Source: Aurantiochytrium sp. KH105 (lineage: Eukaryota; Sar; Bigyra; Thraustochytrida; Thraustochytriidae). From it: 64,000 bases of DNA. The notes beneath the pieces are model-generated. The model was given only the letters and a program-made list of their open reading frames with translations, did not search any database and had not been told where the DNA came from. Position 1 is the stretch's first letter. Each line of letters opens with the position of its first letter. This document shows, piece by piece, positions 1-64,000 of this stretch. The stretch is taken from contig BGKB01000073.1 in assembly GCA_003116975.1 (NCBI GenBank), positions 124,001-188,000 on the forward strand. The letters run 5' to 3'. The position numbers and the translations under genes are program-made.

Positions 1-2
1 AG

Positions 3-3000
3 CGTTCTCGGTTCCCACGTTTCTATTTCGTTTCCAACCCGGTGCTGCTTCAGATTCTATCGCAAGGCTCCGATCTCGACGCCGTGCAACCCTTTTACGA
101 GAAAATTTTTGATGCCGTGAGTCAGGTCTCTCTAGACCCAGCGAATACGCGTACAATTACGCACGTAAAGAATGTAATTGGGGACGACGAGGAAGCTGTT
201 GCACTGTCGACTCCCGTTCAAGCCTCGGGCCACATTGAGGACTGGCTGCTGAGTCTCTTGACGGAAACGCAAACTACAATGAAAGATCACTGTCGCGCGG
301 CGGCTTCCGAATGCATAGACGCTGAGCTCGAAGACTTCATTTCGCGTCATACGGCGCAGTTTGCGCTTCTGGGCCTCCAGCTTAAGTGGACTGCGCAAAT
401 GACGCATGCGCTTACGCACTGCAAGGGCAACAAGAATATCATGGGTGAGACGAGCAAGTTGCAGCTGGCAATTCTCACCAAGCTTTCGTCTATGTGCCTC
501 ACGGACCTTGGGTCCGCCATGAATCGGAAAAAGATTGAAACACTCGTCACCGTGCAGGTACATCAGCGTGACGTGTCCGCGGACCTCTTTCGCATGTTTA
601 AGGACCGCCGTGTAGGCTCGGCGCAGGACTTTGACTGGACCAAACAAGCTCGCTTCTACTGGAACCCGGATCCCGTGCAGGGCGGGTGCTCGATCTCCGT
701 TTGCGACATGGACTTTACTTATGCCTACGAGTACCTCGGCTGTAAGGAGCGACTGGTTATCACGCCTCTCACAGATCGATGCTACGTGAGTCTTACGCAA
801 GCGCTCGGCATGAACCTGGGCGGTGCTCCAGCAGGGCCAGCGGGCACCGGCAAGACTGAAACCGTCAAGGATCTCGGTCGCGCTCTCGGCACGTACGTAG
901 TGGTCATCAATTGCTCGGACCAACAACGACATACAGACCTGGCCAAGATCTTCAAGGGACTCTGTCGTGCGGGTATTTGGGGCTGTTTTGATGAGTTTAA
1001 TCGCATCGAGCTCCCCGTACTCAGTGTAGTCGCTCAGCAGATCCTCGCAATCACCAACGCGAAGCGTATGCAAAGCGCCACGCTCACATTTCCCGGCGAT
1101 GCAGACGCGATCTCGATCAAGCACACCGTAGGTACCTTTATTACGATGAACCCGGGATATGCAGGTCGCCAGGAGCTCCCCGAAAATCTCAAGGCACTGT
1201 TCCGAACAGTGGCAATGATGGTTCCCGATCGTGAGATTATCATCCGCGTCAAACTCTGCAGTGTCGGCTATAGCAAGTTCACCGAGCTGGCCAACAAGTT
1301 CAATACCTTGTATCGCTGCTGCGAGATGCAGCTTTCCGCGCAACATCACTACGACTTTGGTCTACGTAACATCCTCTCTGTACTGCGCACGGCTGGGCAG
1401 ATTAAGCGCGACAATCAAAGCCACGATGAGCACGCGCTTCTCATGCGGGCACTCCGTGACATGAATCTCAGCAAACTTGTCGCGCTCGATGTCCCGCTGT
1501 TCTTATCGCTCTTGCTCGATCTCTTTCCTCAGCAGCAAAGCCAGCAGCAGGTTTTGCAGGACGAGCAGAATGGCGAGGGCGGCATTGGTCCCGCGCTTTC
1601 TCTCGTGCTGCGAGAAGGTGGGCTTCAAGTGCATCCTCCTTGGGTACGAAAAGTGCACCAAGTGCACGACACGACGCTTGTTCGCCACGGCATCATTGTT
1701 CTCGGTCCCGCCGGTGCTGGTAAGTCGGCTTGTCTCGAAGTCCTCGCGGAAGCACAGACCCGGCTCAACGGCGTACCCACCAAAATTGTTCGAATGAATC
1801 CCAAGGCGATAAGAGCCCAGGAAATGTTTGGCGAGACGGATCCTGCAAGTCATGAGTGGGTCGATGGCGTTTTTGCGACCTTGTGGGCAAAGCACAATGA
1901 CCGCTCGCGTCGCGACCGAACCTGGCTCGTGTGCGATGGCCCTGTGGATGCACTATGGGTAGAAAATCTCAATACTGTGCTGGATGACAACAAGATCCTC
2001 ACATTGGCCAACGGAGAACGGATTTCCATGTCAGACAACGTCAAGCTCGTGTTTGAGACCGAAGACCTCGAGAACGCCTCTCCGGCAACAGTGTCCCGTG
2101 CAGGGATCATCTTTGTAAGTGACTCGGATTTGGACTGGGAGCCCGTCCTTGAGTCGTGGATCGCCCAGCAGCAGGAGGCGCACCGTCCCATCTTACGCGA
2201 TCTCTTTGCAAGATGGGTCGGAAACTGCGATCTCTTTGCTGCATTTTCGCGGCTCTTCGTCTCGACGCTGCCACGAACACGCGTCTCCTTGATCACGTCA
2301 ACGTTTCAGCTCATGGAAAAACTCATCGCACAGGCCAAGCTCTCGGACTCGCCGAGCGACGCGGAGCAAGAGCTGGAGCGGATTTTGCTGTTCTCCCTCA
2401 CGTGGACGTTTGGAGCCCTTGTTGATGCTGCAGATCGCAGCAAGTTCGACCAGCTGCTCCGTTCTGTCGCGGGGGAGACCTCGAGCGAGGCGCTTCCGGC
2501 GCGCGCCAACAACGACGACTCGTGCTTTAACTATCGTCTTGCTTTGCCCGAGACATCCTGGGAGCCCTGGGAGGAGCCTGCATGGAAACCTCGAGGGGGT
2601 GAAAGTCATCTTTCCCGGTTTCGGCGCGACTTTGCAAACTTGCGCATCCCCACGTCAGAGACACTTCGTGCAACCTTTGTTCTCAAGCAAATGCACGCGC
2701 GACGAAAGCCTCTGCTGCTCGTAGGCGACTGTGGGACGGGCAAGTCGACGCTGGCGCGCATGTTCGCAGACAGCATGCAGGAAGAAGATGACCAGCAGAG
2801 TCGACAGGTCTTCAAGGCCATCAAGCTCAGCTTTTCCACGACGCCTCGAGTGCTCCAAGACGCCATCGAGGGCGAAGTCGACAAGCGCGGAGGCAAAACG
2901 TACGGACCGAGCAATGGGCAGGAAATGACAATTTTCCTCGATGACCTTTCTCTTCCCGAAACAAACCTTTGGGGCGACCAGCCAACGATGGAGCTTGTGC

Positions 3001-6000
3001 GCCAGCTCGTCGAGTTGCGTACGCTTGCCTTTCTTGATAAGGACAAGCGCGGAGACTTTAAGACGCTCGAGGACGTTCAGTTCATGGCTGCCATGACGCG
3101 CGCCCGTGCTGGAAGTCTTCAAGCGACCAGTGCAGTCGCTGAGAAGGACAAGGACTCAGCGGTGGCGGCAGCCACCGCTGACTCCGAGGAAGCTCACGAC
3201 GCTCAGGCCTTGCGACAGGTCGGCATCCCACGTCGCCTCTTGCGGCACTTCTTTGTGCTTAATGTGTCGCCACCGAATCAACAGACACTGTCCGGCATCT
3301 ATCTCACCATGATCCGAAGCTTTGTGGCTTGCGCTGGGCTGCAAAATGCGGAGTGGGATCTCAGCAAGCTTGGAACGATGGCCGACAAGCTTGTTCCCGC
3401 GACGATCAACTTGTGGAACCGAGCACGGGATTTTCTCCTGCCGACGCCGTCAAAGGCACACTACATCTTTACGCTCCGCGATCTGAGCCGTGTCTTCCAG
3501 GGCGTTATGCGTGTGCCCGTGGACGTAATTCTTGAGTTGGGCGAGAAGACCATTTATAAGGTTTGGCGCCATGAGGTGGAACGCGTCTTTGCTGATAAGC
3601 TGATCTGCGAGACCGACAAGTCTCGGTTGCGATCAATTGCTGACGAGGTCGCGAATCGAGATTTGGGCAAGGATGTCGCTTCTCAATGTTACTATGCCAG
3701 CGCTAGTTCAGGTGCAAGCGCAAGCTCAAATGCGAGCGCATCCGGAAACAGAAAGCAATCCAAGAAGGAAGTTGCTCAAGGTGGTAAATCGAGTGCCGGC
3801 CCCAAAGAGCTCGTGCAATTTGTGGACTTTTTGCGAGATCCTGTCATTGACGAAGACGACGGGTCGGTCGTTGCCCCGGCGCCGCGCGTGTACGAGCCCG
3901 CACCCTCGATGGAGGCTCTGCAGGAGCGGGTATTTGAGTTCCTTGACCTGCACAATCAAGAGAGTCCTGAACGCGAGCTGGACCTTGTCCTCTTTCGTGA
4001 CGCCCTTTCACATCTCTTGCGTGCGGTTCGGGTGCTCGGACTCCCTCGCGGTAATCTCTTGCTTGTTGGTGTCGGGGGCTCTGGCAAACAGAGCATCGCT
4101 AAATTGGCTGCTTACATTGCCCAGCTCGAGCTCTTTCGCATGAATGTGTCCAAGTCTTACTCTCGAGCAAACCTTTTCGAGGACATGAGAGCATTGTACA
4201 GGGTGGTGGGCAAGGAGCGCAAATCGCTAGCATTCCTCGTCAGCGAGCCAGACATCCGCGAGGAGTCCTTTTTGGAGATCTTTAATGCGTATCTATCGAG
4301 TGGCGACATCGTGTCCCTCTTTCCCAAGGATGAGCTTGCCGTGATGGCCTCGGACATGCGTAGCATCGCCATCAAGGAGCAGCCTGGATTCATCGACACG
4401 CCCGAAAATCTGACGCGCTACTTTGTTGACTCGATCCGCGACAAGTTGCATATGATTTTGTGCATGTCCCCGGTGCATGCAAAGTACCAGGAGCGAGTGC
4501 GAAGATTCCCGGCTCTTTTTGCAGAATCCTTTATTGACTGGTACCTGCCGTGGCCCACTGAAGCCTTGCAGGCCGTGGCGGATCAACGCCTTGCTGACTT
4601 CGAGCTGACTTGTAGCGACGCGGTGCGTGCATCCTTGGTCGCGCACACGGGCTCGGTGCACGCCTTGGCGCAAGAACAGGCCCGCGCCTACAATTCACAG
4701 CTGCAGGGATCGATCCATATGACGCCCAAGTCCTTTCTCTCGTATCTAGAGCAGTTCAAGGACATGTACGCTCAACGCCTCGAGGAGCTGACGCAAAAGG
4801 AGACACAAATTGAGCTCGGACTCTCCAAGCTTGTCACTGGAGCGAGTGATGTGGAGCAGCTCAAGGTGGTTTTGGCCCAGGAGGAGGTCAAACTGCGCGC
4901 CGCCGAGGAGGCGTGCAATTCCATGATCAGCTCACTGGAACAGTCTTCGATGGAAGCGAAAAAGGAAGCCGACGCAGTTTCGCGCATTAAAGCTGCTTGC
5001 GAGGCTGAAGCAGCACTCATTACTGAGGAAAAGAACGCTGCGGAGGAAGACCTCAAGGCTGCACAGCCTTTCTTGGAAGAAGCTGAAAAGGCTGCCAACT
5101 CCATCAAACCAAATGATCTAAACGAGCTCAAGAAGCTGCCCAAGCCTGGTGACATCATCAAACTCACTTTTGATGGTGTCATGATTTTGCGCATGTACAA
5201 GCTCAAGCCGGTCTCTATGGCCAAGGTGAACATTGGTATTGGTAAGGAGAAGAAGGAGATCCGCTTTGTCGGCGACTCGTATACACTGTGCCAAAAGTCG
5301 ATGCTGGCAGATTCGGGCTTTCTTAAGAGTCTCTTTCGCTTTTCTGCAGAGGAAAAGGACAACATCAATGACGAGACAATTGAACTTCTCATGCCGTATC
5401 TGGACCTACCCGACTTTTCCCCGTTGGTTGCGCGCAACGCCAGCAAGGCTTGCGAAGGCCTTTGCGCATGGGTTCTTGCCATGGCAAAGTACCACAGCGC
5501 TTCGAAAATGGTGAAACCCAAGCTTGAAAAGCTCGGTCTGGCTGAAGCCAAGCTGGAAACCGCACTTGGAGACCTAGCCGATGCCGAAAGCAAACTGCAG
5601 TCATGCAAGAACAAGCTCGAAGAGCTTCAGGAACGTTTCCAGGCTCAAATGGCTGAGAAGCAGGAAATCGAAGACGGGACCCGCCAGAGCAGGGCGCGCA
5701 TGGATAAGGCCACTGCGCTTATTGAGGGCCTCAAGGACGAGCGCACGCGCTGGGGCCAGGATGCGAGTGCTTTTGCCGATGCCAAGAAGCGTCTTGTTGG
5801 CGACTGCGCCGTCGCGAGCGCCTTCCTTTCATATGCTGGAGCATTCAACCAGGACTTTCGCAACCGTCTTGTACAGACGTGCTTCGTGGGAGATCTTGTC
5901 AAGCGCAAGGTGCCTGTGACGCTGCGCGAAAATGTGACGCCTGGGGAGGACGAGACAAAGGCAAAGGTTACTGCAGGTGGCGCACCTGGGACCTTCGACT

Positions 6001-9000
6001 TGCTGGGTTTCCTTACAGATCCGGTAACTATTGCCGATTTTGGAGCACAAGGTCTCCCGCGCGACTCGTTGTCAGTGGAAAATGGTGTCCTCGTAATGCA
6101 GAGCGCGCGACATCCGTTGCTGGTAGATCCGCAGGGTCAAGCCCTGCAATGGATTCGTCGACGCGAGGCGGCGCAACTGCCTGCTTTTGGAACGACCACC
6201 ATGCAGCATCCGCGCTTCCGAGACCAGCTAGAGTCATGCCTCGCTCAGGGTAAGAGCCTCGTGGTGACGGGTATTCAAAGTGAGGTCGATCCCGTGCTGG
6301 ACCCGGTGCTCGACAAAGAAATCGTCTCGCGGGGTCGAGCGCACTACATTGTCATTGCTGACAAGGCAGTGGACTTTGACGTTTCCTTTGCTCTCTTCCT
6401 CATCACAAGCGCTTCTCGCGCGAGCTTCACACCCGAGCTCCAGGCGCGAACCACTGTGATCGACTTCACGGTCACGGAAGAGGGTCTCGAGGATCAGCTT
6501 TTGGGCCAAGTCATCCAGAAGGAGCAGCGCGCGCTGGAGGACCAGCTGACCGAAGTCTTGGCCTCCGTGACGAGCAACACGCGCCGGCTGCACGTGTTAA
6601 ATGAAGAGCTCTTGGAGCGATTGACGGAGAACAGCGGCAACCTGTTGGACGATGACGCGCTGGTGTCAGTTCTGGCGGGTACGAAGCGAGCTGCAACAGA
6701 GGTTAACGAGAAGCTGCAGACTGCCGCAGAAACGCGAGCCTCGATCCTTGAGAAACGCGAACAGTATCGTGCCGTGGCAACGCGGGGAACAGCGTTGTAC
6801 TTTGGAATTGTCGCTCTCAGCGCGCTCAACCCCATGTACCAGACAGCTCTGGACCAGTTCATTGTGCTTTTCCGACGAGCGATGGACTTGGCGGAGAAGA
6901 ACCCGAGTATTGTGCGCCGTGTCTCTGCCATAATCAAGACCCTCACGGCAACTGTGCACCACTATGTAAATCTCGGACTTTACAAAAAGGACAAGCTCGC
7001 GTTTGTGCTCTTTGTATGCCTTCAGTGTTTGCTCAAGAGTCATATTGTCGAGCCCGCGATGGTCGATGTGTTGCTGCGAGGCGCTGCGGACATTGATGCA
7101 AACACCGCACCGCCAAAACCGATTTCGTGGTTGTCGCAGGAAGCGTACCTGAATGCGCTTGCATTGGCTCAGAATGTGCCATTTTTCGGCTCTTTGATGG
7201 CCAACATTGTCGGCAAAGAGTCCCTGTGGCGGCGTTGGTGGGAAAGCGACAGTCCTGAGCTCGGTCAGATCCCCGACTACGAAAGCAAGCTTGCGTCAGA
7301 CATGACGGGCGACTTCTTCCGGCTTCTCCTAGTGCGTGTCTTGCGCGAAGATCGCGCGGCACGTGCAGCACAAGCTTTTGTAGCCAAGAGCGAAATGATC
7401 GAATCGCACGGACACACTCACCCCTTTCTTGGGCCACATTTTGTAACAAGCCCTGCAGAGTCAATGGAGACAGCGCTCGAGCAGACAGAGCCGCACATCC
7501 CCGTCGTGTACTTGCTGAGCCCTGGCGGAGACCCGACGGAAGCACTTGAAGCATTGTGTAAACGTCAAAAGCAGCGGCTGACGTGCGTGTCAATGGGTGC
7601 CGGCCAGGGCCCTGTGGCGCTCAAGTCGCTGAGCGCAGCCATTGCACTTGGCGAATGGGTGCTTTTGCAGAACGGGCACCTCGACATTGGCTTTATGGAC
7701 GCACTCCAGGCGATTTTGGAAAAGGTGAAGCACGCAGTATCAAGTGATTCGCAAGCGCCGAGTGGGCCCTCTGTGGGCGACAATGGCTATGTGAGTCATG
7801 CAGAATCCGGCGCAGCGGAAGAGCGGCTCGCTGTAAATCCGAAGTTTCGCCTATTCGTGACAACTGAGTCCCGGCCAGACTTTCCCGTCGGACTCTTGCA
7901 ACAAGCTCTCAAAGTGACGAATGAGCCTCCCGCGGGGATCAAATCATCGATGATGCGCTGCTTTACGGAATTGGTTGATCAAGAGAGGCTCGATCGGGTT
8001 GAATCAGACGTATGGAGGAAGATGCTCTTCACTACGTGCTTTTTACACGCCGTTGTTCAAGAGCGGCGGCGCATTGGCCCCATTGGCTGGACGATCCCGT
8101 ACCAGTTCACAGTCGGTGACTTGCAAGCGTCTCTTTCATTTGTGGAGCGGCATCTGTTTGGTGCTTCTGAGATCTCCTGGCATGCAATCCAGTACATGGT
8201 TGCAGAAGTTCAGCTCGGTGCGTCCGTCACGGATGATGTAGATCGCCGTCTCATGGCAACCTTCGCGGACCTCTACTTGCAGCCCGCTTCGTTGGCGCCG
8301 GGCGCAACTTTGGCCCGGAGTCCGACGTTCACGTACGAGGTTCCTGACTTTCCTGAAATTGAGCAGTACGTCGCGGCTGTGGCAGCTTTCCCAGAAGGTG
8401 ACGACAGCGCCGAGGTGCTTGGGTTGCACGCAAACGCACAGGTCAGCTCGCGTGCCCAGACTTCGCAGACACTCTTGGACTCGATGCTGCAAATGCAACC
8501 CAAGCACGCTCCTGCGCAAAGTACAGATGATGCTAGCGCAACGGGTCAAGCCGAGATGGACGTCGCCACGCGAGCAGCCAAAATCTTGAGCGAATTGCCA
8601 ACGCTGCCAGCGCCTTCGGCTTGTGCCGCGCACATTGAACGTCTCGGCGGTCTTTCTGTCCCGTTGAATGTTGTGCTTTCGCAAGAGCTCGCCTTTTTGC
8701 AGAATGTGCTGACGACCGTGAAAACTTCGTTGCGAGAGCTGTTAGCTGCACTCAAGGGTCACGCAACAATGAACCCCGAGCTCGCTGAGCTACATGATCT
8801 TATCTTCATCGCCAAGGTACCCTCGTTATGGGGTTGGCAAGCTGCGGGTCTAAATTCGTGGATGACAGGGTGTCACGATCGAGTTGACCACTTTGCAAGT
8901 TGGGCAACGCACGGCGCGCCGTCTTGCATTTGGCTGGGGGGTTTTGCTCGCCCGCAGGCGCTTTTGACAGCTGTCAAGCAAGAGGTGACCCGAGCTCACG

Positions 9001-9389
9001 CAGAAGACGGATGGGCTCTGGACGGTGTCGAGTTGTCGACGCAAATTACAAGTTTTGCGGAAAACACCCATGTGCGCGCAGCGCCGAAGCACGGCGTTTA
9101 CGTTCATGGACTTGTCTTGGAAGGTGCTGCATGGAACGCTTCGGATCTTTCGCTCTCGGCTCCTGCGCCGAAGACTGTCTCGACGCCAATGCCCGTCATT
9201 CATGTGTCGGCTACGACGCGCGACGCGGCAAAGCGAAGTGGGGCCGAATACGGCCCGTTTGGGCCTTATGAGGCCCCGCTGTATCGAGACACGGCTCGTC
9301 GCGAGTTCGTCGCGTACATCAAGCTGCCTTCCAAGGAGCAGCGTCCCTCGCATTGGGCTTTGCGTGGTGCAGCACTTGTGCTTAGCTGA
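3..9389 (+). CDS. Axonemal dynein heavy chain, outer-arm DNAH5/8-like (5' partial)
   Basis: Motor subunit that drives microtubule sliding in the flagellar axoneme. The frame is open from base 3, and the residues before the first Met/Val (RFYFVSNP) match the end of the dynein linker, so the true start lies upstream and the tail and most of the linker are missing. Four ordered P-loops are visible: AAA1 GPAGTGKT (834-857), AAA2 GPAGAGKS (1704-1727), AAA3 GDCGTGKS (2724-2747) and AAA4 GVGGSGKQ (4068-4091). The coiled-coil stalk flanking the microtubule-binding region lies near 4780-5780, followed by AAA5/6 and the C-terminal region, ending WALRGAALVLS. The AAA1 stretch with HYDFGLRNILSVLRT and RDMNLSKL is the pattern I know from DNAH5/DNAH8 (outer-arm gamma class). 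No intron interrupts over 9 kb. Dynein is certain; the subclass is fairly likely. Confidence 0.95.
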   Translation, partial: RSRFPRFYFVSNPVLLQILSQGSDLDAVQPFYEKIFDAVSQVSLDPANTRTITHVKNVIGDDEEAVALSTPVQASGHIEDWLLSLLTETQTTMKDHCRAAASECIDAELEDFISRHTAQFALLGLQLKWTAQMTHALTHCKGNKNIMGETSKLQLAILTKLSSMCLTDLGSAMNRKKIETLVTVQVHQRDVSADLFRMFKDRRVGSAQDFDWTKQARFYWNPDPVQGGCSISVCDMDFTYAYEYLGCKERLVITPLTDRCYVSLTQALGMNLGGAPAGPAGTGKTETVKDLGRALGTYVVVINCSDQQRHTDLAKIFKGLCRAGIWGCFDEFNRIELPVLSVVAQQILAITNAKRMQSATLTFPGDADAISIKHTVGTFITMNPGYAGRQELPENLKALFRTVAMMVPDREIIIRVKLCSVGYSKFTELANKFNTLYRCCEMQLSAQHHYDFGLRNILSVLRTAGQIKRDNQSHDEHALLMRALRDMNLSKLVALDVPLFLSLLLDLFPQQQSQQQVLQDEQNGEGGIGPALSLVLREGGLQVHPPWVRKVHQVHDTTLVRHGIIVLGPAGAGKSACLEVLAEAQTRLNGVPTKIVRMNPKAIRAQEMFGETDPASHEWVDGVFATLWAKHNDRSRRDRTWLVCDGPVDALWVENLNTVLDDNKILTLANGERISMSDNVKLVFETEDLENASPATVSRAGIIFVSDSDLDWEPVLESWIAQQQEAHRPILRDLFARWVGNCDLFAAFSRLFVSTLPRTRVSLITSTFQLMEKLIAQAKLSDSPSDAEQELERILLFSLTWTFGALVDAADRSKFDQLLRSVAGETSSEALPARANNDDSCFNYRLALPETSWEPWEEPAWKPRGGESHLSRFRRDFANLRIPTSETLRATFVLKQMHARRKPLLLVGDCGTGKSTLARMFADSMQEEDDQQSRQVFKAIKLSFSTTPRVLQDAIEGEVDKRGGKTYGPSNGQEMTIFLDDLSLPETNLWGDQPTMELVRQLVELRTLAFLDKDKRGDFKTLEDVQFMAAMTRARAGSLQATSAVAEKDKDSAVAAATADSEEAHDAQALRQVGIPRRLLRHFFVLNVSPPNQQTLSGIYLTMIRSFVACAGLQNAEWDLSKLGTMADKLVPATINLWNRARDFLLPTPSKAHYIFTLRDLSRVFQGVMRVPVDVILELGEKTIYKVWRHEVERVFADKLICETDKSRLRSIADEVANRDLGKDVASQCYYASASSGASASSNASASGNRKQSKKEVAQGGKSSAGPKELVQFVDFLRDPVIDEDDGSVVAPAPRVYEPAPSMEALQERVFEFLDLHNQESPERELDLVLFRDALSHLLRAVRVLGLPRGNLLLVGVGGSGKQSIAKLAAYIAQLELFRMNVSKSYSRANLFEDMRALYRVVGKERKSLAFLVSEPDIREESFLEIFNAYLSSGDIVSLFPKDELAVMASDMRSIAIKEQPGFIDTPENLTRYFVDSIRDKLHMILCMSPVHAKYQERVRRFPALFAESFIDWYLPWPTEALQAVADQRLADFELTCSDAVRASLVAHTGSVHALAQEQARAYNSQLQGSIHMTPKSFLSYLEQFKDMYAQRLEELTQKETQIELGLSKLVTGASDVEQLKVVLAQEEVKLRAAEEACNSMISSLEQSSMEAKKEADAVSRIKAACEAEAALITEEKNAAEEDLKAAQPFLEEAEKAANSIKPNDLNELKKLPKPGDIIKLTFDGVMILRMYKLKPVSMAKVNIGIGKEKKEIRFVGDSYTLCQKSMLADSGFLKSLFRFSAEEKDNINDETIELLMPYLDLPDFSPLVARNASKACEGLCAWVLAMAKYHSASKMVKPKLEKLGLAEAKLETALGDLADAESKLQSCKNKLEELQERFQAQMAEKQEIEDGTRQSRARMDKATALIEGLKDERTRWGQDASAFADAKKRLVGDCAVASAFLSYAGAFNQDFRNRLVQTCFVGDLVKRKVPVTLRENVTPGEDETKAKVTAGGAPGTFDLLGFLTDPVTIADFGAQGLPRDSLSVENGVLVMQSARHPLLVDPQGQALQWIRRREAAQLPAFGTTTMQHPRFRDQLESCLAQGKSLVVTGIQSEVDPVLDPVLDKEIVSRGRAHYIVIADKAVDFDVSFALFLITSASRASFTPELQARTTVIDFTVTEEGLEDQLLGQVIQKEQRALEDQLTEVLASVTSNTRRLHVLNEELLERLTENSGNLLDDDALVSVLAGTKRAATEVNEKLQTAAETRASILEKREQYRAVATRGTALYFGIVALSALNPMYQTALDQFIVLFRRAMDLAEKNPSIVRRVSAIIKTLTATVHHYVNLGLYKKDKLAFVLFVCLQCLLKSHIVEPAMVDVLLRGAADIDANTAPPKPISWLSQEAYLNALALAQNVPFFGSLMANIVGKESLWRRWWESDSPELGQIPDYESKLASDMTGDFFRLLLVRVLREDRAARAAQAFVAKSEMIESHGHTHPFLGPHFVTSPAESMETALEQTEPHIPVVYLLSPGGDPTEALEALCKRQKQRLTCVSMGAGQGPVALKSLSAAIALGEWVLLQNGHLDIGFMDALQAILEKVKHAVSSDSQAPSGPSVGDNGYVSHAESGAAEERLAVNPKFRLFVTTESRPDFPVGLLQQALKVTNEPPAGIKSSMMRCFTELVDQERLDRVESDVWRKMLFTTCFLHAVVQERRRIGPIGWTIPYQFTVGDLQASLSFVERHLFGASEISWHAIQYMVAEVQLGASVTDDVDRRLMATFADLYLQPASLAPGATLARSPTFTYEVPDFPEIEQYVAAVAAFPEGDDSAEVLGLHANAQVSSRAQTSQTLLDSMLQMQPKHAPAQSTDDASATGQAEMDVATRAAKILSELPTLPAPSACAAHIERLGGLSVPLNVVLSQELAFLQNVLTTVKTSLRELLAALKGHATMNPELAELHDLIFIAKVPSLWGWQAAGLNSWMTGCHDRVDHFASWATHGAPSCIWLGGFARPQALLTAVKQEVTRAHAEDGWALDGVELSTQITSFAENTHVRAAPKHGVYVHGLVLEGAAWNASDLSLSAPAPKTVSTPMPVIHVSATTRDAAKRSGAEYGPFGPYEAPLYRDTARREFVAYIKLPSKEQRPSHWALRGAALVLS

Positions 9390-9717
9390 GGAATTCATAA
9401 ATTGTCGTTTCTGTTTTGTTTGGTTCTGTGTTTTATTTGTTTCTTTGTCCTTCTCTGTTTGCGTGGATGTCTTGCGCGGGGTCTTGAGATTGAGGCCCCG
9501 ATTCAAGTTTTCTTATTATTCTTTCTTGAAGCTTTGATGGCCAGGTGATTCATGCGTGATATCAAAGTCCGCATTTGTTTTGCGAGATATCAACCACAAG
9601 AGCACATGAAAAGTAGAAGAGTATTCGTGAAATCACGTTGTACAATTTATAAACTAAAAAAGAGGTCTAGGCCTAGGTGCACATTGTTCGCATCTGACAA
9701 CATTAATGATGCATCGA
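9390..9717. other. Convergent 3' spacer
   Basis: Spacer between the ends of the dynein and TBC genes. It is AT-richer than the flanking genes, with T-rich runs just after the dynein stop codon and an A-rich stretch near 9645-9662. Probably 3' untranslated sequence for both genes. No gene or RNA was recognised. Confidence 0.5.
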
Positions 9718-10986
9718 TTACCTGGCCATAGCGCCCACTGTAGATGGTCGCGTCCAAACGAGCGCCAGCGCCACGGCGACTGCTGCGACGGCTGCTGCGG
9801 TTGCCGCAGGATGAGAGACTGTCCACCGAGCATGGTGCACTGCCCAGTTCATAGATGCAATCCATGCACGACGTGTCTTGAGAGGTAACCTCATTGCCGA
9901 TGATTTGGGCAGGTCGACGTTCCGCGTTCGCTCGCCGACGCGAATGAGATCCGCGGGAGGAAATCTTGCCATCATGAAGAGTGCAGACTCGACAAGATTG
10001 TCCACACAGTTCTCCTTTTCTTCAGCGCGGGTCGCCGGCACGTATGATGAGCCTGACACGGGCGCGCCTGCGCTGGCTTGTCGTTTGGCAATTCGTTTAC
10101 GCTGTGCTTTATATTTTTTGTTGCGCTGTTCCCACGAATCCCGAGAAGTCATTGGCGCGCAGGGTGGGGCAATGTTTTGCAAAAAATGATGAATTGTTGG
10201 CATGCTACAGTCCTCTTCGGCTACCTCAAGCAAACGGCGGCGGGTGGTAGGACGCAAGACAAGTGCTGCTGCCAGGTAGATGCAGAGGAGCGGGTGCGAC
10301 GCAAGAATAATATCAAACAGACGGGCAGTCACGTTGAGGTCTTGCACCGAGTGCGCAAATCCGGTGAGAACCCACGCGAGCGCAAACATGGGTCCAACCT
10401 CTGCGCGTTCGAGTGTGGTGCTGACCTTGTGGTCAAAATGGTGAATGATCACGGGCAGCAAGTTCATTGCCTGTATGGTGGCGCCAAAGTCCTGCCCATG
10501 ATGATCTTTGAACTGAAGTCGACTTGCCGCCAGGGTCGTTTCGGACGCTGCGCGAATGTCATTACCCATGACATGAAGGTGCACCGTCGCTACGTCGTGA
10601 AAGCCCTGGTAATAGTGCAGAGTAGCGTCAGCTCGTAGCACATTGAGTATAATTTCTGTGAGGGCTTCCCGCTTGAGGACCCGAAGGTCGCGCGGCAGCG
10701 CCTTGTCGCAGCCGAAGTGGAACATGCTCCGCTCGATGTCCATGTTGAACTCCTGCACGAGCGCGTCGCGCGTTTTGGCGCGTTTGGGCGAGGCCGCGGA
10801 CGCGTCGTCGGCGTCCGCGGCCAGCAGCAGCGGCCACGCCCTGCGTCTGAGGAAGTCCGAGACGAGCCCGCCCGGCTCGGCGCTCAGCTCCGCGAGCCTC
10901 TCGGCGTCCCGCGCCGCCACGGCGCGCTCCACCTCGGCCGCCTTGCCCGCGCGCCGGCCGCCGCTGCGCGCCACCTCGCGCGCCAT
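9718..10986 (-). CDS. TBC-domain Rab GTPase-activating protein, TBC1D20-like
   Basis: Predicted GAP that stimulates GTP hydrolysis by a Rab (Rab1 in animal TBC1D20) at the ER/Golgi. From the first ATG (10986) the product is 422 aa; three further codons upstream only reach a TTG. The two catalytic fingers of TBC domains are present: the arginine-finger segment NMDIERS (R86) and the glutamine finger YYQGFHD (Q127). A hydrophobic segment close to the C-terminus (AAAVAAVAVALALVW) fits the C-terminal membrane anchor that separates TBC1D20 from most TBC proteins. It faces the dynein gene tail to tail and shares a short upstream region with the AAA+ gene at 11318. The N-terminus is rich in Ala/Arg/Glu. 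Family confident, TBC1D20 subtype likely. Confidence 0.85.
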   Translation of the reverse strand: MAREVARSGGRRAGKAAEVERAVAARDAERLAELSAEPGGLVSDFLRRRAWPLLLAADADDASAASPKRAKTRDALVQEFNMDIERSMFHFGCDKALPRDLRVLKREALTEIILNVLRADATLHYYQGFHDVATVHLHVMGNDIRAASETTLAASRLQFKDHHGQDFGATIQAMNLLPVIIHHFDHKVSTTLERAEVGPMFALAWVLTGFAHSVQDLNVTARLFDIILASHPLLCIYLAAALVLRPTTRRRLLEVAEEDCSMPTIHHFLQNIAPPCAPMTSRDSWEQRNKKYKAQRKRIAKRQASAGAPVSGSSYVPATRAEEKENCVDNLVESALFMMARFPPADLIRVGERTRNVDLPKSSAMRLPLKTRRAWIASMNWAVHHARWTVSHPAATAAAVAAVAVALALVWTRPSTVGAMAR

Positions 10987-11317
10987 CTTCGCCAAATGAC
11001 GTCCAGCGACAGATGGATATAGAGTTCTGCGACGCTCGCTGTGACGCCTTGTTGTCGCTTGTTAGCGAACTTTTCAAATCGTTTCAAACGATTTCAAATC
11101 GATTCAAATCGATTCAAATCAAATCGATTCAAATCGTTTCGAACCGCGCCGTCGACGACGAAGCGCAGAGCAGCAGAACCCCTTCCTCGGCGAGAACGAG
11201 CTGCGCGACGGACGGGCTTCGCGCACGCAGCCGCGCCTGCGCCAGAGCCCGGACGCGCGCGCCTGCGCACGCACGCGGGACGTAGCGTGGGCAGCTCGCG
11301 AAGAGAAGGAGGCGGAG
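10987..11317. promoter_or_regulatory. Shared divergent upstream region (TBC gene / AAA+ gene)
   Basis: About 330 bp separate the two divergent start codons, so the promoters of both genes must lie here or overlap the coding ends. The middle carries a 10-bp-period array (11072-11144); the rest is GC-rich. No TATA box is obvious. Assignment as promoter rests on position only. Confidence 0.45.
11072..11144. repeat. 10-bp-period tandem array (TTTCAAATCG-like)
   Basis: About seven imperfect copies of TTTCAAATCG / ATTCAAATCG in a row, AT-rich within a GC-rich spacer, lying between two divergent start codons. Confidence 0.85.
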
Positions 11318-14242
11318 ATGACGATGACGATGAGGCCGAAGATGAGGACCACCTCGAGGCGCCGCGCCTCGAGACCCGGCGCGGGGGTCCTGGCGCTGGC
11401 GGCGCTGGCGCTGGCGCTGCTGCTGCCGGTACTGGCCGTCGCGGCGTCGGCGGAGTTCGCCGAGGGAAGCTTGGGCGACGACCTCGCGAACGTGGACAGC
11501 CTTCGTGGCGGCGGGCTGAAAAAGTGGGCAGAGGCCGACGGCAGCGGGGCCTCCAAGGTGCTCGCGCTCGCGGGCGACGTTGAAGCGCACCAGGAGGCCC
11601 TATTGGCTGTCCTCAGGGAGTGGAAGCCCCGCCTCGCAAAAAAGGATGCGATGCTCAGGATTCGTCGAAGGCGTGGAGCGACATCTGGGGACATTCTGAA
11701 CACTGTATCGAGATGGTTAAAGTCCCGCATCGTGAGCGACGAACTCAAGTGGTCGCTTGTCTATGTGGAAAATGCGGCGCTGGACAAGGAAACCACTCGC
11801 GACGTGAACGAAATGGTGTCCAGTCTGGGCAATCGCGAAAGCTGTATTGATGCGGATAATGATCTCAACATTCCTCGATGCGGTAAACTCCTTATCGTCT
11901 TGAGCACCAACTTTGGTGAAGAGGTCGCTCGCATGTCTCGCGATACGCTTGCAATCGAGGCAGACAAAGGCATTTTGCAGGATTCCCTAGGTCGCAAAGC
12001 TCGAACGACACTCGACGAGGTGTGTCGCCGAGAGTCCAACGTGGCGTGGATGCGGGCTCCAGAGCTGCGCAACGGCCTCGGGCGACTGATGCTCTCTGGA
12101 GCGCGACAGCTCGTGTATCCTGTCTTTGGCTTGCCGCAGTTCTCAAATGCCGGGACTCTCATTGATGAGATGAAAAAGTTGCGCGCGAAAAGGGTCTCCC
12201 CGAGTGATGACGGTTCGCTTCCGGTGCCACCTCCTCTCCCGACCTCGCCCGACGCAGTTAGTGACGCTTGCATTGACGAAGACGTAATTCGTCGCGCAGG
12301 CTTTGTTGGTCAAGTTCACGCTGTCGACGCGGTCAAATCAATGCTCAAGCAGATCCGCCACGGCTGGCGCTCCGGTGATGGACCCGTCGTACTTCTCTTT
12401 GCCGGCCCCGCAGGGCTAGGAAAGACCTTGCTTGCAAAGCTTGTGGCCCGCGCGTATAATTGTGGCATGCCTAAGGGGACGCTTGAGCGTGAAAACTTTT
12501 ACAAGGAGATTGACATGGTCAACTATCAGGATGAGCGCTCTGTGGACGGCTTTGTTGACCCTGCGCCTGGCCTCGCTGGATCTGGAATCATGGCGGATCT
12601 CTTTAGCAGTTCTCAGCGCAATGTGATCCTTCTTGACGAGATCGAAAAGTGCCATCCGAGCTTGGTCGAGAAGATGCTCTTGCCCATGATCGACAACAAC
12701 GGCGGGCATGTTCAGGCCAAAAAGTCGGGTGATGTCTTTCCCACGCGAGAGAGCATCTTTATCATGACGACGAATTGCTTTGACGAGGAGATTGCTCAGC
12801 TCTATCGGCGAGTTCAGCCCACCTCGGAAGGTTTTGATAAAGAGTCCTTTATGCGACTCTCTGAGGCGGTTGCCAGGCTCATGAAGGATCCAACGCAAAA
12901 GTGCCGCGGCTCGCACTCCGAGCAGGCCAACCCGTTCTCTTCGGGGCCGTTTTGGCGTCGTTTGGTCGCGGGATCCAGTCTCGTGACGCGTCATGGTGTC
13001 GTTCCGTTTGTGCCTCCATCGTCAGCAGAAATGGACGAGCTTGTGCGAATCACTCTCGAGTCATATTGCACTCGCTCGGGCCAGCGAGAAATTTTCTATT
13101 CGCATCGTGCCCTATTGTATCTTCAAAACACCGCGCGCGAGAAGATGCGCGCGAATAAGCTTTCGTCCGGGACAGTGGAGGCTTTCATCATTGGCGAGGT
13201 GACAGAGGCGATCCCAGAGTCGATCCTATACTCTGATGTGCGGACCATTGTGCTATATCAAAATCCTGTTTCCGGACGCCTTGCTGCCATCGGTTCTGAT
13301 GATGCTGGCACGACGACATCCAACAGCGCTGACATGAAAATTAATAACATGAAAGAATGCGAGTCGAGCTGGCCAGCCTGTGAGGACAATAGTGAGCAGG
13401 ACAGCACAGGACAGGATTCGAGCAAGTCTTCTGCTCACAAAGGCTCATCTTCGTCCTTCACACCGGAAGAGGAAGTTGAATATGAACCGGAGCAAGCCCA
13501 AGACCATCAGCCCGAACTGAAGCAGAGGCAAGAGTCCGCCTCGGATGTGGACTCGAAAGTAGAGTTTGAAATGGCCCGAATGTTTGTGCATTCTGTGTTG
13601 CTCATTGTGACCGTCTACTTTTTCTCTACCTATATGATTCTTCCTGCTGCCAAGATGCTCATGACGACTGTGGCGGTTGTCGCTGCCATTTTGTACTTTG
13701 TTGCGCCTCAACTGTTTTGGATTCTCTGGGAGGCAATCAAAACCACCTGGGAACTCTTACGCTGGGCCATCGCAAATCCTTACATTTCTATTCCTCTTGC
13801 GGGCGGATTTTATCTGCTGCTCTTGTTTCTACGCAAGCGCAAACGCACAGAGCAAGAAAAGGCAATATCACAACTGAAGGGAACGAATGTTACACTTCAA
13901 GCAGAGAGAGACGCTTTGCGCGTGCAAGTCAAGACTCTTGAAATGGACAGAGACGCTTTGAGTGCCCAAGTAGACGGGCTTCGTGCAGAGAATGCGGATC
14001 TCCGGCAGCATCAAGAGCAGCATCAAGAGCAGCAGCAAGATACGGAGGAGCTATCGCGGAAGATCGAAAGTCTGCAAAAGGATCTCGACGAGCGATCGCA
14101 GCAACCAACTGCCGAGGAGCTGACGCGGAGAATTGAGAGTTTGCAAAAAGATCTCGAAAAGCTCCGTACTGAAAATACTGAGCTACAAAAGGACCGGGAG
14201 TGGGAGAAGGCTGACATGCCGCTTCAAGGTAGTAAAGAATAG
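11318..14242 (+). CDS. Torsin/Clp-type AAA+ membrane protein with N-terminal P-loop-less AAA-like domain
   Basis: A 974-aa protein. Residues 23-44 are a signal peptide or anchor. Residues 78-265 form a domain without Walker A that ends in a sensor-1-like strand (STNFG) and resembles the lumenal domain of the neighbour encoded at 14744-15922. A Pro-rich linker precedes a Clp/torsin-class AAA+ module: Walker A GPAGLGKT (363-370), Walker B LLDEIEK (D440, E441) and sensor-1 TTN. Then follow an acidic low-complexity stretch, about three hydrophobic segments (about 753-845), a basic patch RKRKR and a coiled coil to the end. If the signal peptide is real, the ATPase is lumenal (ER/nuclear envelope) and the coiled coil cytosolic. 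The 5' end has several clustered ATG codons; the first is used. An AATAAA lies 3' at 14449. AAA+ class confident; torsin-like role inferred from topology and neighbours. Confidence 0.82.
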   Translation: MTMTMRPKMRTTSRRRASRPGAGVLALAALALALLLPVLAVAASAEFAEGSLGDDLANVDSLRGGGLKKWAEADGSGASKVLALAGDVEAHQEALLAVLREWKPRLAKKDAMLRIRRRRGATSGDILNTVSRWLKSRIVSDELKWSLVYVENAALDKETTRDVNEMVSSLGNRESCIDADNDLNIPRCGKLLIVLSTNFGEEVARMSRDTLAIEADKGILQDSLGRKARTTLDEVCRRESNVAWMRAPELRNGLGRLMLSGARQLVYPVFGLPQFSNAGTLIDEMKKLRAKRVSPSDDGSLPVPPPLPTSPDAVSDACIDEDVIRRAGFVGQVHAVDAVKSMLKQIRHGWRSGDGPVVLLFAGPAGLGKTLLAKLVARAYNCGMPKGTLERENFYKEIDMVNYQDERSVDGFVDPAPGLAGSGIMADLFSSSQRNVILLDEIEKCHPSLVEKMLLPMIDNNGGHVQAKKSGDVFPTRESIFIMTTNCFDEEIAQLYRRVQPTSEGFDKESFMRLSEAVARLMKDPTQKCRGSHSEQANPFSSGPFWRRLVAGSSLVTRHGVVPFVPPSSAEMDELVRITLESYCTRSGQREIFYSHRALLYLQNTAREKMRANKLSSGTVEAFIIGEVTEAIPESILYSDVRTIVLYQNPVSGRLAAIGSDDAGTTTSNSADMKINNMKECESSWPACEDNSEQDSTGQDSSKSSAHKGSSSSFTPEEEVEYEPEQAQDHQPELKQRQESASDVDSKVEFEMARMFVHSVLLIVTVYFFSTYMILPAAKMLMTTVAVVAAILYFVAPQLFWILWEAIKTTWELLRWAIANPYISIPLAGGFYLLLLFLRKRKRTEQEKAISQLKGTNVTLQAERDALRVQVKTLEMDRDALSAQVDGLRAENADLRQHQEQHQEQQQDTEELSRKIESLQKDLDERSQQPTAEELTRRIESLQKDLEKLRTENTELQKDREWEKADMPLQGSKE

Positions 14243-14743
14243 CTGCCTTGTTCTTTCAAAATCAAATTGCAGAGCTGGGCGGGACGGGAGTGCAAACGAC
14301 TTATCTCCCTTTTCGAAGCGAAGCAGAAAGATGGATTCACCAATTGCCGCGACAAGTCTTTCTGTATTTCTTGAACCAAAAACTTTATTTGTTTATTTTT
14401 ACAAGGTGCACCGGAGGCCGACTGCTCTTGTATATTTTCGTCTCGACAAATAAACATGCTGAACACGCAGCAAAGGCAGTTTAAATGGTCTTGAGGCGAA
14501 CCTTGCAGGTCACTTACTTTGATCAGTGATGAGAATCTGTCGACAGCAAAGTCGAAGTGAGAACCAGGTTCCGCGGCAATGGCACACAAAATCGCGAAGA
14601 CTCTCGACAATTTTTCGACCGCAGAGGCCCGCACAAGCCCATTTGCATTTCCTTTCTGATTTTAGGCATAAGAAAGGACGACACTCATTCTACGAGAAAA
14701 GCTGCTTTGTTTAGTACCGATCAAGCCAAGTTTTATATAGTTT
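14243..14743. other. Convergent 3' spacer with AATAAA
   Basis: Spacer between the AAA+ gene and the opposing LAP1-like gene. AATAAA at 14449-14454 could serve as polyadenylation signal for the + strand gene. AT-richer than the genes; short reading frames only. Confidence 0.4.
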
Positions 14744-15922
14744 CTATGATGGAACGCAGAGTCGCGCCCGATCGGAAATTCGACCCTGCATATTGTTAAG
14801 CCACTTTAGCTCAGTGTCGTGATCTTCGATCGAGGTCGAAACACAATCCTCTCCCTGAGGTAAGGATCCACCAAGGAAAACAAAGCCAGTGCCCTTGTAG
14901 GACACGTTGTCTTCCGCCACGCCCTCAGCTCCGGAAACGGGAATCTCAGGCTGGTCGAGATGATCTTTAAAGCTCATGACGCTCTGCACCGTTTCCTTGT
15001 CGGCTACATTGCGAAAAACGACAAGAGCAAGGTGATTCGGTGTCGCGTCCCCTTTCCTCTTTGCGAGAAATGTGTTGACGAGGGTCACGAGGTTCTCGTC
15101 ACCAGAAGCCGCAACATCGATTTCAAGTACGCAATCTTTTCGGCACTTTGCCCCAAAGATCTCGTCGAGAAAGCGGTCGAAGACCTTATTGATCGCAACT
15201 TGGTTGTTTGATTGCAGTCGAAGTGACATCGCTCTGCGAGGTGGAAAGTCCGTATCGTCTGCAACACGGTGGTCCACGAGCAGGCCATTTGCGAACTTTC
15301 GGAGACGATAGACCAGATCTTCGTCGCTTTTTTCATCGATTCCATCTAATGAGTTGGAAACCTTTCGCATGGTACTCGGCAACTGGCCCTCCGCATACGC
15401 GCGGCAAGGGTCGTCTTCAAGTTCTGCGCCAGGTGATTCCTCGTTGAACTTGTAAAGTGCGAAAAAAATAGCCACAAGGACGAGTACAGCAATTGCGATA
15501 GCCATGATACGAGTCTGGGTCTGCGGCGCCCTGCCGTCGGCCCTCGTATGATGCCTCTCTTTGGCCTCTGTAGGTTCGTTGCGCAAAGGCGAATTTGATG
15601 GAGATGGTCTGGTCTTGGCAACAGGTCTTCGCCTCACATTTTCGTTTTCTGTTGCGTGACCATTTGCGGAGGGCGCAGCAGGAGCAGCAGCAGCTCGCTT
15701 GACTGCTCTTTGCATGTCCTTGTACGAGTGGACGCCGTGGTTCGCGAGATCGACGAGCTCGGCTTCGACGGTGCCGTCATGTGCGTCACGGCCACCATTG
15801 CAGAGGACCTTGTGCGCTTCGTGGACTTCGCGCTTTACAGAAGGGAGTTCCTTTTCTTCAAACCTGCGCGTAATTCGGCGTCCGAGGAAGGCCTCCAGGT
15901 CTGCAGCGTCTGCATCCGCCAT
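14744..15922 (-). CDS. Single-pass membrane protein with AAA-like lumenal domain; candidate torsin cofactor (LAP1/LULL1-like)
   Basis: 392 aa from the ATG at 15922; the frame continues upstream only to a TTG through a CGCA microsatellite. Residues 1-137 are polar and probably cytosolic or nucleoplasmic. Residues 139-157 form one transmembrane helix, and 160-392 are predicted lumenal. The lumenal part contains VLEID (265-269), a Walker-B-like strand LALVVFRN (298-305) and a later strand TGFVFLGG, but no P-loop. Animal LAP1 and LULL1 share this plan: one membrane span, then a nucleotide-free AAA-like domain that activates torsin through an arginine. As I recall the LAP1 sequence, R304 falls where its arginine finger (VVHR) lies. 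The gene sits between two secretory AAA+ genes, which supports the idea. Overall similarity is weak, so function remains inference. Confidence 0.6.
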   Translation of the reverse strand: MADADAADLEAFLGRRITRRFEEKELPSVKREVHEAHKVLCNGGRDAHDGTVEAELVDLANHGVHSYKDMQRAVKRAAAAPAAPSANGHATENENVRRRPVAKTRPSPSNSPLRNEPTEAKERHHTRADGRAPQTQTRIMAIAIAVLVLVAIFFALYKFNEESPGAELEDDPCRAYAEGQLPSTMRKVSNSLDGIDEKSDEDLVYRLRKFANGLLVDHRVADDTDFPPRRAMSLRLQSNNQVAINKVFDRFLDEIFGAKCRKDCVLEIDVAASGDENLVTLVNTFLAKRKGDATPNHLALVVFRNVADKETVQSVMSFKDHLDQPEIPVSGAEGVAEDNVSYKGTGFVFLGGSLPQGEDCVSTSIEDHDTELKWLNNMQGRISDRARLCVPS

Positions 15923-16531
15923 CCTGCTCGCGCATACGCACGCACGCACGCACGTACGCTCGCACGCGCGCACGCGCGCACCTCTTGTAATCACCTTTGC
16001 TGCACAAGTCCTCACAGTCAATCACGGTCGCTCACGGCCCCTTATAATACCAAGATCAACCAAGAGAAACCGACATTTTGCGTGCGAGCGCGCGCGCGTG
16101 TGTAAAATGCTTGACCAAAGGACAGGCGCGGCGACAAGGCATATTTTCGGACACGCCGTTCGGACGCCGCGTCTTGATGATCTTTTTGTCGCTGCTGTAT
16201 ACCGGCACGAGCGCCGAAGAGTTCCACGCCAGACTGGCTCGGTCGACCGCAGGAGCATTTGGACGATACGAAACCGCCCAGATCGTAACGCATGTTGCAA
16301 CGCTGAAGCTCCGGCGGTTATATGTGAGACAGAGAGATAGACTCGGAGAGACGCCTCCGACATTTCGATTTCTCCAACTAGAACCAACTCCCCGCGCAGC
16401 GTCGAGGCGCGGAGGAGCGTGCGCTCGCGCGAGGGAGGCAGACAGCGCGCTTGCTCTGCGATAGCCCTGACGCCTAGCTAGCTGCACGTCGGCTCGCAGA
16501 GTCGCTTAGCGCTCTTTGACGCGAGGGCACC
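15923..16531. promoter_or_regulatory. Shared divergent upstream region (LAP1-like gene / second AAA+ gene)
   Basis: About 610 bp between the two divergent start codons. It contains a CGCA/CGCG microsatellite next to the LAP1-like start and a TATAATA at 16043-16049. It should hold both promoters by position; TATA function is not demonstrated. Confidence 0.4.
15931..15982. repeat. CGCA/CGCG microsatellite
   Basis: Run of CGCA units passing into CGCG/CACG units immediately upstream of the LAP1-like start codon; it lies in the 5' leader and accounts for the open frame upstream of that ATG. Confidence 0.8.
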
Positions 16532-17833
16532 ATGACGTCGACCTCGAGAGCGTCGTCGCGGCGCCTGGGCCTGACGAGGGCCCTGTGCTTGGGCGCGGGC
16601 ATCGCAATGGCGCTGGCGCGGGGTGCGCACGCCTCGTGCGCGAACCACCAGCATGATACCTTTGTTCTGGATGACTTTAACGCTCGCGTCAAGAGAGACT
16701 TTGTTGGACAACCGGCTGCTGTGCGCGCCGTACGCGACATTCTCGAGACCTTTGTTCACGAGACCGAAGATCCTGTACGCCCTCTGTCGGTGCAGCTCGT
16801 CGGGCCGAGTGGCACGGGCAAGACATACATGGCTGAAATGATGGCCACTGCGATTTTTCATGACTGTGAACCGTCCATCATGGATAATGTTCGCGGTGGT
16901 CTCGGAACGGTCGGGCGTTGGCTGGGCAAACAGAACCTCTTGCCCAAGCTCGAGGTCCCTGGTCTCTTGGATGCTGTCATGAAGCGCTCCTGTGCCGAAA
17001 ACGACCCCAAGCTCGACAGCTGGCGCAAAGCGTGCGGCATTGTGACGACAAGCTTTACTAATCCACAGGAAAAGGCCAAGGACCCAGACGCCCACAATAT
17101 TCAAAAGATCAAGACTTTTTTCCAGCGTGCTGCGCAAACCCTTCGAAAAGATCCTCGCGCGGTGCTGGTATTCGATGACTTTGTATACTGCAAGCGGGGC
17201 TGCGTCGCCGAGCTCAAGACCTTGTTGACGGAGGGCTCCTTTACTGATCCGGTCACAGGTGCTTCAGTCTCTGCCAAGAAAAGTCTCATTATCCTCACGA
17301 CGGATCTTCGCGAGTTCGGCCTGATGCTGGACCCCGGTCTTTCGTACGAGGATGCCGTGCAAACCGTGCAAGACGCTGTAGACGACTATTGGGGCCAAGG
17401 CTCGTTCGTTAGCAGCGTGGTCCGGCATGTTCCCTTCACGCCCTTGACAAATCTGGAGCTGATGCGCATCACGGATCAAATTGTCGAGCGCGTTGGCGCC
17501 GACGTCAAGAATCGCATCTCGAAAAAGCTCAACATCAAAAAGGATGGGTCCGAGCCCACGAAAAAGAAGAAGTGGATCGGATCCTTTCGTTGTTCCGAGC
17601 AGGTGAAGCAGGAGATTCTCGATTACCTATACGACAAGACGACACGCAAGGCTGCTCGGGCTGTGACGGAGGAGCTCTACGAGAGCTTGCGGGACAGCGT
17701 GCTGCAGCCGGAGCCAATTGAGAAGCGCCTCACGCAGTGGAAGACCTACGCGACCGAGATGGTCTGCAACCAGGATATCGAGGTGCGCGTAATCCCGGGC
17801 CCCTCGCTCCGAACGGACCTCGTCGTGGTTTAG
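16532..17833 (+). CDS. Secreted torsin/Clp-type AAA+ protein with altered catalytic residues
   Basis: 433 aa starting at ATG in a favourable CACCATG context. Residues 10-34 form a signal peptide ending HASCA, so the protein should enter the ER lumen. The AAA+ module begins with FVGQPAAVRAV, as in torsins and Clp C-terminal modules. Walker A is GPSGTGKT (91-98). Walker B is VLVFDDF with Asp216 in place of the usual catalytic Glu, and the sensor-1 position reads LTTD instead of the usual Asn. A sensor-2-like RKAARAV is near the C-terminus. No transmembrane segment follows, and the size fits a torsin (about 330 aa) with an extension. Neighbours are the LAP1-like gene (divergent) and another AAA+ gene. 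It may bind ATP but hydrolyse poorly. Confidence 0.8.
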   Translation: MTSTSRASSRRLGLTRALCLGAGIAMALARGAHASCANHQHDTFVLDDFNARVKRDFVGQPAAVRAVRDILETFVHETEDPVRPLSVQLVGPSGTGKTYMAEMMATAIFHDCEPSIMDNVRGGLGTVGRWLGKQNLLPKLEVPGLLDAVMKRSCAENDPKLDSWRKACGIVTTSFTNPQEKAKDPDAHNIQKIKTFFQRAAQTLRKDPRAVLVFDDFVYCKRGCVAELKTLLTEGSFTDPVTGASVSAKKSLIILTTDLREFGLMLDPGLSYEDAVQTVQDAVDDYWGQGSFVSSVVRHVPFTPLTNLELMRITDQIVERVGADVKNRISKKLNIKKDGSEPTKKKKWIGSFRCSEQVKQEILDYLYDKTTRKAARAVTEELYESLRDSVLQPEPIEKRLTQWKTYATEMVCNQDIEVRVIPGPSLRTDLVVV

Positions 17834-17902
17834 TTGGCCTTCGACAGACCGTAGAGAATGGGCGGAGCGGGGCCCTTTTCGCGTATGTTTACAAACGATT
17901 TT

Positions 17903-17986
17903 TGACCTCTTGATCGTGTGACCTCTTGATCGTGTGACCTCTTGATCGTGTGGCCTCTTGATCGTGTGACCTCTTAACCTTGTGAT
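17903..17986. repeat. 16-bp tandem repeat TGACCTCTTGATCGTG, four copies plus a partial
   Basis: Three identical units (17903-17950), a fourth with one A-to-G change (17951-17966), then a decayed partial unit. It lies 70 bp after the stop codon of the second AAA+ gene. Confidence 0.95.
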
Positions 17987-19368
17987 GTGGCCGCGTCCCT
18001 GCCAATGATGGATGTTGTTTTCCGAGGCCGCATGCGAGTCCGCTATGTATCCTCTCTCCCTGCCAGCTGCAGCTGCAGTAGTGCAGCTGCTGCTGGTTGC
18101 TGCTCCTGGCCGAGACTTGGGTTTCCTCAGGCAGCTGGAGCGCAGCCTCCTCCCCCTTCGTCTTGCCGCCTCCTCCTTCCCGTCATCGTCTAGTAGGTAG
18201 GCTTCCTTTCCTACTGTTGTAGTGACCCACAAATCGCCGAGCACGCACGCGTCTCATAGCACATGTCCCTCGCTCGCTCGCGGAGGTTCACGTTTCTGCT
18301 CCTCCACGAGTCAACCGCAGGCAGCCGAGTGCGAGCGAAAGAGCAAGCGTCGATGCCCTTGTCGGTCGCCCGCTCGCAGTCGTCGCGGGCAGGAAGCGCG
18401 CGCCGACAATGCCGAGCGCGCAACTGCAACACAAGTGCAAGCAAGCAAGCCACAACAAGCTGCGCTCGCTGCCTTATAAGTTCCTTTCCGGCGGGTCGAT
18501 AACGACGCGGTGGGTCCAGCGAGGCGAGGCAAGTCAAGGCGCGGCAAGGGAGGTCAAGGCCAGCCGCGAGCAGCCTGCGGTGGTGGCCGACGCGGAGGTC
18601 GTCGCATCTAGACGGCGGAGAAGGAAAAGGTCGCGTCGTCTTCTTCCGGAGAGGTAGAGCAGTGGCAGCAGCTGCGGCTGCAGCGAATGTAGAAGCAGAA
18701 GTAGCGCTGAGCACGCGCCCTCTCGCTCTGTTTTTAGGGACGCCGGAGAAGTTCGACCGCCGGCACGCGCAGTTCCGGCTTGGTTCCTGTGCAGTTCCGT
18801 GCTATGCGTGAGATCACTCTCCGTACTATCCTGCATGTTTCGTAATATTCTATTCTATAGAGAAGCCGGGAGCGGCTCGGAAACACTCCCGTGGCGGCGA
18901 GCGCATGCTATCGGACTCGGTGTAGAGAGACAGTGATAAAGTACTTATAGTACCCCTGTAAGCACGTGCCACCGACTCCAGGTGCGCCGAAGTTGTTCGA
19001 GAGCGAAGGGGGTATCTGAGAAGAAATGTTCAGAAGTTCGACCGGAAAACAAGGGGGCGACGGAGGAAAGAGCCGTGGGTGTGTTGCGGTGTCTGATGCA
19101 AGAGAAACGCCTCCCGAGCCTGGGCAAAGAGACGTATCCCAGATTATTACCCAGCCTCCCTACCGCAGCCGGCTGGCGGCCAGAGAGACAGACAACAGGC
19201 AGGAAGCAGCAAGGAGCGAGTGAGTGAGTGAGGGAGAAGCAAGAATGCAAAAAAACCAATCCTCCAACGCGTGCGAGCGAGCGAGTGACCGAGCGTGCAG
19301 CCTGCACCGCTTGTGGCCACCTCGAGAGCGTGCGTGCGAGCAAACCACGAGCGTCGGAATACCTACCC

Positions 19369-19392
19369 GCCTGCCTGCCTGCCTGCCTGCCT
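19369..19392. repeat. CCTG microsatellite
   Basis: About six CCTG/CTGC units in the leader region of the gene starting at 19609. Confidence 0.85.
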
Positions 19393-19608
19393 AGCCGCAG
19401 GCGCGGCCTCGCGCAGAACAGAACCACTTGAGGGAGAGATCGGAGGCCCGGCTCGGGCATCGAGCGATCGGCCGCTGTCTTCCTTAGAGCCGTCCGTCTG
19501 AAAAACACAACACGCGACCACGCGCACGCGCACGCGCGAGCGAGCTTTGGCGCAGGAGGTCGGCCTTGTGCAGGGCCAGCAAACCGCGTTCGCCGGCAGA
19601 CGAGGAGG

Positions 19609-22071
19609 ATGGACAAGACGCGCAGACGAGGCCGGCCCGCACGGCTGGCGAGCGCCATGAGGACCGCGAGCGTGCTGCTGGTGGCGGCGGTGCACGTGGC
19701 CATGAGCGATGTGCAGGTCGCGGCTTCTTCGGCGTCTGCTGCTGCTGCTGCTTCAGCGGCTGCAGTGAGCTTGGTGCACCGCGGGGACGACGGAGCAGGC
19801 GTCGCGGTCTGCCAGGGCTCGCTCGTGGCGGAGAATTGGGTGTTGACGGCCGCGCAATGCGTGGTAGGCAACGCCGAGTCGCTCGAGGCGCACCTCGCCA
19901 CCGAGGACGATGGGAACCACGCAGTTGTAGTTCGTCGCGTTTCCAAAACACATGTGCACCCCGAGTACAACGCGAATGGAGGCGATGATAAGGCGCATGA
20001 CATTGCGCTCGTCGAGCTCCAGTCGGCCATGCAAACCGCTCACGGAGCGACCTCTGTTCAAATCAACCTCTTTGACATGGAAATTGAGTCAGCGAACACG
20101 GCCCTATTCCAGGCCACTTCCTTCAATGCCACGAGCCAGACCCTTGTGAAAAGCGGGTGCTCAGAGGACGCACGTGTATTATGCACAGAGGGCGGCGATA
20201 TGGCGCAGCGTTCCTGTGCGGAGATCATCGGCAGCCCTCTCGTCCACATTGACGAGTCTGGGCACGCTATCCAGGTCGGCGTTGCACGCTCGTGTCCCTC
20301 ACGCGTCGCTGTAAACCCTTCTCCAAACCCTTACGCATCTCGTGCATTCGAATTTACGCGGGTGAGATTGTATTCGAACTGGATTGCGGCAGTCTCTGGC
20401 AAAGACATTCTCGGGTCGATGGAAGAGGTTCGTGAACTTCTTCGCAAGCGAGAAGGCCTCGAGGCGGGTCAGGCATTATCGAAGCGCCTTCGGGTCCTGT
20501 CCGCAGCACAGAGCGACGATGAAACCCCAACACCTTACCCCACTGTGGCGGTGCCCACACCACCGACACCAGAACCGACGTCAAAACCAACGCCAGAACC
20601 GACGCCTGCGCCCACGCCTGTCCCCACGCCGAAACCAACGTCTGAGCCTACGATGTCACCAACGGTCTTGAAATCAACGCCTGCGCCCACGTTCTACTCC
20701 ACCCTCAACAATCCTTTCGACTGCTACATTTACAAGGGGAACCCAGGATACGAGACGGATCTTCAGGGCTGCGAGCTTCCCTTCCAGTATAAAGGTTGGC
20801 AAGATCAGGTCCTTGATTTCGATTATCCTCCTACGATTCTCGAGGCACGGCCCTTTGGCGTTGACCAGCTCGCCGGCATCAGCGCCAACGATCCAGACAT
20901 GCGTTGGTGCCCAACCGTTGGTGTGACGACCTACAACGTCAATCGCAGTAACAAAAAGAAAAGGTGGGGCGTGGTCTACTGCTCCAAGCCTCAGTATTTG
21001 CCCACCGCAAGTCCAACCAAGTTCCCCACAGCATCACCGACCCCTTTCCCTACAAATCCGCCGACGCCCAAGCCAACGCCGAAACCGACGCCCAAGCCTA
21101 CGCCTAAGCCGACGAAGGCGCCGACGCCCAAGCCAACGGCACATCCAACCAATGCGCCCACGATGCAGCCCACCATGCAGCCGACGCAACGCCCGACGAC
21201 GCTCGAATTCTATCAGAATGACCTGATTTGTATGACATATGGAGAAGACGTCGTGGCGTGCAGCGACGATGACTGGCACGAGCAAATGTGCACATGGCGG
21301 GAGAATATGTGTCGGGCTCAATACATTGATGTTGAGACGCCCTCACCGACGTCAGCGCCAAGTGAAGTGCCCCAGGTTTCGTCGGGCAATTCAGAAGGCG
21401 ATGGTTCCAGCAGTGACGGGCCAGATATGTCTCTGATCATTATTATTGCTGGGGCCTTGGGTGGCGTGACTCTAATCGTCTTGACTGTTTCACTCTATAT
21501 GGTGCGGCGTCGATCACAGCGCAAGAAGGCAAACCCGGATACAGCCATGACGGCCTACTCGGGCGACGCAGGTTATCCCTCGGGCGGGCCAAATGGCTAT
21601 CCTCCGCAATCCCACTCACCGGCATCGTCTCCGTCTCCCGCAGCGCGAATGGGCAACGTCCCATCGTATCTTCAAGACTGGGGCACGCGAGCATCTACGA
21701 GAATGGGCAATCTCAAGGGTTACTTTAGCAGCGCGGCCTCAACGCCGAGCGAGGTTGGCTCATTCCAAGGCTCGACACCGCACACAGCCAAGGTCGACGA
21801 TGCACCCGTTCCGCCGCCGCCTACCTTTCGACGATTTAATACGTTTGACAGCTTTGATTCCGACATGGCGCCTCCGCCACCGCCACCTTTGGGAGCGGGT
21901 CCGCCTGTCATGGGTGCAGGGCGCGGACTTCCACCCCGAGGCACTCCCGGAAGCGGAATCAACGCTGCCCCGCCTCCGCCGCTTCCTTCGCGACCTGGAG
22001 GTCGTCCCCCGCCCGGCTTGGGTTTTGTCAACAAGCTTTCGGCGCGATTTCCTCGCTTCCAGCAGCAATAA
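19609..22071 (+). CDS. Type I membrane protein with trypsin-like pseudoprotease ectodomain and polyproline cytoplasmic tail
   Basis: 820 aa. A hydrophobic signal follows the second Met (17). Residues 52-265 look like an S1 (trypsin) fold: GSLVAENWVLTAAQC, DIALVEL and a C-terminal NWIAAV helix. The triad is broken: His is Gln83, the Ser motif GDSGGP reads EIIGSP (Ile207 in the Ser place), and only Asp131 remains, so it should be catalytically dead. Two Thr-Pro-rich stalks (about 311-366 and 466-535) flank a Cys-containing segment and are probably O-glycosylated. One membrane helix (608-632) ends in basic RRRSQRKK. The cytosolic tail has PPPPTF, PPPPPP and PPPPLPSRP runs, as in ligands of SH3, EVH1 or profilin. 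AATAAA overlaps the stop codon. Probable cell-surface binding or adhesion protein linked to actin; role inferred. Confidence 0.75.
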   Translation: MDKTRRRGRPARLASAMRTASVLLVAAVHVAMSDVQVAASSASAAAAASAAAVSLVHRGDDGAGVAVCQGSLVAENWVLTAAQCVVGNAESLEAHLATEDDGNHAVVVRRVSKTHVHPEYNANGGDDKAHDIALVELQSAMQTAHGATSVQINLFDMEIESANTALFQATSFNATSQTLVKSGCSEDARVLCTEGGDMAQRSCAEIIGSPLVHIDESGHAIQVGVARSCPSRVAVNPSPNPYASRAFEFTRVRLYSNWIAAVSGKDILGSMEEVRELLRKREGLEAGQALSKRLRVLSAAQSDDETPTPYPTVAVPTPPTPEPTSKPTPEPTPAPTPVPTPKPTSEPTMSPTVLKSTPAPTFYSTLNNPFDCYIYKGNPGYETDLQGCELPFQYKGWQDQVLDFDYPPTILEARPFGVDQLAGISANDPDMRWCPTVGVTTYNVNRSNKKKRWGVVYCSKPQYLPTASPTKFPTASPTPFPTNPPTPKPTPKPTPKPTPKPTKAPTPKPTAHPTNAPTMQPTMQPTQRPTTLEFYQNDLICMTYGEDVVACSDDDWHEQMCTWRENMCRAQYIDVETPSPTSAPSEVPQVSSGNSEGDGSSSDGPDMSLIIIIAGALGGVTLIVLTVSLYMVRRRSQRKKANPDTAMTAYSGDAGYPSGGPNGYPPQSHSPASSPSPAARMGNVPSYLQDWGTRASTRMGNLKGYFSSAASTPSEVGSFQGSTPHTAKVDDAPVPPPPTFRRFNTFDSFDSDMAPPPPPPLGAGPPVMGAGRGLPPRGTPGSGINAAPPPPLPSRPGGRPPPGLGFVNKLSARFPRFQQQ

Positions 22072-22771
22072 ATGCAAGGCAGATGCGGACAAGGGCGTTG
22101 ACGACTTTCCACTGTGTTTTTTTCGTGTTTTCTTTTCATTTGCCGTGACGAACCACCCGCATCTTGTCTGGACTCGAAGTTGCATGTTGCTTGCTGATTT
22201 GCAAGTCAATGTGTTTGCGTGTCATTTCGGGTACAGCGTTTATACCATTTCGAAAACGATCTTTTTTTTTTCTACCTTCACTGCAGCAACTATCGTATGG
22301 CGCCGTGGCGCCGTATTTCCTCTTGTGGCGTCCGCAGCAAGAAACGAAGCAAAGGAAGCACTTTATAGAAGTCCGCTATCGAGGACGCTTCTTAAATATG
22401 ATGCCACTATGGGTTGGTGGTGTTTTCTCTGCAAGCGTCAGTTTGCAGAACACTCGAACCTTTTGATCTTCTCTCGACCCAGATGCGCCACACTCGTCCC
22501 CTTTCTCGTTTTTGAAGATAATGATGGAGGGAGCGAACAAACAAACAAACAAGCAAGCATATATTTTCTATATCAATATCAATCTGAGGCATCAAATGGT
22601 GGCACCACAGGGGGAGAACTCTCCTCAAACGTCAGGTATTTTTAATCAGCTATCCTGGCTTAACACGTCGCACTGCCCTTGATACAACGCCAATTTCTAA
22701 AAATGAAGCTACCGATTCCATCGACGGGCTACGTCGCATTATGGAACAGATCTTCTCACTTTTCTCTTTGT
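22072..22771. other. Convergent 3' spacer
   Basis: 700 bp between the pseudoprotease and patatin genes. It carries a poly-T run near 22262 and an ACAA microsatellite at 22535-22559. No gene recognised. Confidence 0.45.
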
Positions 22772-24280
22772 CTAGATGAGCGACGCACGAGAAAGCAATC
22801 GGTACGAGTACGAGTGCTGCTCAATCTTCCTGTTGGCTGCCTTGGCGTCCTCTTCTTTAATAATTCTTGACCCAACAAGGGGCACATGCGCGAGCAAGGC
22901 CGCAGGGTTTGCGGCAGCGCTCACGTACGAAGTCGCGGACTCCCAACTCTCGGCAGCCGAACCGAGCATGTCCTCGTGGACCCATCGACGCAAGGAGAGC
23001 CAGCCGCCCTTTGACGGCTTGCTTGCTCGTCGCTTCGACTCTACATGGGCAACAGCCGCGTTGGCAGCGGAGACGGCAGCGCGTGACCAGAGCTCCGTAT
23101 ACACAATACCAAGCGCGAGCGGCTTAACGCAGGTCGAGGCTGCAGCCATGATGACCGAGTCGCCGACGCGCGAGACGGACTCGCGTGGCCACGACATGGG
23201 CTCACCCGCTTTGGCAGCATCTTGCAGAAGAACGCGCTGTACACGCGCACTTTCTGTGGACACCAAAGACGCGCTTGTGTCGGCGCTGTCAAAGCTTGAC
23301 CAGCTTCCGGAGCGATCGCGAGCGAGCATGCCGTGGTGGCGCTGCTGCTGTTCTCCGAGCTCAATGATTTCCAGGACATCCCCATGTCCTTGCTGTCCGG
23401 GTCGCGGCACGTCAAAAGAACTACGCGAGGAGACCTTGGCGCGACGCTGCATGGGCTTTATGCGCCACTCCTTTCTCGAAAAGGACTGCTGCCGTTGCAG
23501 GTACTGGACCATGTCTCGCGGGTCGCTGGCGAGCTTGGCATGGCCGTGTTGGTGGAGCCAGGCCATGCCATCATGAGCGCCAAGCCAGAAGAGCTCGATG
23601 AAATCCTGCATGGATGGCGGAAAGACGCCCCAGTGCAATGGAATGAATCGCGAAGGCTTGATGTCAGCGTCCATAAAGTACAACGGGCACACAGTGATTG
23701 TGTCGTCCCCAAGAGTGGGCACGATGGCAGTAAGGCCGCCGTCAAAGACCCAGGCGCCGTTGAGATTTGGGTCTCGGCACTCCATCTGAAAGGGCATTCC
23801 GGCAAAAGGCGACATGGTGCAGCTGGCCATGATGCACTTGAGATAATGGTCGGCACTGTCGAATTGATTCACAACAACACCCCGGACGGCCGGGAGCAGG
23901 CTAATCTGCACGTTGAGACGGCCGGAGCGAAGGGCTTCGTGTGTGTGCGTGGACTCGTCCATGCACCTCCGGACGCACTCCTTTGCGTACTCTCGCATTT
24001 TGAACATGTTCCGCGCGGGGTTCTTGTGGTAGTCTGCGAGGCACCTGACCATAAAGTCTGAGATGAGCTTGGCGTCAACTCCGAGGGCCATCGTCGCCGA
24101 CACGGCGGACCCTCCGGAGGCCCCCACATAGCGAGTCTTGGCCCACTCGTCAAAGCCGACCCTCTGCAGCGAGTACGCCACGCCCAGCTGCCACTGCATG
24201 AGCCACCCGCTCGCGGAGAACGAGAACGCGTCCACGTCCGGCGCCTCTCTCCTCTCCGCCATCTCCGTCGCGGCCACCAT
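22772..24280 (-). CDS. Patatin-like phospholipase/lipase
   Basis: 502 aa from the ATG at 24280; the frame extends only to a TTG further up. Patatin enzymes hydrolyse acyl esters of phospholipids or triacylglycerols with a Ser-Asp dyad. The nucleophile elbow GASGGS (Ser55) and the dyad motif FDGGL near residue 191 are both present, and the first strand FSASGWLMQW replaces the usual glycine-rich oxyanion loop, keeping only one Gly. After the catalytic region the protein continues with a polar, Ser-rich stretch and Ala-rich helical segments without a clear domain. No signal peptide. It probably acts on lipid droplets or membranes. The unusual oxyanion loop may alter activity. Confidence 0.82.
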   Translation of the reverse strand: MVAATEMAERREAPDVDAFSFSASGWLMQWQLGVAYSLQRVGFDEWAKTRYVGASGGSAVSATMALGVDAKLISDFMVRCLADYHKNPARNMFKMREYAKECVRRCMDESTHTHEALRSGRLNVQISLLPAVRGVVVNQFDSADHYLKCIMASCTMSPFAGMPFQMECRDPNLNGAWVFDGGLTAIVPTLGDDTITVCPLYFMDADIKPSRFIPLHWGVFPPSMQDFIELFWLGAHDGMAWLHQHGHAKLASDPRDMVQYLQRQQSFSRKEWRIKPMQRRAKVSSRSSFDVPRPGQQGHGDVLEIIELGEQQQRHHGMLARDRSGSWSSFDSADTSASLVSTESARVQRVLLQDAAKAGEPMSWPRESVSRVGDSVIMAAASTCVKPLALGIVYTELWSRAAVSAANAAVAHVESKRRASKPSKGGWLSLRRWVHEDMLGSAAESWESATSYVSAAANPAALLAHVPLVGSRIIKEEDAKAANRKIEQHSYSYRLLSRASLI

Positions 24281-24660
24281 CGCGGACCTCGCGCTGCTTG
24301 TTTCTTCGTCTGCCCCCAAACCTAGCACCAACTCGAAGAAGGAGAAACTTCGAGACAGACTTCAAGCCTGCCCGCAGAAGTCGCAGACCTCGACCACGAC
24401 GCGCGCGGCAGCTGCCCCTGCAGGCAGCGGCAGCGGCACGGGCGGCTCCGGGTCCTCGGTCCTGCCGCTGCTCCCGGTCGACGGCGGCGCAGGCGAAAGG
24501 GTTTTGCCCGCCCTCGGCGCCCTCGTACCGGTCTCGCCGGTATGACGATATGGCGCGCGTGAACGATTGAATGAATGAAACCCCAGAACTCGCGCTCCCA
24601 GCCCGCCCGCGACGGGCCGCGCGGCGCGGCCGCCCGGCAGGCGCGCGCGCCGCTGCAGCA

Positions 24661-24704
24661 GCAGGCAGGCGGCAGGCAGGCGGCAGGCAGGCGGCAGGCA
24701 GGCG
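24661..24704. repeat. 11-bp tandem repeat GCAGGCAGGCG, four copies
   Basis: Four contiguous identical 11-bp units, then a decaying GGCGGGC tail, in the upstream region of the patatin gene. Confidence 0.9.
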
Positions 24705-24800
24705 GGCGGGCAGCCGCGCGGGCAGGAGGGCAGGAGGGCGGGCGCGGGCGTGTCGCCGCCGCGCGCGCGAGTTTCACGCGCCGGACCACGCGCGCGACGG

Positions 24801-24808
24801 TGACGTCA
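24801..24808. promoter_or_regulatory. CRE-like palindrome TGACGTCA
   Basis: Perfect 8-bp palindrome that bZIP (CREB/ATF) factors bind in many eukaryotes. It lies about 520 bp upstream of the patatin start codon. Use in this organism is not shown. Confidence 0.3.
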
Positions 24809-25147
24809 TGCGCAGACGGAGCTCGCTCCCGCCGAAAAGGGGTTGCGCACACACCTCCGCGCTCTCTTTGTTTCGTGCTCCGAGAGAGACGCGTGCTGAC
24901 GTGCCTGGCTGATTGTGGATGACCGACCGACCCTCCAGCCGTAAGCATGCGATGTGCTGCTGTGCTGTGCTGCAGCTGCAGCTGCAGCTGCTGCTTGCGG
25001 TGCACATGGGAGAGAAGGAGCTCGCCGCGTCAGCAGCAGTGCACCGTGCACAAGGGCAGGCATGCACACGGCCGGCAGCGGCTGCGGCTGCCGAAGGGGC
25101 AGTCTGAGCAGAGACGTGGTGTTATACGTTTACATGAAATGAAATCA

Positions 25148-28100
25148 TCAGGCCGGAGGCTGCAGGAACCTGCGGTCGAGAGCGCGCAGCGAGGGAGAAA
25201 AGAACTCGAGCCCCTGCTCGATGTGGACCTCGAGCAGCGCGTCCGGCCCGCGAAGGAGCGGATCCAAGAGGATGTTCAGATGCACAAGGTCCAGAATCGG
25301 ATAAAATGCCGCAAAGAGCGCCTTGCGCGAAGTGCCCGGGTAATCGAGCACGTGCACGACGAGAGCTCGGGCGAGCGAGCGCTTAAAGTAGTCGTCCACG
25401 CAACCTTCCAGCGACATCCACGGGTGGTGGACTGCAGCAGCGTTGCCGTGGCCGAACATCCACAGACCCATGTGGGAGCGATGAACGAAGCGGTCTTGAT
25501 GGAACGCGGGCACGCGCACAACCTCTCCACGTCGCAGCAGGGCCGGCAGGTCTTGCGCAAAGCTCCCCACCTGATCATTGGTGACGCCATCCTCACCTGC
25601 CTGCGCAATCATTTGCAACAGCGTCTTTTGCTCCGTCGGCCTCTCGTTGGCCGCCTCGTCCCTCGCAAGGCCGAGAGGCTGGTCCTTGCCTTCGCCTTGA
25701 TCTTGGCCGTTGCTTGGCGGATTTCGCCGATGCTCAAGCGCCACCGCAAACGCCTCCTCCGTATTGCGGAGCTCAGACACGGGGACACGAGGCGCACGTC
25801 GGCTCCGTTCCGATTCAACAAGTGGAGGGAGCTCAGTGCTTGCTGTTCCAGCGTCCTTGTAGTCCAACGCAAGTTGTGCCTCGCCCAACGCCAGCATTGG
25901 CAGAATCCGCATCAAATCGACACCTTTGACGTCGCCGTCTAAAATTTCGCGCGTTGATTTTCCCGCTGCAACCTCGGCTCGTGGGGACCGCTCGAACTCG
26001 AACGCCGATGGTTGAATGCGCCGCGGACGCTGCATATCGGCGCCCACGCGTTTCAGCAATTTCCGAAAGGCTTCTCGATTGATGGCGCTGGCAAAGTACT
26101 GCGGCCACTTTGGCGTCGGATTTGCAGGGAGGCCATGCAAAAACCCACAAGCCATAAACTCCTCTAATACAGTTGTCAAAAGGTCCCGCGATACATTTTG
26201 CAGCGGCGCGCAGAGTGCTTCAAAAGGTGCAGCGGATGCCCGCGTATGGTCCTGCCGCGCCAGCTGCACAAGGTGTAAAACAACAAGGTTGCGTAGGGCC
26301 CAAACTCGACCGTGTTGGTCGTTGGACGGAATATTGGCGCTCGCAATCTTGTACACATCGACTCTCTCTGGCGTGCCTTCGAGTGCAGCCCTCAACTTTT
26401 TCTGCGCCAATGCCGTCGAGGTTGCAGAAGGCTCTTCCTTGAGCACGGTGCGTGTGACGTCGCCCATGTCGAGACTCGAAATGTACGCCTCGAACGCCGT
26501 CCTGGTCAAATCCGGTGGCCATGGCTCAACGCGCTCGCGCCGACGCTTATGAGCGGCTCCAACAGGGCCTTCCAAAAGACTCGCGCTTCCAATGGGTCGC
26601 AAGGCAACGCTGTTTGCGCCGGCTCGGGACTTCTTGCGCCCTCCCTTGCGCTGACCCATGGCCCTCTTGCGCTTGCCTGAAGCCTTGGTCGACTTCGAGC
26701 TCGCGCCAGGCGGCCTATACACGGCCATACTAGCAAAAAGTGCCCAATTGACGGCGTGCCACATTTCATCCTCACTCGTCGTTTTCGCAGCGTGACGGCG
26801 CAAGGACCACCAGTACGCATCAACATCGGAGTTGCTCTGGAAATCGTACTCATTCTTCTTGAGCGCACCAGACATGCTTAGACTCCATGTGCTGCTCTGA
26901 TCCTCGCGCCCAGCTTCTTCTTTGCGCACGAGAGAAAGTTCGCGCAGCACGCGCAGAGCGCCTGCCGGCCAGCATTCAAGCAGTTCCGGGCGACCTGCTT
27001 CCTTGATCGTGACGCCGCGGAGCGCGGCTTCCACAGCTTTTTCGCACGTTTCCGCGGTCCAAGTCGGGCCGTGACCCGCACTTGCAATCGGCCGCTTTAC
27101 GATGCGGAGATAGAGCACCACGGGCATGGCTTCGAAAGCTGCGCGCATGTCAATTGGGGCCTCCACTGGGGCTTTGGCGCCGTACTTGTTACGACAGTAC
27201 TTGAGCAATTCACCATGAAGGAGACGGGCACGAACCATGAGCCGCACGTCGAAAAAGTAGTTGAGGACCCGTGTGGCATCCCCGTGCTCGAGTTTTGAGG
27301 CTTGCAAAAGCCCCATGAGCAAGTCTTTATCAAAATCTCCGCCTTCTGGGAAATTTGTAATATTCAGTACCGCAAGCGGAACGTCCTCGGTCTTAAATCT
27401 GGAAAAGTTTCCGGACCTAAGCCTTGTCTGCGCAGCCAGTACGCGCGGGTCCAAGGCACCAGGTCCCCTAGGCCTGTTCATGACCTTGTTCCTCGACTGC
27501 GTCTTCCTCCTCCTTCTCTTGCTGCTGCCGCTGCCAAGCATCGTCGTGGGGGTTCGCTCTTCGAGCGCCTTTTGGGCAGCAGCATCAAGCCTCGCAAAGA
27601 CGTCCTCGCCCGTCTCTCCGATGCCCATCTCGCGCACATATCGAGCGAGGTACGAGAGATTTGGAATACGGACGACTTGCGCAGCGGCCGCTGGCGCGTG
27701 TCGCGGCACATACTTGGCTCGATCCTGTGCGGCATCTTGCAGGACTTCTGGCCGAGGCACACGATCTGCGCGATATACAATCTCGACAACGCGAATAGTC
27801 TTGTCCTTGCGCACCTCTTGCCATTTTCCAGACTCGGTTTTCGCGCCGCTCCCTTGACGCGCAGGAGAAGCCACGGGCCTCGAACCTGCTGTCTTCTCCT
27901 CTGTTGCTGTTGGCTCCTCCGCCGGCGGCAGCGGTGGTGATGATGGAGGAGATGATGTTGTCGACAGGTCTTTGCCGTACAAATGCTGCAACTGCGAGAT
28001 ATCGCCATCGGTGCGCCATTCCAAAGTACAAAGCTCGGGCGTGGCCTCGGGCCCAGGAGCGCCCTTGCATCGCCCAACCAAGCGACGCACCGATTCAATG

Positions 28101-29812
28101 TCGCAGACGCCATCAAACATACCGTCCTCTTGCTCGTGAATCTCGTACATGAGGCGACGCATCGAAACGGCGCCCATGGCATTAATCGCATTAAAAATCA
28201 CACGCATGCGAAAGGCCTGCCGATCAGTCCGCTGAATGGATTCAACATCCCGTAAGTAGCCTGCTGCCTTGAGCTTTTCGACGCGCGAATCTCGCTCCCG
28301 CGCGAGAAGGGATTTGCCGTACTTTTCCAGCTCGCTTTCGCCGGCCGAGATGAGCGCCACGGCGTTGTATTTGCCGAGCGCTCTGGACTGTGCCATCTTC
28401 AGAGGAAGCGACCGCGGTTTCTTTTTGCTTGGCCCATTCTTTTTGCTTGGCCTATTCTTTTTGCTTGGCCCACCAACGACTCGGTGAAGTGATCTTGCCA
28501 AGCTGCGAAACTCCATGCCCATAAGGTCTACCATCTCGGTGATGGAGATTCCGGATTCGCCTGCAGCCACCGCAGACTCAAATATTTGCTGCGTCACGGA
28601 CACACCATGCACGGCGCCAGCCTGCGACATGCCGAGTGTACGCTGTGCAATGCGCGTACCTTCGTCCTTTTCTTCTTCCTGACTAGGTTCACCATCGTCA
28701 TCATCCTTGGACGACGATGACGAGGAAGAAGAAGGCACGGGGCCCGCGCCGACGCCACCACCAGGCGCTTTGGCAATCAAGGGCGTTTTATGCAGAACGA
28801 GGATGCGACGCACCCCTGTGACCGCCTTGTTGCGCTTCGCCCGTCGTGCAACGCGCGCAAAAAAGTCTTGGTGCGTCGTCCGGTCCTGCGAGCTCATGAG
28901 CCGAATCGAAGCAAACCGGGTTTCCACGTACGATCGACCGGCCTTCCATTCTTGCTCAAGAAACGTCCAGAGTGTGCGCGACTTGATGCCAAGCAAGAAG
29001 ATGACGTCACCGTAAGCAAGGTGACCGACTTTAAGATCACTGCACGCCGCTGCAAGAAGACGAATGACACGACGTGCGAGGCCACGCAGCTTTTCGGATG
29101 CCTTGATCGCGGAGCTCTCCTCCTTGAAGTCTGAGAGGTAAGCTTTGCTCGTGAAACGAGCGTGACGCAAACGATTGCGTGATCCGCCGTCGTTACGCTC
29201 AACCGTCTTTTCCACGAGCATGAGCTCCTCGAGGCCGTCAAACATGTAGTGCATGCGATTCCCCTTGGCTTTGTTCCCCTCTGCTGGCGCGCCGTCTTGG
29301 CTCGCTGCTGCTGCCGCGACTGCGGCAGTCGACATCTTCTTGGTCACCTCGCTCGTAGGCATGCCTTTGCCCAAGGTCGACGCGAGGGCCTCGAGCATTT
29401 GCAGGCCACCTGCGCCCGGAACGTCGGGAAATGGGATACGAAGCGCCTGCAGTCGAACACATTCGCTGGCCACCAGCGTGACCCGTTTCGCATCTGCGTC
29501 TTCTGGCAAGGGAGATCCGCGCTTAGCTTTGGCCTCAGGCGTGATGTTGAGCGTCTTTTTGGGCACACTCGTCAACGTGCGCCATACGGCGGCCTTGCGC
29601 GTCGCGGCCCAGGGCGCAAGGTCCGCTTTACTGGCCATGAACTGCCAGACCTTGGCGAGCGAGCACCCTCGCGCGCCCTGGAGCGCCACGAAGTCGACCA
29701 CGCATGCCGCCACGCGCGGCAGCGACCCCGCCGCCGCGCGCGCGCGCCCGCGCCCGCGCCCGCGCTCGCCCTCGCCGTCGCCCGCCTCAGGTTTTTCCCG
29801 CGGCGTCTCCAT
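25148..29812 (-). CDS. TFIIIC B-block-binding subunit-like protein (GTF3C1/tau138-like)
   Basis: 1554 aa from the ATG at 29812; the open frame continues upstream across the divergent SMS-like gene, but that part is low-complexity. TFIIIC binds the internal A and B blocks of tRNA genes and recruits TFIIIB. Support: an N-terminal winged-helix-like segment (about 35-90, LQGARGCSLAKVWQFM) as at the start of GTF3C1, further winged-helix-like stretches (GISITEMVDLMG, GAVSMRRLMYEI) and a C-terminal region where an Asp-X-Val-Thr-Asn helix-turn-helix precedes YPGTSRKALFAAFYPIL, comparable with the GTF3C1 C-terminus. Basic KKNRPSKKNGPSKK-type repeats occur mid-protein. Length lies between yeast Tfc3 and human GTF3C1. 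Remote similarity read by eye; family likely, not certain. Confidence 0.65.
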   Translation of the reverse strand: METPREKPEAGDGEGERGRGRGRARAAAGSLPRVAACVVDFVALQGARGCSLAKVWQFMASKADLAPWAATRKAAVWRTLTSVPKKTLNITPEAKAKRGSPLPEDADAKRVTLVASECVRLQALRIPFPDVPGAGGLQMLEALASTLGKGMPTSEVTKKMSTAAVAAAAASQDGAPAEGNKAKGNRMHYMFDGLEELMLVEKTVERNDGGSRNRLRHARFTSKAYLSDFKEESSAIKASEKLRGLARRVIRLLAAACSDLKVGHLAYGDVIFLLGIKSRTLWTFLEQEWKAGRSYVETRFASIRLMSSQDRTTHQDFFARVARRAKRNKAVTGVRRILVLHKTPLIAKAPGGGVGAGPVPSSSSSSSSKDDDDGEPSQEEEKDEGTRIAQRTLGMSQAGAVHGVSVTQQIFESAVAAGESGISITEMVDLMGMEFRSLARSLHRVVGGPSKKNRPSKKNGPSKKKPRSLPLKMAQSRALGKYNAVALISAGESELEKYGKSLLARERDSRVEKLKAAGYLRDVESIQRTDRQAFRMRVIFNAINAMGAVSMRRLMYEIHEQEDGMFDGVCDIESVRRLVGRCKGAPGPEATPELCTLEWRTDGDISQLQHLYGKDLSTTSSPPSSPPLPPAEEPTATEEKTAGSRPVASPARQGSGAKTESGKWQEVRKDKTIRVVEIVYRADRVPRPEVLQDAAQDRAKYVPRHAPAAAAQVVRIPNLSYLARYVREMGIGETGEDVFARLDAAAQKALEERTPTTMLGSGSSKRRRRKTQSRNKVMNRPRGPGALDPRVLAAQTRLRSGNFSRFKTEDVPLAVLNITNFPEGGDFDKDLLMGLLQASKLEHGDATRVLNYFFDVRLMVRARLLHGELLKYCRNKYGAKAPVEAPIDMRAAFEAMPVVLYLRIVKRPIASAGHGPTWTAETCEKAVEAALRGVTIKEAGRPELLECWPAGALRVLRELSLVRKEEAGREDQSSTWSLSMSGALKKNEYDFQSNSDVDAYWWSLRRHAAKTTSEDEMWHAVNWALFASMAVYRPPGASSKSTKASGKRKRAMGQRKGGRKKSRAGANSVALRPIGSASLLEGPVGAAHKRRRERVEPWPPDLTRTAFEAYISSLDMGDVTRTVLKEEPSATSTALAQKKLRAALEGTPERVDVYKIASANIPSNDQHGRVWALRNLVVLHLVQLARQDHTRASAAPFEALCAPLQNVSRDLLTTVLEEFMACGFLHGLPANPTPKWPQYFASAINREAFRKLLKRVGADMQRPRRIQPSAFEFERSPRAEVAAGKSTREILDGDVKGVDLMRILPMLALGEAQLALDYKDAGTASTELPPLVESERSRRAPRVPVSELRNTEEAFAVALEHRRNPPSNGQDQGEGKDQPLGLARDEAANERPTEQKTLLQMIAQAGEDGVTNDQVGSFAQDLPALLRRGEVVRVPAFHQDRFVHRSHMGLWMFGHGNAAAVHHPWMSLEGCVDDYFKRSLARALVVHVLDYPGTSRKALFAAFYPILDLVHLNILLDPLLRGPDALLEVHIEQGLEFFSPSLRALDRRFLQPPA

Positions 29813-29906
29813 CTCGCCTCGCCGCCCTCTCGCGCGCGTCCCCGCGCCGTGGAGCTCCGCGGCGGCTGGCGCCCGTCTGTCCACGCGCGCGCGCCGGAGA
29901 CAGACA

Positions 29907-29937
<31 letters not shown>

Positions 29938-30215
29938 CGCGCGCCCGCGCGTCTCGATCGCGCTCTGGCGCTCCTTCTCCAGCTCCTCGTCCTCGTCCTT
30001 CTGCTCCTCCTTCTCCTTCTTCTTCGTCACAAACGACGACGAAAACGCGGCCGCGCAGATCCCGTTTGAAAGCGACCGCGCGACCGCCCGCTCGCTCGCA
30101 CGCGCGCAGGCACGCGCAGCGGCAGCGGCGGCGGCGGCGTCCGCTGCGGCGCGTCGCGGCGTCGAGGCCTCGGCGAGGCGGGCGGCGCGGGGAGAGGATA
30201 GATCGAGAGAGGCTG
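29813..30215. promoter_or_regulatory. Shared divergent upstream region (TFIIIC-like / SMS-like)
   Basis: About 400 bp between divergent start codons, with an ACGC microsatellite (29905-29938) and CTC/CTT-rich stretches near 29965-30025. Promoter assignment is by position. Confidence 0.4.
29905..29938. repeat. ACGC microsatellite
   Basis: About eight CGCA units in the spacer between the divergent TFIIIC-like and SMS-like genes. Confidence 0.85.
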
Positions 30216-31400
30216 ATGCTGTCGCTGGACCACCTGGAGAGCCCCTGGGCGCGCTCGCTGCGTATGCGCGGGCTGTGCGTGGGGCTCTTCGTAGGCGTGG
30301 GCGGCATGTACCTGGGGTTCGTCATGATCCTCGTCGCGCACCGCGCGTTCGGAGACAAGTCCTTTGTGGAGCGCGTGGAACACGCCACGGAAGCAGCGGA
30401 AGCAGCGGGCGCAACGGGCAGCGCAACACCAACCGCGCCAACCGCCAGCGACGAACCGGAGTGCATGGCACATCTCATCGACGTCGGGTTCTATGTTGTC
30501 CCGGAGTGGGGCGCGCCCGAATTCCTCGAAGTCTGGGTCCTGGTCGCTGTTCTCATCACCTTGCTTCGCTTCACGTTTAGCTCGGCGCTCACCAGCACAA
30601 TTCTCCGACGTTGGTTCTTCCTCACGGGCGTTCTCTCCGTGTGCAGGGGCTTGGCGCGCGTACTTACGCTACGCCCGCCTACGACAAGCGTCACAGCCTG
30701 CGAGATTCAAGATCAACCAGACGTGAGTGTGTTCTGGGTGGCGCTCAGTTCCTATGCGCGTCAAGCCTCTAATTGCGTCGACGTTGTCTTTGCGCTGCAC
30801 GTTGTGCACCTGACGCTTGCCTCCCTCGTCTGGCTATACTATGTTGAATCCGCGGGTCCACTTGGGGTGAGCGCCAATATTGTCCGTTTCGTTGTCATTC
30901 TCTACTGCTTTGCGGGATACATGCTCGTGTTATCAACACGCGCCCACTACACGGCCGACCTCTTCGTATGGTCATCCTTCACTGCGGCGATATGGGTCAT
31001 GTACCATCATTGGGTGGTGCTGCTCCGACTCGACGCCCTTGGCATGATTGGGTCCGAGTTCCGCTACAGCCGCAAGAACATTTTAGCCGCTTTTGTGCTG
31101 TGGTTCGAGGCCGGTGCGGAGGATCTTTATTTTGCAAGCGCCTTTGAATCTCCCTCGCGGCAGCTCGGAGCCGAGGGGAGCCACCACCTTAGCTTGTATA
31201 GCTCTACCCCGCATCCTTCACAGTTGTCCTTGTCGGACGACCCTGAGTTTGACGAAGGCTTTGATGACGCTGGGCCCCACGTTGTCTTTGATAGCTCCAG
31301 CACGCAGGCCCAGGCAGGACTTTTGCCGTCGCCTAGCTCGGACAGCATGTCGCTGAAGGGTTATGAGTCCTTTGGCAAGCTCGGCCGCCCAGATCGATAG
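30216..31400 (+). CDS. Sphingomyelin-synthase-like (PAP2_C family) membrane enzyme
   Basis: 394 aa, five to six predicted membrane helices. The family transfers a phospho-head group from a phospholipid to ceramide or a related acceptor in Golgi or plasma membrane. Visible signatures: RRWFFLTGVLSVCRG (the family's RR-F-aromatic segment), an aligned CVDVVFALH (residues 187-195) in place of the usual CGDxxFSGHT, and AHYTADL (H244, D248) as in the HYTxD motif. Thus the catalytic His-His-Asp set (H195, H244, D248) is kept while the Gly, Ser and Thr around the first His are changed. Start chosen at ATG 30216, because upstream translation is low-complexity. The C-terminal 80 residues are polar and Ser-rich, probably cytosolic. 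Head-group specificity cannot be read from sequence. Confidence 0.78.
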   Translation: MLSLDHLESPWARSLRMRGLCVGLFVGVGGMYLGFVMILVAHRAFGDKSFVERVEHATEAAEAAGATGSATPTAPTASDEPECMAHLIDVGFYVVPEWGAPEFLEVWVLVAVLITLLRFTFSSALTSTILRRWFFLTGVLSVCRGLARVLTLRPPTTSVTACEIQDQPDVSVFWVALSSYARQASNCVDVVFALHVVHLTLASLVWLYYVESAGPLGVSANIVRFVVILYCFAGYMLVLSTRAHYTADLFVWSSFTAAIWVMYHHWVVLLRLDALGMIGSEFRYSRKNILAAFVLWFEAGAEDLYFASAFESPSRQLGAEGSHHLSLYSSTPHPSQLSLSDDPEFDEGFDDAGPHVVFDSSSTQAQAGLLPSPSSDSMSLKGYESFGKLGRPDR

Positions 31401-31708
31401 ATAGCCAGCCAGCCAGCCAGCCAGCAGGTGGCCTTCTTTCTCTCTGTTCCTCTCTTTCTCCTTGGTTGCAAAAAGGAAACGTTGAAGCTTGCTCTCTGTA
31501 CCATAATTCATAATCGATGCAGCGAGCTGAAAGCGTACATGCGCGTGACTCAGACGACCAAGGAGAAGTTTCCCCAACACACACAAAAAAGAGACACGGA
31601 CACACGCAGAAAGAGAGAGGGATTTGTGGATAAAGACGACCGAATGGATGTATACATACAAGAAACTAAAGACAAAAACAACAACAACATGATTCGCGAA
31701 CGCGCAAA
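31401..31708. other. Convergent 3' spacer with CCAG microsatellite
   Basis: 308 bp between the SMS-like and MDR genes. A CCAG microsatellite (31403-31426) begins right after the SMS-like stop codon. The rest is purine-rich, without a gene. Confidence 0.5.
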
Positions 31709-32728
31709 TTAGACAGACTGCCCCGTTGAGCATGCAACGTTTATAATAAGCTTGCCCCGCGTGTGCTTTGTTGCGAGCTTGTCTACCATAGCACGCATTC
31801 CACGGGGCGTAAACTCGAAGGGGGAGTCTGGATCAAGCACTGGGCGCAGCTTCCCGCTTTGGACAATTTTGGAAATGTAAATGAAATGGTCGTAGTTTGA
31901 GAGGTCAACGCCGTCCACATATGTATATCTTTTGCCTGCGAAGAACGATCGCATAGGAATGCCAACCATGTAGTTGAAGAACTCTACAGGTCCATCCACA
32001 GTATCAGGAACAATGGTGACAAAACGCCCACCACTGGGGTTCAAGACCATCTCACTGTGCTTCCATGCGCTATAGCCCACGCCAAAATCCAAAACGAGGT
32101 CAAAGTTGTACCCTCTGAGCTGTTCCCACCAGTTGCATTTGCTATAGTCAAGCACCTCATCGGCACCAAGGCTCTCCACCATTTCAACGTGCTTGGATGC
32201 CGTCGCGTACACTGTCGCTTTCTTGTACTTGGCCATTTGCACCGCGAGACTGCCAACGCCGCCCGAAGCGTTGAGAATAAGAACTTTCTCACCCTCTTTG
32301 AGATCGCCATACTTGTAAAGACACTGAAAAGCGAGCAAACCACACATGGGAAAGGCGGCTGCGTGCAAATGCGACATATTCTTGGGTTTGCGCACAAAGT
32401 GCATCTCGGGCGCCGAGACATACTCGGCCATTGCGCCGTCGGGAACGATGCCAATTACTGAATCTCCGGGCCGAAACTTCCAGCACCGCTCGCCGACGGC
32501 CTCCACAATCCCGCTCACTTCGGTTCCCAGGATGCGAGGCATCGCCCTCGATTTGACGCTCTTAAAGTCGCCTCGCACTTCGCGGAAATCTCGATACGAG
32601 ACAGACGCTGCCATCACCTTGACGAGAACGTTATCGCTGTCTTTTTCAATAAACGCCCTCGGGAACCTTTGCTCGAGGTCCAACGCCTCTTGCGGCGGGC
32701 CCCACGCATCGTACACGACGGCCTTCAT
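31709..32728 (-). CDS. Medium-chain dehydrogenase/reductase (quinone oxidoreductase-like)
   Basis: 339 aa, full length for the MDR superfamily. Predicted NAD(P)H-dependent reductase of a carbonyl or enone. The N-terminal GroES-like fold shows MPRILGTEVSGIVEAVG, and the Rossmann part has NASGGVGSLAVQMAK, the nucleotide-binding loop, followed by YATASKHVEMVESLGADEVLDY. The zinc-ligand Cys pattern of alcohol dehydrogenases is absent, so it belongs to the zinc-free branch near quinone oxidoreductase and RTN4IP1. Start is the ATG at 32728. It is convergent with the SMS-like gene and divergent from the Sec7 gene. Substrate unknown. Confidence 0.88.
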   Translation of the reverse strand: MKAVVYDAWGPPQEALDLEQRFPRAFIEKDSDNVLVKVMAASVSYRDFREVRGDFKSVKSRAMPRILGTEVSGIVEAVGERCWKFRPGDSVIGIVPDGAMAEYVSAPEMHFVRKPKNMSHLHAAAFPMCGLLAFQCLYKYGDLKEGEKVLILNASGGVGSLAVQMAKYKKATVYATASKHVEMVESLGADEVLDYSKCNWWEQLRGYNFDLVLDFGVGYSAWKHSEMVLNPSGGRFVTIVPDTVDGPVEFFNYMVGIPMRSFFAGKRYTYVDGVDLSNYDHFIYISKIVQSGKLRPVLDPDSPFEFTPRGMRAMVDKLATKHTRGKLIINVACSTGQSV

Positions 32729-33280
32729 GGAGCCCAGCCCCTCCTTCTTTCCCTCCTTTCCCGCCCTCTTACCAATAGGAACACGAAGCGAAGACCTCGC
32801 CTAGACGCGACGTTGCGGGCCTCTGCGCCGCTTCTCGCGCCGCGGCGCTGGCCTCGTGTCCTTCCCTCGACCGGCGTCCAGCGAGCCAGCCAGCCAGCCA
32901 GCGACTTGCACGTCCGTCCGCACGCACGCCAGCGAGCCCGCGACAGACAACTCGGGCGCGTGGCCAAAACGCCGCCCTCGCGCGGGATGCTGTTTTGCAG
33001 GCCTCGCACACATGGACTCCGCGCCACCGATAAGGTGGCGCGCTCATATTACCCGCCTAAAAGTACCCGGCCGCAAGCAGGCAGAGGTTAAGGCGATACA
33101 GATTAACGACGTGTGCACGGGAGAAGCGAAGCGCAGTGAAAGCTCGACTTGCGGCGGGGTATAGCCGACTTGCGGCGGCGCAGAGCAAGTCCCAGGAAAG
33201 GTTCGGAAATGGAGCACTTGCCGGGCGTGTCCGAGGCGCGCAATCCATGATTCTTGTACCCGAGCGAGGAGGACGCGGCG
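32729..33280. promoter_or_regulatory. Shared divergent upstream region (MDR / Sec7)
   Basis: About 550 bp, with a short CCAG run near 32886-32908 and a paired direct repeat 104-136 bp before the Sec7 start (33145-33178). Promoter assignment by position. Confidence 0.4.
33145..33178. repeat. Paired 13-bp direct repeat CGACTTGCGGCGG, 21-bp period
   Basis: Identical copies at 33145-33157 and 33166-33178, centred about two helical turns apart, just upstream of the Sec7-gene start. The core ACTTGCGGCG recurs at 61239-61248. Possible binding site of a dimeric factor. Confidence 0.5.
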
Positions 33281-36200
33281 ATGGACGCTGCGAGCGCGCG
33301 CGCGCCAGGGCGCGGGCGCGAGCCCCCGGGCGCGGGCGCGGGCGGGGCCGGCGGCGCGGAGTACGGCGCGAGCCCTGCGCAGGCCGCAGCCCTGCACGCG
33401 CACGCGGAGGTCCCGGAGCAGACCCGGGGCGCGCTCGCGCCGGGCCCGACGGGAACCTCGACTTCTTCGACAACGACGACGACGACGACGACGACGCCGA
33501 CGGCGAGGCCGACGACGAGGCCAGCGGGAGCTGAAGAAGCAGCGGCAGACACGAATGCGAGCGCAGGTGGCACAGCAGACAATGCTGGAAAGATCCAAGA
33601 CCTAGATGAAAATGAGACTCCAGAGGCGAACATGAAGAAGAGTGGTATTGTAGCAATAGTAGACAAAGATGACGAGAAAGACCACGCGCTGGGAGTCATG
33701 CCGCGTCACGGAGACGAGAATGGCCTTGAGCGGCGGCAGGAACGAACAGCAACAGAATCAACAATGGTTGACATGGATGCCGAAGATGAGCCTTGTGTCG
33801 AGAGCGTGCCAACATCCAGCGATGCGGACACCGACCGACAAGGGCGGCGTTCCAGTGACGCAACCATCATGAGCGAGTCCGAAGAGGAAACGGAGGAAGA
33901 CGTGCAAGCAACCGAGAAATTCTCCGTAGGCAAGGACAAGAAGTCTTACGTAGAACAAGGAGGAAGAACCGAAGGGACGTTAAGCGATCATGCGAGTGGA
34001 GACGGAGCGCAGGCTAACGGCGGTAGCGCCGTGGCCGATGGTTCGCGTCGCGGTAGCAAGTCGCGTTCGAATAGCGGAAGAAGCGCGGGAGCTCCCGCGG
34101 GACCAGCGGCAATAGAACTTCTGGACGCGGTCCTCGAGCAAGAAACGGCGGATGCTGATGCCGGCGCGGGATCGCCAGCGGCTCTCAAGCTCAACTCGCC
34201 TGCAATGTCACAATCAACATTGCGAGAGGTGGACATGGCGTCTGTTCGCACAAGCGAGTCGACCGCCACATTTGCATCCGGGTACAGCGAGTCAACGGAG
34301 GGCGAGCGAACGCCAACGGAATCGACAGTAAAGATCGGCTTTGAAACGGACTCGGCGATGATGAAGCTATTGAGTCGCGGGATTCGGATTTTTAACCTCA
34401 ATCCCAAACGTGGAATTGAGTTTATTCAGGCCAACGATCTTGTGCACCGCGTTCCCAATGATGATGCAGGAAATGCGCGTCGTATTGCCATCTTCCTCCG
34501 GCACACCCGCGGTCTTAACAAGGAGCAAATCGGCAAAGTTCTAGGCGGGGAAAATCCGCAGCAAATTGCCATTCTCAAGTACTACTTTGTCCAGTTCGAT
34601 CTATCCGAGTACGGTCCAACGGTGCGTGGTCTTGAGCGCGCGCTTCGGAGCGTTTTTGAATGTTTCAAGCCGCCGGGCGAGAGTCAGAAGATTGAGCGCA
34701 TCGTTGAGACCTTTGCAGACAAATTCAACGAAGACAACAGAATGATCGGTGCTGAGCCAAATCCAGATGCAGAATTTCTCCCCACCACCACCTTTTTGCT
34801 CTCGTACTCGATCATTTTGCTCAATGTGGACTTGCACAACCCCAATAACCCTCGCAAGATGCTTCGTCGCGAATTCATCTCAAACCTGCGTGGTCTGGAT
34901 GATGGTAAGGATCTTCCGCACGAAGCGTTGTCTGCGCTATACGATCGCATGTCGCGCCACCAGATGCGGCATAAGGTCGACCGCGACGAGGTGGCTGGCG
35001 ACCTTTTCACGCATCCGGATAAGGCTGGTTGGCTGCAAAAGAAGGGACCTACGCGTCTCTCCAAGTGGCGTCCACGTTGGTTCATTCTGAGTGAAAGCAC
35101 TCTCTGGTACTTTAAGCACAGCGAGGACGTCGATCCGCAGGGCTTTATTCCGCTTGAGAATGTTCTTATTCGTACCTGCTTTGACGTTCCCGCGCCTCGA
35201 GGCGCTGCGGCGGCACGATCGTCGGCGGCGGCGCCAAAGACAGGGGTTCCCCAAGCCACAGCCGCCACAGTCTCGACCACGGCGTCCACGCTGCCATCTT
35301 CTCCTATGCCGCCGCGACAGGTCGCGTCAGTCGGTGGAGCGACGGCGGCGGCAACAGCAGGGAAAGCCTCAGTAGCTGCAGCTGGAAACGCAAGCAAAAC
35401 ATCGGGCATTCTTCTATCTGCAACAACATCGGCCTCTTCTTCGACGTCTTCGTCTTCTTCTTCTTCTACTATGTCATCTTCCTCGAAAACGTGCTCCGCC
35501 TCACCAAAGCCTTTCGCCGAGAATGGAGAAAAGGCTTGCACGGGCGATGCCCATCCTCCGACTGCCGGCGTAGGGATTGGCGCTGGCGCTGCCTCCCTCT
35601 TTCCAAGCGGAAGTGGCGCCACGGGCCCAGCGTCCCGGCTGGCCAGACCCCTTTCCATGCCACTTTCGGCTGTCCCGCCCGATCTCATGTACTCTAGCGA
35701 GGACGAGGTCTCAACGCCAGGATCCGCGAAAACAAGCTCCGGGTCCGGGCGTCGACTCGTCTCGCGCAAGTCGGCGACAATGCGCTTCCTCCCGGGATCA
35801 AACCCGAACTCCCCGACAGCCGCTGCCGCCTCATCGGCCTCGAGGCAGACACGATCGCGCAACTTTTGGTTCGAAATGTACATGTGGGACGATCGCCTCA
35901 ACGTCAAGAGCGCACGTCTCTCCAAGCGAACCGGCAACTTTGAGCTCGGTCAGCATCGAACCATTAAGCTCCGCGCCGACTCGCGCCAGGAGATGGAGCA
36001 GTGGGTTGAACTGCTGAATCGCAAGGGCCGATTCTCCCAGAGCCTGCAGGATCTGACCATGCGCGCAAGGTTTGAGCAACAACTTCACCCGCCGCGCTCT
36101 TTTGCCGGCACTCCGGGCCCCAAAACGCCCAACTCTCATGCTCACCGGAAAGGTATGCTCGCCGTTTCCTCGTCGCCATCTGTTCCGACGACGCCACCTA

Positions 36201-36406
36201 TCGCCCCTCGGCTACGCTCGTCTCGTTCAAGCTTTTTCCGCGCCGTTTTTTCTTCTTCGCGGGCGTCCAGTGGAACGGACTCGAGACCATCGTCTCCAAA
36301 CTGCATGTCTCAACCGGGAGACCTAGCTTCTTCCGAGGAGGATCTCCTTGCGGTCAATGAGCATATCAATCGCGCCTCCTCGGTCGCTTCTGCGCCCACT
36401 GTGTAA
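33281..36406 (+). CDS. Sec7-PH ARF guanine-nucleotide exchange factor (cytohesin-like) with split PH domain
   Basis: 1041 aa from the ATG at 33281. It catalyses GDP/GTP exchange on ARF GTPases at membranes. Residues 1-355 are low-complexity and acidic. The Sec7 domain (about 358-560) shows GLNKEQIGKVLGG, the catalytic glutamate loop PPGESQKIERI (near 465) and SIILLNVDLHNPN, all hallmark motifs. A PH domain starts right after (GWLQKKG, about 582) as in cytohesins, but after its fourth strand a Ser/Ala/Thr-rich insertion of about 220 residues intervenes before the remaining strands and C-terminal helix (NFWFEMYMW... EMEQWVELLNRKG, about 857-915). A Ser-rich tail follows. Its end lies 63 bp from the end of the opposing gene. 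Sec7 call is certain. Confidence 0.92.
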   Translation: MDAASARAPGRGREPPGAGAGGAGGAEYGASPAQAAALHAHAEVPEQTRGALAPGPTGTSTSSTTTTTTTTTPTARPTTRPAGAEEAAADTNASAGGTADNAGKIQDLDENETPEANMKKSGIVAIVDKDDEKDHALGVMPRHGDENGLERRQERTATESTMVDMDAEDEPCVESVPTSSDADTDRQGRRSSDATIMSESEEETEEDVQATEKFSVGKDKKSYVEQGGRTEGTLSDHASGDGAQANGGSAVADGSRRGSKSRSNSGRSAGAPAGPAAIELLDAVLEQETADADAGAGSPAALKLNSPAMSQSTLREVDMASVRTSESTATFASGYSESTEGERTPTESTVKIGFETDSAMMKLLSRGIRIFNLNPKRGIEFIQANDLVHRVPNDDAGNARRIAIFLRHTRGLNKEQIGKVLGGENPQQIAILKYYFVQFDLSEYGPTVRGLERALRSVFECFKPPGESQKIERIVETFADKFNEDNRMIGAEPNPDAEFLPTTTFLLSYSIILLNVDLHNPNNPRKMLRREFISNLRGLDDGKDLPHEALSALYDRMSRHQMRHKVDRDEVAGDLFTHPDKAGWLQKKGPTRLSKWRPRWFILSESTLWYFKHSEDVDPQGFIPLENVLIRTCFDVPAPRGAAAARSSAAAPKTGVPQATAATVSTTASTLPSSPMPPRQVASVGGATAAATAGKASVAAAGNASKTSGILLSATTSASSSTSSSSSSSTMSSSSKTCSASPKPFAENGEKACTGDAHPPTAGVGIGAGAASLFPSGSGATGPASRLARPLSMPLSAVPPDLMYSSEDEVSTPGSAKTSSGSGRRLVSRKSATMRFLPGSNPNSPTAAAASSASRQTRSRNFWFEMYMWDDRLNVKSARLSKRTGNFELGQHRTIKLRADSRQEMEQWVELLNRKGRFSQSLQDLTMRARFEQQLHPPRSFAGTPGPKTPNSHAHRKGMLAVSSSPSVPTTPPIAPRLRSSRSSFFRAVFSSSRASSGTDSRPSSPNCMSQPGDLASSEEDLLAVNEHINRASSVASAPTV

Positions 36407-36469
36407 ACGTTTTCGTCCTCATCGATCATTCTTTGCAAAGAACATTATTTTCTTTCCTACATTGCTTGT

Positions 36470-39439
36470 CTATTTGGTGCCCTGCGCCCGATGAAAGTAT
36501 ACGAATTTCCAAAAAACGTGGGTCTCGTCAATACGACGTCGGTCTTGCCGAGCTTGTGCTCGGTACGAGGTGGCCCTTGCATGATAGGTTTCTTCTACGA
36601 TTTGCAAGCTCTGTGTTAGCCAAGGCGTAGCACGCACCGCCTCCAACACAACACGTGGGTTAGACTTCGCCAGAGTCGAAATGAATAACGCCCAATCCTC
36701 GAAATACAGCGCAACTTCCTCGGGCCGTCGCACAATTAGCCGCGTAGCCTGTGCACAATCCGCAAGGTATTGCGCCGCGTGCAGCCAGTTGCGCAAAAGT
36801 CGCGCAATCTGAACGCCGTGAAGCCACCCTACACTTGCGTCGTCGTGCATTGCAAAGACGGCTTTAAGCACAAGCTCGCTCTTTGTGCGCGTCCAGACAT
36901 CTTGCACCCACGTGATGGCATCCAAGTCTAAAATACGGCCTGGTGCTGAAGGACATAGGATGCTGCGTCCCACTCGGGATCTCCGCATTGGTACCGAAGC
37001 CGATGCGGGTCGACGAGGCTGCTGATGCTCGGAGCTCTCGTGCAACGGCAAGGCAGACGGACTTGCTGCTCCGCTTTCAGGCTTTTGCTCCGCCTTGCGC
37101 CACGGAATCTGCAAGGCCATGGTAGCATGTACAAGCAGATCCCGCATTCTCCCTGGCGGCCCGCAGAGATGAAGAGATAGGAAAAAGAGTGTGGATTGTG
37201 CGCCTGATAGCGCAGGTCGCAACGCTTCCCGAGCAGCCACAAACGAAGACGACATTCGCTTTGACGTGACTGTACGAGAATGATGCACTTCGCGAATGCA
37301 CTTGGCTGCGGCCTGCTCCGCCTCCGCCGAACACACTGCGAAAACGACAAATGTTCGAGGACCGGCCTCAATCTCGAACCGATACATATCAATCAAGGCG
37401 ATATCCCTCGTATCGTCGGCGACGTCACGAGTGACCTCGTCCGATTTATCGACCGTCTCGTCAGACGATGCGCTGCAAGAGGGAGCCGCACCGGAGGCGA
37501 AGAGGTGGAGCCTAAACGAAGATGCTTCATCCACGATATGAACACGTTGGACCCATTTGTCAGATCCTCGTCGAATATGAGAAATCCGCACAGTGACGAA
37601 GGCGAGATGAATGAGTGCTCTTTGGATGATGCGAGTGGCTACCTGCTCCGCACACGACATCTTGCCTTCAGTGAGTGGCGACCCCACGCACACTACGTTT
37701 AAATTCCCGGTCCTGTGCATGTCAAGCGCGCGGTCGACGTACTTGTGGCACGAGCGCGGCGAGCCATCTTTTCGAGGTCGCATCAGGCAGTCCTCAAATT
37801 TGAATCGTGTCGACTGTCCCGATTCGTGTTTCACGACAAGTCGATCGTTTTCAACTAACTCTGCGTTCAATTGTTGAACACTCGCTCTCTTTGTCTCTGT
37901 TTGAATAACGACTTTGATAGGCCCACTTGGCGCGGGAGGTTTCGCGCGTGCCGTGGTTGTCGAGGTGAGAGCAGCGCTGTTCTCGCAAGAAACCTCTGTG
38001 CAGCTTAGCACGCCGTCCCGATGCAGTAGAACCGCCTTGCCATCTGCCTTCACGCAAACACTTTGCGCAGGAAGACAATCAAATTCGAGAGCCCATGGCC
38101 CATCGACGCACACGCTCTCGTTTCCAAGACGCAATGGTTCTCCCGTTGTGGGATCAAAAGTCACATTGTGCAGGGCGTAGACGACTGCAGAAACCCCTAA
38201 GCTTGTATCATGTGTTGAACTCACCGCAAAGGCCGACACATTGTTATCTTTGCAGAGGTCCGAAGTTCTTGGAAGCTTTTGCAAGCAGCCTGGCTCGAGA
38301 AAACTCATGAAGCTGTCCAGTACAAGATCTAACGTCCCAGCAAAAACATCGTAGACGCACAATTTCCCCGTGGCATGAGCAACCATAAGACGCCCGTCAT
38401 TTAACGCGTGAATATCGATCGCAGTCCGAGCCAAGTCAGGAATGAGCACTCGTTCGTAAGATCGCAGCACTGGATTGTGACCTGGGAAAGCTTGATTGAC
38501 ACGGTCTCCAGGTAAAGTTTTCACCTCCATACGGGTGTCTGCTCGCGCGTCCAGAACAAAAATTTCCCCGCTTCGAGGGCTCACTGCCACCGCGCGCGGA
38601 TTTTGAAGACGCGCAAGTAGAACACATGGAGGGAGTTTGCGCCGTACAAGGAGGAGTTGTCCGAAGGACTCGCCATGGTTATCTATGTCTGGCCCTTTGC
38701 AGACTACAAAGACTTCGTCATCACTAGAAGCATCCACTGCAACAGGCTTGCCAATATTTTGCGCCCACGAAACAAGTTGAATTCCAGTTCCGGAGGTGTT
38801 AGTGAGAGCTTCCCCTACTGCCTCTTGGCTTGCGCAGGCCCAAAAGACACGCTTCTTTCCGATGCATAAGGAAAGAGACGCTCGATCTTTGTCCTTTGTG
38901 GAATCTTTTTCTTCGTGCGTAGAGACGATGCGACAACATGGGTCGCGGGGCGTACAATACGCCTTGGTACCAAGCTCGCTCAGCCTGCGTAGACTTGTCT
39001 CCAATTCAGGAGCAGGACTCGTTTTGGGCACTTCGCTTTCGCGAGCGAGCGCAAGAATTTGCTCGCCGCGACTGCTTCGTCTCGATAAGCTTGACCTCAG
39101 GCTATTGCTGCTGCCGCTACGAGCACCAAGGCTTCTGCTCCTGCTTCTGCTTCTGTTTTTGCTTTTGCTTTCAACTCTGCTTCTACTCCTGCTCCTGCTC
39201 CTGCCCCTGCCTAGATTCCTGCTTTTGCTTTTACTTTTGCAGCTTGACAGATTCCGGCTCCTGCTACGTCCCTTTAGCTTGCTTGGCCTTCGAGGAGTGG
39301 GCGCGTGCGGTGAAGGCGCAGCGTCCATCTTTCTCAGACCGTAGACTCTTCCCCACGTCGCACCTCCCGGTTTACGTCTACACTTTACGACACGTCTCGA
39401 GGTTCTCCCTGCCTTCTTGGCGGTGCTCGGCGGTCCCAT
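36470..39439 (-). CDS. RS-rich protein with propeller-like region and degenerate kinesin-like domain
   Basis: 989 aa from the ATG at 39439. Residues about 47-127 are an Arg/Ser/Lys-rich repeat resembling an RS domain. Residues 147-414 contain strand-rich units (NPRAVAVSPRSGEIFVLDAR, ALNDGRLMVAHATGKLCVYD) suggestive of an NHL or WD-type propeller. From about 505 the order of motifs follows a kinesin motor: IKVVIQTE (like the first strand VVVRxRP), FKFEDCL (FxFDxVF), LNVVCVGSPLTEGKM in the P-loop place, RIIQRALIHL (GIIPRA..LF), VTVRISHIR, and HHSRTVTSKRMSSS in the switch-I place (RxVAxTxMNxxSSRSH). P-loop and switch residues are altered, so motor activity is unlikely. The C-terminal 150 residues are helical and unrecognised. 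The kinesin relation is inferred. Confidence 0.6.
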   Translation of the reverse strand: MGPPSTAKKAGRTSRRVVKCRRKPGGATWGRVYGLRKMDAAPSPHAPTPRRPSKLKGRSRSRNLSSCKSKSKSRNLGRGRSRSRSRSRVESKSKNRSRSRSRSLGARSGSSNSLRSSLSRRSSRGEQILALARESEVPKTSPAPELETSLRRLSELGTKAYCTPRDPCCRIVSTHEEKDSTKDKDRASLSLCIGKKRVFWACASQEAVGEALTNTSGTGIQLVSWAQNIGKPVAVDASSDDEVFVVCKGPDIDNHGESFGQLLLVRRKLPPCVLLARLQNPRAVAVSPRSGEIFVLDARADTRMEVKTLPGDRVNQAFPGHNPVLRSYERVLIPDLARTAIDIHALNDGRLMVAHATGKLCVYDVFAGTLDLVLDSFMSFLEPGCLQKLPRTSDLCKDNNVSAFAVSSTHDTSLGVSAVVYALHNVTFDPTTGEPLRLGNESVCVDGPWALEFDCLPAQSVCVKADGKAVLLHRDGVLSCTEVSCENSAALTSTTTARAKPPAPSGPIKVVIQTETKRASVQQLNAELVENDRLVVKHESGQSTRFKFEDCLMRPRKDGSPRSCHKYVDRALDMHRTGNLNVVCVGSPLTEGKMSCAEQVATRIIQRALIHLAFVTVRISHIRRGSDKWVQRVHIVDEASSFRLHLFASGAAPSCSASSDETVDKSDEVTRDVADDTRDIALIDMYRFEIEAGPRTFVVFAVCSAEAEQAAAKCIREVHHSRTVTSKRMSSSFVAAREALRPALSGAQSTLFFLSLHLCGPPGRMRDLLVHATMALQIPWRKAEQKPESGAASPSALPLHESSEHQQPRRPASASVPMRRSRVGRSILCPSAPGRILDLDAITWVQDVWTRTKSELVLKAVFAMHDDASVGWLHGVQIARLLRNWLHAAQYLADCAQATRLIVRRPEEVALYFEDWALFISTLAKSNPRVVLEAVRATPWLTQSLQIVEETYHARATSYRAQARQDRRRIDETHVFWKFVYFHRAQGTK

Positions 39440-39769
39440 CCCTCTCCTTTCCTCTCTTCTCCTGTTGTCTCCCACTCTTGGATGTCCTTTCACGCGCGGG
39501 CGCCATGATGTTCTCGTCGGCGCGGTAGTACACACTTTTTTCTTACTTTTTTTTTGTGGCGAGTTCGAGTAAAACGGGTGTGTACTTTTGAACGTTGACG
39601 CAGTATCGGCCGCTACCAGTCAGAGAGAGAGGGGGTGGGGGTGAGGAAGAAGTTGTCAACGGCGATGGCATAAGCACAGCGCAAAGGCAAGTCGGCGAAT
39701 CTGACTCATAGCATCGCAAGCATCAACCGAGGCGCGGAGGAGAGACGACGAGCGCATTTGTTGGCAAGC
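39440..39769. promoter_or_regulatory. Shared divergent upstream region
   Basis: 330 bp between divergent starts, with a T-rich run near 39538-39554 and a G-rich stretch near 39630-39642. No TATA box seen. Confidence 0.35.
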
Positions 39770-40827
39770 ATGTCGCCGAAAACCACGCGCGCGGCGAGGC
39801 CGTTCCCGTGCACGGATGCGGAGCGGCCGCTCACGTCAAGGCCCTTTTGCGGCTTGCTCGTGCCGCCTGATGTTTTCGCCAAATCTGTGATGAACCCGGA
39901 CCTCTTTGGCGAGCGGCAAGTCGCAACTCGCGACCCAACGCGTTGGCCGTGCTGGCTGTGCGAAACGAAGAACAAAACGGGCACGTACGAGTGCACACGC
40001 TGCGGCAGATCGCGCGTGCCAGATTGGCTCGAGCTTGCGTCAGGCGATACGATCGCCATGGGTAATTTGGTCAAGCTCTGGCGCAACAAGCAACTCTTCG
40101 TTGCTATTGTGACACGCATTGACTACCTACACAAGACGCTTATGTTGCATGCTGTCAAGCTAAAGCGCAGCGAGACAGACGAGGAAACAAAGATCAGTGA
40201 TAGTACGGCAATCCCAAGCCAAGCGATTGGTACCCCTCAGGTGCTTTCGGTGCCCTGCAACGAGGTTGAGGCCGGCAAAGTCACTCTTGTCTGGGGCGCC
40301 AACAGGAATGATGATGACGACCTTCCTCTTGCACTGACCATGTGCGAGTATCTCTTGTGCGGAGAATGCGGCAGTAAGTTTGACTATCTTTTCCTTTCTT
40401 CTCTTCGTCGTTTCCCTTATGGCAAATTCTTGTAATGACGGAAATGCCCTGAGACTTGATGCAAGAGGATGTGATGAGGGTGCTGACGATGACGTAACAA
40501 CGCGCAATATCCGCTCGCGGAAATACAGACGTGAGTAAGCTCGACAATGGCCGAGCAGCTCTTGACTCGGACGCTGTTCGGGAAGACAAGCGGGGTCGGC
40601 TTCGTATGCTTCGCGAAGAGGTCGCGCAGCTTGACAATCAGGCTCGCTATCTCGGCCGCAAGTGGCGTGAAACCAAAACAGGCTATGACGCTCTGGCGGC
40701 GTGCAACGAAGAGCTCGCCGCAAAAAAATCTGCCGTCGAGGCTCTTTCCAGCGAACTTGCCCCCTTGCAGCTATGGTGCACCTTTTGCGGCTGGGAGTGG
40801 CCGGCCTCGCGTCCCTTTGCAATATGA
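39770..40827 (+). CDS. RanBP2-type zinc-finger protein with CxxC-coil-CxxC module; two exons
   Basis: 300 aa from exons 39770-40373 and 40529-40827. A RanBP2-type finger WPCWLC...ECTRC (C62, C65, C76, C79) should bind RNA or ubiquitin. A strand-rich stretch follows. Exon 1 ends in a CxxC (C197, C200) and exon 2 encodes a charged helix (REEVAQLDNQARYLGRKW...) closing with another CxxC (C285, C288). The two pairs could form one zinc site at the base of a helical hairpin. The ATG at 39770 is chosen because the frame upstream has only a TTG. The intron joins in phase 1 and gives an exact open frame. Function unknown; it ends 271 bp before the MaoC-like gene on the same strand. Confidence 0.65.
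40374..40528 (+). other. Predicted 155-nt intron, phase 1
   Basis: Donor GCA|GTAAGT at 40373/40374 and acceptor ATACAG|AC at 40528/40529. Without splicing, exon 1 runs into a stop after 20 codons of unrelated sequence. With splicing, the frame continues into a helix and second CxxC. It is the only intron I could place in this window. Confidence 0.65.
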
Positions 40828-41098
40828 AGACTCGGCAACTGGCGCCTCCAAAGTCTTTACACGATCTCGGATATGTCCGCCCCGCCGAGACCCATACTAC
40901 TACTTGAACGTACCTCGTGGCAGGAGGCAGATCGCGAATGAACGAACAGAAGCGAGGGACGGAAAACACGGGTTGGTTGGCGCACTCCGCGCTTCCACGG
41001 CTGGCCTCCACGGCTGGCCTCCCGGCGACGTGCGACGCAAGGCTGCGTCTGCGCGCAAGAGAGCAGCTTCGGAAGTCCGAATCGGGGAGGCAGCGGCC

Positions 41099-42046
41099 AT
41101 GCCGCTCTTTGAGAGCGCGCAGGGCCAACCCCTAGCCGGGCTCAAGACCGTGGAGACGGAGCTGTCGCCTGTGTGGACGATGAACTTTGCTGCTTCTTGC
41201 GACGACGTAGCCGACGCCTTCATGGACACCACGGACGACCGCACGCCGCTCGTGCACCCCGTCTTCATGCCGGCTTGCGTGGAGGTCGTCAGCGCCTTTG
41301 CGAGTCTCTATGCCGCCGGAGTGACCAAGGAGGAGATCACCAAGCACACTTTTCTTCATCATTTTTGCGACACCACCTTTAAGAGACCCATGCTCGCAAG
41401 CGGCCAAGTGCGCACCGAGACTGCCCTCGTACGCGTCGAGCAAAAACGCAAGGGTGTCTTTACCGGTACCAAATTCTCGCATTATGACGCAGACAATATT
41501 CTCATCAGTACAGGGTATTTTGGAGGTGTCGTGGACGGTTTACAGGGCGCTGATGCTGCCAAAGCAACGACTGTCGCCGAGGTACCAGGACGCATCGATT
41601 TCCCGCCCGCCGACGCGTTCGATGAGACCGAAATCATTGATATTCCGCCAACTGCAGCCCACATCTTTGATGCCTGCATTCGCAACCCGCGCAAGCTCAA
41701 ATCTAAAAACTCCGATATCAACGTGCACACAAGCATTGGCTTTGCCAAGAAGGCTGGTCTTCAGGCGCGCACCATGAATGGTCTTGGCGTGCTGGGCCGG
41801 GTCGTGAGCCTTCTCCTCAAGACGCGTTGCAATGATGACCCAACACTATTGAGGCGTATGTGCTGCACCTTTTCCTCGCCTCTTTTCCTGCGCAAAGAGG
41901 TGGTGCCTCTTCTTGTAAGGATTGCTGATCGTGTGACCAAGGAACACGGTCGCGTCATTTTCTTTCAAGTCTTTATCAAGTCCAACATGCAGAAGATTCT
42001 CAGCAATGGGGCGCTCATTCTCCGGGGAAATGAAAGCCGGCTATGA
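41099..42046 (+). CDS. MaoC-like hot-dog hydratase/dehydratase
   Basis: 315 aa from the ATG at 41099 (context GGCCATGC). MaoC-type enzymes hydrate trans-2-enoyl thioesters in beta-oxidation or act as dehydratases in fatty-acid or polyketide synthesis. The signature is SDINVHTSIGFAKKAGL (D206, N208, H210), matching the catalytic Asp-x-Asn-x-x-His segment, then a hot-dog helix RTMNGLGVLGRVV; the His of the usual HGL is Asn here. The first half (VHPVFMPACVEVVSAFASLYA, TGTKFSHYD) fits a second, degenerate hot-dog repeat as in the double-hot-dog type. The reading frame is open for some 180 further codons upstream, but that region is the coding part of the preceding gene and its leader. No peroxisomal SKL; the C-terminus is ESRL. 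Confidence 0.75.
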   Translation: MPLFESAQGQPLAGLKTVETELSPVWTMNFAASCDDVADAFMDTTDDRTPLVHPVFMPACVEVVSAFASLYAAGVTKEEITKHTFLHHFCDTTFKRPMLASGQVRTETALVRVEQKRKGVFTGTKFSHYDADNILISTGYFGGVVDGLQGADAAKATTVAEVPGRIDFPPADAFDETEIIDIPPTAAHIFDACIRNPRKLKSKNSDINVHTSIGFAKKAGLQARTMNGLGVLGRVVSLLLKTRCNDDPTLLRRMCCTFSSPLFLRKEVVPLLVRIADRVTKEHGRVIFFQVFIKSNMQKILSNGALILRGNESRL

Positions 42047-42209
42047 TAATAAAAACCAGTGAAGTTTCTAATTATAACAAAAAAAGGCTTGGAGCTGAGA
42101 CTCGAAGAGCTCGAGAAGCAAATTCCTTTCCGCAAGAAATGATTCTCATCACAAGGGGTAAAACTAATTTTGCATTATCCATCGCATCGAATCTGCTGAC
42201 GCAGGTTTC

Positions 42210-45200
42210 TTACTTGTGCCGCGTCGTAAGCATGAGACATTCGTCGTTCTGACCATTAACGTCATTGACAAAGATGAGGACCTGACGCGAAGTGCACTCG
42301 TGTACCGCTGCGAACCACAAACGAATGTATGCCTTCGACTTTGGCGGGATCTCGAGCTGAGGGTCCTTTGCTCGCGCGTAAGCTGGATCACTCGTTCGGA
42401 TGTGAAAGATCCGAGGCTCGCTCCATGGATTAACATAGGCAATTTTCTTGTGCGAGGCGTGATGCAAAGGCAAGTCCACATCAAAGGTTTTGGACACGTC
42501 AGGAAGCGCGGCAGACGCCTTGACGAGCCAGGCGCTTACGAGCTCGCCCGAGTCTAGATCCACCATGTGTACACGAACCTCACGCGTGCGACCATGCGGC
42601 GTCTCAACAAGAGGCTGGTGCACGAGCTCAATGCGGTTGAAGGCACCTGCAACGAGCTGAAAGGGATCAGCTGGATGCAGTCGTGTCTCACCGGGATTGG
42701 ACGTAAAGCACTGCACGCGACGTGAGAAATGGTCGCCTTTGACGATAAGCTCACTGCTCGACGACTGACCCACCACACCATGAAAGTTGACGCGGAGCAT
42801 AGGTTGGACGGAGACATGCCACACCGCTTCCACTCTTGCATGGAAGGCGTCTTTGTAGAGAACCACAAAAAAGTCGCTGCCCGATTCACTTTCGCGGTGC
42901 TTGATCGATACCGCATTGTCCTTCCATTGCACAGCAACGTCTGGGTTGCCGCAGTACACGAATCGCTCACTGTCTACAGCCCCGGTGCACAGGCGCACAT
43001 GGGCTTTTGCGAATTCTCCTGAGCCAGCATGGAGTTCGATCGATCGATGAACAACAAACGGGCGAGGCTTGATGTGCACTTGAACTTCGAGAATTGCACT
43101 GGCGTGCCGCATGCTGATGAAACGCACAAGAATTGTCCTTTCACGAATGCTGCCTCGCTGATCGCGACCTGGTTGCCCAGATGCAAAGCTCACAAAAGAA
43201 AAGGGCACCGCCACGGCCTCGCCACCCGCGAGACTTAACTCCAAAGAGTCTGTTGTGATCATTTCGCTTTCCACTGGGTAAAACTTTTCGGGTTTGTGCG
43301 CTGCAGGCACAGACTCCCGATAGTACCGCCACTCCACGCCATCTGTCAAGCATCGAAGCTCCGGATCCTCGTACTTGATCTGGATCGCCTCCTCGTGGGG
43401 AAATGGGTTGGCAAGTTCGATCTCAAAGTAGCTTGCGCTCGCATAGCATGGGTGCAAGGTTACTTCCCTGGTCATGTTCGTGCGAAGTAGGCTCCCTACA
43501 ACGTCACGCTTGTGGCCTTCGCGGAAGCGCCTCACAAGCTGTAGCTCGGATGCTTGGCGAGCAAAAGCATCACCAAGATCCTCGTCCTCAAGTCCTAGAT
43601 CGTTGTACATGCCGGATTTGCTTGAGCGGATCATCCGTGCCTCGCGAAGTTTCTCAATCCTACTCTGCTGACGGCTGCTAAACGCATCACGGACAATGTT
43701 GCGGCCCTTTTCACCGCCCTGCTCGAGGATCGAAAACCCGAGATCAACAACGAGGCGTCGCATTTGTGACACGCTTACCTTGCCGAGCCCCTGCCGGTCA
43801 AGAGACTGTAGCATATCGGCGACATTGAGTCCCTTGTCGTATGCCTTGCTCACTGCTTTGACAAGCTTTTCACGGACGCTGTCCTTTCCAATCCGCTCAT
43901 ACTCGACGCGGCCGTCATCGGTGACGAGGTCGCCCAGGTCTTGAGGCGACATCTCCTCGTCGCCGTCCCATCCACATTCTTCGACAATGCGATTGAATCG
44001 AGAAAGAGAAATCGTTCCGTTGTCTTTCCGGTCATGCTTGCGACACCTTCTTTTGTCGCGCTCTGCGTTGGCCTTCAAAAAGCCTTCCACCGATGCCTCG
44101 TCTTCGTCCTTGTCATCGTCATTGTTCTCACCCCGTGCGCGGCCCGCAGCGTCGAGCGCATCAGCGATAAATTCGCGCAAGGATGCTACAGAGATGGTGT
44201 CGTTGTCCTTTTCATCAAAGTGTTGCAGAACACTTTCGAGATGTTCGGGGCGCAATGCGTCATAGCCCAGTGCGCGGAGGCTTTTGGCAACTTGAGGTGC
44301 TGGAACATGCGTGGACACCTCCGGGTCCTGCAAGAATGAGAACACGCGCTTCACGTGAGCGCGGCCCTTAGCTTGTACAAGCTCACGAAGATGACCCAGC
44401 GCTGCCGAAGCAGTCTCACTCATCTTTGCTGACGAGTCTTGCTTTGCGCTTGGGCCTGCGTCTGCGTCATCTTGGAGAAGAAAGGCAATAAACTCCACGG
44501 TGCTGAGATTGCCGTCATCATCGAGATCCAAGGTTGCATAAAATGCGTCAAGCTCAGTGGTGGAAAACTTGCAGCCGATGCTCTCGAGCCCTTGAGCACA
44601 CTCCTCCCTAGAAATGAGACCGTTCCCATCCTTGTCGAAATGTGCAAAGGTGTCGCGAATATTGACGCCACGTGTCTTGGCCTTTAGCACAATGTCTCGC
44701 ACCTTGTCGATGAGTCCTACGCTCGAGTCCGGGCGAGGGCTTGCTGACGCCGGTGCGCGCAAGAATCCGATAAATTCATCGAGTTCGAGCTCACCGCTGC
44801 CGTCAACGTCGACTTTGGCAATCAATTCTTGGATTTCTTGTGCGGGCGCATCAACGCCAATCTCGCGTAGACCCTCGCGACATTCCGCCGGAGATATGCG
44901 CCCATTGCCGTCTTTATCGAAGTGTGCAAAAACCTCGCGCACGTGCACGCCTCTACGCTCGGATTCAAGCACAATGGATCGAACCTTGTCCAAAAGAGTT
45001 TGCTCTGAAGCAGGAGTAGCAGCAGGAGAAGTAGCAGAACCATTCGAACCTTTGGTGGCGTCTTTGATGCCCTCACGAGCGACGTCGTGCAGAGCACTCG
45101 GGGCACTCGGGGTTCTAGCCTCTGCAAGTGCAACAAAGTCCGTAAGTAAAAGGCCAGTTCCATCGCCATAACGTTTCAGTAGCAAGTCGATATCGGTCTT

Positions 45201-48200
45201 TGACGTCTGGTGAAAATCGAGGCGCTCAAGACCGCGCTTGAGCTCACGCGCCTGGATACGTCCATCCCCGTTGGCATCAAAGTGATGCTGAAAGGCTTCC
45301 TTGTAACTCACGCCGCTTGATGCGCGTGCTTTGCGTAGAACGCGGCGCAACTTGGATTCAAGGTCGCCCACGTGGCTGCCGATAAGATGTTTCAAGAAGC
45401 GTTCGTAATTAACGCGCGTCCCAGCCTCTTGAAAACGCTTGCAAAGCAAGTCGAGCTCCGCATCTGGCACCTTGCTCTCGCTTAAAAACTTGCGCAAGAT
45501 GTCGCCAAAAGTTACCTCTGGAACGCAACCCGAGTGATCGACATCTGCGTTGTTGAAAAGGTGGTAAGTGTCCGGATGACAGAGGGGCTCACAGGCTCGC
45601 AAGGTTGCCCAGACGCGGCTCGTGTCCCTCGCAGCGGTCTCATCGATGCGAAGATAGGAATGTAGAGCGGAAAGCTGAACAAGTCCCGCGTTGCCACGGT
45701 CCAAAGTTCTGGCAAGCCGCCTTAGTTCCCTTTCCGAAAGAGCCCAATCAGATTCCAAGACTGCGCCATTGGCAATCTGCAGGTGAGCCTCGTCCTTGCG
45801 ACGCATGCGGCGATGCGAAGTCGACTGCGCAGCGCGCAACAGGCCTTCGAGCTGGGCATTTGTTTGAGCGAGGGGTCGTGCAATCACCCGATGTCGTGGC
45901 CCACTCCCATCGAGCGCATCCTCGCCGCGCTGTTGACCAAGAGAAACATCCTCGCAACCACGACCGCTGTCGCTGCCGTAGCCTCCAAAGGCTCTATCCA
46001 TATGCCAGCGCGCATCTGCGATCGACGTGGACCCTGCATTGGCGCTGCTGGAGGCCCGCGGAGGTCGACCTCGGCCTCGTAGCCCATGATTCGTGACCAC
46101 GAGTTGCACCTTGCCACGAAGATTACCACGCGCCGCGCCACCCTCGAATAGCTCGATTTCTTGCACACCCGAGGCGCTCGAGGTGTCACTGGGAGCGATT
46201 ACATCGAATTCTCGCGCGATCTTGGTCGATCGTTCGCCCTGGCGCATAATGTCGGCCAGTCGCACAGCAACGAAACCGAGGCTCAAGAGCGAGTCCCCGT
46301 CCCACACCTGCACATGGAGCGTACTTTGCTTAAGGTACTCGGCGAAACGTTTCGGCTCTGCTTCATCCACAAGGGAGCAGTCGACGAGGTAGCGCAGCGC
46401 CTGACTCGGCGAGTTGCGATGCTTGCCGTCACGATCACCGCGCATCAAAATGTATGGCTTTGACAGTCCAGCGGCCGCTGCATCTTCACTATTTCGCGTC
46501 TCGGGCGCGCGGAGACTCATGCGCTCCGTACGAGTGGGAAGCGCGTTGTAAAATTGAAAGGTGAAAAAGACGCTTCGCGGGCGTGCGACTTGAAAGGCGC
46601 CCAAAGCGTGGCGGTAGGCCGCAAATTGAAAGGTAATTTCGCTCGCCTGGAGGCGGTCGCGGAGCTCAATGTCGATGTTCGGTTCGGTCTGGGACGGCGC
46701 CACGACGGTGCGCAGACTGTCAAGCACCCCCATTCGATTCAGCACCGTGCGAGAGGCGCGCGAGAGCTCCATCGGCTTGTTCGCTCCCTTGTTATGGTGA
46801 TCGAGAGGAACTTGCGCAAAGGTCGTGTACGACTGCGTGTTGCCCACAGTCGCGGGCACATTCTCGTCGTGAATACGGAGGTTCAAGGTGCGCGTAAGAA
46901 TGGAGCTGTCCACCTGAGCTGCGAGTGGCGCACGGCCAGCAGCAGCAACTTGGCTGAGTCTGGAGGCCGCTCGTCCCCGGCGAAGGCTCCTCTCATGAGC
47001 CGCACTTGCGCTTCGTCGGCCGCGGCGATCGCGATCTCGTCCTCGCCCGCGGTGACGTTTCTCTCTTCGGCCACGAGGCGAACTCCACTCTTCGTCGGAC
47101 CCGTCGTCATCATCAGAGCTTCTCAAGCTCGAATGCATCGAGGACGCTGATCCAGTGGAAGAATCGTCAGAACGGTCGCGAGGGCTGCTCGACCGACGAC
47201 GGCCTCTCGAGGACGCGCTGCTATTTGCGCTCGAGTGCGATGCGTCGTCAGACTCGTCATCGGATTCGTCGAGCCAATTGTTCTCACGGTGTCCGCGCCT
47301 CGGCGAGCTTTTTGAGATTCCTTCATTGTGTTGGATACGAATCTTTTCTGCCTTGCGTCCAAGATCAATGCCAAGAATTGGCACAATTGAGTCTGGACGC
47401 GTTGGAAGAAAGAGTCCATCGTCCGTGAAAGGGCACTGGAGATCAGAGCGAAGTGGTATCTGAAGCGGACACCGGGTTGATGCATCCTTTGCGCGGATAT
47501 TTGCGAGCACGAGGTTTGGGCCTGCATCATCGGCCCCAAATGGTAGCCAGACACCGCACCCCACTACAATAGGACCCGGCGCATCTTTACGTCTCTCGGG
47601 ATAGAACTCGAGCTGAAAAGCGATTGCAACTTGAGCATCCTTTGGGAAATTGCGCAGTCGAACGGACTGGCTGTGGCAAAGCACCCGGTCATAGTCGGGG
47701 TGGCCTCCGTAGTCAACATCCTTGAGCGGAATCTGGGTCCACCCATTTCGATCAATGACCGCCCTGCCGTTGTGAGGCGCAACCTTGAGAATGAGACGAG
47801 ATTTTTCTTCTTCATCATCTCGACGATTATTGCGCCGACCGTGTCGAGATCCATGCCTCGGTCCATGACGATAGTCTTCCTCGGTGTCAGCCTCGTCTTC
47901 TACGTCGTTGTGCTTGCGTTTGTCCTTGACCATGCTGTCCCCGCGAAGTCGAAGGTACTCTTCAGCCTGCTCTTCCCATTGGGCGGGGAGCAGAATGGCA
48001 ACGCTGTTGATGAATAGATCCATTTCGGAGGCAAACTTGATGCTGGTTGATACCTTGGCTGGAAATATTCCGTCGCGCAATCCTGCGAGTGGCTGTCCAG
48101 GACCAATGAGCTCATTAAGTCGCACAAGGTGCGAGAGCTTGGCGATTTGTGGATCTGCTGAGCATGAATAATTGAGCGCGCATCCAGCGAGCGGCTGAAG

Positions 48201-48833
48201 GGCATCTTCGTGTCGACTTTCGTTGTCCTCGATAAAGAGCAGGGCGCGAGGACTGCCCGAATACATTTTCACCTTTTGCTTGAGGGAAGAAGATTTTGCG
48301 TCGGTTCTTGCAAGTCTAGACGTTGCAGCGAAAAGCGGCAGGCTTGTCCATCCGCAGCCATATTGCCCCAGTATTTCAGCCCCGGACGAGCTTTTTTCCA
48401 CAACGACAACCTCGACCACCGCGAGACATGCTGGATCAGCGATACGTGTGCAGAGAGCGACTTGAAAGTTCGAAAGATCGAGTCTGCTTGCTCGTTTGCT
48501 CGACATTGACTGCGCCGCAGCAAGCGGGCTGACCCACGTGTTACCAAAGAAACTCTGCGAGGTCGTGTGAAAGAGTGACACATGCACGCAGAACTCGAGC
48601 TTCGTCTTGGCGGCGCCTTTACGCTCCTTAAGAAAGGCGGCGGGAAGTTTGAAGCCATCGACGCGTCCAAAGCTAAGGCGCATGCCCGTCTTGTTTTTGA
48701 CACGCCGAACGCCTTGCGCGAGCAAGGGGACCACGAGGCCATTTTGGCGGGCTTTGGCCCATTTGTCAACTCGTGATGCCGACGAAGCTGCCGAAGTTTT
48801 CGAAGGACGCTTGCGCACTGGCGAAGAAGACAT
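42210..48833 (-). CDS. Nephrocystin-4-like protein with internal EF-hand array
   Basis: 2207 aa from the ATG at 48833. NPHP4 is a ciliary transition-zone scaffold. The N-terminus (VSLFHTTSQSFFGNTW) and the C-terminus, with MSP/Ig-like strands ending RLWFAAVHECTSRQVLIFVNDVNGQNDECL, match the ends of animal NPHP4. Between them, at about 1040-1640, is an array of EF-hands that animal NPHP4 lacks: DANGDGRIQARE, DKDGNGRISPAE, DVDGSGELELDE, DKDGNGLISREE, DLDDDGNLSTVE are canonical calcium loops, with further degenerate ones (DEKDNDTIS). Residues about 540-630 are Ser/Arg/Asp-rich. The whole gene lacks introns. Its role would be flagellar gating with calcium sensing, fitting the dynein gene in the same window. 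Family fairly sure; calcium binding inferred. Confidence 0.8.
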   Translation of the reverse strand: MSSSPVRKRPSKTSAASSASRVDKWAKARQNGLVVPLLAQGVRRVKNKTGMRLSFGRVDGFKLPAAFLKERKGAAKTKLEFCVHVSLFHTTSQSFFGNTWVSPLAAAQSMSSKRASRLDLSNFQVALCTRIADPACLAVVEVVVVEKSSSGAEILGQYGCGWTSLPLFAATSRLARTDAKSSSLKQKVKMYSGSPRALLFIEDNESRHEDALQPLAGCALNYSCSADPQIAKLSHLVRLNELIGPGQPLAGLRDGIFPAKVSTSIKFASEMDLFINSVAILLPAQWEEQAEEYLRLRGDSMVKDKRKHNDVEDEADTEEDYRHGPRHGSRHGRRNNRRDDEEEKSRLILKVAPHNGRAVIDRNGWTQIPLKDVDYGGHPDYDRVLCHSQSVRLRNFPKDAQVAIAFQLEFYPERRKDAPGPIVVGCGVWLPFGADDAGPNLVLANIRAKDASTRCPLQIPLRSDLQCPFTDDGLFLPTRPDSIVPILGIDLGRKAEKIRIQHNEGISKSSPRRGHRENNWLDESDDESDDASHSSANSSASSRGRRRSSSPRDRSDDSSTGSASSMHSSLRSSDDDDGSDEEWSSPRGRREKRHRGRGRDRDRRGRRSASAAHERSLRRGRAASRLSQVAAAGRAPLAAQVDSSILTRTLNLRIHDENVPATVGNTQSYTTFAQVPLDHHNKGANKPMELSRASRTVLNRMGVLDSLRTVVAPSQTEPNIDIELRDRLQASEITFQFAAYRHALGAFQVARPRSVFFTFQFYNALPTRTERMSLRAPETRNSEDAAAAGLSKPYILMRGDRDGKHRNSPSQALRYLVDCSLVDEAEPKRFAEYLKQSTLHVQVWDGDSLLSLGFVAVRLADIMRQGERSTKIAREFDVIAPSDTSSASGVQEIELFEGGAARGNLRGKVQLVVTNHGLRGRGRPPRASSSANAGSTSIADARWHMDRAFGGYGSDSGRGCEDVSLGQQRGEDALDGSGPRHRVIARPLAQTNAQLEGLLRAAQSTSHRRMRRKDEAHLQIANGAVLESDWALSERELRRLARTLDRGNAGLVQLSALHSYLRIDETAARDTSRVWATLRACEPLCHPDTYHLFNNADVDHSGCVPEVTFGDILRKFLSESKVPDAELDLLCKRFQEAGTRVNYERFLKHLIGSHVGDLESKLRRVLRKARASSGVSYKEAFQHHFDANGDGRIQARELKRGLERLDFHQTSKTDIDLLLKRYGDGTGLLLTDFVALAEARTPSAPSALHDVAREGIKDATKGSNGSATSPAATPASEQTLLDKVRSIVLESERRGVHVREVFAHFDKDGNGRISPAECREGLREIGVDAPAQEIQELIAKVDVDGSGELELDEFIGFLRAPASASPRPDSSVGLIDKVRDIVLKAKTRGVNIRDTFAHFDKDGNGLISREECAQGLESIGCKFSTTELDAFYATLDLDDDGNLSTVEFIAFLLQDDADAGPSAKQDSSAKMSETASAALGHLRELVQAKGRAHVKRVFSFLQDPEVSTHVPAPQVAKSLRALGYDALRPEHLESVLQHFDEKDNDTISVASLREFIADALDAAGRARGENNDDDKDEDEASVEGFLKANAERDKRRCRKHDRKDNGTISLSRFNRIVEECGWDGDEEMSPQDLGDLVTDDGRVEYERIGKDSVREKLVKAVSKAYDKGLNVADMLQSLDRQGLGKVSVSQMRRLVVDLGFSILEQGGEKGRNIVRDAFSSRQQSRIEKLREARMIRSSKSGMYNDLGLEDEDLGDAFARQASELQLVRRFREGHKRDVVGSLLRTNMTREVTLHPCYASASYFEIELANPFPHEEAIQIKYEDPELRCLTDGVEWRYYRESVPAAHKPEKFYPVESEMITTDSLELSLAGGEAVAVPFSFVSFASGQPGRDQRGSIRERTILVRFISMRHASAILEVQVHIKPRPFVVHRSIELHAGSGEFAKAHVRLCTGAVDSERFVYCGNPDVAVQWKDNAVSIKHRESESGSDFFVVLYKDAFHARVEAVWHVSVQPMLRVNFHGVVGQSSSSELIVKGDHFSRRVQCFTSNPGETRLHPADPFQLVAGAFNRIELVHQPLVETPHGRTREVRVHMVDLDSGELVSAWLVKASAALPDVSKTFDVDLPLHHASHKKIAYVNPWSEPRIFHIRTSDPAYARAKDPQLEIPPKSKAYIRLWFAAVHECTSRQVLIFVNDVNGQNDECLMLTTRHK

Positions 48834-49912
48834 TAGGGGCTCCAATCACTTCTCCTGCGTGAACGACGCGACCCGCTTGAGCCCCTATGCGCGGTGTCGC
48901 TTTGTTGATTTGTCTCGTCCCTTGTCTTCTTCTCCTTGTGCTCGCTTGTCTTGCAGCAAGCAAGACTCTGGCGTCCGGTGGGCTGCAGAGCAACCGCTTT
49001 GCTCTTAGTGCGAGCAGATCAGACAGAGTCTGCCTCGCGTCGCGTGCAGAGTGGGCTTGGCTAGACTTGGCTTGGCTTACTCACCATGTTGCCACAGCAC
49101 GAGACGGAAAAATGTGCAAAAGTACCGTTAGGCCTTTGATTAGGCCTTTTTATTTCTCTCTCTTTTTCTTCCCCTCTCTCATTCTGCACGATGAAGGATT
49201 TTGGGACTTTCAGTGCAGTCGAAGCAGATCGAGATGTCAGGGCATCTTATGATAGTTGCAAGCAATGGTTCGTAGAGGTTTACTTTATTTGATCGTATCT
49301 GTATTTTTTGTCTTTGACGGCAATCATACATACACCTGGACGGGGGAAGGACCAACAGTCCGAAAAGTCGTTGTTACCAATGTCACGTCATCATTGTGAT
49401 GTCTATCTATGCATGCATGATCGCGCCAAGGCGAGCACGAACGAACGCAGCAATTTTCCTTCGCCGAAGTCTCCATCCAATCGATGCCAATAAAAAAAAC
49501 TAGGATCCAGACACATCGGACTCCAGACTCTAGGCTAGTCATTCACTTCCTCCATCGCGCCAGACACGGAGCTCAGCGCGAGCCCTCCTCCATCCGCCTC
49601 GGACCCAGCGCGGCGTCGACGCCAGGCCGCTCGCGTGAACATGCAGTGACCTCGGGCCTCAGGCTCCTGCAAGTTCAAGTTGGGCCAGCCAGTTGCGGCC
49701 CCTTATTGGTCAAAAACCTTTTTTCCCGCGGCAGACCCCGAGCGCGCAGAGCCCGGTCCCGGCAGCGCGAGCGAGCGAGCGACGGACGCCGGTCCGCGCG
49801 CGCGCCCCGAGGCGGCCGAGCCGCGGCCGGTGCTGCGCGCGGCCGGTGCCTGCGCGCGGGCGGCCGGCATCGCGGCGGGCGAGCTCGGAGGCGCGGATCG
49901 GCGTCGCCATCC
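48834..49912. promoter_or_regulatory. Shared divergent upstream region (NPHP4-like / piggyBac-derived)
   Basis: About 1.1 kb between the chosen start codons. AT-richer and T-rich near 49140-49320, then GC-rich towards 49900. The + strand frame is open from an ATG at 49484, so the transposase-like protein could start there, but the translation of 49484-49912 is Arg/Ala-rich without domain signal. Confidence 0.4.
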
Positions 49913-52828
49913 ATGCTCGCGGGCAGCGCCGCCGCCGCCGCGCACGCGACGCTCGCGCGCGACAACGCGCTCGAGGACGCGGCCGCGGCGCGCGAGCCGC
50001 CCGCGGCCTTCCCCTCGGCGGCGGCCGTGCGGCCCGGCGCAGAAGGCGGCGGCCTCGCGGCGGTCGGGGCAGACGGGCTCGACGAGGGCGCCGCCGACGA
50101 CGGCGACCACGCTCCCGAGACCCCGTGGGCCTTCGCGGCGCGCGGGGACCTTGGCGTGGAGGAAGATGTCCGGCTGCTGTACAATGGCCGCGAGAAGACC
50201 GCCATGGACGGCGCCGTGCTCGAAATGCAGCGCGCCCGCACGGTGCTGGGGCTGGACCCACAAGCCGCGCTCTCGCACGAGCAGGCGTTCATGGCGTGTC
50301 TTCCTCCGCAGCTCGTGGAGGAAATGCTGCAATGGCTCCTTGCGGGCGAGGCGTTCAGGGTTGGAGCTGCAGAATTCGTAAACTACCTGCGGGTGGAATG
50401 CATCTTGCGCTACAGTGGCGCGCCCATCGATTTCGTGGAGCGGGCGGGCTTCGCCAATGTGACGCAGCTCCAGGCGTACCGGAACATCAGCTCTCGCATT
50501 CGCGCCATCAAATGCCCAGTGGAGGCCATGGAGAGCATGCAGGAAGCCGCGCGGATGCATTGGCGCGGGACCTTTGTGCATGAGGAAACCTCGGATGTCG
50601 ACCATGATGCCACTGATGGTCTCTATATTTTTGCCAGCAACGCCACGGGTATCGTCCTCGACGCCACGCTTACAACGTCTGGCTCTGGGCTGTCGACGCA
50701 GGTCATTGTCGACACTGCGTCGAGACTGGGCGCCGCTACTTCGAGCATGACGATGGCAGTTCAAGGAGAGAATGTCGAACTCTTGCAGGCCGCGAGATTC
50801 TCAAATCGACTCTTGCTAGGCAGCAGCTACGATGTGAGCTGGCTCAGCGTCGTGCCGTGGTCACCCAAATTCCCTGTCCAGGAAGGAGAAGTTTCGCCGG
50901 AGACACCTTTTAAGAGCGACCAACTCACCATGTCTCGACGAGGCAGACGTACATGTGTGGTGGCCAAAAATGAGGCAATGCAAATGTTTGCGAGCTGGGT
51001 GCGGCATGGCGACAGCGCTGAGGGTCGCGTTTCACGCTATGAGACCAGTAAAAGCGACTGGGGGGATCAAACCTGGGTGCTGGAGACTGCAGGCAGCAGC
51101 GTGGACGCTTCGAGTCCGGGATGCGTGAAGCGCGACGAGCATGCAAGCCAGGTATTTGTCGGGACAGCCGCGGAAGACGTCTGCTTCCACGAGATGGATT
51201 TACGCATTTACAAATTGACTCAACGTTCCTTGACGCAAGACTGGTTTCTCGCGCGCCTGTTTCGGTTCACGCCTGCGATTGTCCATTTCCTTGCAGAAAG
51301 CGAGCACGATTCCTGGGTTGGCGACGACGAAGTTTACGATAAGCTCATGTTGGCAAGGGCAGCGCTTGGTCTCGCCAATGTCAGCGATCATGCTGGGCGC
51401 GCGACGAAGAAAAGGCGTAAAGAGGGCCTCGACGGAATCGAGAGGCAGAACGCTTTCTTGCAAACCGTCGTGCCCCGTTGGTTTTCGTCATCGATCGACC
51501 AGGAATGCTCGGGCAGCGACCTGCTGCCTGTGCTCAACCTGGGGAGTTTATCTTCAGTGCAGATCGTTTCTGCGCAACGCTACGGTTTAGTTGTGTGTCG
51601 CGACCAGCCGTCTTTGGCAACGTCTCCGGACGGCGTTGTGGCGCTCCGCAATGACAACGGGACCTTTCTTGCCACTCTCGTGGTCGATGCCTCTGCACCT
51701 CTTGGCGAGGATGCAGGTGAGGGCGCGCTGGACGTGATCGAGTGCGAATGTGGAACGCCTTCGTTCCGCGAGGTCGTAGAGGATTCCGGAGTCCGCGCTC
51801 GTCTTGTGCATGATGCGACCGTGCTCGGGGTCGACTACGCCTTGCTCGCACGGGCTTCGTCATACGGAGAGGGCCAGGGCGTCGGCGCCTCGACAATCTC
51901 AGTCGCGCCCGATGTCTCTGGATTGGAGAACCGGCGGCTGGCTTGGGTACTTGTCCGTGTCCCTGAGACGCAACGTGCCGCGTGGAAGGGCTATTTCAGA
52001 GAGTTGCAAGTGCGCTTCATGCGTTTCACCACCGAGGCCGAGCCTCGGATGCCCAGAGTGGCGCAGGATGGGAACGCCGTATACGGAAATGCAGTGGAGC
52101 TCCGGACAGTGAACCTTTGGCTTCGTCTCTCGAAGCTTTACGAATCGGATGTCCTCGAGCATGGCACGCCTCCAGCCTGTAAGAGGTTCCTTCCCCTTGT
52201 CGCCAACGTTTGGAATCGCAGTCGAAGTAACATGGATACTCTTTTGCAGTGCACACGTCGACACGAACCTGCAGAGGCGACCGTGTGGGAGCGTCTCTTA
52301 AGTCTGACCTTTTACAATGCATTTCGTCTGCACGAGCTCGCGTTGAGTCCCGACGGTTCTGCAGTACTTTTATACGATGACAGGATTCCCGCCACGACTC
52401 GATTTCGCGACTTTATGCTGTCGCTAAAGAACGAGCTGCACACCGAGCCATTCAAACGCTTCTTCCCGCTTGCAGGACCCGCGTCGATGAAACCAAAGGC
52501 GGTGAGACGTAAAACGGGCAAATATAATGCTCTTCGGCACGCAAATACAGACGAACAGACGGTCCAGCATCGTCTAAATGGGGACCCCTCTCATGTGCAA
52601 ACAGTGATCAACAATCAAAAGGTCAAGGATGGCCGACGATGTGCGCGTCTCACATGCGTCGTGTGCTGCGCAAGCTGTGAAAAGGGGGTGGCTCACAAGT
52701 CTCGTTTGGGTCGAAAAACACGCTTTCAGTGTTTTGCGTGCAAGGTGGCGCTCTGTCCCGGGAGCTGCTGGGAGCTCTGGCACAGTATGCGAGAGATCCC
52801 GTTGCCCAAGTGCCTCTCTGAAGGATGA
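49913..52828 (+). CDS. piggyBac-type transposase-derived protein with YqaJ-like nuclease insert
   Basis: 971 aa from the ATG at 49913 (an alternative in-frame ATG is at 49484). The C-terminus (909-960) has a Cys-rich finger, CVVCCASC...RKTRFQCFACKVALCPGSCWELWHS, of the kind closing piggyBac transposases. NRSRSNMDTLLQ (about 767) and WERLLSLTFYNAFRLHEL resemble the last part of the piggyBac DDE domain. In the middle, SSSIDQECSGSDL, LATSPDGVVAL (about 570) and VIECECGTPSF (about 609) resemble a YqaJ/PD-(D/E)XK nuclease, with Glu where Lys is expected. No terminal inverted repeats or duplicated target sites were recognised, and the frame is intact, so a domesticated gene is possible. Codon use looks like that of its neighbours. 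Confidence 0.6.
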   Translation: MLAGSAAAAAHATLARDNALEDAAAAREPPAAFPSAAAVRPGAEGGGLAAVGADGLDEGAADDGDHAPETPWAFAARGDLGVEEDVRLLYNGREKTAMDGAVLEMQRARTVLGLDPQAALSHEQAFMACLPPQLVEEMLQWLLAGEAFRVGAAEFVNYLRVECILRYSGAPIDFVERAGFANVTQLQAYRNISSRIRAIKCPVEAMESMQEAARMHWRGTFVHEETSDVDHDATDGLYIFASNATGIVLDATLTTSGSGLSTQVIVDTASRLGAATSSMTMAVQGENVELLQAARFSNRLLLGSSYDVSWLSVVPWSPKFPVQEGEVSPETPFKSDQLTMSRRGRRTCVVAKNEAMQMFASWVRHGDSAEGRVSRYETSKSDWGDQTWVLETAGSSVDASSPGCVKRDEHASQVFVGTAAEDVCFHEMDLRIYKLTQRSLTQDWFLARLFRFTPAIVHFLAESEHDSWVGDDEVYDKLMLARAALGLANVSDHAGRATKKRRKEGLDGIERQNAFLQTVVPRWFSSSIDQECSGSDLLPVLNLGSLSSVQIVSAQRYGLVVCRDQPSLATSPDGVVALRNDNGTFLATLVVDASAPLGEDAGEGALDVIECECGTPSFREVVEDSGVRARLVHDATVLGVDYALLARASSYGEGQGVGASTISVAPDVSGLENRRLAWVLVRVPETQRAAWKGYFRELQVRFMRFTTEAEPRMPRVAQDGNAVYGNAVELRTVNLWLRLSKLYESDVLEHGTPPACKRFLPLVANVWNRSRSNMDTLLQCTRRHEPAEATVWERLLSLTFYNAFRLHELALSPDGSAVLLYDDRIPATTRFRDFMLSLKNELHTEPFKRFFPLAGPASMKPKAVRRKTGKYNALRHANTDEQTVQHRLNGDPSHVQTVINNQKVKDGRRCARLTCVVCCASCEKGVAHKSRLGRKTRFQCFACKVALCPGSCWELWHSMREIPLPKCLSEG

Positions 52829-52995
52829 GGCTCAGATAACGTCTGCTGAAAGAGGGAGAGAAATTGTCTTTTTCAGTACCTGCGCCACTTTGTGGTTTGT
52901 TCTTTTTGGAACAACTTGAAGAATTGAAGAAGATGTATGAATAAGCCGATGAGTAGATTCTCTGCTTTGATTACAAAAAGAAAGAAACGAGAAAG

Positions 52996-54546
52996 TTACT
53001 TGTCCTTGGCAAGACCTAGCACTTCAACAATAGCGTGGAAAAGGGATGAAAGCAAAGGCAGGGCAGAACGCTCCGAGGCGATGCTTCCCCGACTGGTATT
53101 TGGCTGGAGAATCTGGATGATCTCTTCCTTGGTGACGGTGCCACTGAGATCGTGGTCCATGACATCGAAGACGAGGTCCATGATAGCCGAGGAGAGCAGC
53201 GCCTTCTCCTCGCAGGCGACTGCTCGTACGCACACCTCAAAGGCCCGCCGAGTGAGTCCTTCTTTTTCGTTCTTGAGGTCGAGCACAAGATTCATGGCCA
53301 GGTCAAGGTCGTCGAGCCTTGAGGTGAAGCGCGAAAAGTGCATAAAGTCCTCCTTTGAGATTCCTTGTTTTTCAAGATCCGCGCGTGACATCTTTGCTTC
53401 CTCTGCTTCAAGCTTGGCGGCAAAAGCCTCGCATGCGGGCACGGTTTCCACCGATGCATGCGCAGCAGCAAGAAATCGAACAAAGGAAGAGGGTCGCAAA
53501 AAACCCTCAAGGTTTCTCTCAAAGATCTCAAACTTGAAAACGGCAATGCAATCATGCAGCGAGTCAACGAAGGCCGCAAACTCGTCAAAGGTGATTTCGT
53601 GGCCGCCCGCAAAGAGTTTGCTTTGCATGAAGCTGTGCTTTCCACCTTCAACATCTTCGTCGTCTTCTCGGGAGCCAGCCTGACGCTGGGCAAAGTTGTT
53701 CTTGTCTGCGGACTGACGGCAGATCCAGTGCATTGCCTGCAGGAATTCGAGCTTGTCGAGCTTGCCATTTCCAGACTTGTCCATGAGGCGGAAAATGAGA
53801 TGAAGATGTCCTCGTGGAAGATCGATGAGCGACATGAAGAGGAGGTATTCGCGGAAGGAGATGAGTCCGTCGCCGTCGGCGTCGACAAGCTGCACAAAGG
53901 GATCATGCCGCCAAAACTCTGCGTTGGTCGTGCCCAGTTCCTTGAGCACCTCGAGATGCTTGTCGAAAGGTAAAACACACTCTCGACGCAAAGCTCGCAC
54001 CGCGCGCGTTGCTTCTCGATTCGCTGTAGCATCCTTGGCGCCGATAACCTTTTTGCATGCGGCCTTGTAACGCTCCATGAAATCTTGCGAGGGTTCCAGT
54101 CTCGAGGCCGGCTGAAGATTAAAGCGAAAGTTGGCCGAGCCTACAAGTCCCTCATTGACGCCTGCGCAGAACGGCACAATGGACCTCACAAAGTCTTCCG
54201 GCGTCATGAACATCGTGTTGCGGTCAATCTCGCCCTCCGCTGCGCCCTCGGGGTCTGCGAGATCTGCGGGTACGGACGCAAAATAGTTGAACACCTTTTC
54301 GAGGGGAGCATGCCGCCTCAGCTGATTCTCGTATCTCCCGAAAGCGCGCGCGCGGAACGAGCTTTCCTGGCCCTGCGGTGCTGCCTCTGGGCTCTCCGTC
54401 GAGGTCTCCATCGCCGCAGGCTTTGCCGTACTGGAGGCAGCGGCCGACGCCGTCGCGAGCGCGAGGCCCAGGGCCGCCATGCCGGGCCCGCCGGGGCCGG
54501 GCCGGGCCCTCCGCGTCGAGGCGAGGGCGCGCGCCGCCGCACGCAT
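52996..54546 (-). CDS. MICU-like EF-hand regulator of mitochondrial calcium uptake
   Basis: 516 aa. MICU proteins gate the mitochondrial calcium uniporter from the intermembrane space. The N-terminus is Arg/Ala-rich without acids (MRAAARALASTRRARP), a typical mitochondrial presequence, followed by a hydrophobic stretch. The diagnostic segment FGRYENQLRRHAPLEKVFNYFAS and FMTPEDFVRSIVPF match MICU1/2/3. EF-hand loops: DADGDGLISFRE (about 222-233), DKSGNGKLDKLE (about 255-266) and DHDLSGTVTKEE (about 464-475), the first and last being the MICU pair position. Start is the ATG at 54546. It ends 167 bp from the opposing transposase-derived gene. Confident assignment. Confidence 0.9.
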   Translation of the reverse strand: MRAAARALASTRRARPGPGGPGMAALGLALATASAAASSTAKPAAMETSTESPEAAPQGQESSFRARAFGRYENQLRRHAPLEKVFNYFASVPADLADPEGAAEGEIDRNTMFMTPEDFVRSIVPFCAGVNEGLVGSANFRFNLQPASRLEPSQDFMERYKAACKKVIGAKDATANREATRAVRALRRECVLPFDKHLEVLKELGTTNAEFWRHDPFVQLVDADGDGLISFREYLLFMSLIDLPRGHLHLIFRLMDKSGNGKLDKLEFLQAMHWICRQSADKNNFAQRQAGSREDDEDVEGGKHSFMQSKLFAGGHEITFDEFAAFVDSLHDCIAVFKFEIFERNLEGFLRPSSFVRFLAAAHASVETVPACEAFAAKLEAEEAKMSRADLEKQGISKEDFMHFSRFTSRLDDLDLAMNLVLDLKNEKEGLTRRAFEVCVRAVACEEKALLSSAIMDLVFDVMDHDLSGTVTKEEIIQILQPNTSRGSIASERSALPLLSSLFHAIVEVLGLAKDK

Positions 54547-55041
54547 GCTGGCTGTCTATCTCGCTGCGTCTCTCTCTCCGGCGCCTTCGCCGGGGCTGCC
54601 GGCGTCTCGGATCCTCGCGCGGTATCCTCGGCTTTGGATTCTGCGAGACATGCGCGTGTCTGTGCGTCACTGTACTACCCGCCTTTGCTAGGAGCTGTTT
54701 CCTCGCCACGCGCCACCGCCGTCGCCGATGTTCCCGGCCCAAGACGTCTCTCGGAACCGGAAAAGATCACCACGCATCGGATCAGAGCATGCTCGCGACT
54801 TACCTCGCGCGCGACAGCAAGCTGGTCCCGGCCAGGTCGCTCGCCACCACGGTCAGCTGCAGACCCCAGAGAGGCTTTGGCAAGCAAGAAGACAGTGCAG
54901 ACATCGTTTACCCGTTACGGAGCCTCCTCGTACTTCTAGTTCTACAAGTAGTAGTTTATAAAATACTACACGGGCTGGGTCATTTTTCTTTTACGAGACG
55001 CGTAGGCAGCCGTTCGGGACTCCTTCCTGGCTGACTGACAG

Positions 55042-55087
55042 TGAATGAATGAACGAATGAATGAATGAATGAATGAATGAATGAATG
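55042..55087. repeat. GAAT tetranucleotide microsatellite
   Basis: About eleven GAAT units, with one GAAC variant near the start. Confidence 0.95.
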
Positions 55088-55210
55088 CTCGAGGAAGGAA
55101 TGGCCGCTCGCACGTCTAATAACACGACCCTATGGGCTGCTTGCTATGGTCTTGCTAGCTCGCTCGTCCGTCCCGAGGACCCTGGGGGACGCAAGTCGTT
55201 TTGAGAAACA

Positions 55211-55240
55211 GGGGGTTGGGGAAGGGGGGAGGGGGGGGGG
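55211..55240 (+). other. Potential G-quadruplex tract
   Basis: Four G-runs of 5, 4, 6 and 10 separated by TT, AA and A within 30 bases, on the + strand, about 320 bp upstream of the Atg22-like start codon. Confidence 0.6.
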
Positions 55241-55559
55241 TTAGACGTTGAAAAGCAATAATGCGCCAGGAGGTGGCGATGAATTGGCCTGCCAGTGGCC
55301 TGGCTTGCTGGGGAGTAGAGGTGTCGTAGAGGTGTCGACGGTGGGCATTACTTTGACGATTTGTCCCAAGGAAAAACTTGTCCCACGGCTCGGGCAGTTA
55401 CGAAAAGTAGACACTTCGACCTAGGCCTAAACAGTAGTAGACATCGGGAGTCTGAACCGGCGGAGTGAAGAACAACTTTCATGTAAGAGGAAAGTCACAA
55501 CTCTCCAGCGCCCATGATAGTGGTCGTTTGGGCCAGAGAGGCAGAGCAGATCGCAAACG

Positions 55560-57119
55560 ATGGAATTATTGCTCAGGTCGGGAATTTGGCGTCAAGCAAG
55601 CAGCGACGAGCTCAACGCTGCACACATATGCTACGCGGGAGCGCTTGGATCGCTCACCGCATATGCAAAGCTATATGGAAGCGTTGCGGCTATGGCGTTT
55701 GCAATGAGCGTCTCCGACTCGAACAACAAAATCTTCGAGGGCGCATTCAAAGAAAGCTCGATGTTGCCCATGCTCTCTGTTGCGCAAGGCATAGCGAGTG
55801 TGGTACTTGTTTCTATATTCGACACAAGAGCTGGCGCGTGCTGGAAACCCAAACTAGGCTTGAACATTTCTCTTGGCTTTGCGTTTGCCGCGTTGGCAGT
55901 CCAGGCACTCTTATTACTCTCCGAAGACTCGGATGAAAGTGACCCCAGAGAATCAGCGCGCTTTGTCAAAGTGCAAAAACCACTGTTACACTCGAACGGC
56001 GCTCTGCTCGGACTCTTTGGCGCTCTCTTAGCACTGTTCACAAGTTGCGAATGTGTCGAAATGTGCCTTGCAGCGCTCGTTCTCGAGCGTCAGCAGAATG
56101 AAAGAAGGGTAGCACACGTATCAACGGGCGCCATTCATCTTGTTCATTGCGGCACACAGGTCATTTTGCTTATTTTCGTGGGCACACTGTCTCTCCAAGG
56201 GGGCTTGAGCGCATTCGAACAGGGCTCACTCGCGGCAGCAATGGCAATCCTTGTTGCAGCGCTCTGGTTGTTTTGGGGTATTGAGCGAACGACACGCAAG
56301 CGGTCCAGCAATCTCTGGTCAGCGCCAGATCGAGCGAGATCAAGGACAATCTCGTGTGGAACTCGGGGTTTTGCCGGATCCGCGGCGCGAATGGCCGTGG
56401 AGTTTCCACAATTATGGAAGTTTTGCATTTCGTGGAGCTTTGCATCAGCAGTACAAACAAGTGGGTTGATGTTGTTAGCTTCGTATTTAGTTTTTTACCT
56501 GGACTTTTCAGCTTTTCAAGTCTCTGGGACTATTTTTGCTGTTCTTGCGACAGCAGCGCCAGGTTCGCTCCTCGTTCAAGTACTCGCAAGACGTGGAATC
56601 TCGCCGCTGCGCATCTATCTTGGGGCATGCGTGGCATCCGGTGTTATTTTTGCAGTATTGTCGGGCATGTTTGCCTTGGAACCATCTTTGAGCACTCAGG
56701 CAATCGGTTCGGTGGCTCTTTTAGCAGTCCTCTGGGGCACCCTTTGGGGAGCTTTGCAGGCAGCACAGGAAGAACTTCTCGAGGTTCTCGCCCCTGGAGG
56801 CCCAGATTTTTCATACGTCCATGTATGGGCTGCAAGTGCTCGCGTATTGACGTGGATCCCTCCTTTTCACTTTGCTGTCGTCAACGAGCGCATTACTGGA
56901 TTGCGATGGTCTTTACTTGCGATGGTGCCCTTTTATTGGCTAGCTGCCCTTCTTGCGCTACATATTAATATTGAGCGTGGCGCAGCTGACGTTTCTGCGC
57001 AGGCTTTTGCGATCGGGATCGACCAGCGTGGACACATGGAAGAGAATGACGCGCTGCAGGACGGCAATCATACTGATGATGTCGGCTTCTTTGCAATCGC
57101 CCACCTAACGACGACTTGA
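55560..57119 (+). CDS. Atg22-like major-facilitator transporter, paralogue A
   Basis: 519 aa with about ten to twelve hydrophobic helices. Atg22-type MFS proteins export amino acids from the vacuole in fungi; the substrate here is unknown. The first helix LYGSVAAMAFAMSVSDSNN and the following IFEGAFKESS match LFASVALNAFALSVSDCDG and IFSGAIKASS in the protein at 59139-60761, so the two are paralogues. A loop of charged residues (EDSDESDP) occurs at the same place in both (KDSDKLDP). No signal peptide. Start at ATG 55560; upstream ATGs lie in other frames. Its end lies 82 bp from the opposing WD40 gene. Confidence 0.75.
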   Translation: MELLLRSGIWRQASSDELNAAHICYAGALGSLTAYAKLYGSVAAMAFAMSVSDSNNKIFEGAFKESSMLPMLSVAQGIASVVLVSIFDTRAGACWKPKLGLNISLGFAFAALAVQALLLLSEDSDESDPRESARFVKVQKPLLHSNGALLGLFGALLALFTSCECVEMCLAALVLERQQNERRVAHVSTGAIHLVHCGTQVILLIFVGTLSLQGGLSAFEQGSLAAAMAILVAALWLFWGIERTTRKRSSNLWSAPDRARSRTISCGTRGFAGSAARMAVEFPQLWKFCISWSFASAVQTSGLMLLASYLVFYLDFSAFQVSGTIFAVLATAAPGSLLVQVLARRGISPLRIYLGACVASGVIFAVLSGMFALEPSLSTQAIGSVALLAVLWGTLWGALQAAQEELLEVLAPGGPDFSYVHVWAASARVLTWIPPFHFAVVNERITGLRWSLLAMVPFYWLAALLALHINIERGAADVSAQAFAIGIDQRGHMEENDALQDGNHTDDVGFFAIAHLTTT

Positions 57120-57201
57120 GCTATTCGGAACAGATTTGTTCTGTATTGGTTGACAGAGGAGGGCACATGGCGTTGGATGACTGTTTCGAAGTACGTCTGC
57201 T

Positions 57202-58791
57202 TCAAGTTTCACCAAGAGCAATTGTCACGACTGTGCGCGGACCTCCGACGTAAATCCGGCGGCTCAAGTCATGCTCGGAGCCCGCACCTTCGTCATGTGC
57301 AAGATAATTCAGGCACAGCGCCGTGGGGGAGAAGTCGAGCCCACCCGTCCGCAGAATCTCCTTCGAGTCAACATCAAAAGTAGTGACGCGGTGATCCCCA
57401 CACACAGTGACATACTTTCCGTCGGAGCTGAAGAGGGGATGATAGATTGTTCGAGGTCGGGGCGCATGTCCGACATACTCAGCGACGGGATCCGACGGGC
57501 GCGGAGCACGAATATCAAAGAGACGCATTTCCGGACCAAAGCTGGTGGTCATGAGTTGATGCTCGTTTCGCCAGCGCACCGAGTTGGCAGCCTGCTCGTG
57601 AACATTGTCAATTGTGACGGAAATACTTTTGGTGCGGATGTCGCACACGTGAAGGCAAACGTCGTTTCCGGTTGACGCAAATGTATTTTGATCCCGCAGA
57701 CGTACGCTCTTTACGACACCGCCATGAAGATCGGGAAAACGCTCCGTCACAACCAAGTCAGAATCCTCTGTCACGCGACATAAGGCCACAGAGGCGTCTT
57801 TCGAGGCCGTGGCCACGAGGTGGTCGTTCACGTGCATGGAGAAGATTCCAGAAGTGTGCAGGTCGGATGGGCCGTTTGCGACAATTCGCGGGGAGCCGTC
57901 GGTTTCATCGATCAAGTTCGTTTCGAAAAGAGTGAGAACGCCATCATTGGAGGCTCCAAGAAGGAGACTGGTGTTTCCGACAAAGTGCACGCTCGAGCAC
58001 CAACCACGGAATGCCTTAAAGGACATGACGGGATCTTCGTGCTGGGCTGCAAAAACACTGACACGGCCACCATGCCCTGCCGCGGCAACAATGGCGCGAG
58101 ACGGATGTGCGTCGAGTGCATAGATGCGTTTAAGCGAGTCATCCTGCCAAGTCTGCAGTGCTGCCCGCGGCAAGGCCTGCGGGACTGCATCAAGTCCACT
58201 CGAGGCATAAACCGGCGTGGAGGTCTCTTCGCCGACAGTGTCGTTTTCAGTGGCCCCGATTCCGATTTCATTCATGACCTGCGCTTTCTCTTCGAGACCA
58301 GCGAGGCGCCGACTCCTTCGCGCGGGTAAGTTTCTCGGCGTGGGTTTCTTCCTTTTGGGCCTTTGACCTTTTTTTGGGGGGGCGACTCGTTTCGAGGAAA
58401 TTGGCGCAAGAAGTCCGAGACTTTCGAGAAAGGCATTGTTTTCTTCAATTTTTTGGCGCCTCCTTGTCTCGTAATCTAGGCTTTCCGCATAACCTTCATC
58501 TTCTGAATCGGGGTTTTCGTTGTCCGAGACGGCTTTGGGATCGCCAGCAGATTTGGTGAGCTCCGCAGGCGCAGCTTCTTCGGTCAGCGCCCTTGTCTCA
58601 TCTGTTTCATGTGTTGGCGCTTGCGCAAGTGTAGTCTTCTCGGGAACTGGCGAGGAGGACAGGCCTTGTGATGAAGGTGCGGACTTTGGCAGCCTCGTGT
58701 TCAACCTTTCGGCTTCGCCGTGGATGTCCTGCACACCCTGCACAGCTTGCGGTCTTGTCTTGACAAAGCCCGCGAGGGTGAGTTGCCTCAT
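57202..58791 (-). CDS. WD40 protein, WDR76/CMR1-like, with N-terminal PIP-box-like motif
   Basis: 529 aa from the ATG at 58791. The C-terminal 320 residues hold at least five WD40 units (LVATASKDASVALCRV, TFASTGNDVCLHVCDIR, LMTTSFGPEMRLFDIR). Upstream, YETRRRQKIEENNAFLESLGL and RRSRRLAG resemble the conserved lead-in of WDR76/CMR1, chromatin proteins involved in DNA damage and replication stress. The first residues MRQLTLAGFV fit a PCNA-interacting motif (Q3, L6, F9), with Val at the second aromatic place. The middle is basic (KKGQRPKRKKP), probably a nuclear signal. WD40 call certain; WDR76 relation likely. Confidence 0.75.
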   Translation of the reverse strand: MRQLTLAGFVKTRPQAVQGVQDIHGEAERLNTRLPKSAPSSQGLSSSPVPEKTTLAQAPTHETDETRALTEEAAPAELTKSAGDPKAVSDNENPDSEDEGYAESLDYETRRRQKIEENNAFLESLGLLAPISSKRVAPPKKGQRPKRKKPTPRNLPARRSRRLAGLEEKAQVMNEIGIGATENDTVGEETSTPVYASSGLDAVPQALPRAALQTWQDDSLKRIYALDAHPSRAIVAAAGHGGRVSVFAAQHEDPVMSFKAFRGWCSSVHFVGNTSLLLGASNDGVLTLFETNLIDETDGSPRIVANGPSDLHTSGIFSMHVNDHLVATASKDASVALCRVTEDSDLVVTERFPDLHGGVVKSVRLRDQNTFASTGNDVCLHVCDIRTKSISVTIDNVHEQAANSVRWRNEHQLMTTSFGPEMRLFDIRAPRPSDPVAEYVGHAPRPRTIYHPLFSSDGKYVTVCGDHRVTTFDVDSKEILRTGGLDFSPTALCLNYLAHDEGAGSEHDLSRRIYVGGPRTVVTIALGET

Positions 58792-59138
58792 GGCGAGAGT
58801 CGCTTCGCCGACACGGTCAACGTTGGCTCGACACGGTCAACGTGGGGGTGGTCTCTGCCCGCTCCGCGAGCCACGCTTGCAAGCGCGCTTTTTGGTGACG
58901 CAGCGGGCGCGACTGCTCTCGGGTGGAGCCTGGCTGACACATTGACTGACGGTGACGGTTAGATTCTGCAAGGCAAAACCCGTCGGCAAAACCCCCAAAA
59001 AAGATGACTGACAAAAGAGAAACACATGATAAGGATAAAAAAAATAAAAAGTGGTTGCGATGGCGTGACCCACAAAGGGGGGGATGGGTCTCCTCCAATC
59101 ACTCGTTCATTCACATGATCCGGGAGCGTCTTTCACAT
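58792..59138. other. Spacer with paired direct repeat
   Basis: 347 bp between two minus-strand genes. It holds two copies of a 15-bp repeat (58809-58843) just upstream of the WD40 start and an A-rich run near 59035-59050 downstream of the Atg22-like gene. Confidence 0.5.
58809..58843. repeat. Paired 15-bp direct repeat CGACACGGTCAACGT, 20-bp period
   Basis: Identical copies at 58809-58823 and 58829-58843, 18 bp upstream of the WD40 start codon. Could be a paired protein-binding site in the promoter or leader. Confidence 0.5.
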
Positions 59139-60761
59139 TTAGACCTTGAGAGTGCCCGCATTCTCATTGCCCCATTGCTCACCACGACGACGGTGCATGG
59201 TATCGGCAATGTGGGCCTTACCCTTTTCAAAGTCGATAAAAAAGGCCACGATGGCAGCGAGCAAAAAGAGCGGGCCGAGGGGAACAATCGCCCAGCGCAG
59301 ACTATCAACCTGCTCGTTGATGGTGGTGAAGAGGAGCGGCGGGAGCCAGGTGAGAACCTTGGCAAAGAGGATCTTAATGCCAAAAAAACTGCTCTCCTTG
59401 CCACCGGGAATGAGCGCTGCGAAGAGACTGTTAGAGATGACGTAGAGCGCACCGAGGCAGAGACCCCAGGTGACGGTGAAGACGAGCAAGAGGTAGAACG
59501 TGAAGCTCGCGGGCTCCTGCCGGGTCTCCTCGGTATCGCCAGTGATGACAAAGTCGCACAAGCCATACTGCGTGAGTGTGGCGGTGGCGTTGACATCATT
59601 GACCGGAACAGAGTCGGCCAAGAGTACAGCGGGACCGAGGATGAAGGAGATGCCGTAAATCACAAGAACGAGAATGTAAATGGCCTTGAGGGAAAGGTAG
59701 CGCGTGAGCCGATGCGTGAGCAAGGAGCCCGGGACGGAAAAGAAGAGCGCCAAAGCCATGACCGCCGAGGTGAGCACGCCGTCATAGCCAAGATGGAACT
59801 GCAGGTATGAGGTGGAAAGAATGGCGACAGAGGTGACGGCGCCAGAGCCAAGGGCCCAGGAGACGAGAAACTTGAGAAGTTCCGGGTACTTTGTAAGGAT
59901 CTCTCCCAGAGTCTGACCGATGTGCTTGAGTCCGCAGCACGAACGGGAAAACTCCGGGTCGACGGTCTTGCGCTCACCGAGCATGCGGAAGCCTGGAATG
60001 AACCAGAACAAGGCCAGGATGAAGGCGATGAAGCCGCCAACGGTACCCTGCTGAAAGGAACTGAAGCCGGCGACGAGCGAGATGCCAGTGACGACAGCGG
60101 CAAGGAGGAGCTGCATGGAGTTGAGGGTGGTGTAGCCGAGGCCAACGTAGCGTGTGACTTCGAGGTCGTCGCGGCTGAGCTCAGAGCTATAGGACTGCGT
60201 CATGAGAGCGGCAATCTCATATGAGACGACCTGAATAATGACGGAAACACAGAGAATGAGAAGAGCGACGTCGGACTGCCAGAGCGGGCGCTGCAGATAA
60301 TCGAGGCCCTCCTCATCCTCGGGGTCCAGCTTGTCCGAGTCTTTGGATAGGAAAAAGAGCGCCTGGACGAGGACCATACCGAGAAAGATGCAGAAGGAGA
60401 TGCCGAGTCCACGCTTGCGATGGGGCGTGAGGTCTGCAATGCTGCCGAGAAAGGGGCTGAGCAGGGCGTTGAGAACACCCTCCACGACGCCCAGCGAGGA
60501 CACGAGCGAGCTTGCCTTGATGGCGCCGCTGAAGATTTCGCCGTCGCAGTCGCTCACGGAGAGCGCAAAGGCGTTGAGCGCCACCGATGCGAAGAGAGAG
60601 GCATAAATAGAGGTGGTGCCTCGCGACGCGCAGCAATAAACGTATCCGCGTGCCTCCGCATTGTCGGGCGCGAAGCCCTTGCACAGGCAGAACACCCTGT
60701 CCGAGAACGACTTGGTGTCCCCCTTGACGCCGACCTCGTCCATTTCCATGTTCAACGCCAT
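59139..60761 (-). CDS. Atg22-like major-facilitator transporter, paralogue B
   Basis: 540 aa, about eleven to twelve membrane helices. It shares the SVALNAFALSVSD and SGAIKASSLV region with the protein at 55560-57119 but keeps a fuller early part, including ADLTPHRKRGLG, the basic loop between helices 2 and 3 typical of MFS transporters; the paralogue has lost charges here. The C-terminal tail is short and basic (HRRRGEQWGNENAGTLKV). Start at ATG 60761, in an ACGCCATC environment. Probably a vacuolar or lysosomal exporter by family; substrate not readable. Confidence 0.8.
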   Translation of the reverse strand: MALNMEMDEVGVKGDTKSFSDRVFCLCKGFAPDNAEARGYVYCCASRGTTSIYASLFASVALNAFALSVSDCDGEIFSGAIKASSLVSSLGVVEGVLNALLSPFLGSIADLTPHRKRGLGISFCIFLGMVLVQALFFLSKDSDKLDPEDEEGLDYLQRPLWQSDVALLILCVSVIIQVVSYEIAALMTQSYSSELSRDDLEVTRYVGLGYTTLNSMQLLLAAVVTGISLVAGFSSFQQGTVGGFIAFILALFWFIPGFRMLGERKTVDPEFSRSCCGLKHIGQTLGEILTKYPELLKFLVSWALGSGAVTSVAILSTSYLQFHLGYDGVLTSAVMALALFFSVPGSLLTHRLTRYLSLKAIYILVLVIYGISFILGPAVLLADSVPVNDVNATATLTQYGLCDFVITGDTEETRQEPASFTFYLLLVFTVTWGLCLGALYVISNSLFAALIPGGKESSFFGIKILFAKVLTWLPPLLFTTINEQVDSLRWAIVPLGPLFLLAAIVAFFIDFEKGKAHIADTMHRRRGEQWGNENAGTLKV

Positions 60762-61212
60762 CTTCGCCTCCTCGTCAACGTCGTCGCGCGACTCCGCCTT
60801 CCCCGCTCGCTCTCTGCACTACAATCCGTAGCCGCCAAGCTCCTCGGGACCGGACTAGCTACCCGAACGAGGTCACTGGCACCGCGTTTCGAAACGAGTT
60901 GAAAAAACCCTTCGCGCGTCCTGTGTCCTCCGCCGCGCCCGCTTGCTCTCCGCGCCGTCGCGTGCTTGCGTGCGAGTCTCGCGTGCGGCTCTGCCCTCGC
61001 GGCGATGACGATGCGCAGCGCCCTCGCGACCGCGAGCTCCTCGGCGTTCGTCTTCGCGTTGCCGATCTGCCTCGCCTCCTTTCCGCCTTCTCCAGGCCCG
61101 TGTTTTGCTTGTTTCGAAACCGGGTTTCAAACCGGCGCCGGGCCCCCTACGAGTGCGCTAGGGCCCGCCTACGCCCCGCCCCGCCGGGGAAGTACCCCTT
61201 GCGCCGCGCATT

Positions 61213-61264
61213 CCGCACTTGCCGCCCGCCCATTCCGCACTTGCGGCGCGGGCGGCAAGTGCGG
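61213..61264. repeat. Perfect 17-bp inverted repeat, 18-nt loop
   Basis: Arms CCGCACTTGCCGCCCGC at 61213-61229 and its exact reverse complement at 61248-61264. The left arm overlaps a 14-bp direct repeat CATTCCGCACTTGC (61209-61222 and 61231-61244). Confidence 0.9.
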
Positions 61265-61837
61265 CATTCCGCGCGGGCAGTGGTTACGAGGACGCTGGGT
61301 GCAGCGCCGCTGCTTCCTCCTTTCGAAGTGTGCGAGGGCTGGGGGGGAGGTGTGTGCTGCGGCGCGAACAGTAAAAGCTCGAAGCTCGAACTCTGGACGC
61401 GCGTACGTAACGAGGCTGCCGCGTGGCACGGCGGCCCGACCGCGCCACGCCAGGGTGCAGACCTCGGACGCTTTTCCGTCCGTCCGCCCGAGCCAGGTGC
61501 AGTAAGCTGCAAAGGAGCAGAGTGGAGCAGTGAAGTGCCGTGCGGTGTGGAGAGCCAAGACTGGGCCGGCAGGCAGGATGAGCTTCTCGGTGTGCTTGAG
61601 GCGACCCGCGGAGAGCGCTGCTATGCAGGGTCGTGAGGAGGTTTGTATTACCGTCCAATAAGAGCTGAGCGAGGGATTTATCTGCTGCGTTGGCCAAAGA
61701 AGAGCGACTTCGCAGAGGCGCGAGCGAGGTGGAACGGAGTCACGGCGATCAGAGGACACCTAAAATTTCAATCTTTCAGGAGACACTCACACTGTCAATG
61801 AGATCTCAATCTTTCTCCCCTGTAGTAGTTGTTGTTG

Positions 61838-61885
61838 ATGTAGCTGTAGCTGCAGCTGCAGCAGCTGCTGCTGCTGCTGCCTGCG
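61838..61885. repeat. CTG/CAG-rich run
   Basis: GTAGCTGTAGCTGCAGCTGCAG passing into several CTG units; similar CTGCAG runs occur near 18060-18110 and 24968-24990, all in spacers. Confidence 0.8.
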
Positions 61886-61897
61886 TCGCATTTCACG

Positions 61898-61963
61898 TCG
61901 AGGGAGCTGCGGATCGAGAGAGCTGCGACTCGAGGGTGTGTAATAGGATCGAGGGAGCTGCGG
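61898..61963. repeat. Imperfect 15-bp repeats TCGAGGGAGCTGCGG
   Basis: Copies at 61898-61912, 61914-61928 (two changes) and 61949-61963; a fragment is at the end. Confidence 0.75.
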
Positions 61964-62867
61964 CTCGAGGATGATGCTGTACATCACGAGGTTTCTTCCT
62001 CTTTAAAAGCTCTGTTCATTGCGTGCCGCCGGACATTCGTGTCAGAGTATGACGAACCATGATGTACCGATGCCGATGCCAATGCCGATGCCTGATATAA
62101 ATCCCGAATGATGCAGCTGAGCTTCTCAGTGTCTACGATCAGCCAGACGATATTTCTCTTCGCATTCGACGTCACCACTTTTAGGCTTGCATCGTTTTTT
62201 ACCTCCTTCAAGGCCCGAGCGAGGCATTGCCGATCGAGTCAGCAAATCGATTGTTGCAACTGCTCGCTTGCATTCATCATCATGGAAATGCAGCATTTTG
62301 GATCAGCGGACCTCTACTGCTTCGGCAGCGTACCGTACTGCCGGTCGACGCACTTTTTTTCGGTTCTTTGCTGCTGGCGTGAAGGCGATTGAGGATGAGT
62401 CGTTGATCTTACATAGATTGGTGTAAGCCTAATCCAAGCTGGCTTTTCGATCTAGGAGAAGAAGAGCGCGGATGCTAGTTGATTTTGCAAAGAGCGAGGG
62501 CACAGACATGGAGGCTGGCTGGCTCGAAATCCATTCTTTAAAATGAATGACCGGACATCCAAAGGAGTGCCGACATCTCCGCGGCGCGGCGTGAGCCAAA
62601 CCAGGCAACTGGGGACGCACGTCACTGGTCATGGTGGGTGCAGCGGCAGGCTGCATATACTCAAAACGATAGCAATTCATGAGAAAGCAATGGACAAACT
62701 TGAGTGTCCGCGGCGGACAGCCTGGATCGAGCAGTCCGGCTAACCAGAAGCTGTACTTTTCCCCTTTAACAGCGCGGCGCAGCGATGCGAGCTCACATTC
62801 AGGGTTCTTTCTTCCTGTGGAATAGACTGTTGTCTCGTCTCGCACGTTTATCCGGCGAGGGACAAAA

Positions 62868-63079
62868 GGCCATTCTCTTTCTTTCCACCTTCCCTCTTTC
62901 CGACGCGAAACTTGATTCTTCTGATCCCGGTGCCGTGCGCGGTTTTTCAGTCGGTCTTGTCGGGTCGATCTGCGACGTCTTTCTTTCTAACTTGCTTTCT
63001 GTTTGGCCTAGTTTCTTTCTTTCCTCCGTCCTTCCTTTCTATACCCACCTGTTTCCCACCTTTCTTCTCTACTTTTAGG
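62868..63079 (+). other. Pyrimidine-rich tract with acceptor-like end
   Basis: About 210 bases dominated by C and T, ending TTCTCTACTTTTAG at 63079. It resembles the end of an intron, but no matching donor or upstream exon was found. Confidence 0.35.
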
Positions 63080-63964
63080 TCCATCCTTGGCCGCTGCGCT
63101 GCCGACGCTGACGTGCCGCTGCGACATTGGCCATGGGAGATGACAGAGATGAGGCTGCTATGGCTGCAGCCCGCTGCCCGCGGAGCGTGCAGGCGGAACT
63201 GATTGCGGCTAGCACGAGGCTTTCGACGAAAGCTGTAGCTTAAAAACTGGCAGAAGGACACGAAGAGCTCACAGACTCCATACTGTCTGATTGGAGTGGT
63301 GGGCGCGGCAGCCTGGCTTCAAATTACTTTTCTGTTGTTACTACTTCTATTGGTCGTAGTACTATCTTGACATCGCGTCTTCCTCTCCGCTCCCAACCGA
63401 CAGCCTTTGGCGTCAATACGCGACGTCAACGCAGCGTCGCGTCCATTCCGGTGCCGCAAGTCAAGTCTTCATCCTCGAGTCAAGTCCATTTCCGTCCGTT
63501 GCTGCGCCACGCCTTCGCGCCGCAGCCGGCCCGCCGTTGCGGCTTGTCCTGTGCCCGGCAGTGGCCATGGTGGCTGGCCCCATCTGGGACAGGAAAGCGT
63601 CGGCCTTGGAGTGGCTTCCTGTCTCATGATGCTTTTCCCTCTTGGAGACAGGTTTCCGGTGGGCCGGTGTGGGAAGACGCGCCACTTCTTACCAAGCGAG
63701 TAGACGAAACCCCCATCCCCCCCAGCGTCCCCACCTGCGCCACTGTCACCAGGTCCCGCCACAGCTGCCGCTGTGGCTGCCGTGGCAAGGTGACGGTGCG
63801 CGTTGGGTCCGGGAGTAGCCAGCTAGCTGCCTGTGTCTTGCAGTGGTTACTGCTCGTGCAGGTCCCTTGGTGCAGCCGTCAGGACCCGAAAGCACCCGCA
63901 GGTCGTGCCCGGGAGCCCGGTAGCGGAGCGCTAGCCGGCCCTAGCTTTGAGGGGGCCCGTCGTG

Positions 63965-63996
63965 GCCCGCAGCGACCCGCAGCGGCCCGCAGCGGA
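63965..63996. repeat. Short GC repeat CCCGCAGCG
   Basis: Three near-identical 10-11-bp units at the right edge of the window; the array may continue beyond. Confidence 0.7.
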
Positions 63997-64000
63997 GGCC

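Follow-up and report, generated by a model that had tools for sequence, protein, structure and literature searches.

Three neighbouring genes of the Aurantiochytrium genome encode two divergent Clp-class AAA+ proteins and, between them, a membrane protein with one span and no P-loop. Our working interpretation, held tentatively and at clearly less than an even chance, is that they form a lumenal, membrane-tethered Hsp100/Clp-derived AAA+ module that may work like the animal torsin system. It is plausible that the module works in this way, while a kinship of the middle protein to LAP1/LULL1 goes beyond the evidence. All positions (Table 1) refer to the window, i.e., the whole 64-kb stretch of DNA that was analysed (contig C73:124001-188000 of the 76-Mb assembly).

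Table 1. Positions of the three genes, their parts, and neighbouring genes.
Feature	Position	Strand	Basis
Gene 1, 974 aa: predicted signal peptide, AAA-like N-domain without P-loop, live Clp-type AAA+, C-terminal spans, coiled coil	11318..14242	+	ORF, Pfam, second copy, homologues P0003-P0005
Gene 1, predicted signal peptide, residues 1-43	11318..11446	+	hydropathy, small-residue cleavage-like site
Gene 1, N-domain, ~residues 80-216	11555..11965	+	low-confidence AlphaFold model, alignment
Gene 1, AAA+ domain, ~residues 326-640	12293..13237	+	
Gene 1, Walker A GPAGLGKT, residues 363-370	12404..12427	+	sequence, alignment
Gene 1, family-invariant Arg558	12989..12991	+	alignment, at or one residue from Clp arginine-finger column
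Gene 1, membrane region, residues 760-842: two clear spans, Trp-rich amphipathic stretch, weaker third span ending RKRKR	13595..13843	+	
Gene 1, C-terminal coiled coil, ~residues 849-961	13862..14200	+	heptad-like by eye; Pfam matches weak, below cut-off
Middle gene, encodes a candidate activator of 392 aa with one membrane span	14744..15922	-	longer frame 14744-16021; ATG at 15922 matches P0001 start
Middle protein, transmembrane span, residues 139-157	15452..15508	-	hydropathy 3.01
C-terminal domain of the middle protein, P-loop-less and probably lumenal, residues 158-392	14747..15451	-	alignments; low-confidence model
Middle protein, Arg381 in NMQGR[IV][ST]xRARLCxPS, candidate arginine finger	14780..14782	-	alignment
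Divergent intergenic region between start codons of middle gene and gene 3	15923..16531		coordinates
Gene 3, 433 aa, single AAA+, torsin-like	16532..17833	+	Torsin 31.5 bits (cut-off 27); ClpB model 44.7 bits
Gene 3, signal-like N-terminus, residues 1-35 (alternative: mitochondrial presequence)	16532..16636	+	13-mer hydropathy 2.19 at residue 17
Gene 3, Walker A GPSGTGKT, residues 91-98 (torsins: GKN)	16802..16825	+	sequence
Gene 3, Walker B Asp-Asp, residues 215-216 (Clp, TorsinA: Asp-Glu)	17174..17179	+	sequence
Dynein heavy chain	42-9389		
TBC RabGAP	9718-10995		
Trypsin-domain protein	19609-22071		
Patatin-like lipase	22772-24331		
Atg22-like	55560-57119		
WD40 protein	57202-58791		

All three reading frames are intronless. 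Gene 1 and the middle gene are convergent. The middle gene and gene 3 are divergent, and the 609 bases between their start codons are a candidate promoter for both. The locus is present a second time on contig C18, where the three genes follow in identical order with all frames open. The two copies are about 95% identical across aligned blocks of 5.9 and 2.0 kb, and C18 presumably represents the other haplotype. Between the copies, codon-wise dN/dS was 0.23 for gene 1, 0.24 for the middle gene, and 0.05 for gene 3, and third positions accounted for 72 of 113, 23 of 40, and 23 of 29 differences, respectively. From the low ratios and the third-position excess we concluded that all three genes are under purifying selection as proteins. 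For the AAA+ segment of gene 1, dN was 0.004 and dS 0.10. Gene 1 matched a Hondaea fermentalgiana protein named 'ClpD1, chloroplastic' at 99% over the query, and the best match of the middle protein was a hypothetical protein of the same species (97-98%); an orthologue of gene 3 was not recovered from Hondaea. The adjacency was seen in the Aurantiochytrium genome and, for gene 1 and the middle gene only, probably holds in Hondaea too, a genome so nearly identical that it tells little about deeper conservation of the neighbourhood.

Just 3' of gene 3, a 16-base unit, TGACCTCTTGATCGTG, is present in 4.6 tandem copies (17903-17975). Elsewhere in the window, two Pfam-supported frames on opposite strands overlap by about 1.2 kb, one with a GTF3C1 winged helix (25148-30478, minus strand) and one with PAP2_C (29253-31400, plus strand); probably one of the starts is set too long.

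The original prediction had assigned a signal peptide and a Clp/torsin-class AAA+ domain to both outer genes. The AAA+ assignment was confirmed, with Pfam AAA_2 at 65.9 bits in gene 1 and Torsin as listed above for gene 3. A signal-peptide-like core was strong in gene 1 (13-mer hydropathy 3.06 at residue 24), the N-termini of two divergent homologues being hydrophobic as well (2.22 and 2.71); that of gene 3 was weaker and is better called signal-like. We also considered gene 1 as a torsin and rejected this, as Torsin was absent from its 21 Pfam families at E ≤ 1 and the protein was Hsp100/Skd3-like instead. By sequence and structure, its Clp-class AAA+ domain, which keeps Walker A and DE, is nearest to Skd3 (human CLPB) and Hsp100/ClpB.

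Gene 1 differs from these relatives in several respects. Skd3 carries ankyrin repeats, and none were found in gene 1. Unlike Skd3/Hsp100, gene 1 has a signal-peptide-like N-terminus, a first AAA domain (D1) without a P-loop, and membrane spans and a coiled coil at the C-terminus. The pore-loop tyrosine is lost, since the MAFFT alignment placed PGLxG at the position of GYVG in gene 1, P0004, and P0005 (3 of 3 independent members). No GAR-type sensor-2 Arg was recognised by eye; where Clp carries GAR, the gene 1 family has GT[VI] (by eye; not aligned by MAFFT). Arg558 lies one residue past the Clp finger in the MAFFT alignment, and its assignment as a finger hinges on gap placement.

The original prediction mentioned neither the N-domain of gene 1 nor its membrane-anchored C-terminus. 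The N-domain occupies the place of Clp D1 in Hsp100/ClpB. It is kept in two divergent homologues, and the P-loop is missing in all three independent family members. The predicted order of elements was b1-a1-b2-a2-b3-a3-hairpin-b4-a4, without Walker A and without DE at Walker B. As the AlphaFold model was modest (mean pLDDT 57, pTM 0.44; hairpin and last helix of the N-domain below 50), an AAA-like fold is assigned to this domain at low confidence. Among the VIA rows, 17 of 50 covered the N-domain too, with Clp D1. The comparison with Clp D2 by hhalign was suggestive only (P 0.013, score 23.9; 15 shuffles 10.6-20.4), and no match was obtained by hhalign to LAP1/LULL1, the middle family, TorsinA, or the AAA+ domain of gene 1 itself (P 0.55-0.79). 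Near the C-terminus, the Trp-rich amphipathic stretch QLFWILWEAIKTTWELLR (hydrophobic moment 0.44) is located between two spans. Excerpts of PMC13061601 describe a span-amphipathic helix-span layout for the membrane-fusion proteins Brl1/Brr6/CLCC1, which gene 1 recalls as a likeness of layout only.

For gene 3, Torsin (PF06309, curated cut-off 27 bits) was the top Pfam family in both copies of the locus (31.5 and 31.8 bits; TorsinA 150.8). Gene 3 and its second copy were the only two places in the genome above the cut-off; none of the 14 control genomes exceeded it, and three matched below it. Three ordinary Clp proteins of the same genome had AAA_2 on top at 227-230 bits, and Torsin was absent from the best 25 of their 47-50 families. 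Gene 3 resembles animal torsins (TorsinA; PDB 5J1S, 6OIF) in this above-threshold domain, in the single AAA+ domain, and in the signal-like N-terminus. It also resembles them in lacking an aromatic pore loop, as neither gene 3 nor TorsinA had an equivalent of GYVG when aligned by MAFFT with Skd3 and two Clp D2 domains of the same genome. By eye, gene 3 may lack an Arg in the Clp finger column; the motif SSVVRH aligns near the Clp arginine finger at a position that depends on gap placement.

Other features set gene 3 apart from torsins. According to excerpts of PMC7175109 and PMC4999309, the torsin Walker A is GxxxxGKN and the sensor-2 motif is Gly-Cys-Lys. Unlike torsins, gene 3 has GKT and an Asp-Asp Walker B, no GCK anywhere in its 433 aa, no TOR1A_C (PF21376) at E ≤ 1 (116.4 bits in TorsinA), and about 50 extra residues inserted behind the first helix. 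Its best NCBIfam model was ClpB, which scored higher than Torsin, and its best PDB matches were Clp/Hsp100 chains, with TorsinA absent from the best 60 of 61. BLASTP against TorsinA resulted in two collinear pieces within gene 3 residues 60-368, one at E 2e-5 and a weak one at E 0.12. In hhalign comparisons, Clp D2 was the closer match for both proteins: gene 3 matched it at P 5e-16 and TorsinA at P 9e-9 (ten rows), with gene 3 and TorsinA matching each other at P 5e-5 (two rows). A phylogenetic tree placed neither gene 1 nor gene 3. Torsin-like is a fair description of gene 3 at the sequence level, while an identity as a true torsin would go beyond the evidence.

The N-terminus of gene 3 is consistent with a location in the lumen of the ER or nuclear envelope. 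It could also be a presequence, in which case gene 3 would be an organellar (mitochondrial) ClpB-derived protein and its place beside gene 1 functionally meaningless. The N-terminus is Arg/Ser-rich without an acidic residue in the first 41 positions, its hydrophobic core is moderate and followed by Arg, and ClpB as best NCBIfam model also fits this assignment. However, a hydrophobic stretch of 13 residues with AHA-S behind it agrees with a signal peptide, and the eight cysteines after residue 35 would suit an oxidising lumen. We regard the mitochondrial assignment as unlikely.

The middle protein has a single membrane span, as predicted. The 138 residues before the span comprise 24 K+R and 21 D+E, and 235 residues follow, so that the part beyond the span is slightly longer than the domain of residues 165-392 proposed originally. 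Arg before the span and acidic residues after it suggest a type II protein with a lumenal C-terminal domain. This domain had been expected to show AAA-like strands and no P-loop. By eye, Walker A is indeed absent, and ALVVFR or ALVVFN stands at the would-be Walker B. The AAA-like strands were not confirmed: the AlphaFold model had a mean pLDDT of 52, b-a-b-a in its better half, and no fold match above noise. The poor model is probably due to too few homologues, as only two were found at E ≤ 10, the Hondaea protein and P0002 (~50%, 415 aa). Arg381, Cys389, Cys173, Cys260, and Cys360 were invariant in 4 of 4 rows, which represent about two independent lineages. The Hondaea protein is without 71 in-frame residues (codons 64-134, 15521-15733), which both copies here keep and with which P0002 partly aligns; the gap is perhaps a false intron in the annotation.

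Excerpts of PMC4358337 describe LAP1 as an AAA-like fold without the small domain and without Walker A, with hhhhHR at Walker B, Arg563 as the finger, and a disulfide from Cys582 to Cys424. The middle protein is like LAP1/LULL1 (PDB 4TVS, 5J1S chain B) in its one span, a C-terminal domain of similar length, the lack of Walker A, and an Arg close to the C-terminal end. It further has Cys389 at the C-terminus and the invariant Cys260 after the first helix, which would be candidates for a disulfide like that of LAP1. By eye, ALVVFR resembles AAVVHR of LAP1, and KWLNNMQGRIS resembles LNGLWSRIS. Both motifs are only partly conserved: P0002 carries FN for FR and RVT for RIS, and part of the likeness is therefore coincidence. 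Unlike LAP1, the middle protein has a stretch before the Arg that is, by eye, about 20 residues shorter.

No sequence similarity to LAP1/LULL1 was detectable, and fold likeness was not established. Pfam assigned no family to the middle protein at E ≤ 1, LAP1_C (PF05609) included, and the search of the genome for LAP1_C gave no match, as was also the case for every control. BLASTP and hhalign revealed no significant link to LAP1/LULL1, and no sequence link to any AAA+ protein was found. In the shuffle test against LAP1/LULL1, the middle domain reached a z of 2.8, which was not significant; of 14 other segments, one of the six dynein fragments reached 3.1. Little can be read into these negative results because the tie of LAP1/LULL1 to Clp D2 likewise failed to reach significance by hhalign (P 0.11), despite the proven AAA fold of LAP1.

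If gene 3 and animal torsins were orthologues, and likewise the middle protein and LAP1/LULL1, the pair would predate animals. The Torsin match above the cut-off and the BLASTP pieces agree with such a descent, as do the one-span plan and the C-terminal Arg and Cys of the middle protein. Against it stand the absence of GKN and GCK from gene 3, the hhalign comparison, in which Clp D2 came closer to TorsinA than gene 3 did, and the failure to find LAP1_C in the middle protein or in the genome. We consider common descent of both partners very doubtful.

The three genes may also be ordinary neighbours, and we rate this not far short of an even chance. Genes 1 and 3 would then be divergent secretory Hsp100 chaperones, and the membrane protein encoded between them would be lineage-specific and unrelated. 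The relation of each outer gene to Clp D2 fits, as does a middle protein without detectable AAA+ relation, one of whose two homologues comes from a near-identical species. On the other hand, genes 1 and 3 scored 16.5-17.2 bits against each other, below the 22-48 bits against Clp proteins of the same genome, and their adjacency thus does not stem from recent duplication. Two of at least about five Clp-class genes per genome copy lie two genes apart here, which by a rough reckoning is unlikely to be chance, and several LAP1-like features of the middle protein follow in order along the chain. For the middle protein, a LAP1-like activator and a mere neighbour have similar odds.

In the torsin-like module that we propose, gene 1 would be a membrane-anchored Hsp100-like protein with a dead first and a live second AAA domain, and gene 3 a soluble, torsin-like subunit with a single AAA+ domain. 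The P-loop-less C-terminal domain of the middle protein would be a candidate partner acting in trans, provided that the proteins interact and share a function. Both ATPase families are without an aromatic pore loop, and threading of substrates is therefore improbable. Instead, binding and hydrolysis of ATP may drive assembly and release at the membrane of the ER or nuclear envelope. Hydrolysis would be gated by an arginine of the neighbouring subunit, possibly Arg558 of gene 1 or, where gene 3 is concerned, Arg381 of the middle protein. Of the predicted torsin-cofactor system, the above-threshold torsin-like gene and its P-loop-less one-span neighbour stood up, and the lack of aromatic pore loops also fits it; an Hsp100/Skd3-like gene 1, a gene 3 without GKN, GCK, and TOR1A_C, and a middle protein without a sequence tie to LAP1/LULL1 did not match it.

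Excerpts of two papers, one of them PMC7175109, describe torsin as animal-specific or lower eukaryotes as lacking it, and one of the two ties the requirement for torsins to open mitosis. A full-text search for torsin in stramenopiles, thraustochytrids, or oomycetes, with most subscription journals and preprints outside its coverage, found nothing relevant, and no title on torsins outside animals was among the matches listed in broader searches. The most far-reaching interpretation, which we consider improbable, is that torsin-type active-site complementation is no animal invention and that a stramenopile possesses a membrane-anchored AAA+ machine of the lumen that does not thread. The P-loop-less partner would then occur twice: in fused form as the dead first domain of gene 1, and on its own as a membrane protein whose gene and gene 3 share a divergent promoter. 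Gene 1 would also couple its ATPase directly to an amphipathic helix that lies in the lumen between spans, a layout like that of fusion proteins of the nuclear envelope.

The membrane-anchored tandem of a dead and a live AAA domain in gene 1, without an aromatic pore loop, is unusual alone, and divergent homologues exist. Thraustochytrids are oil-rich protists. If real, a Clp-type ATPase of the lumen that does not thread and has a membrane partner would, in this group, provide an outgroup for the roles of torsins in nuclear-pore insertion and neutral-lipid handling.
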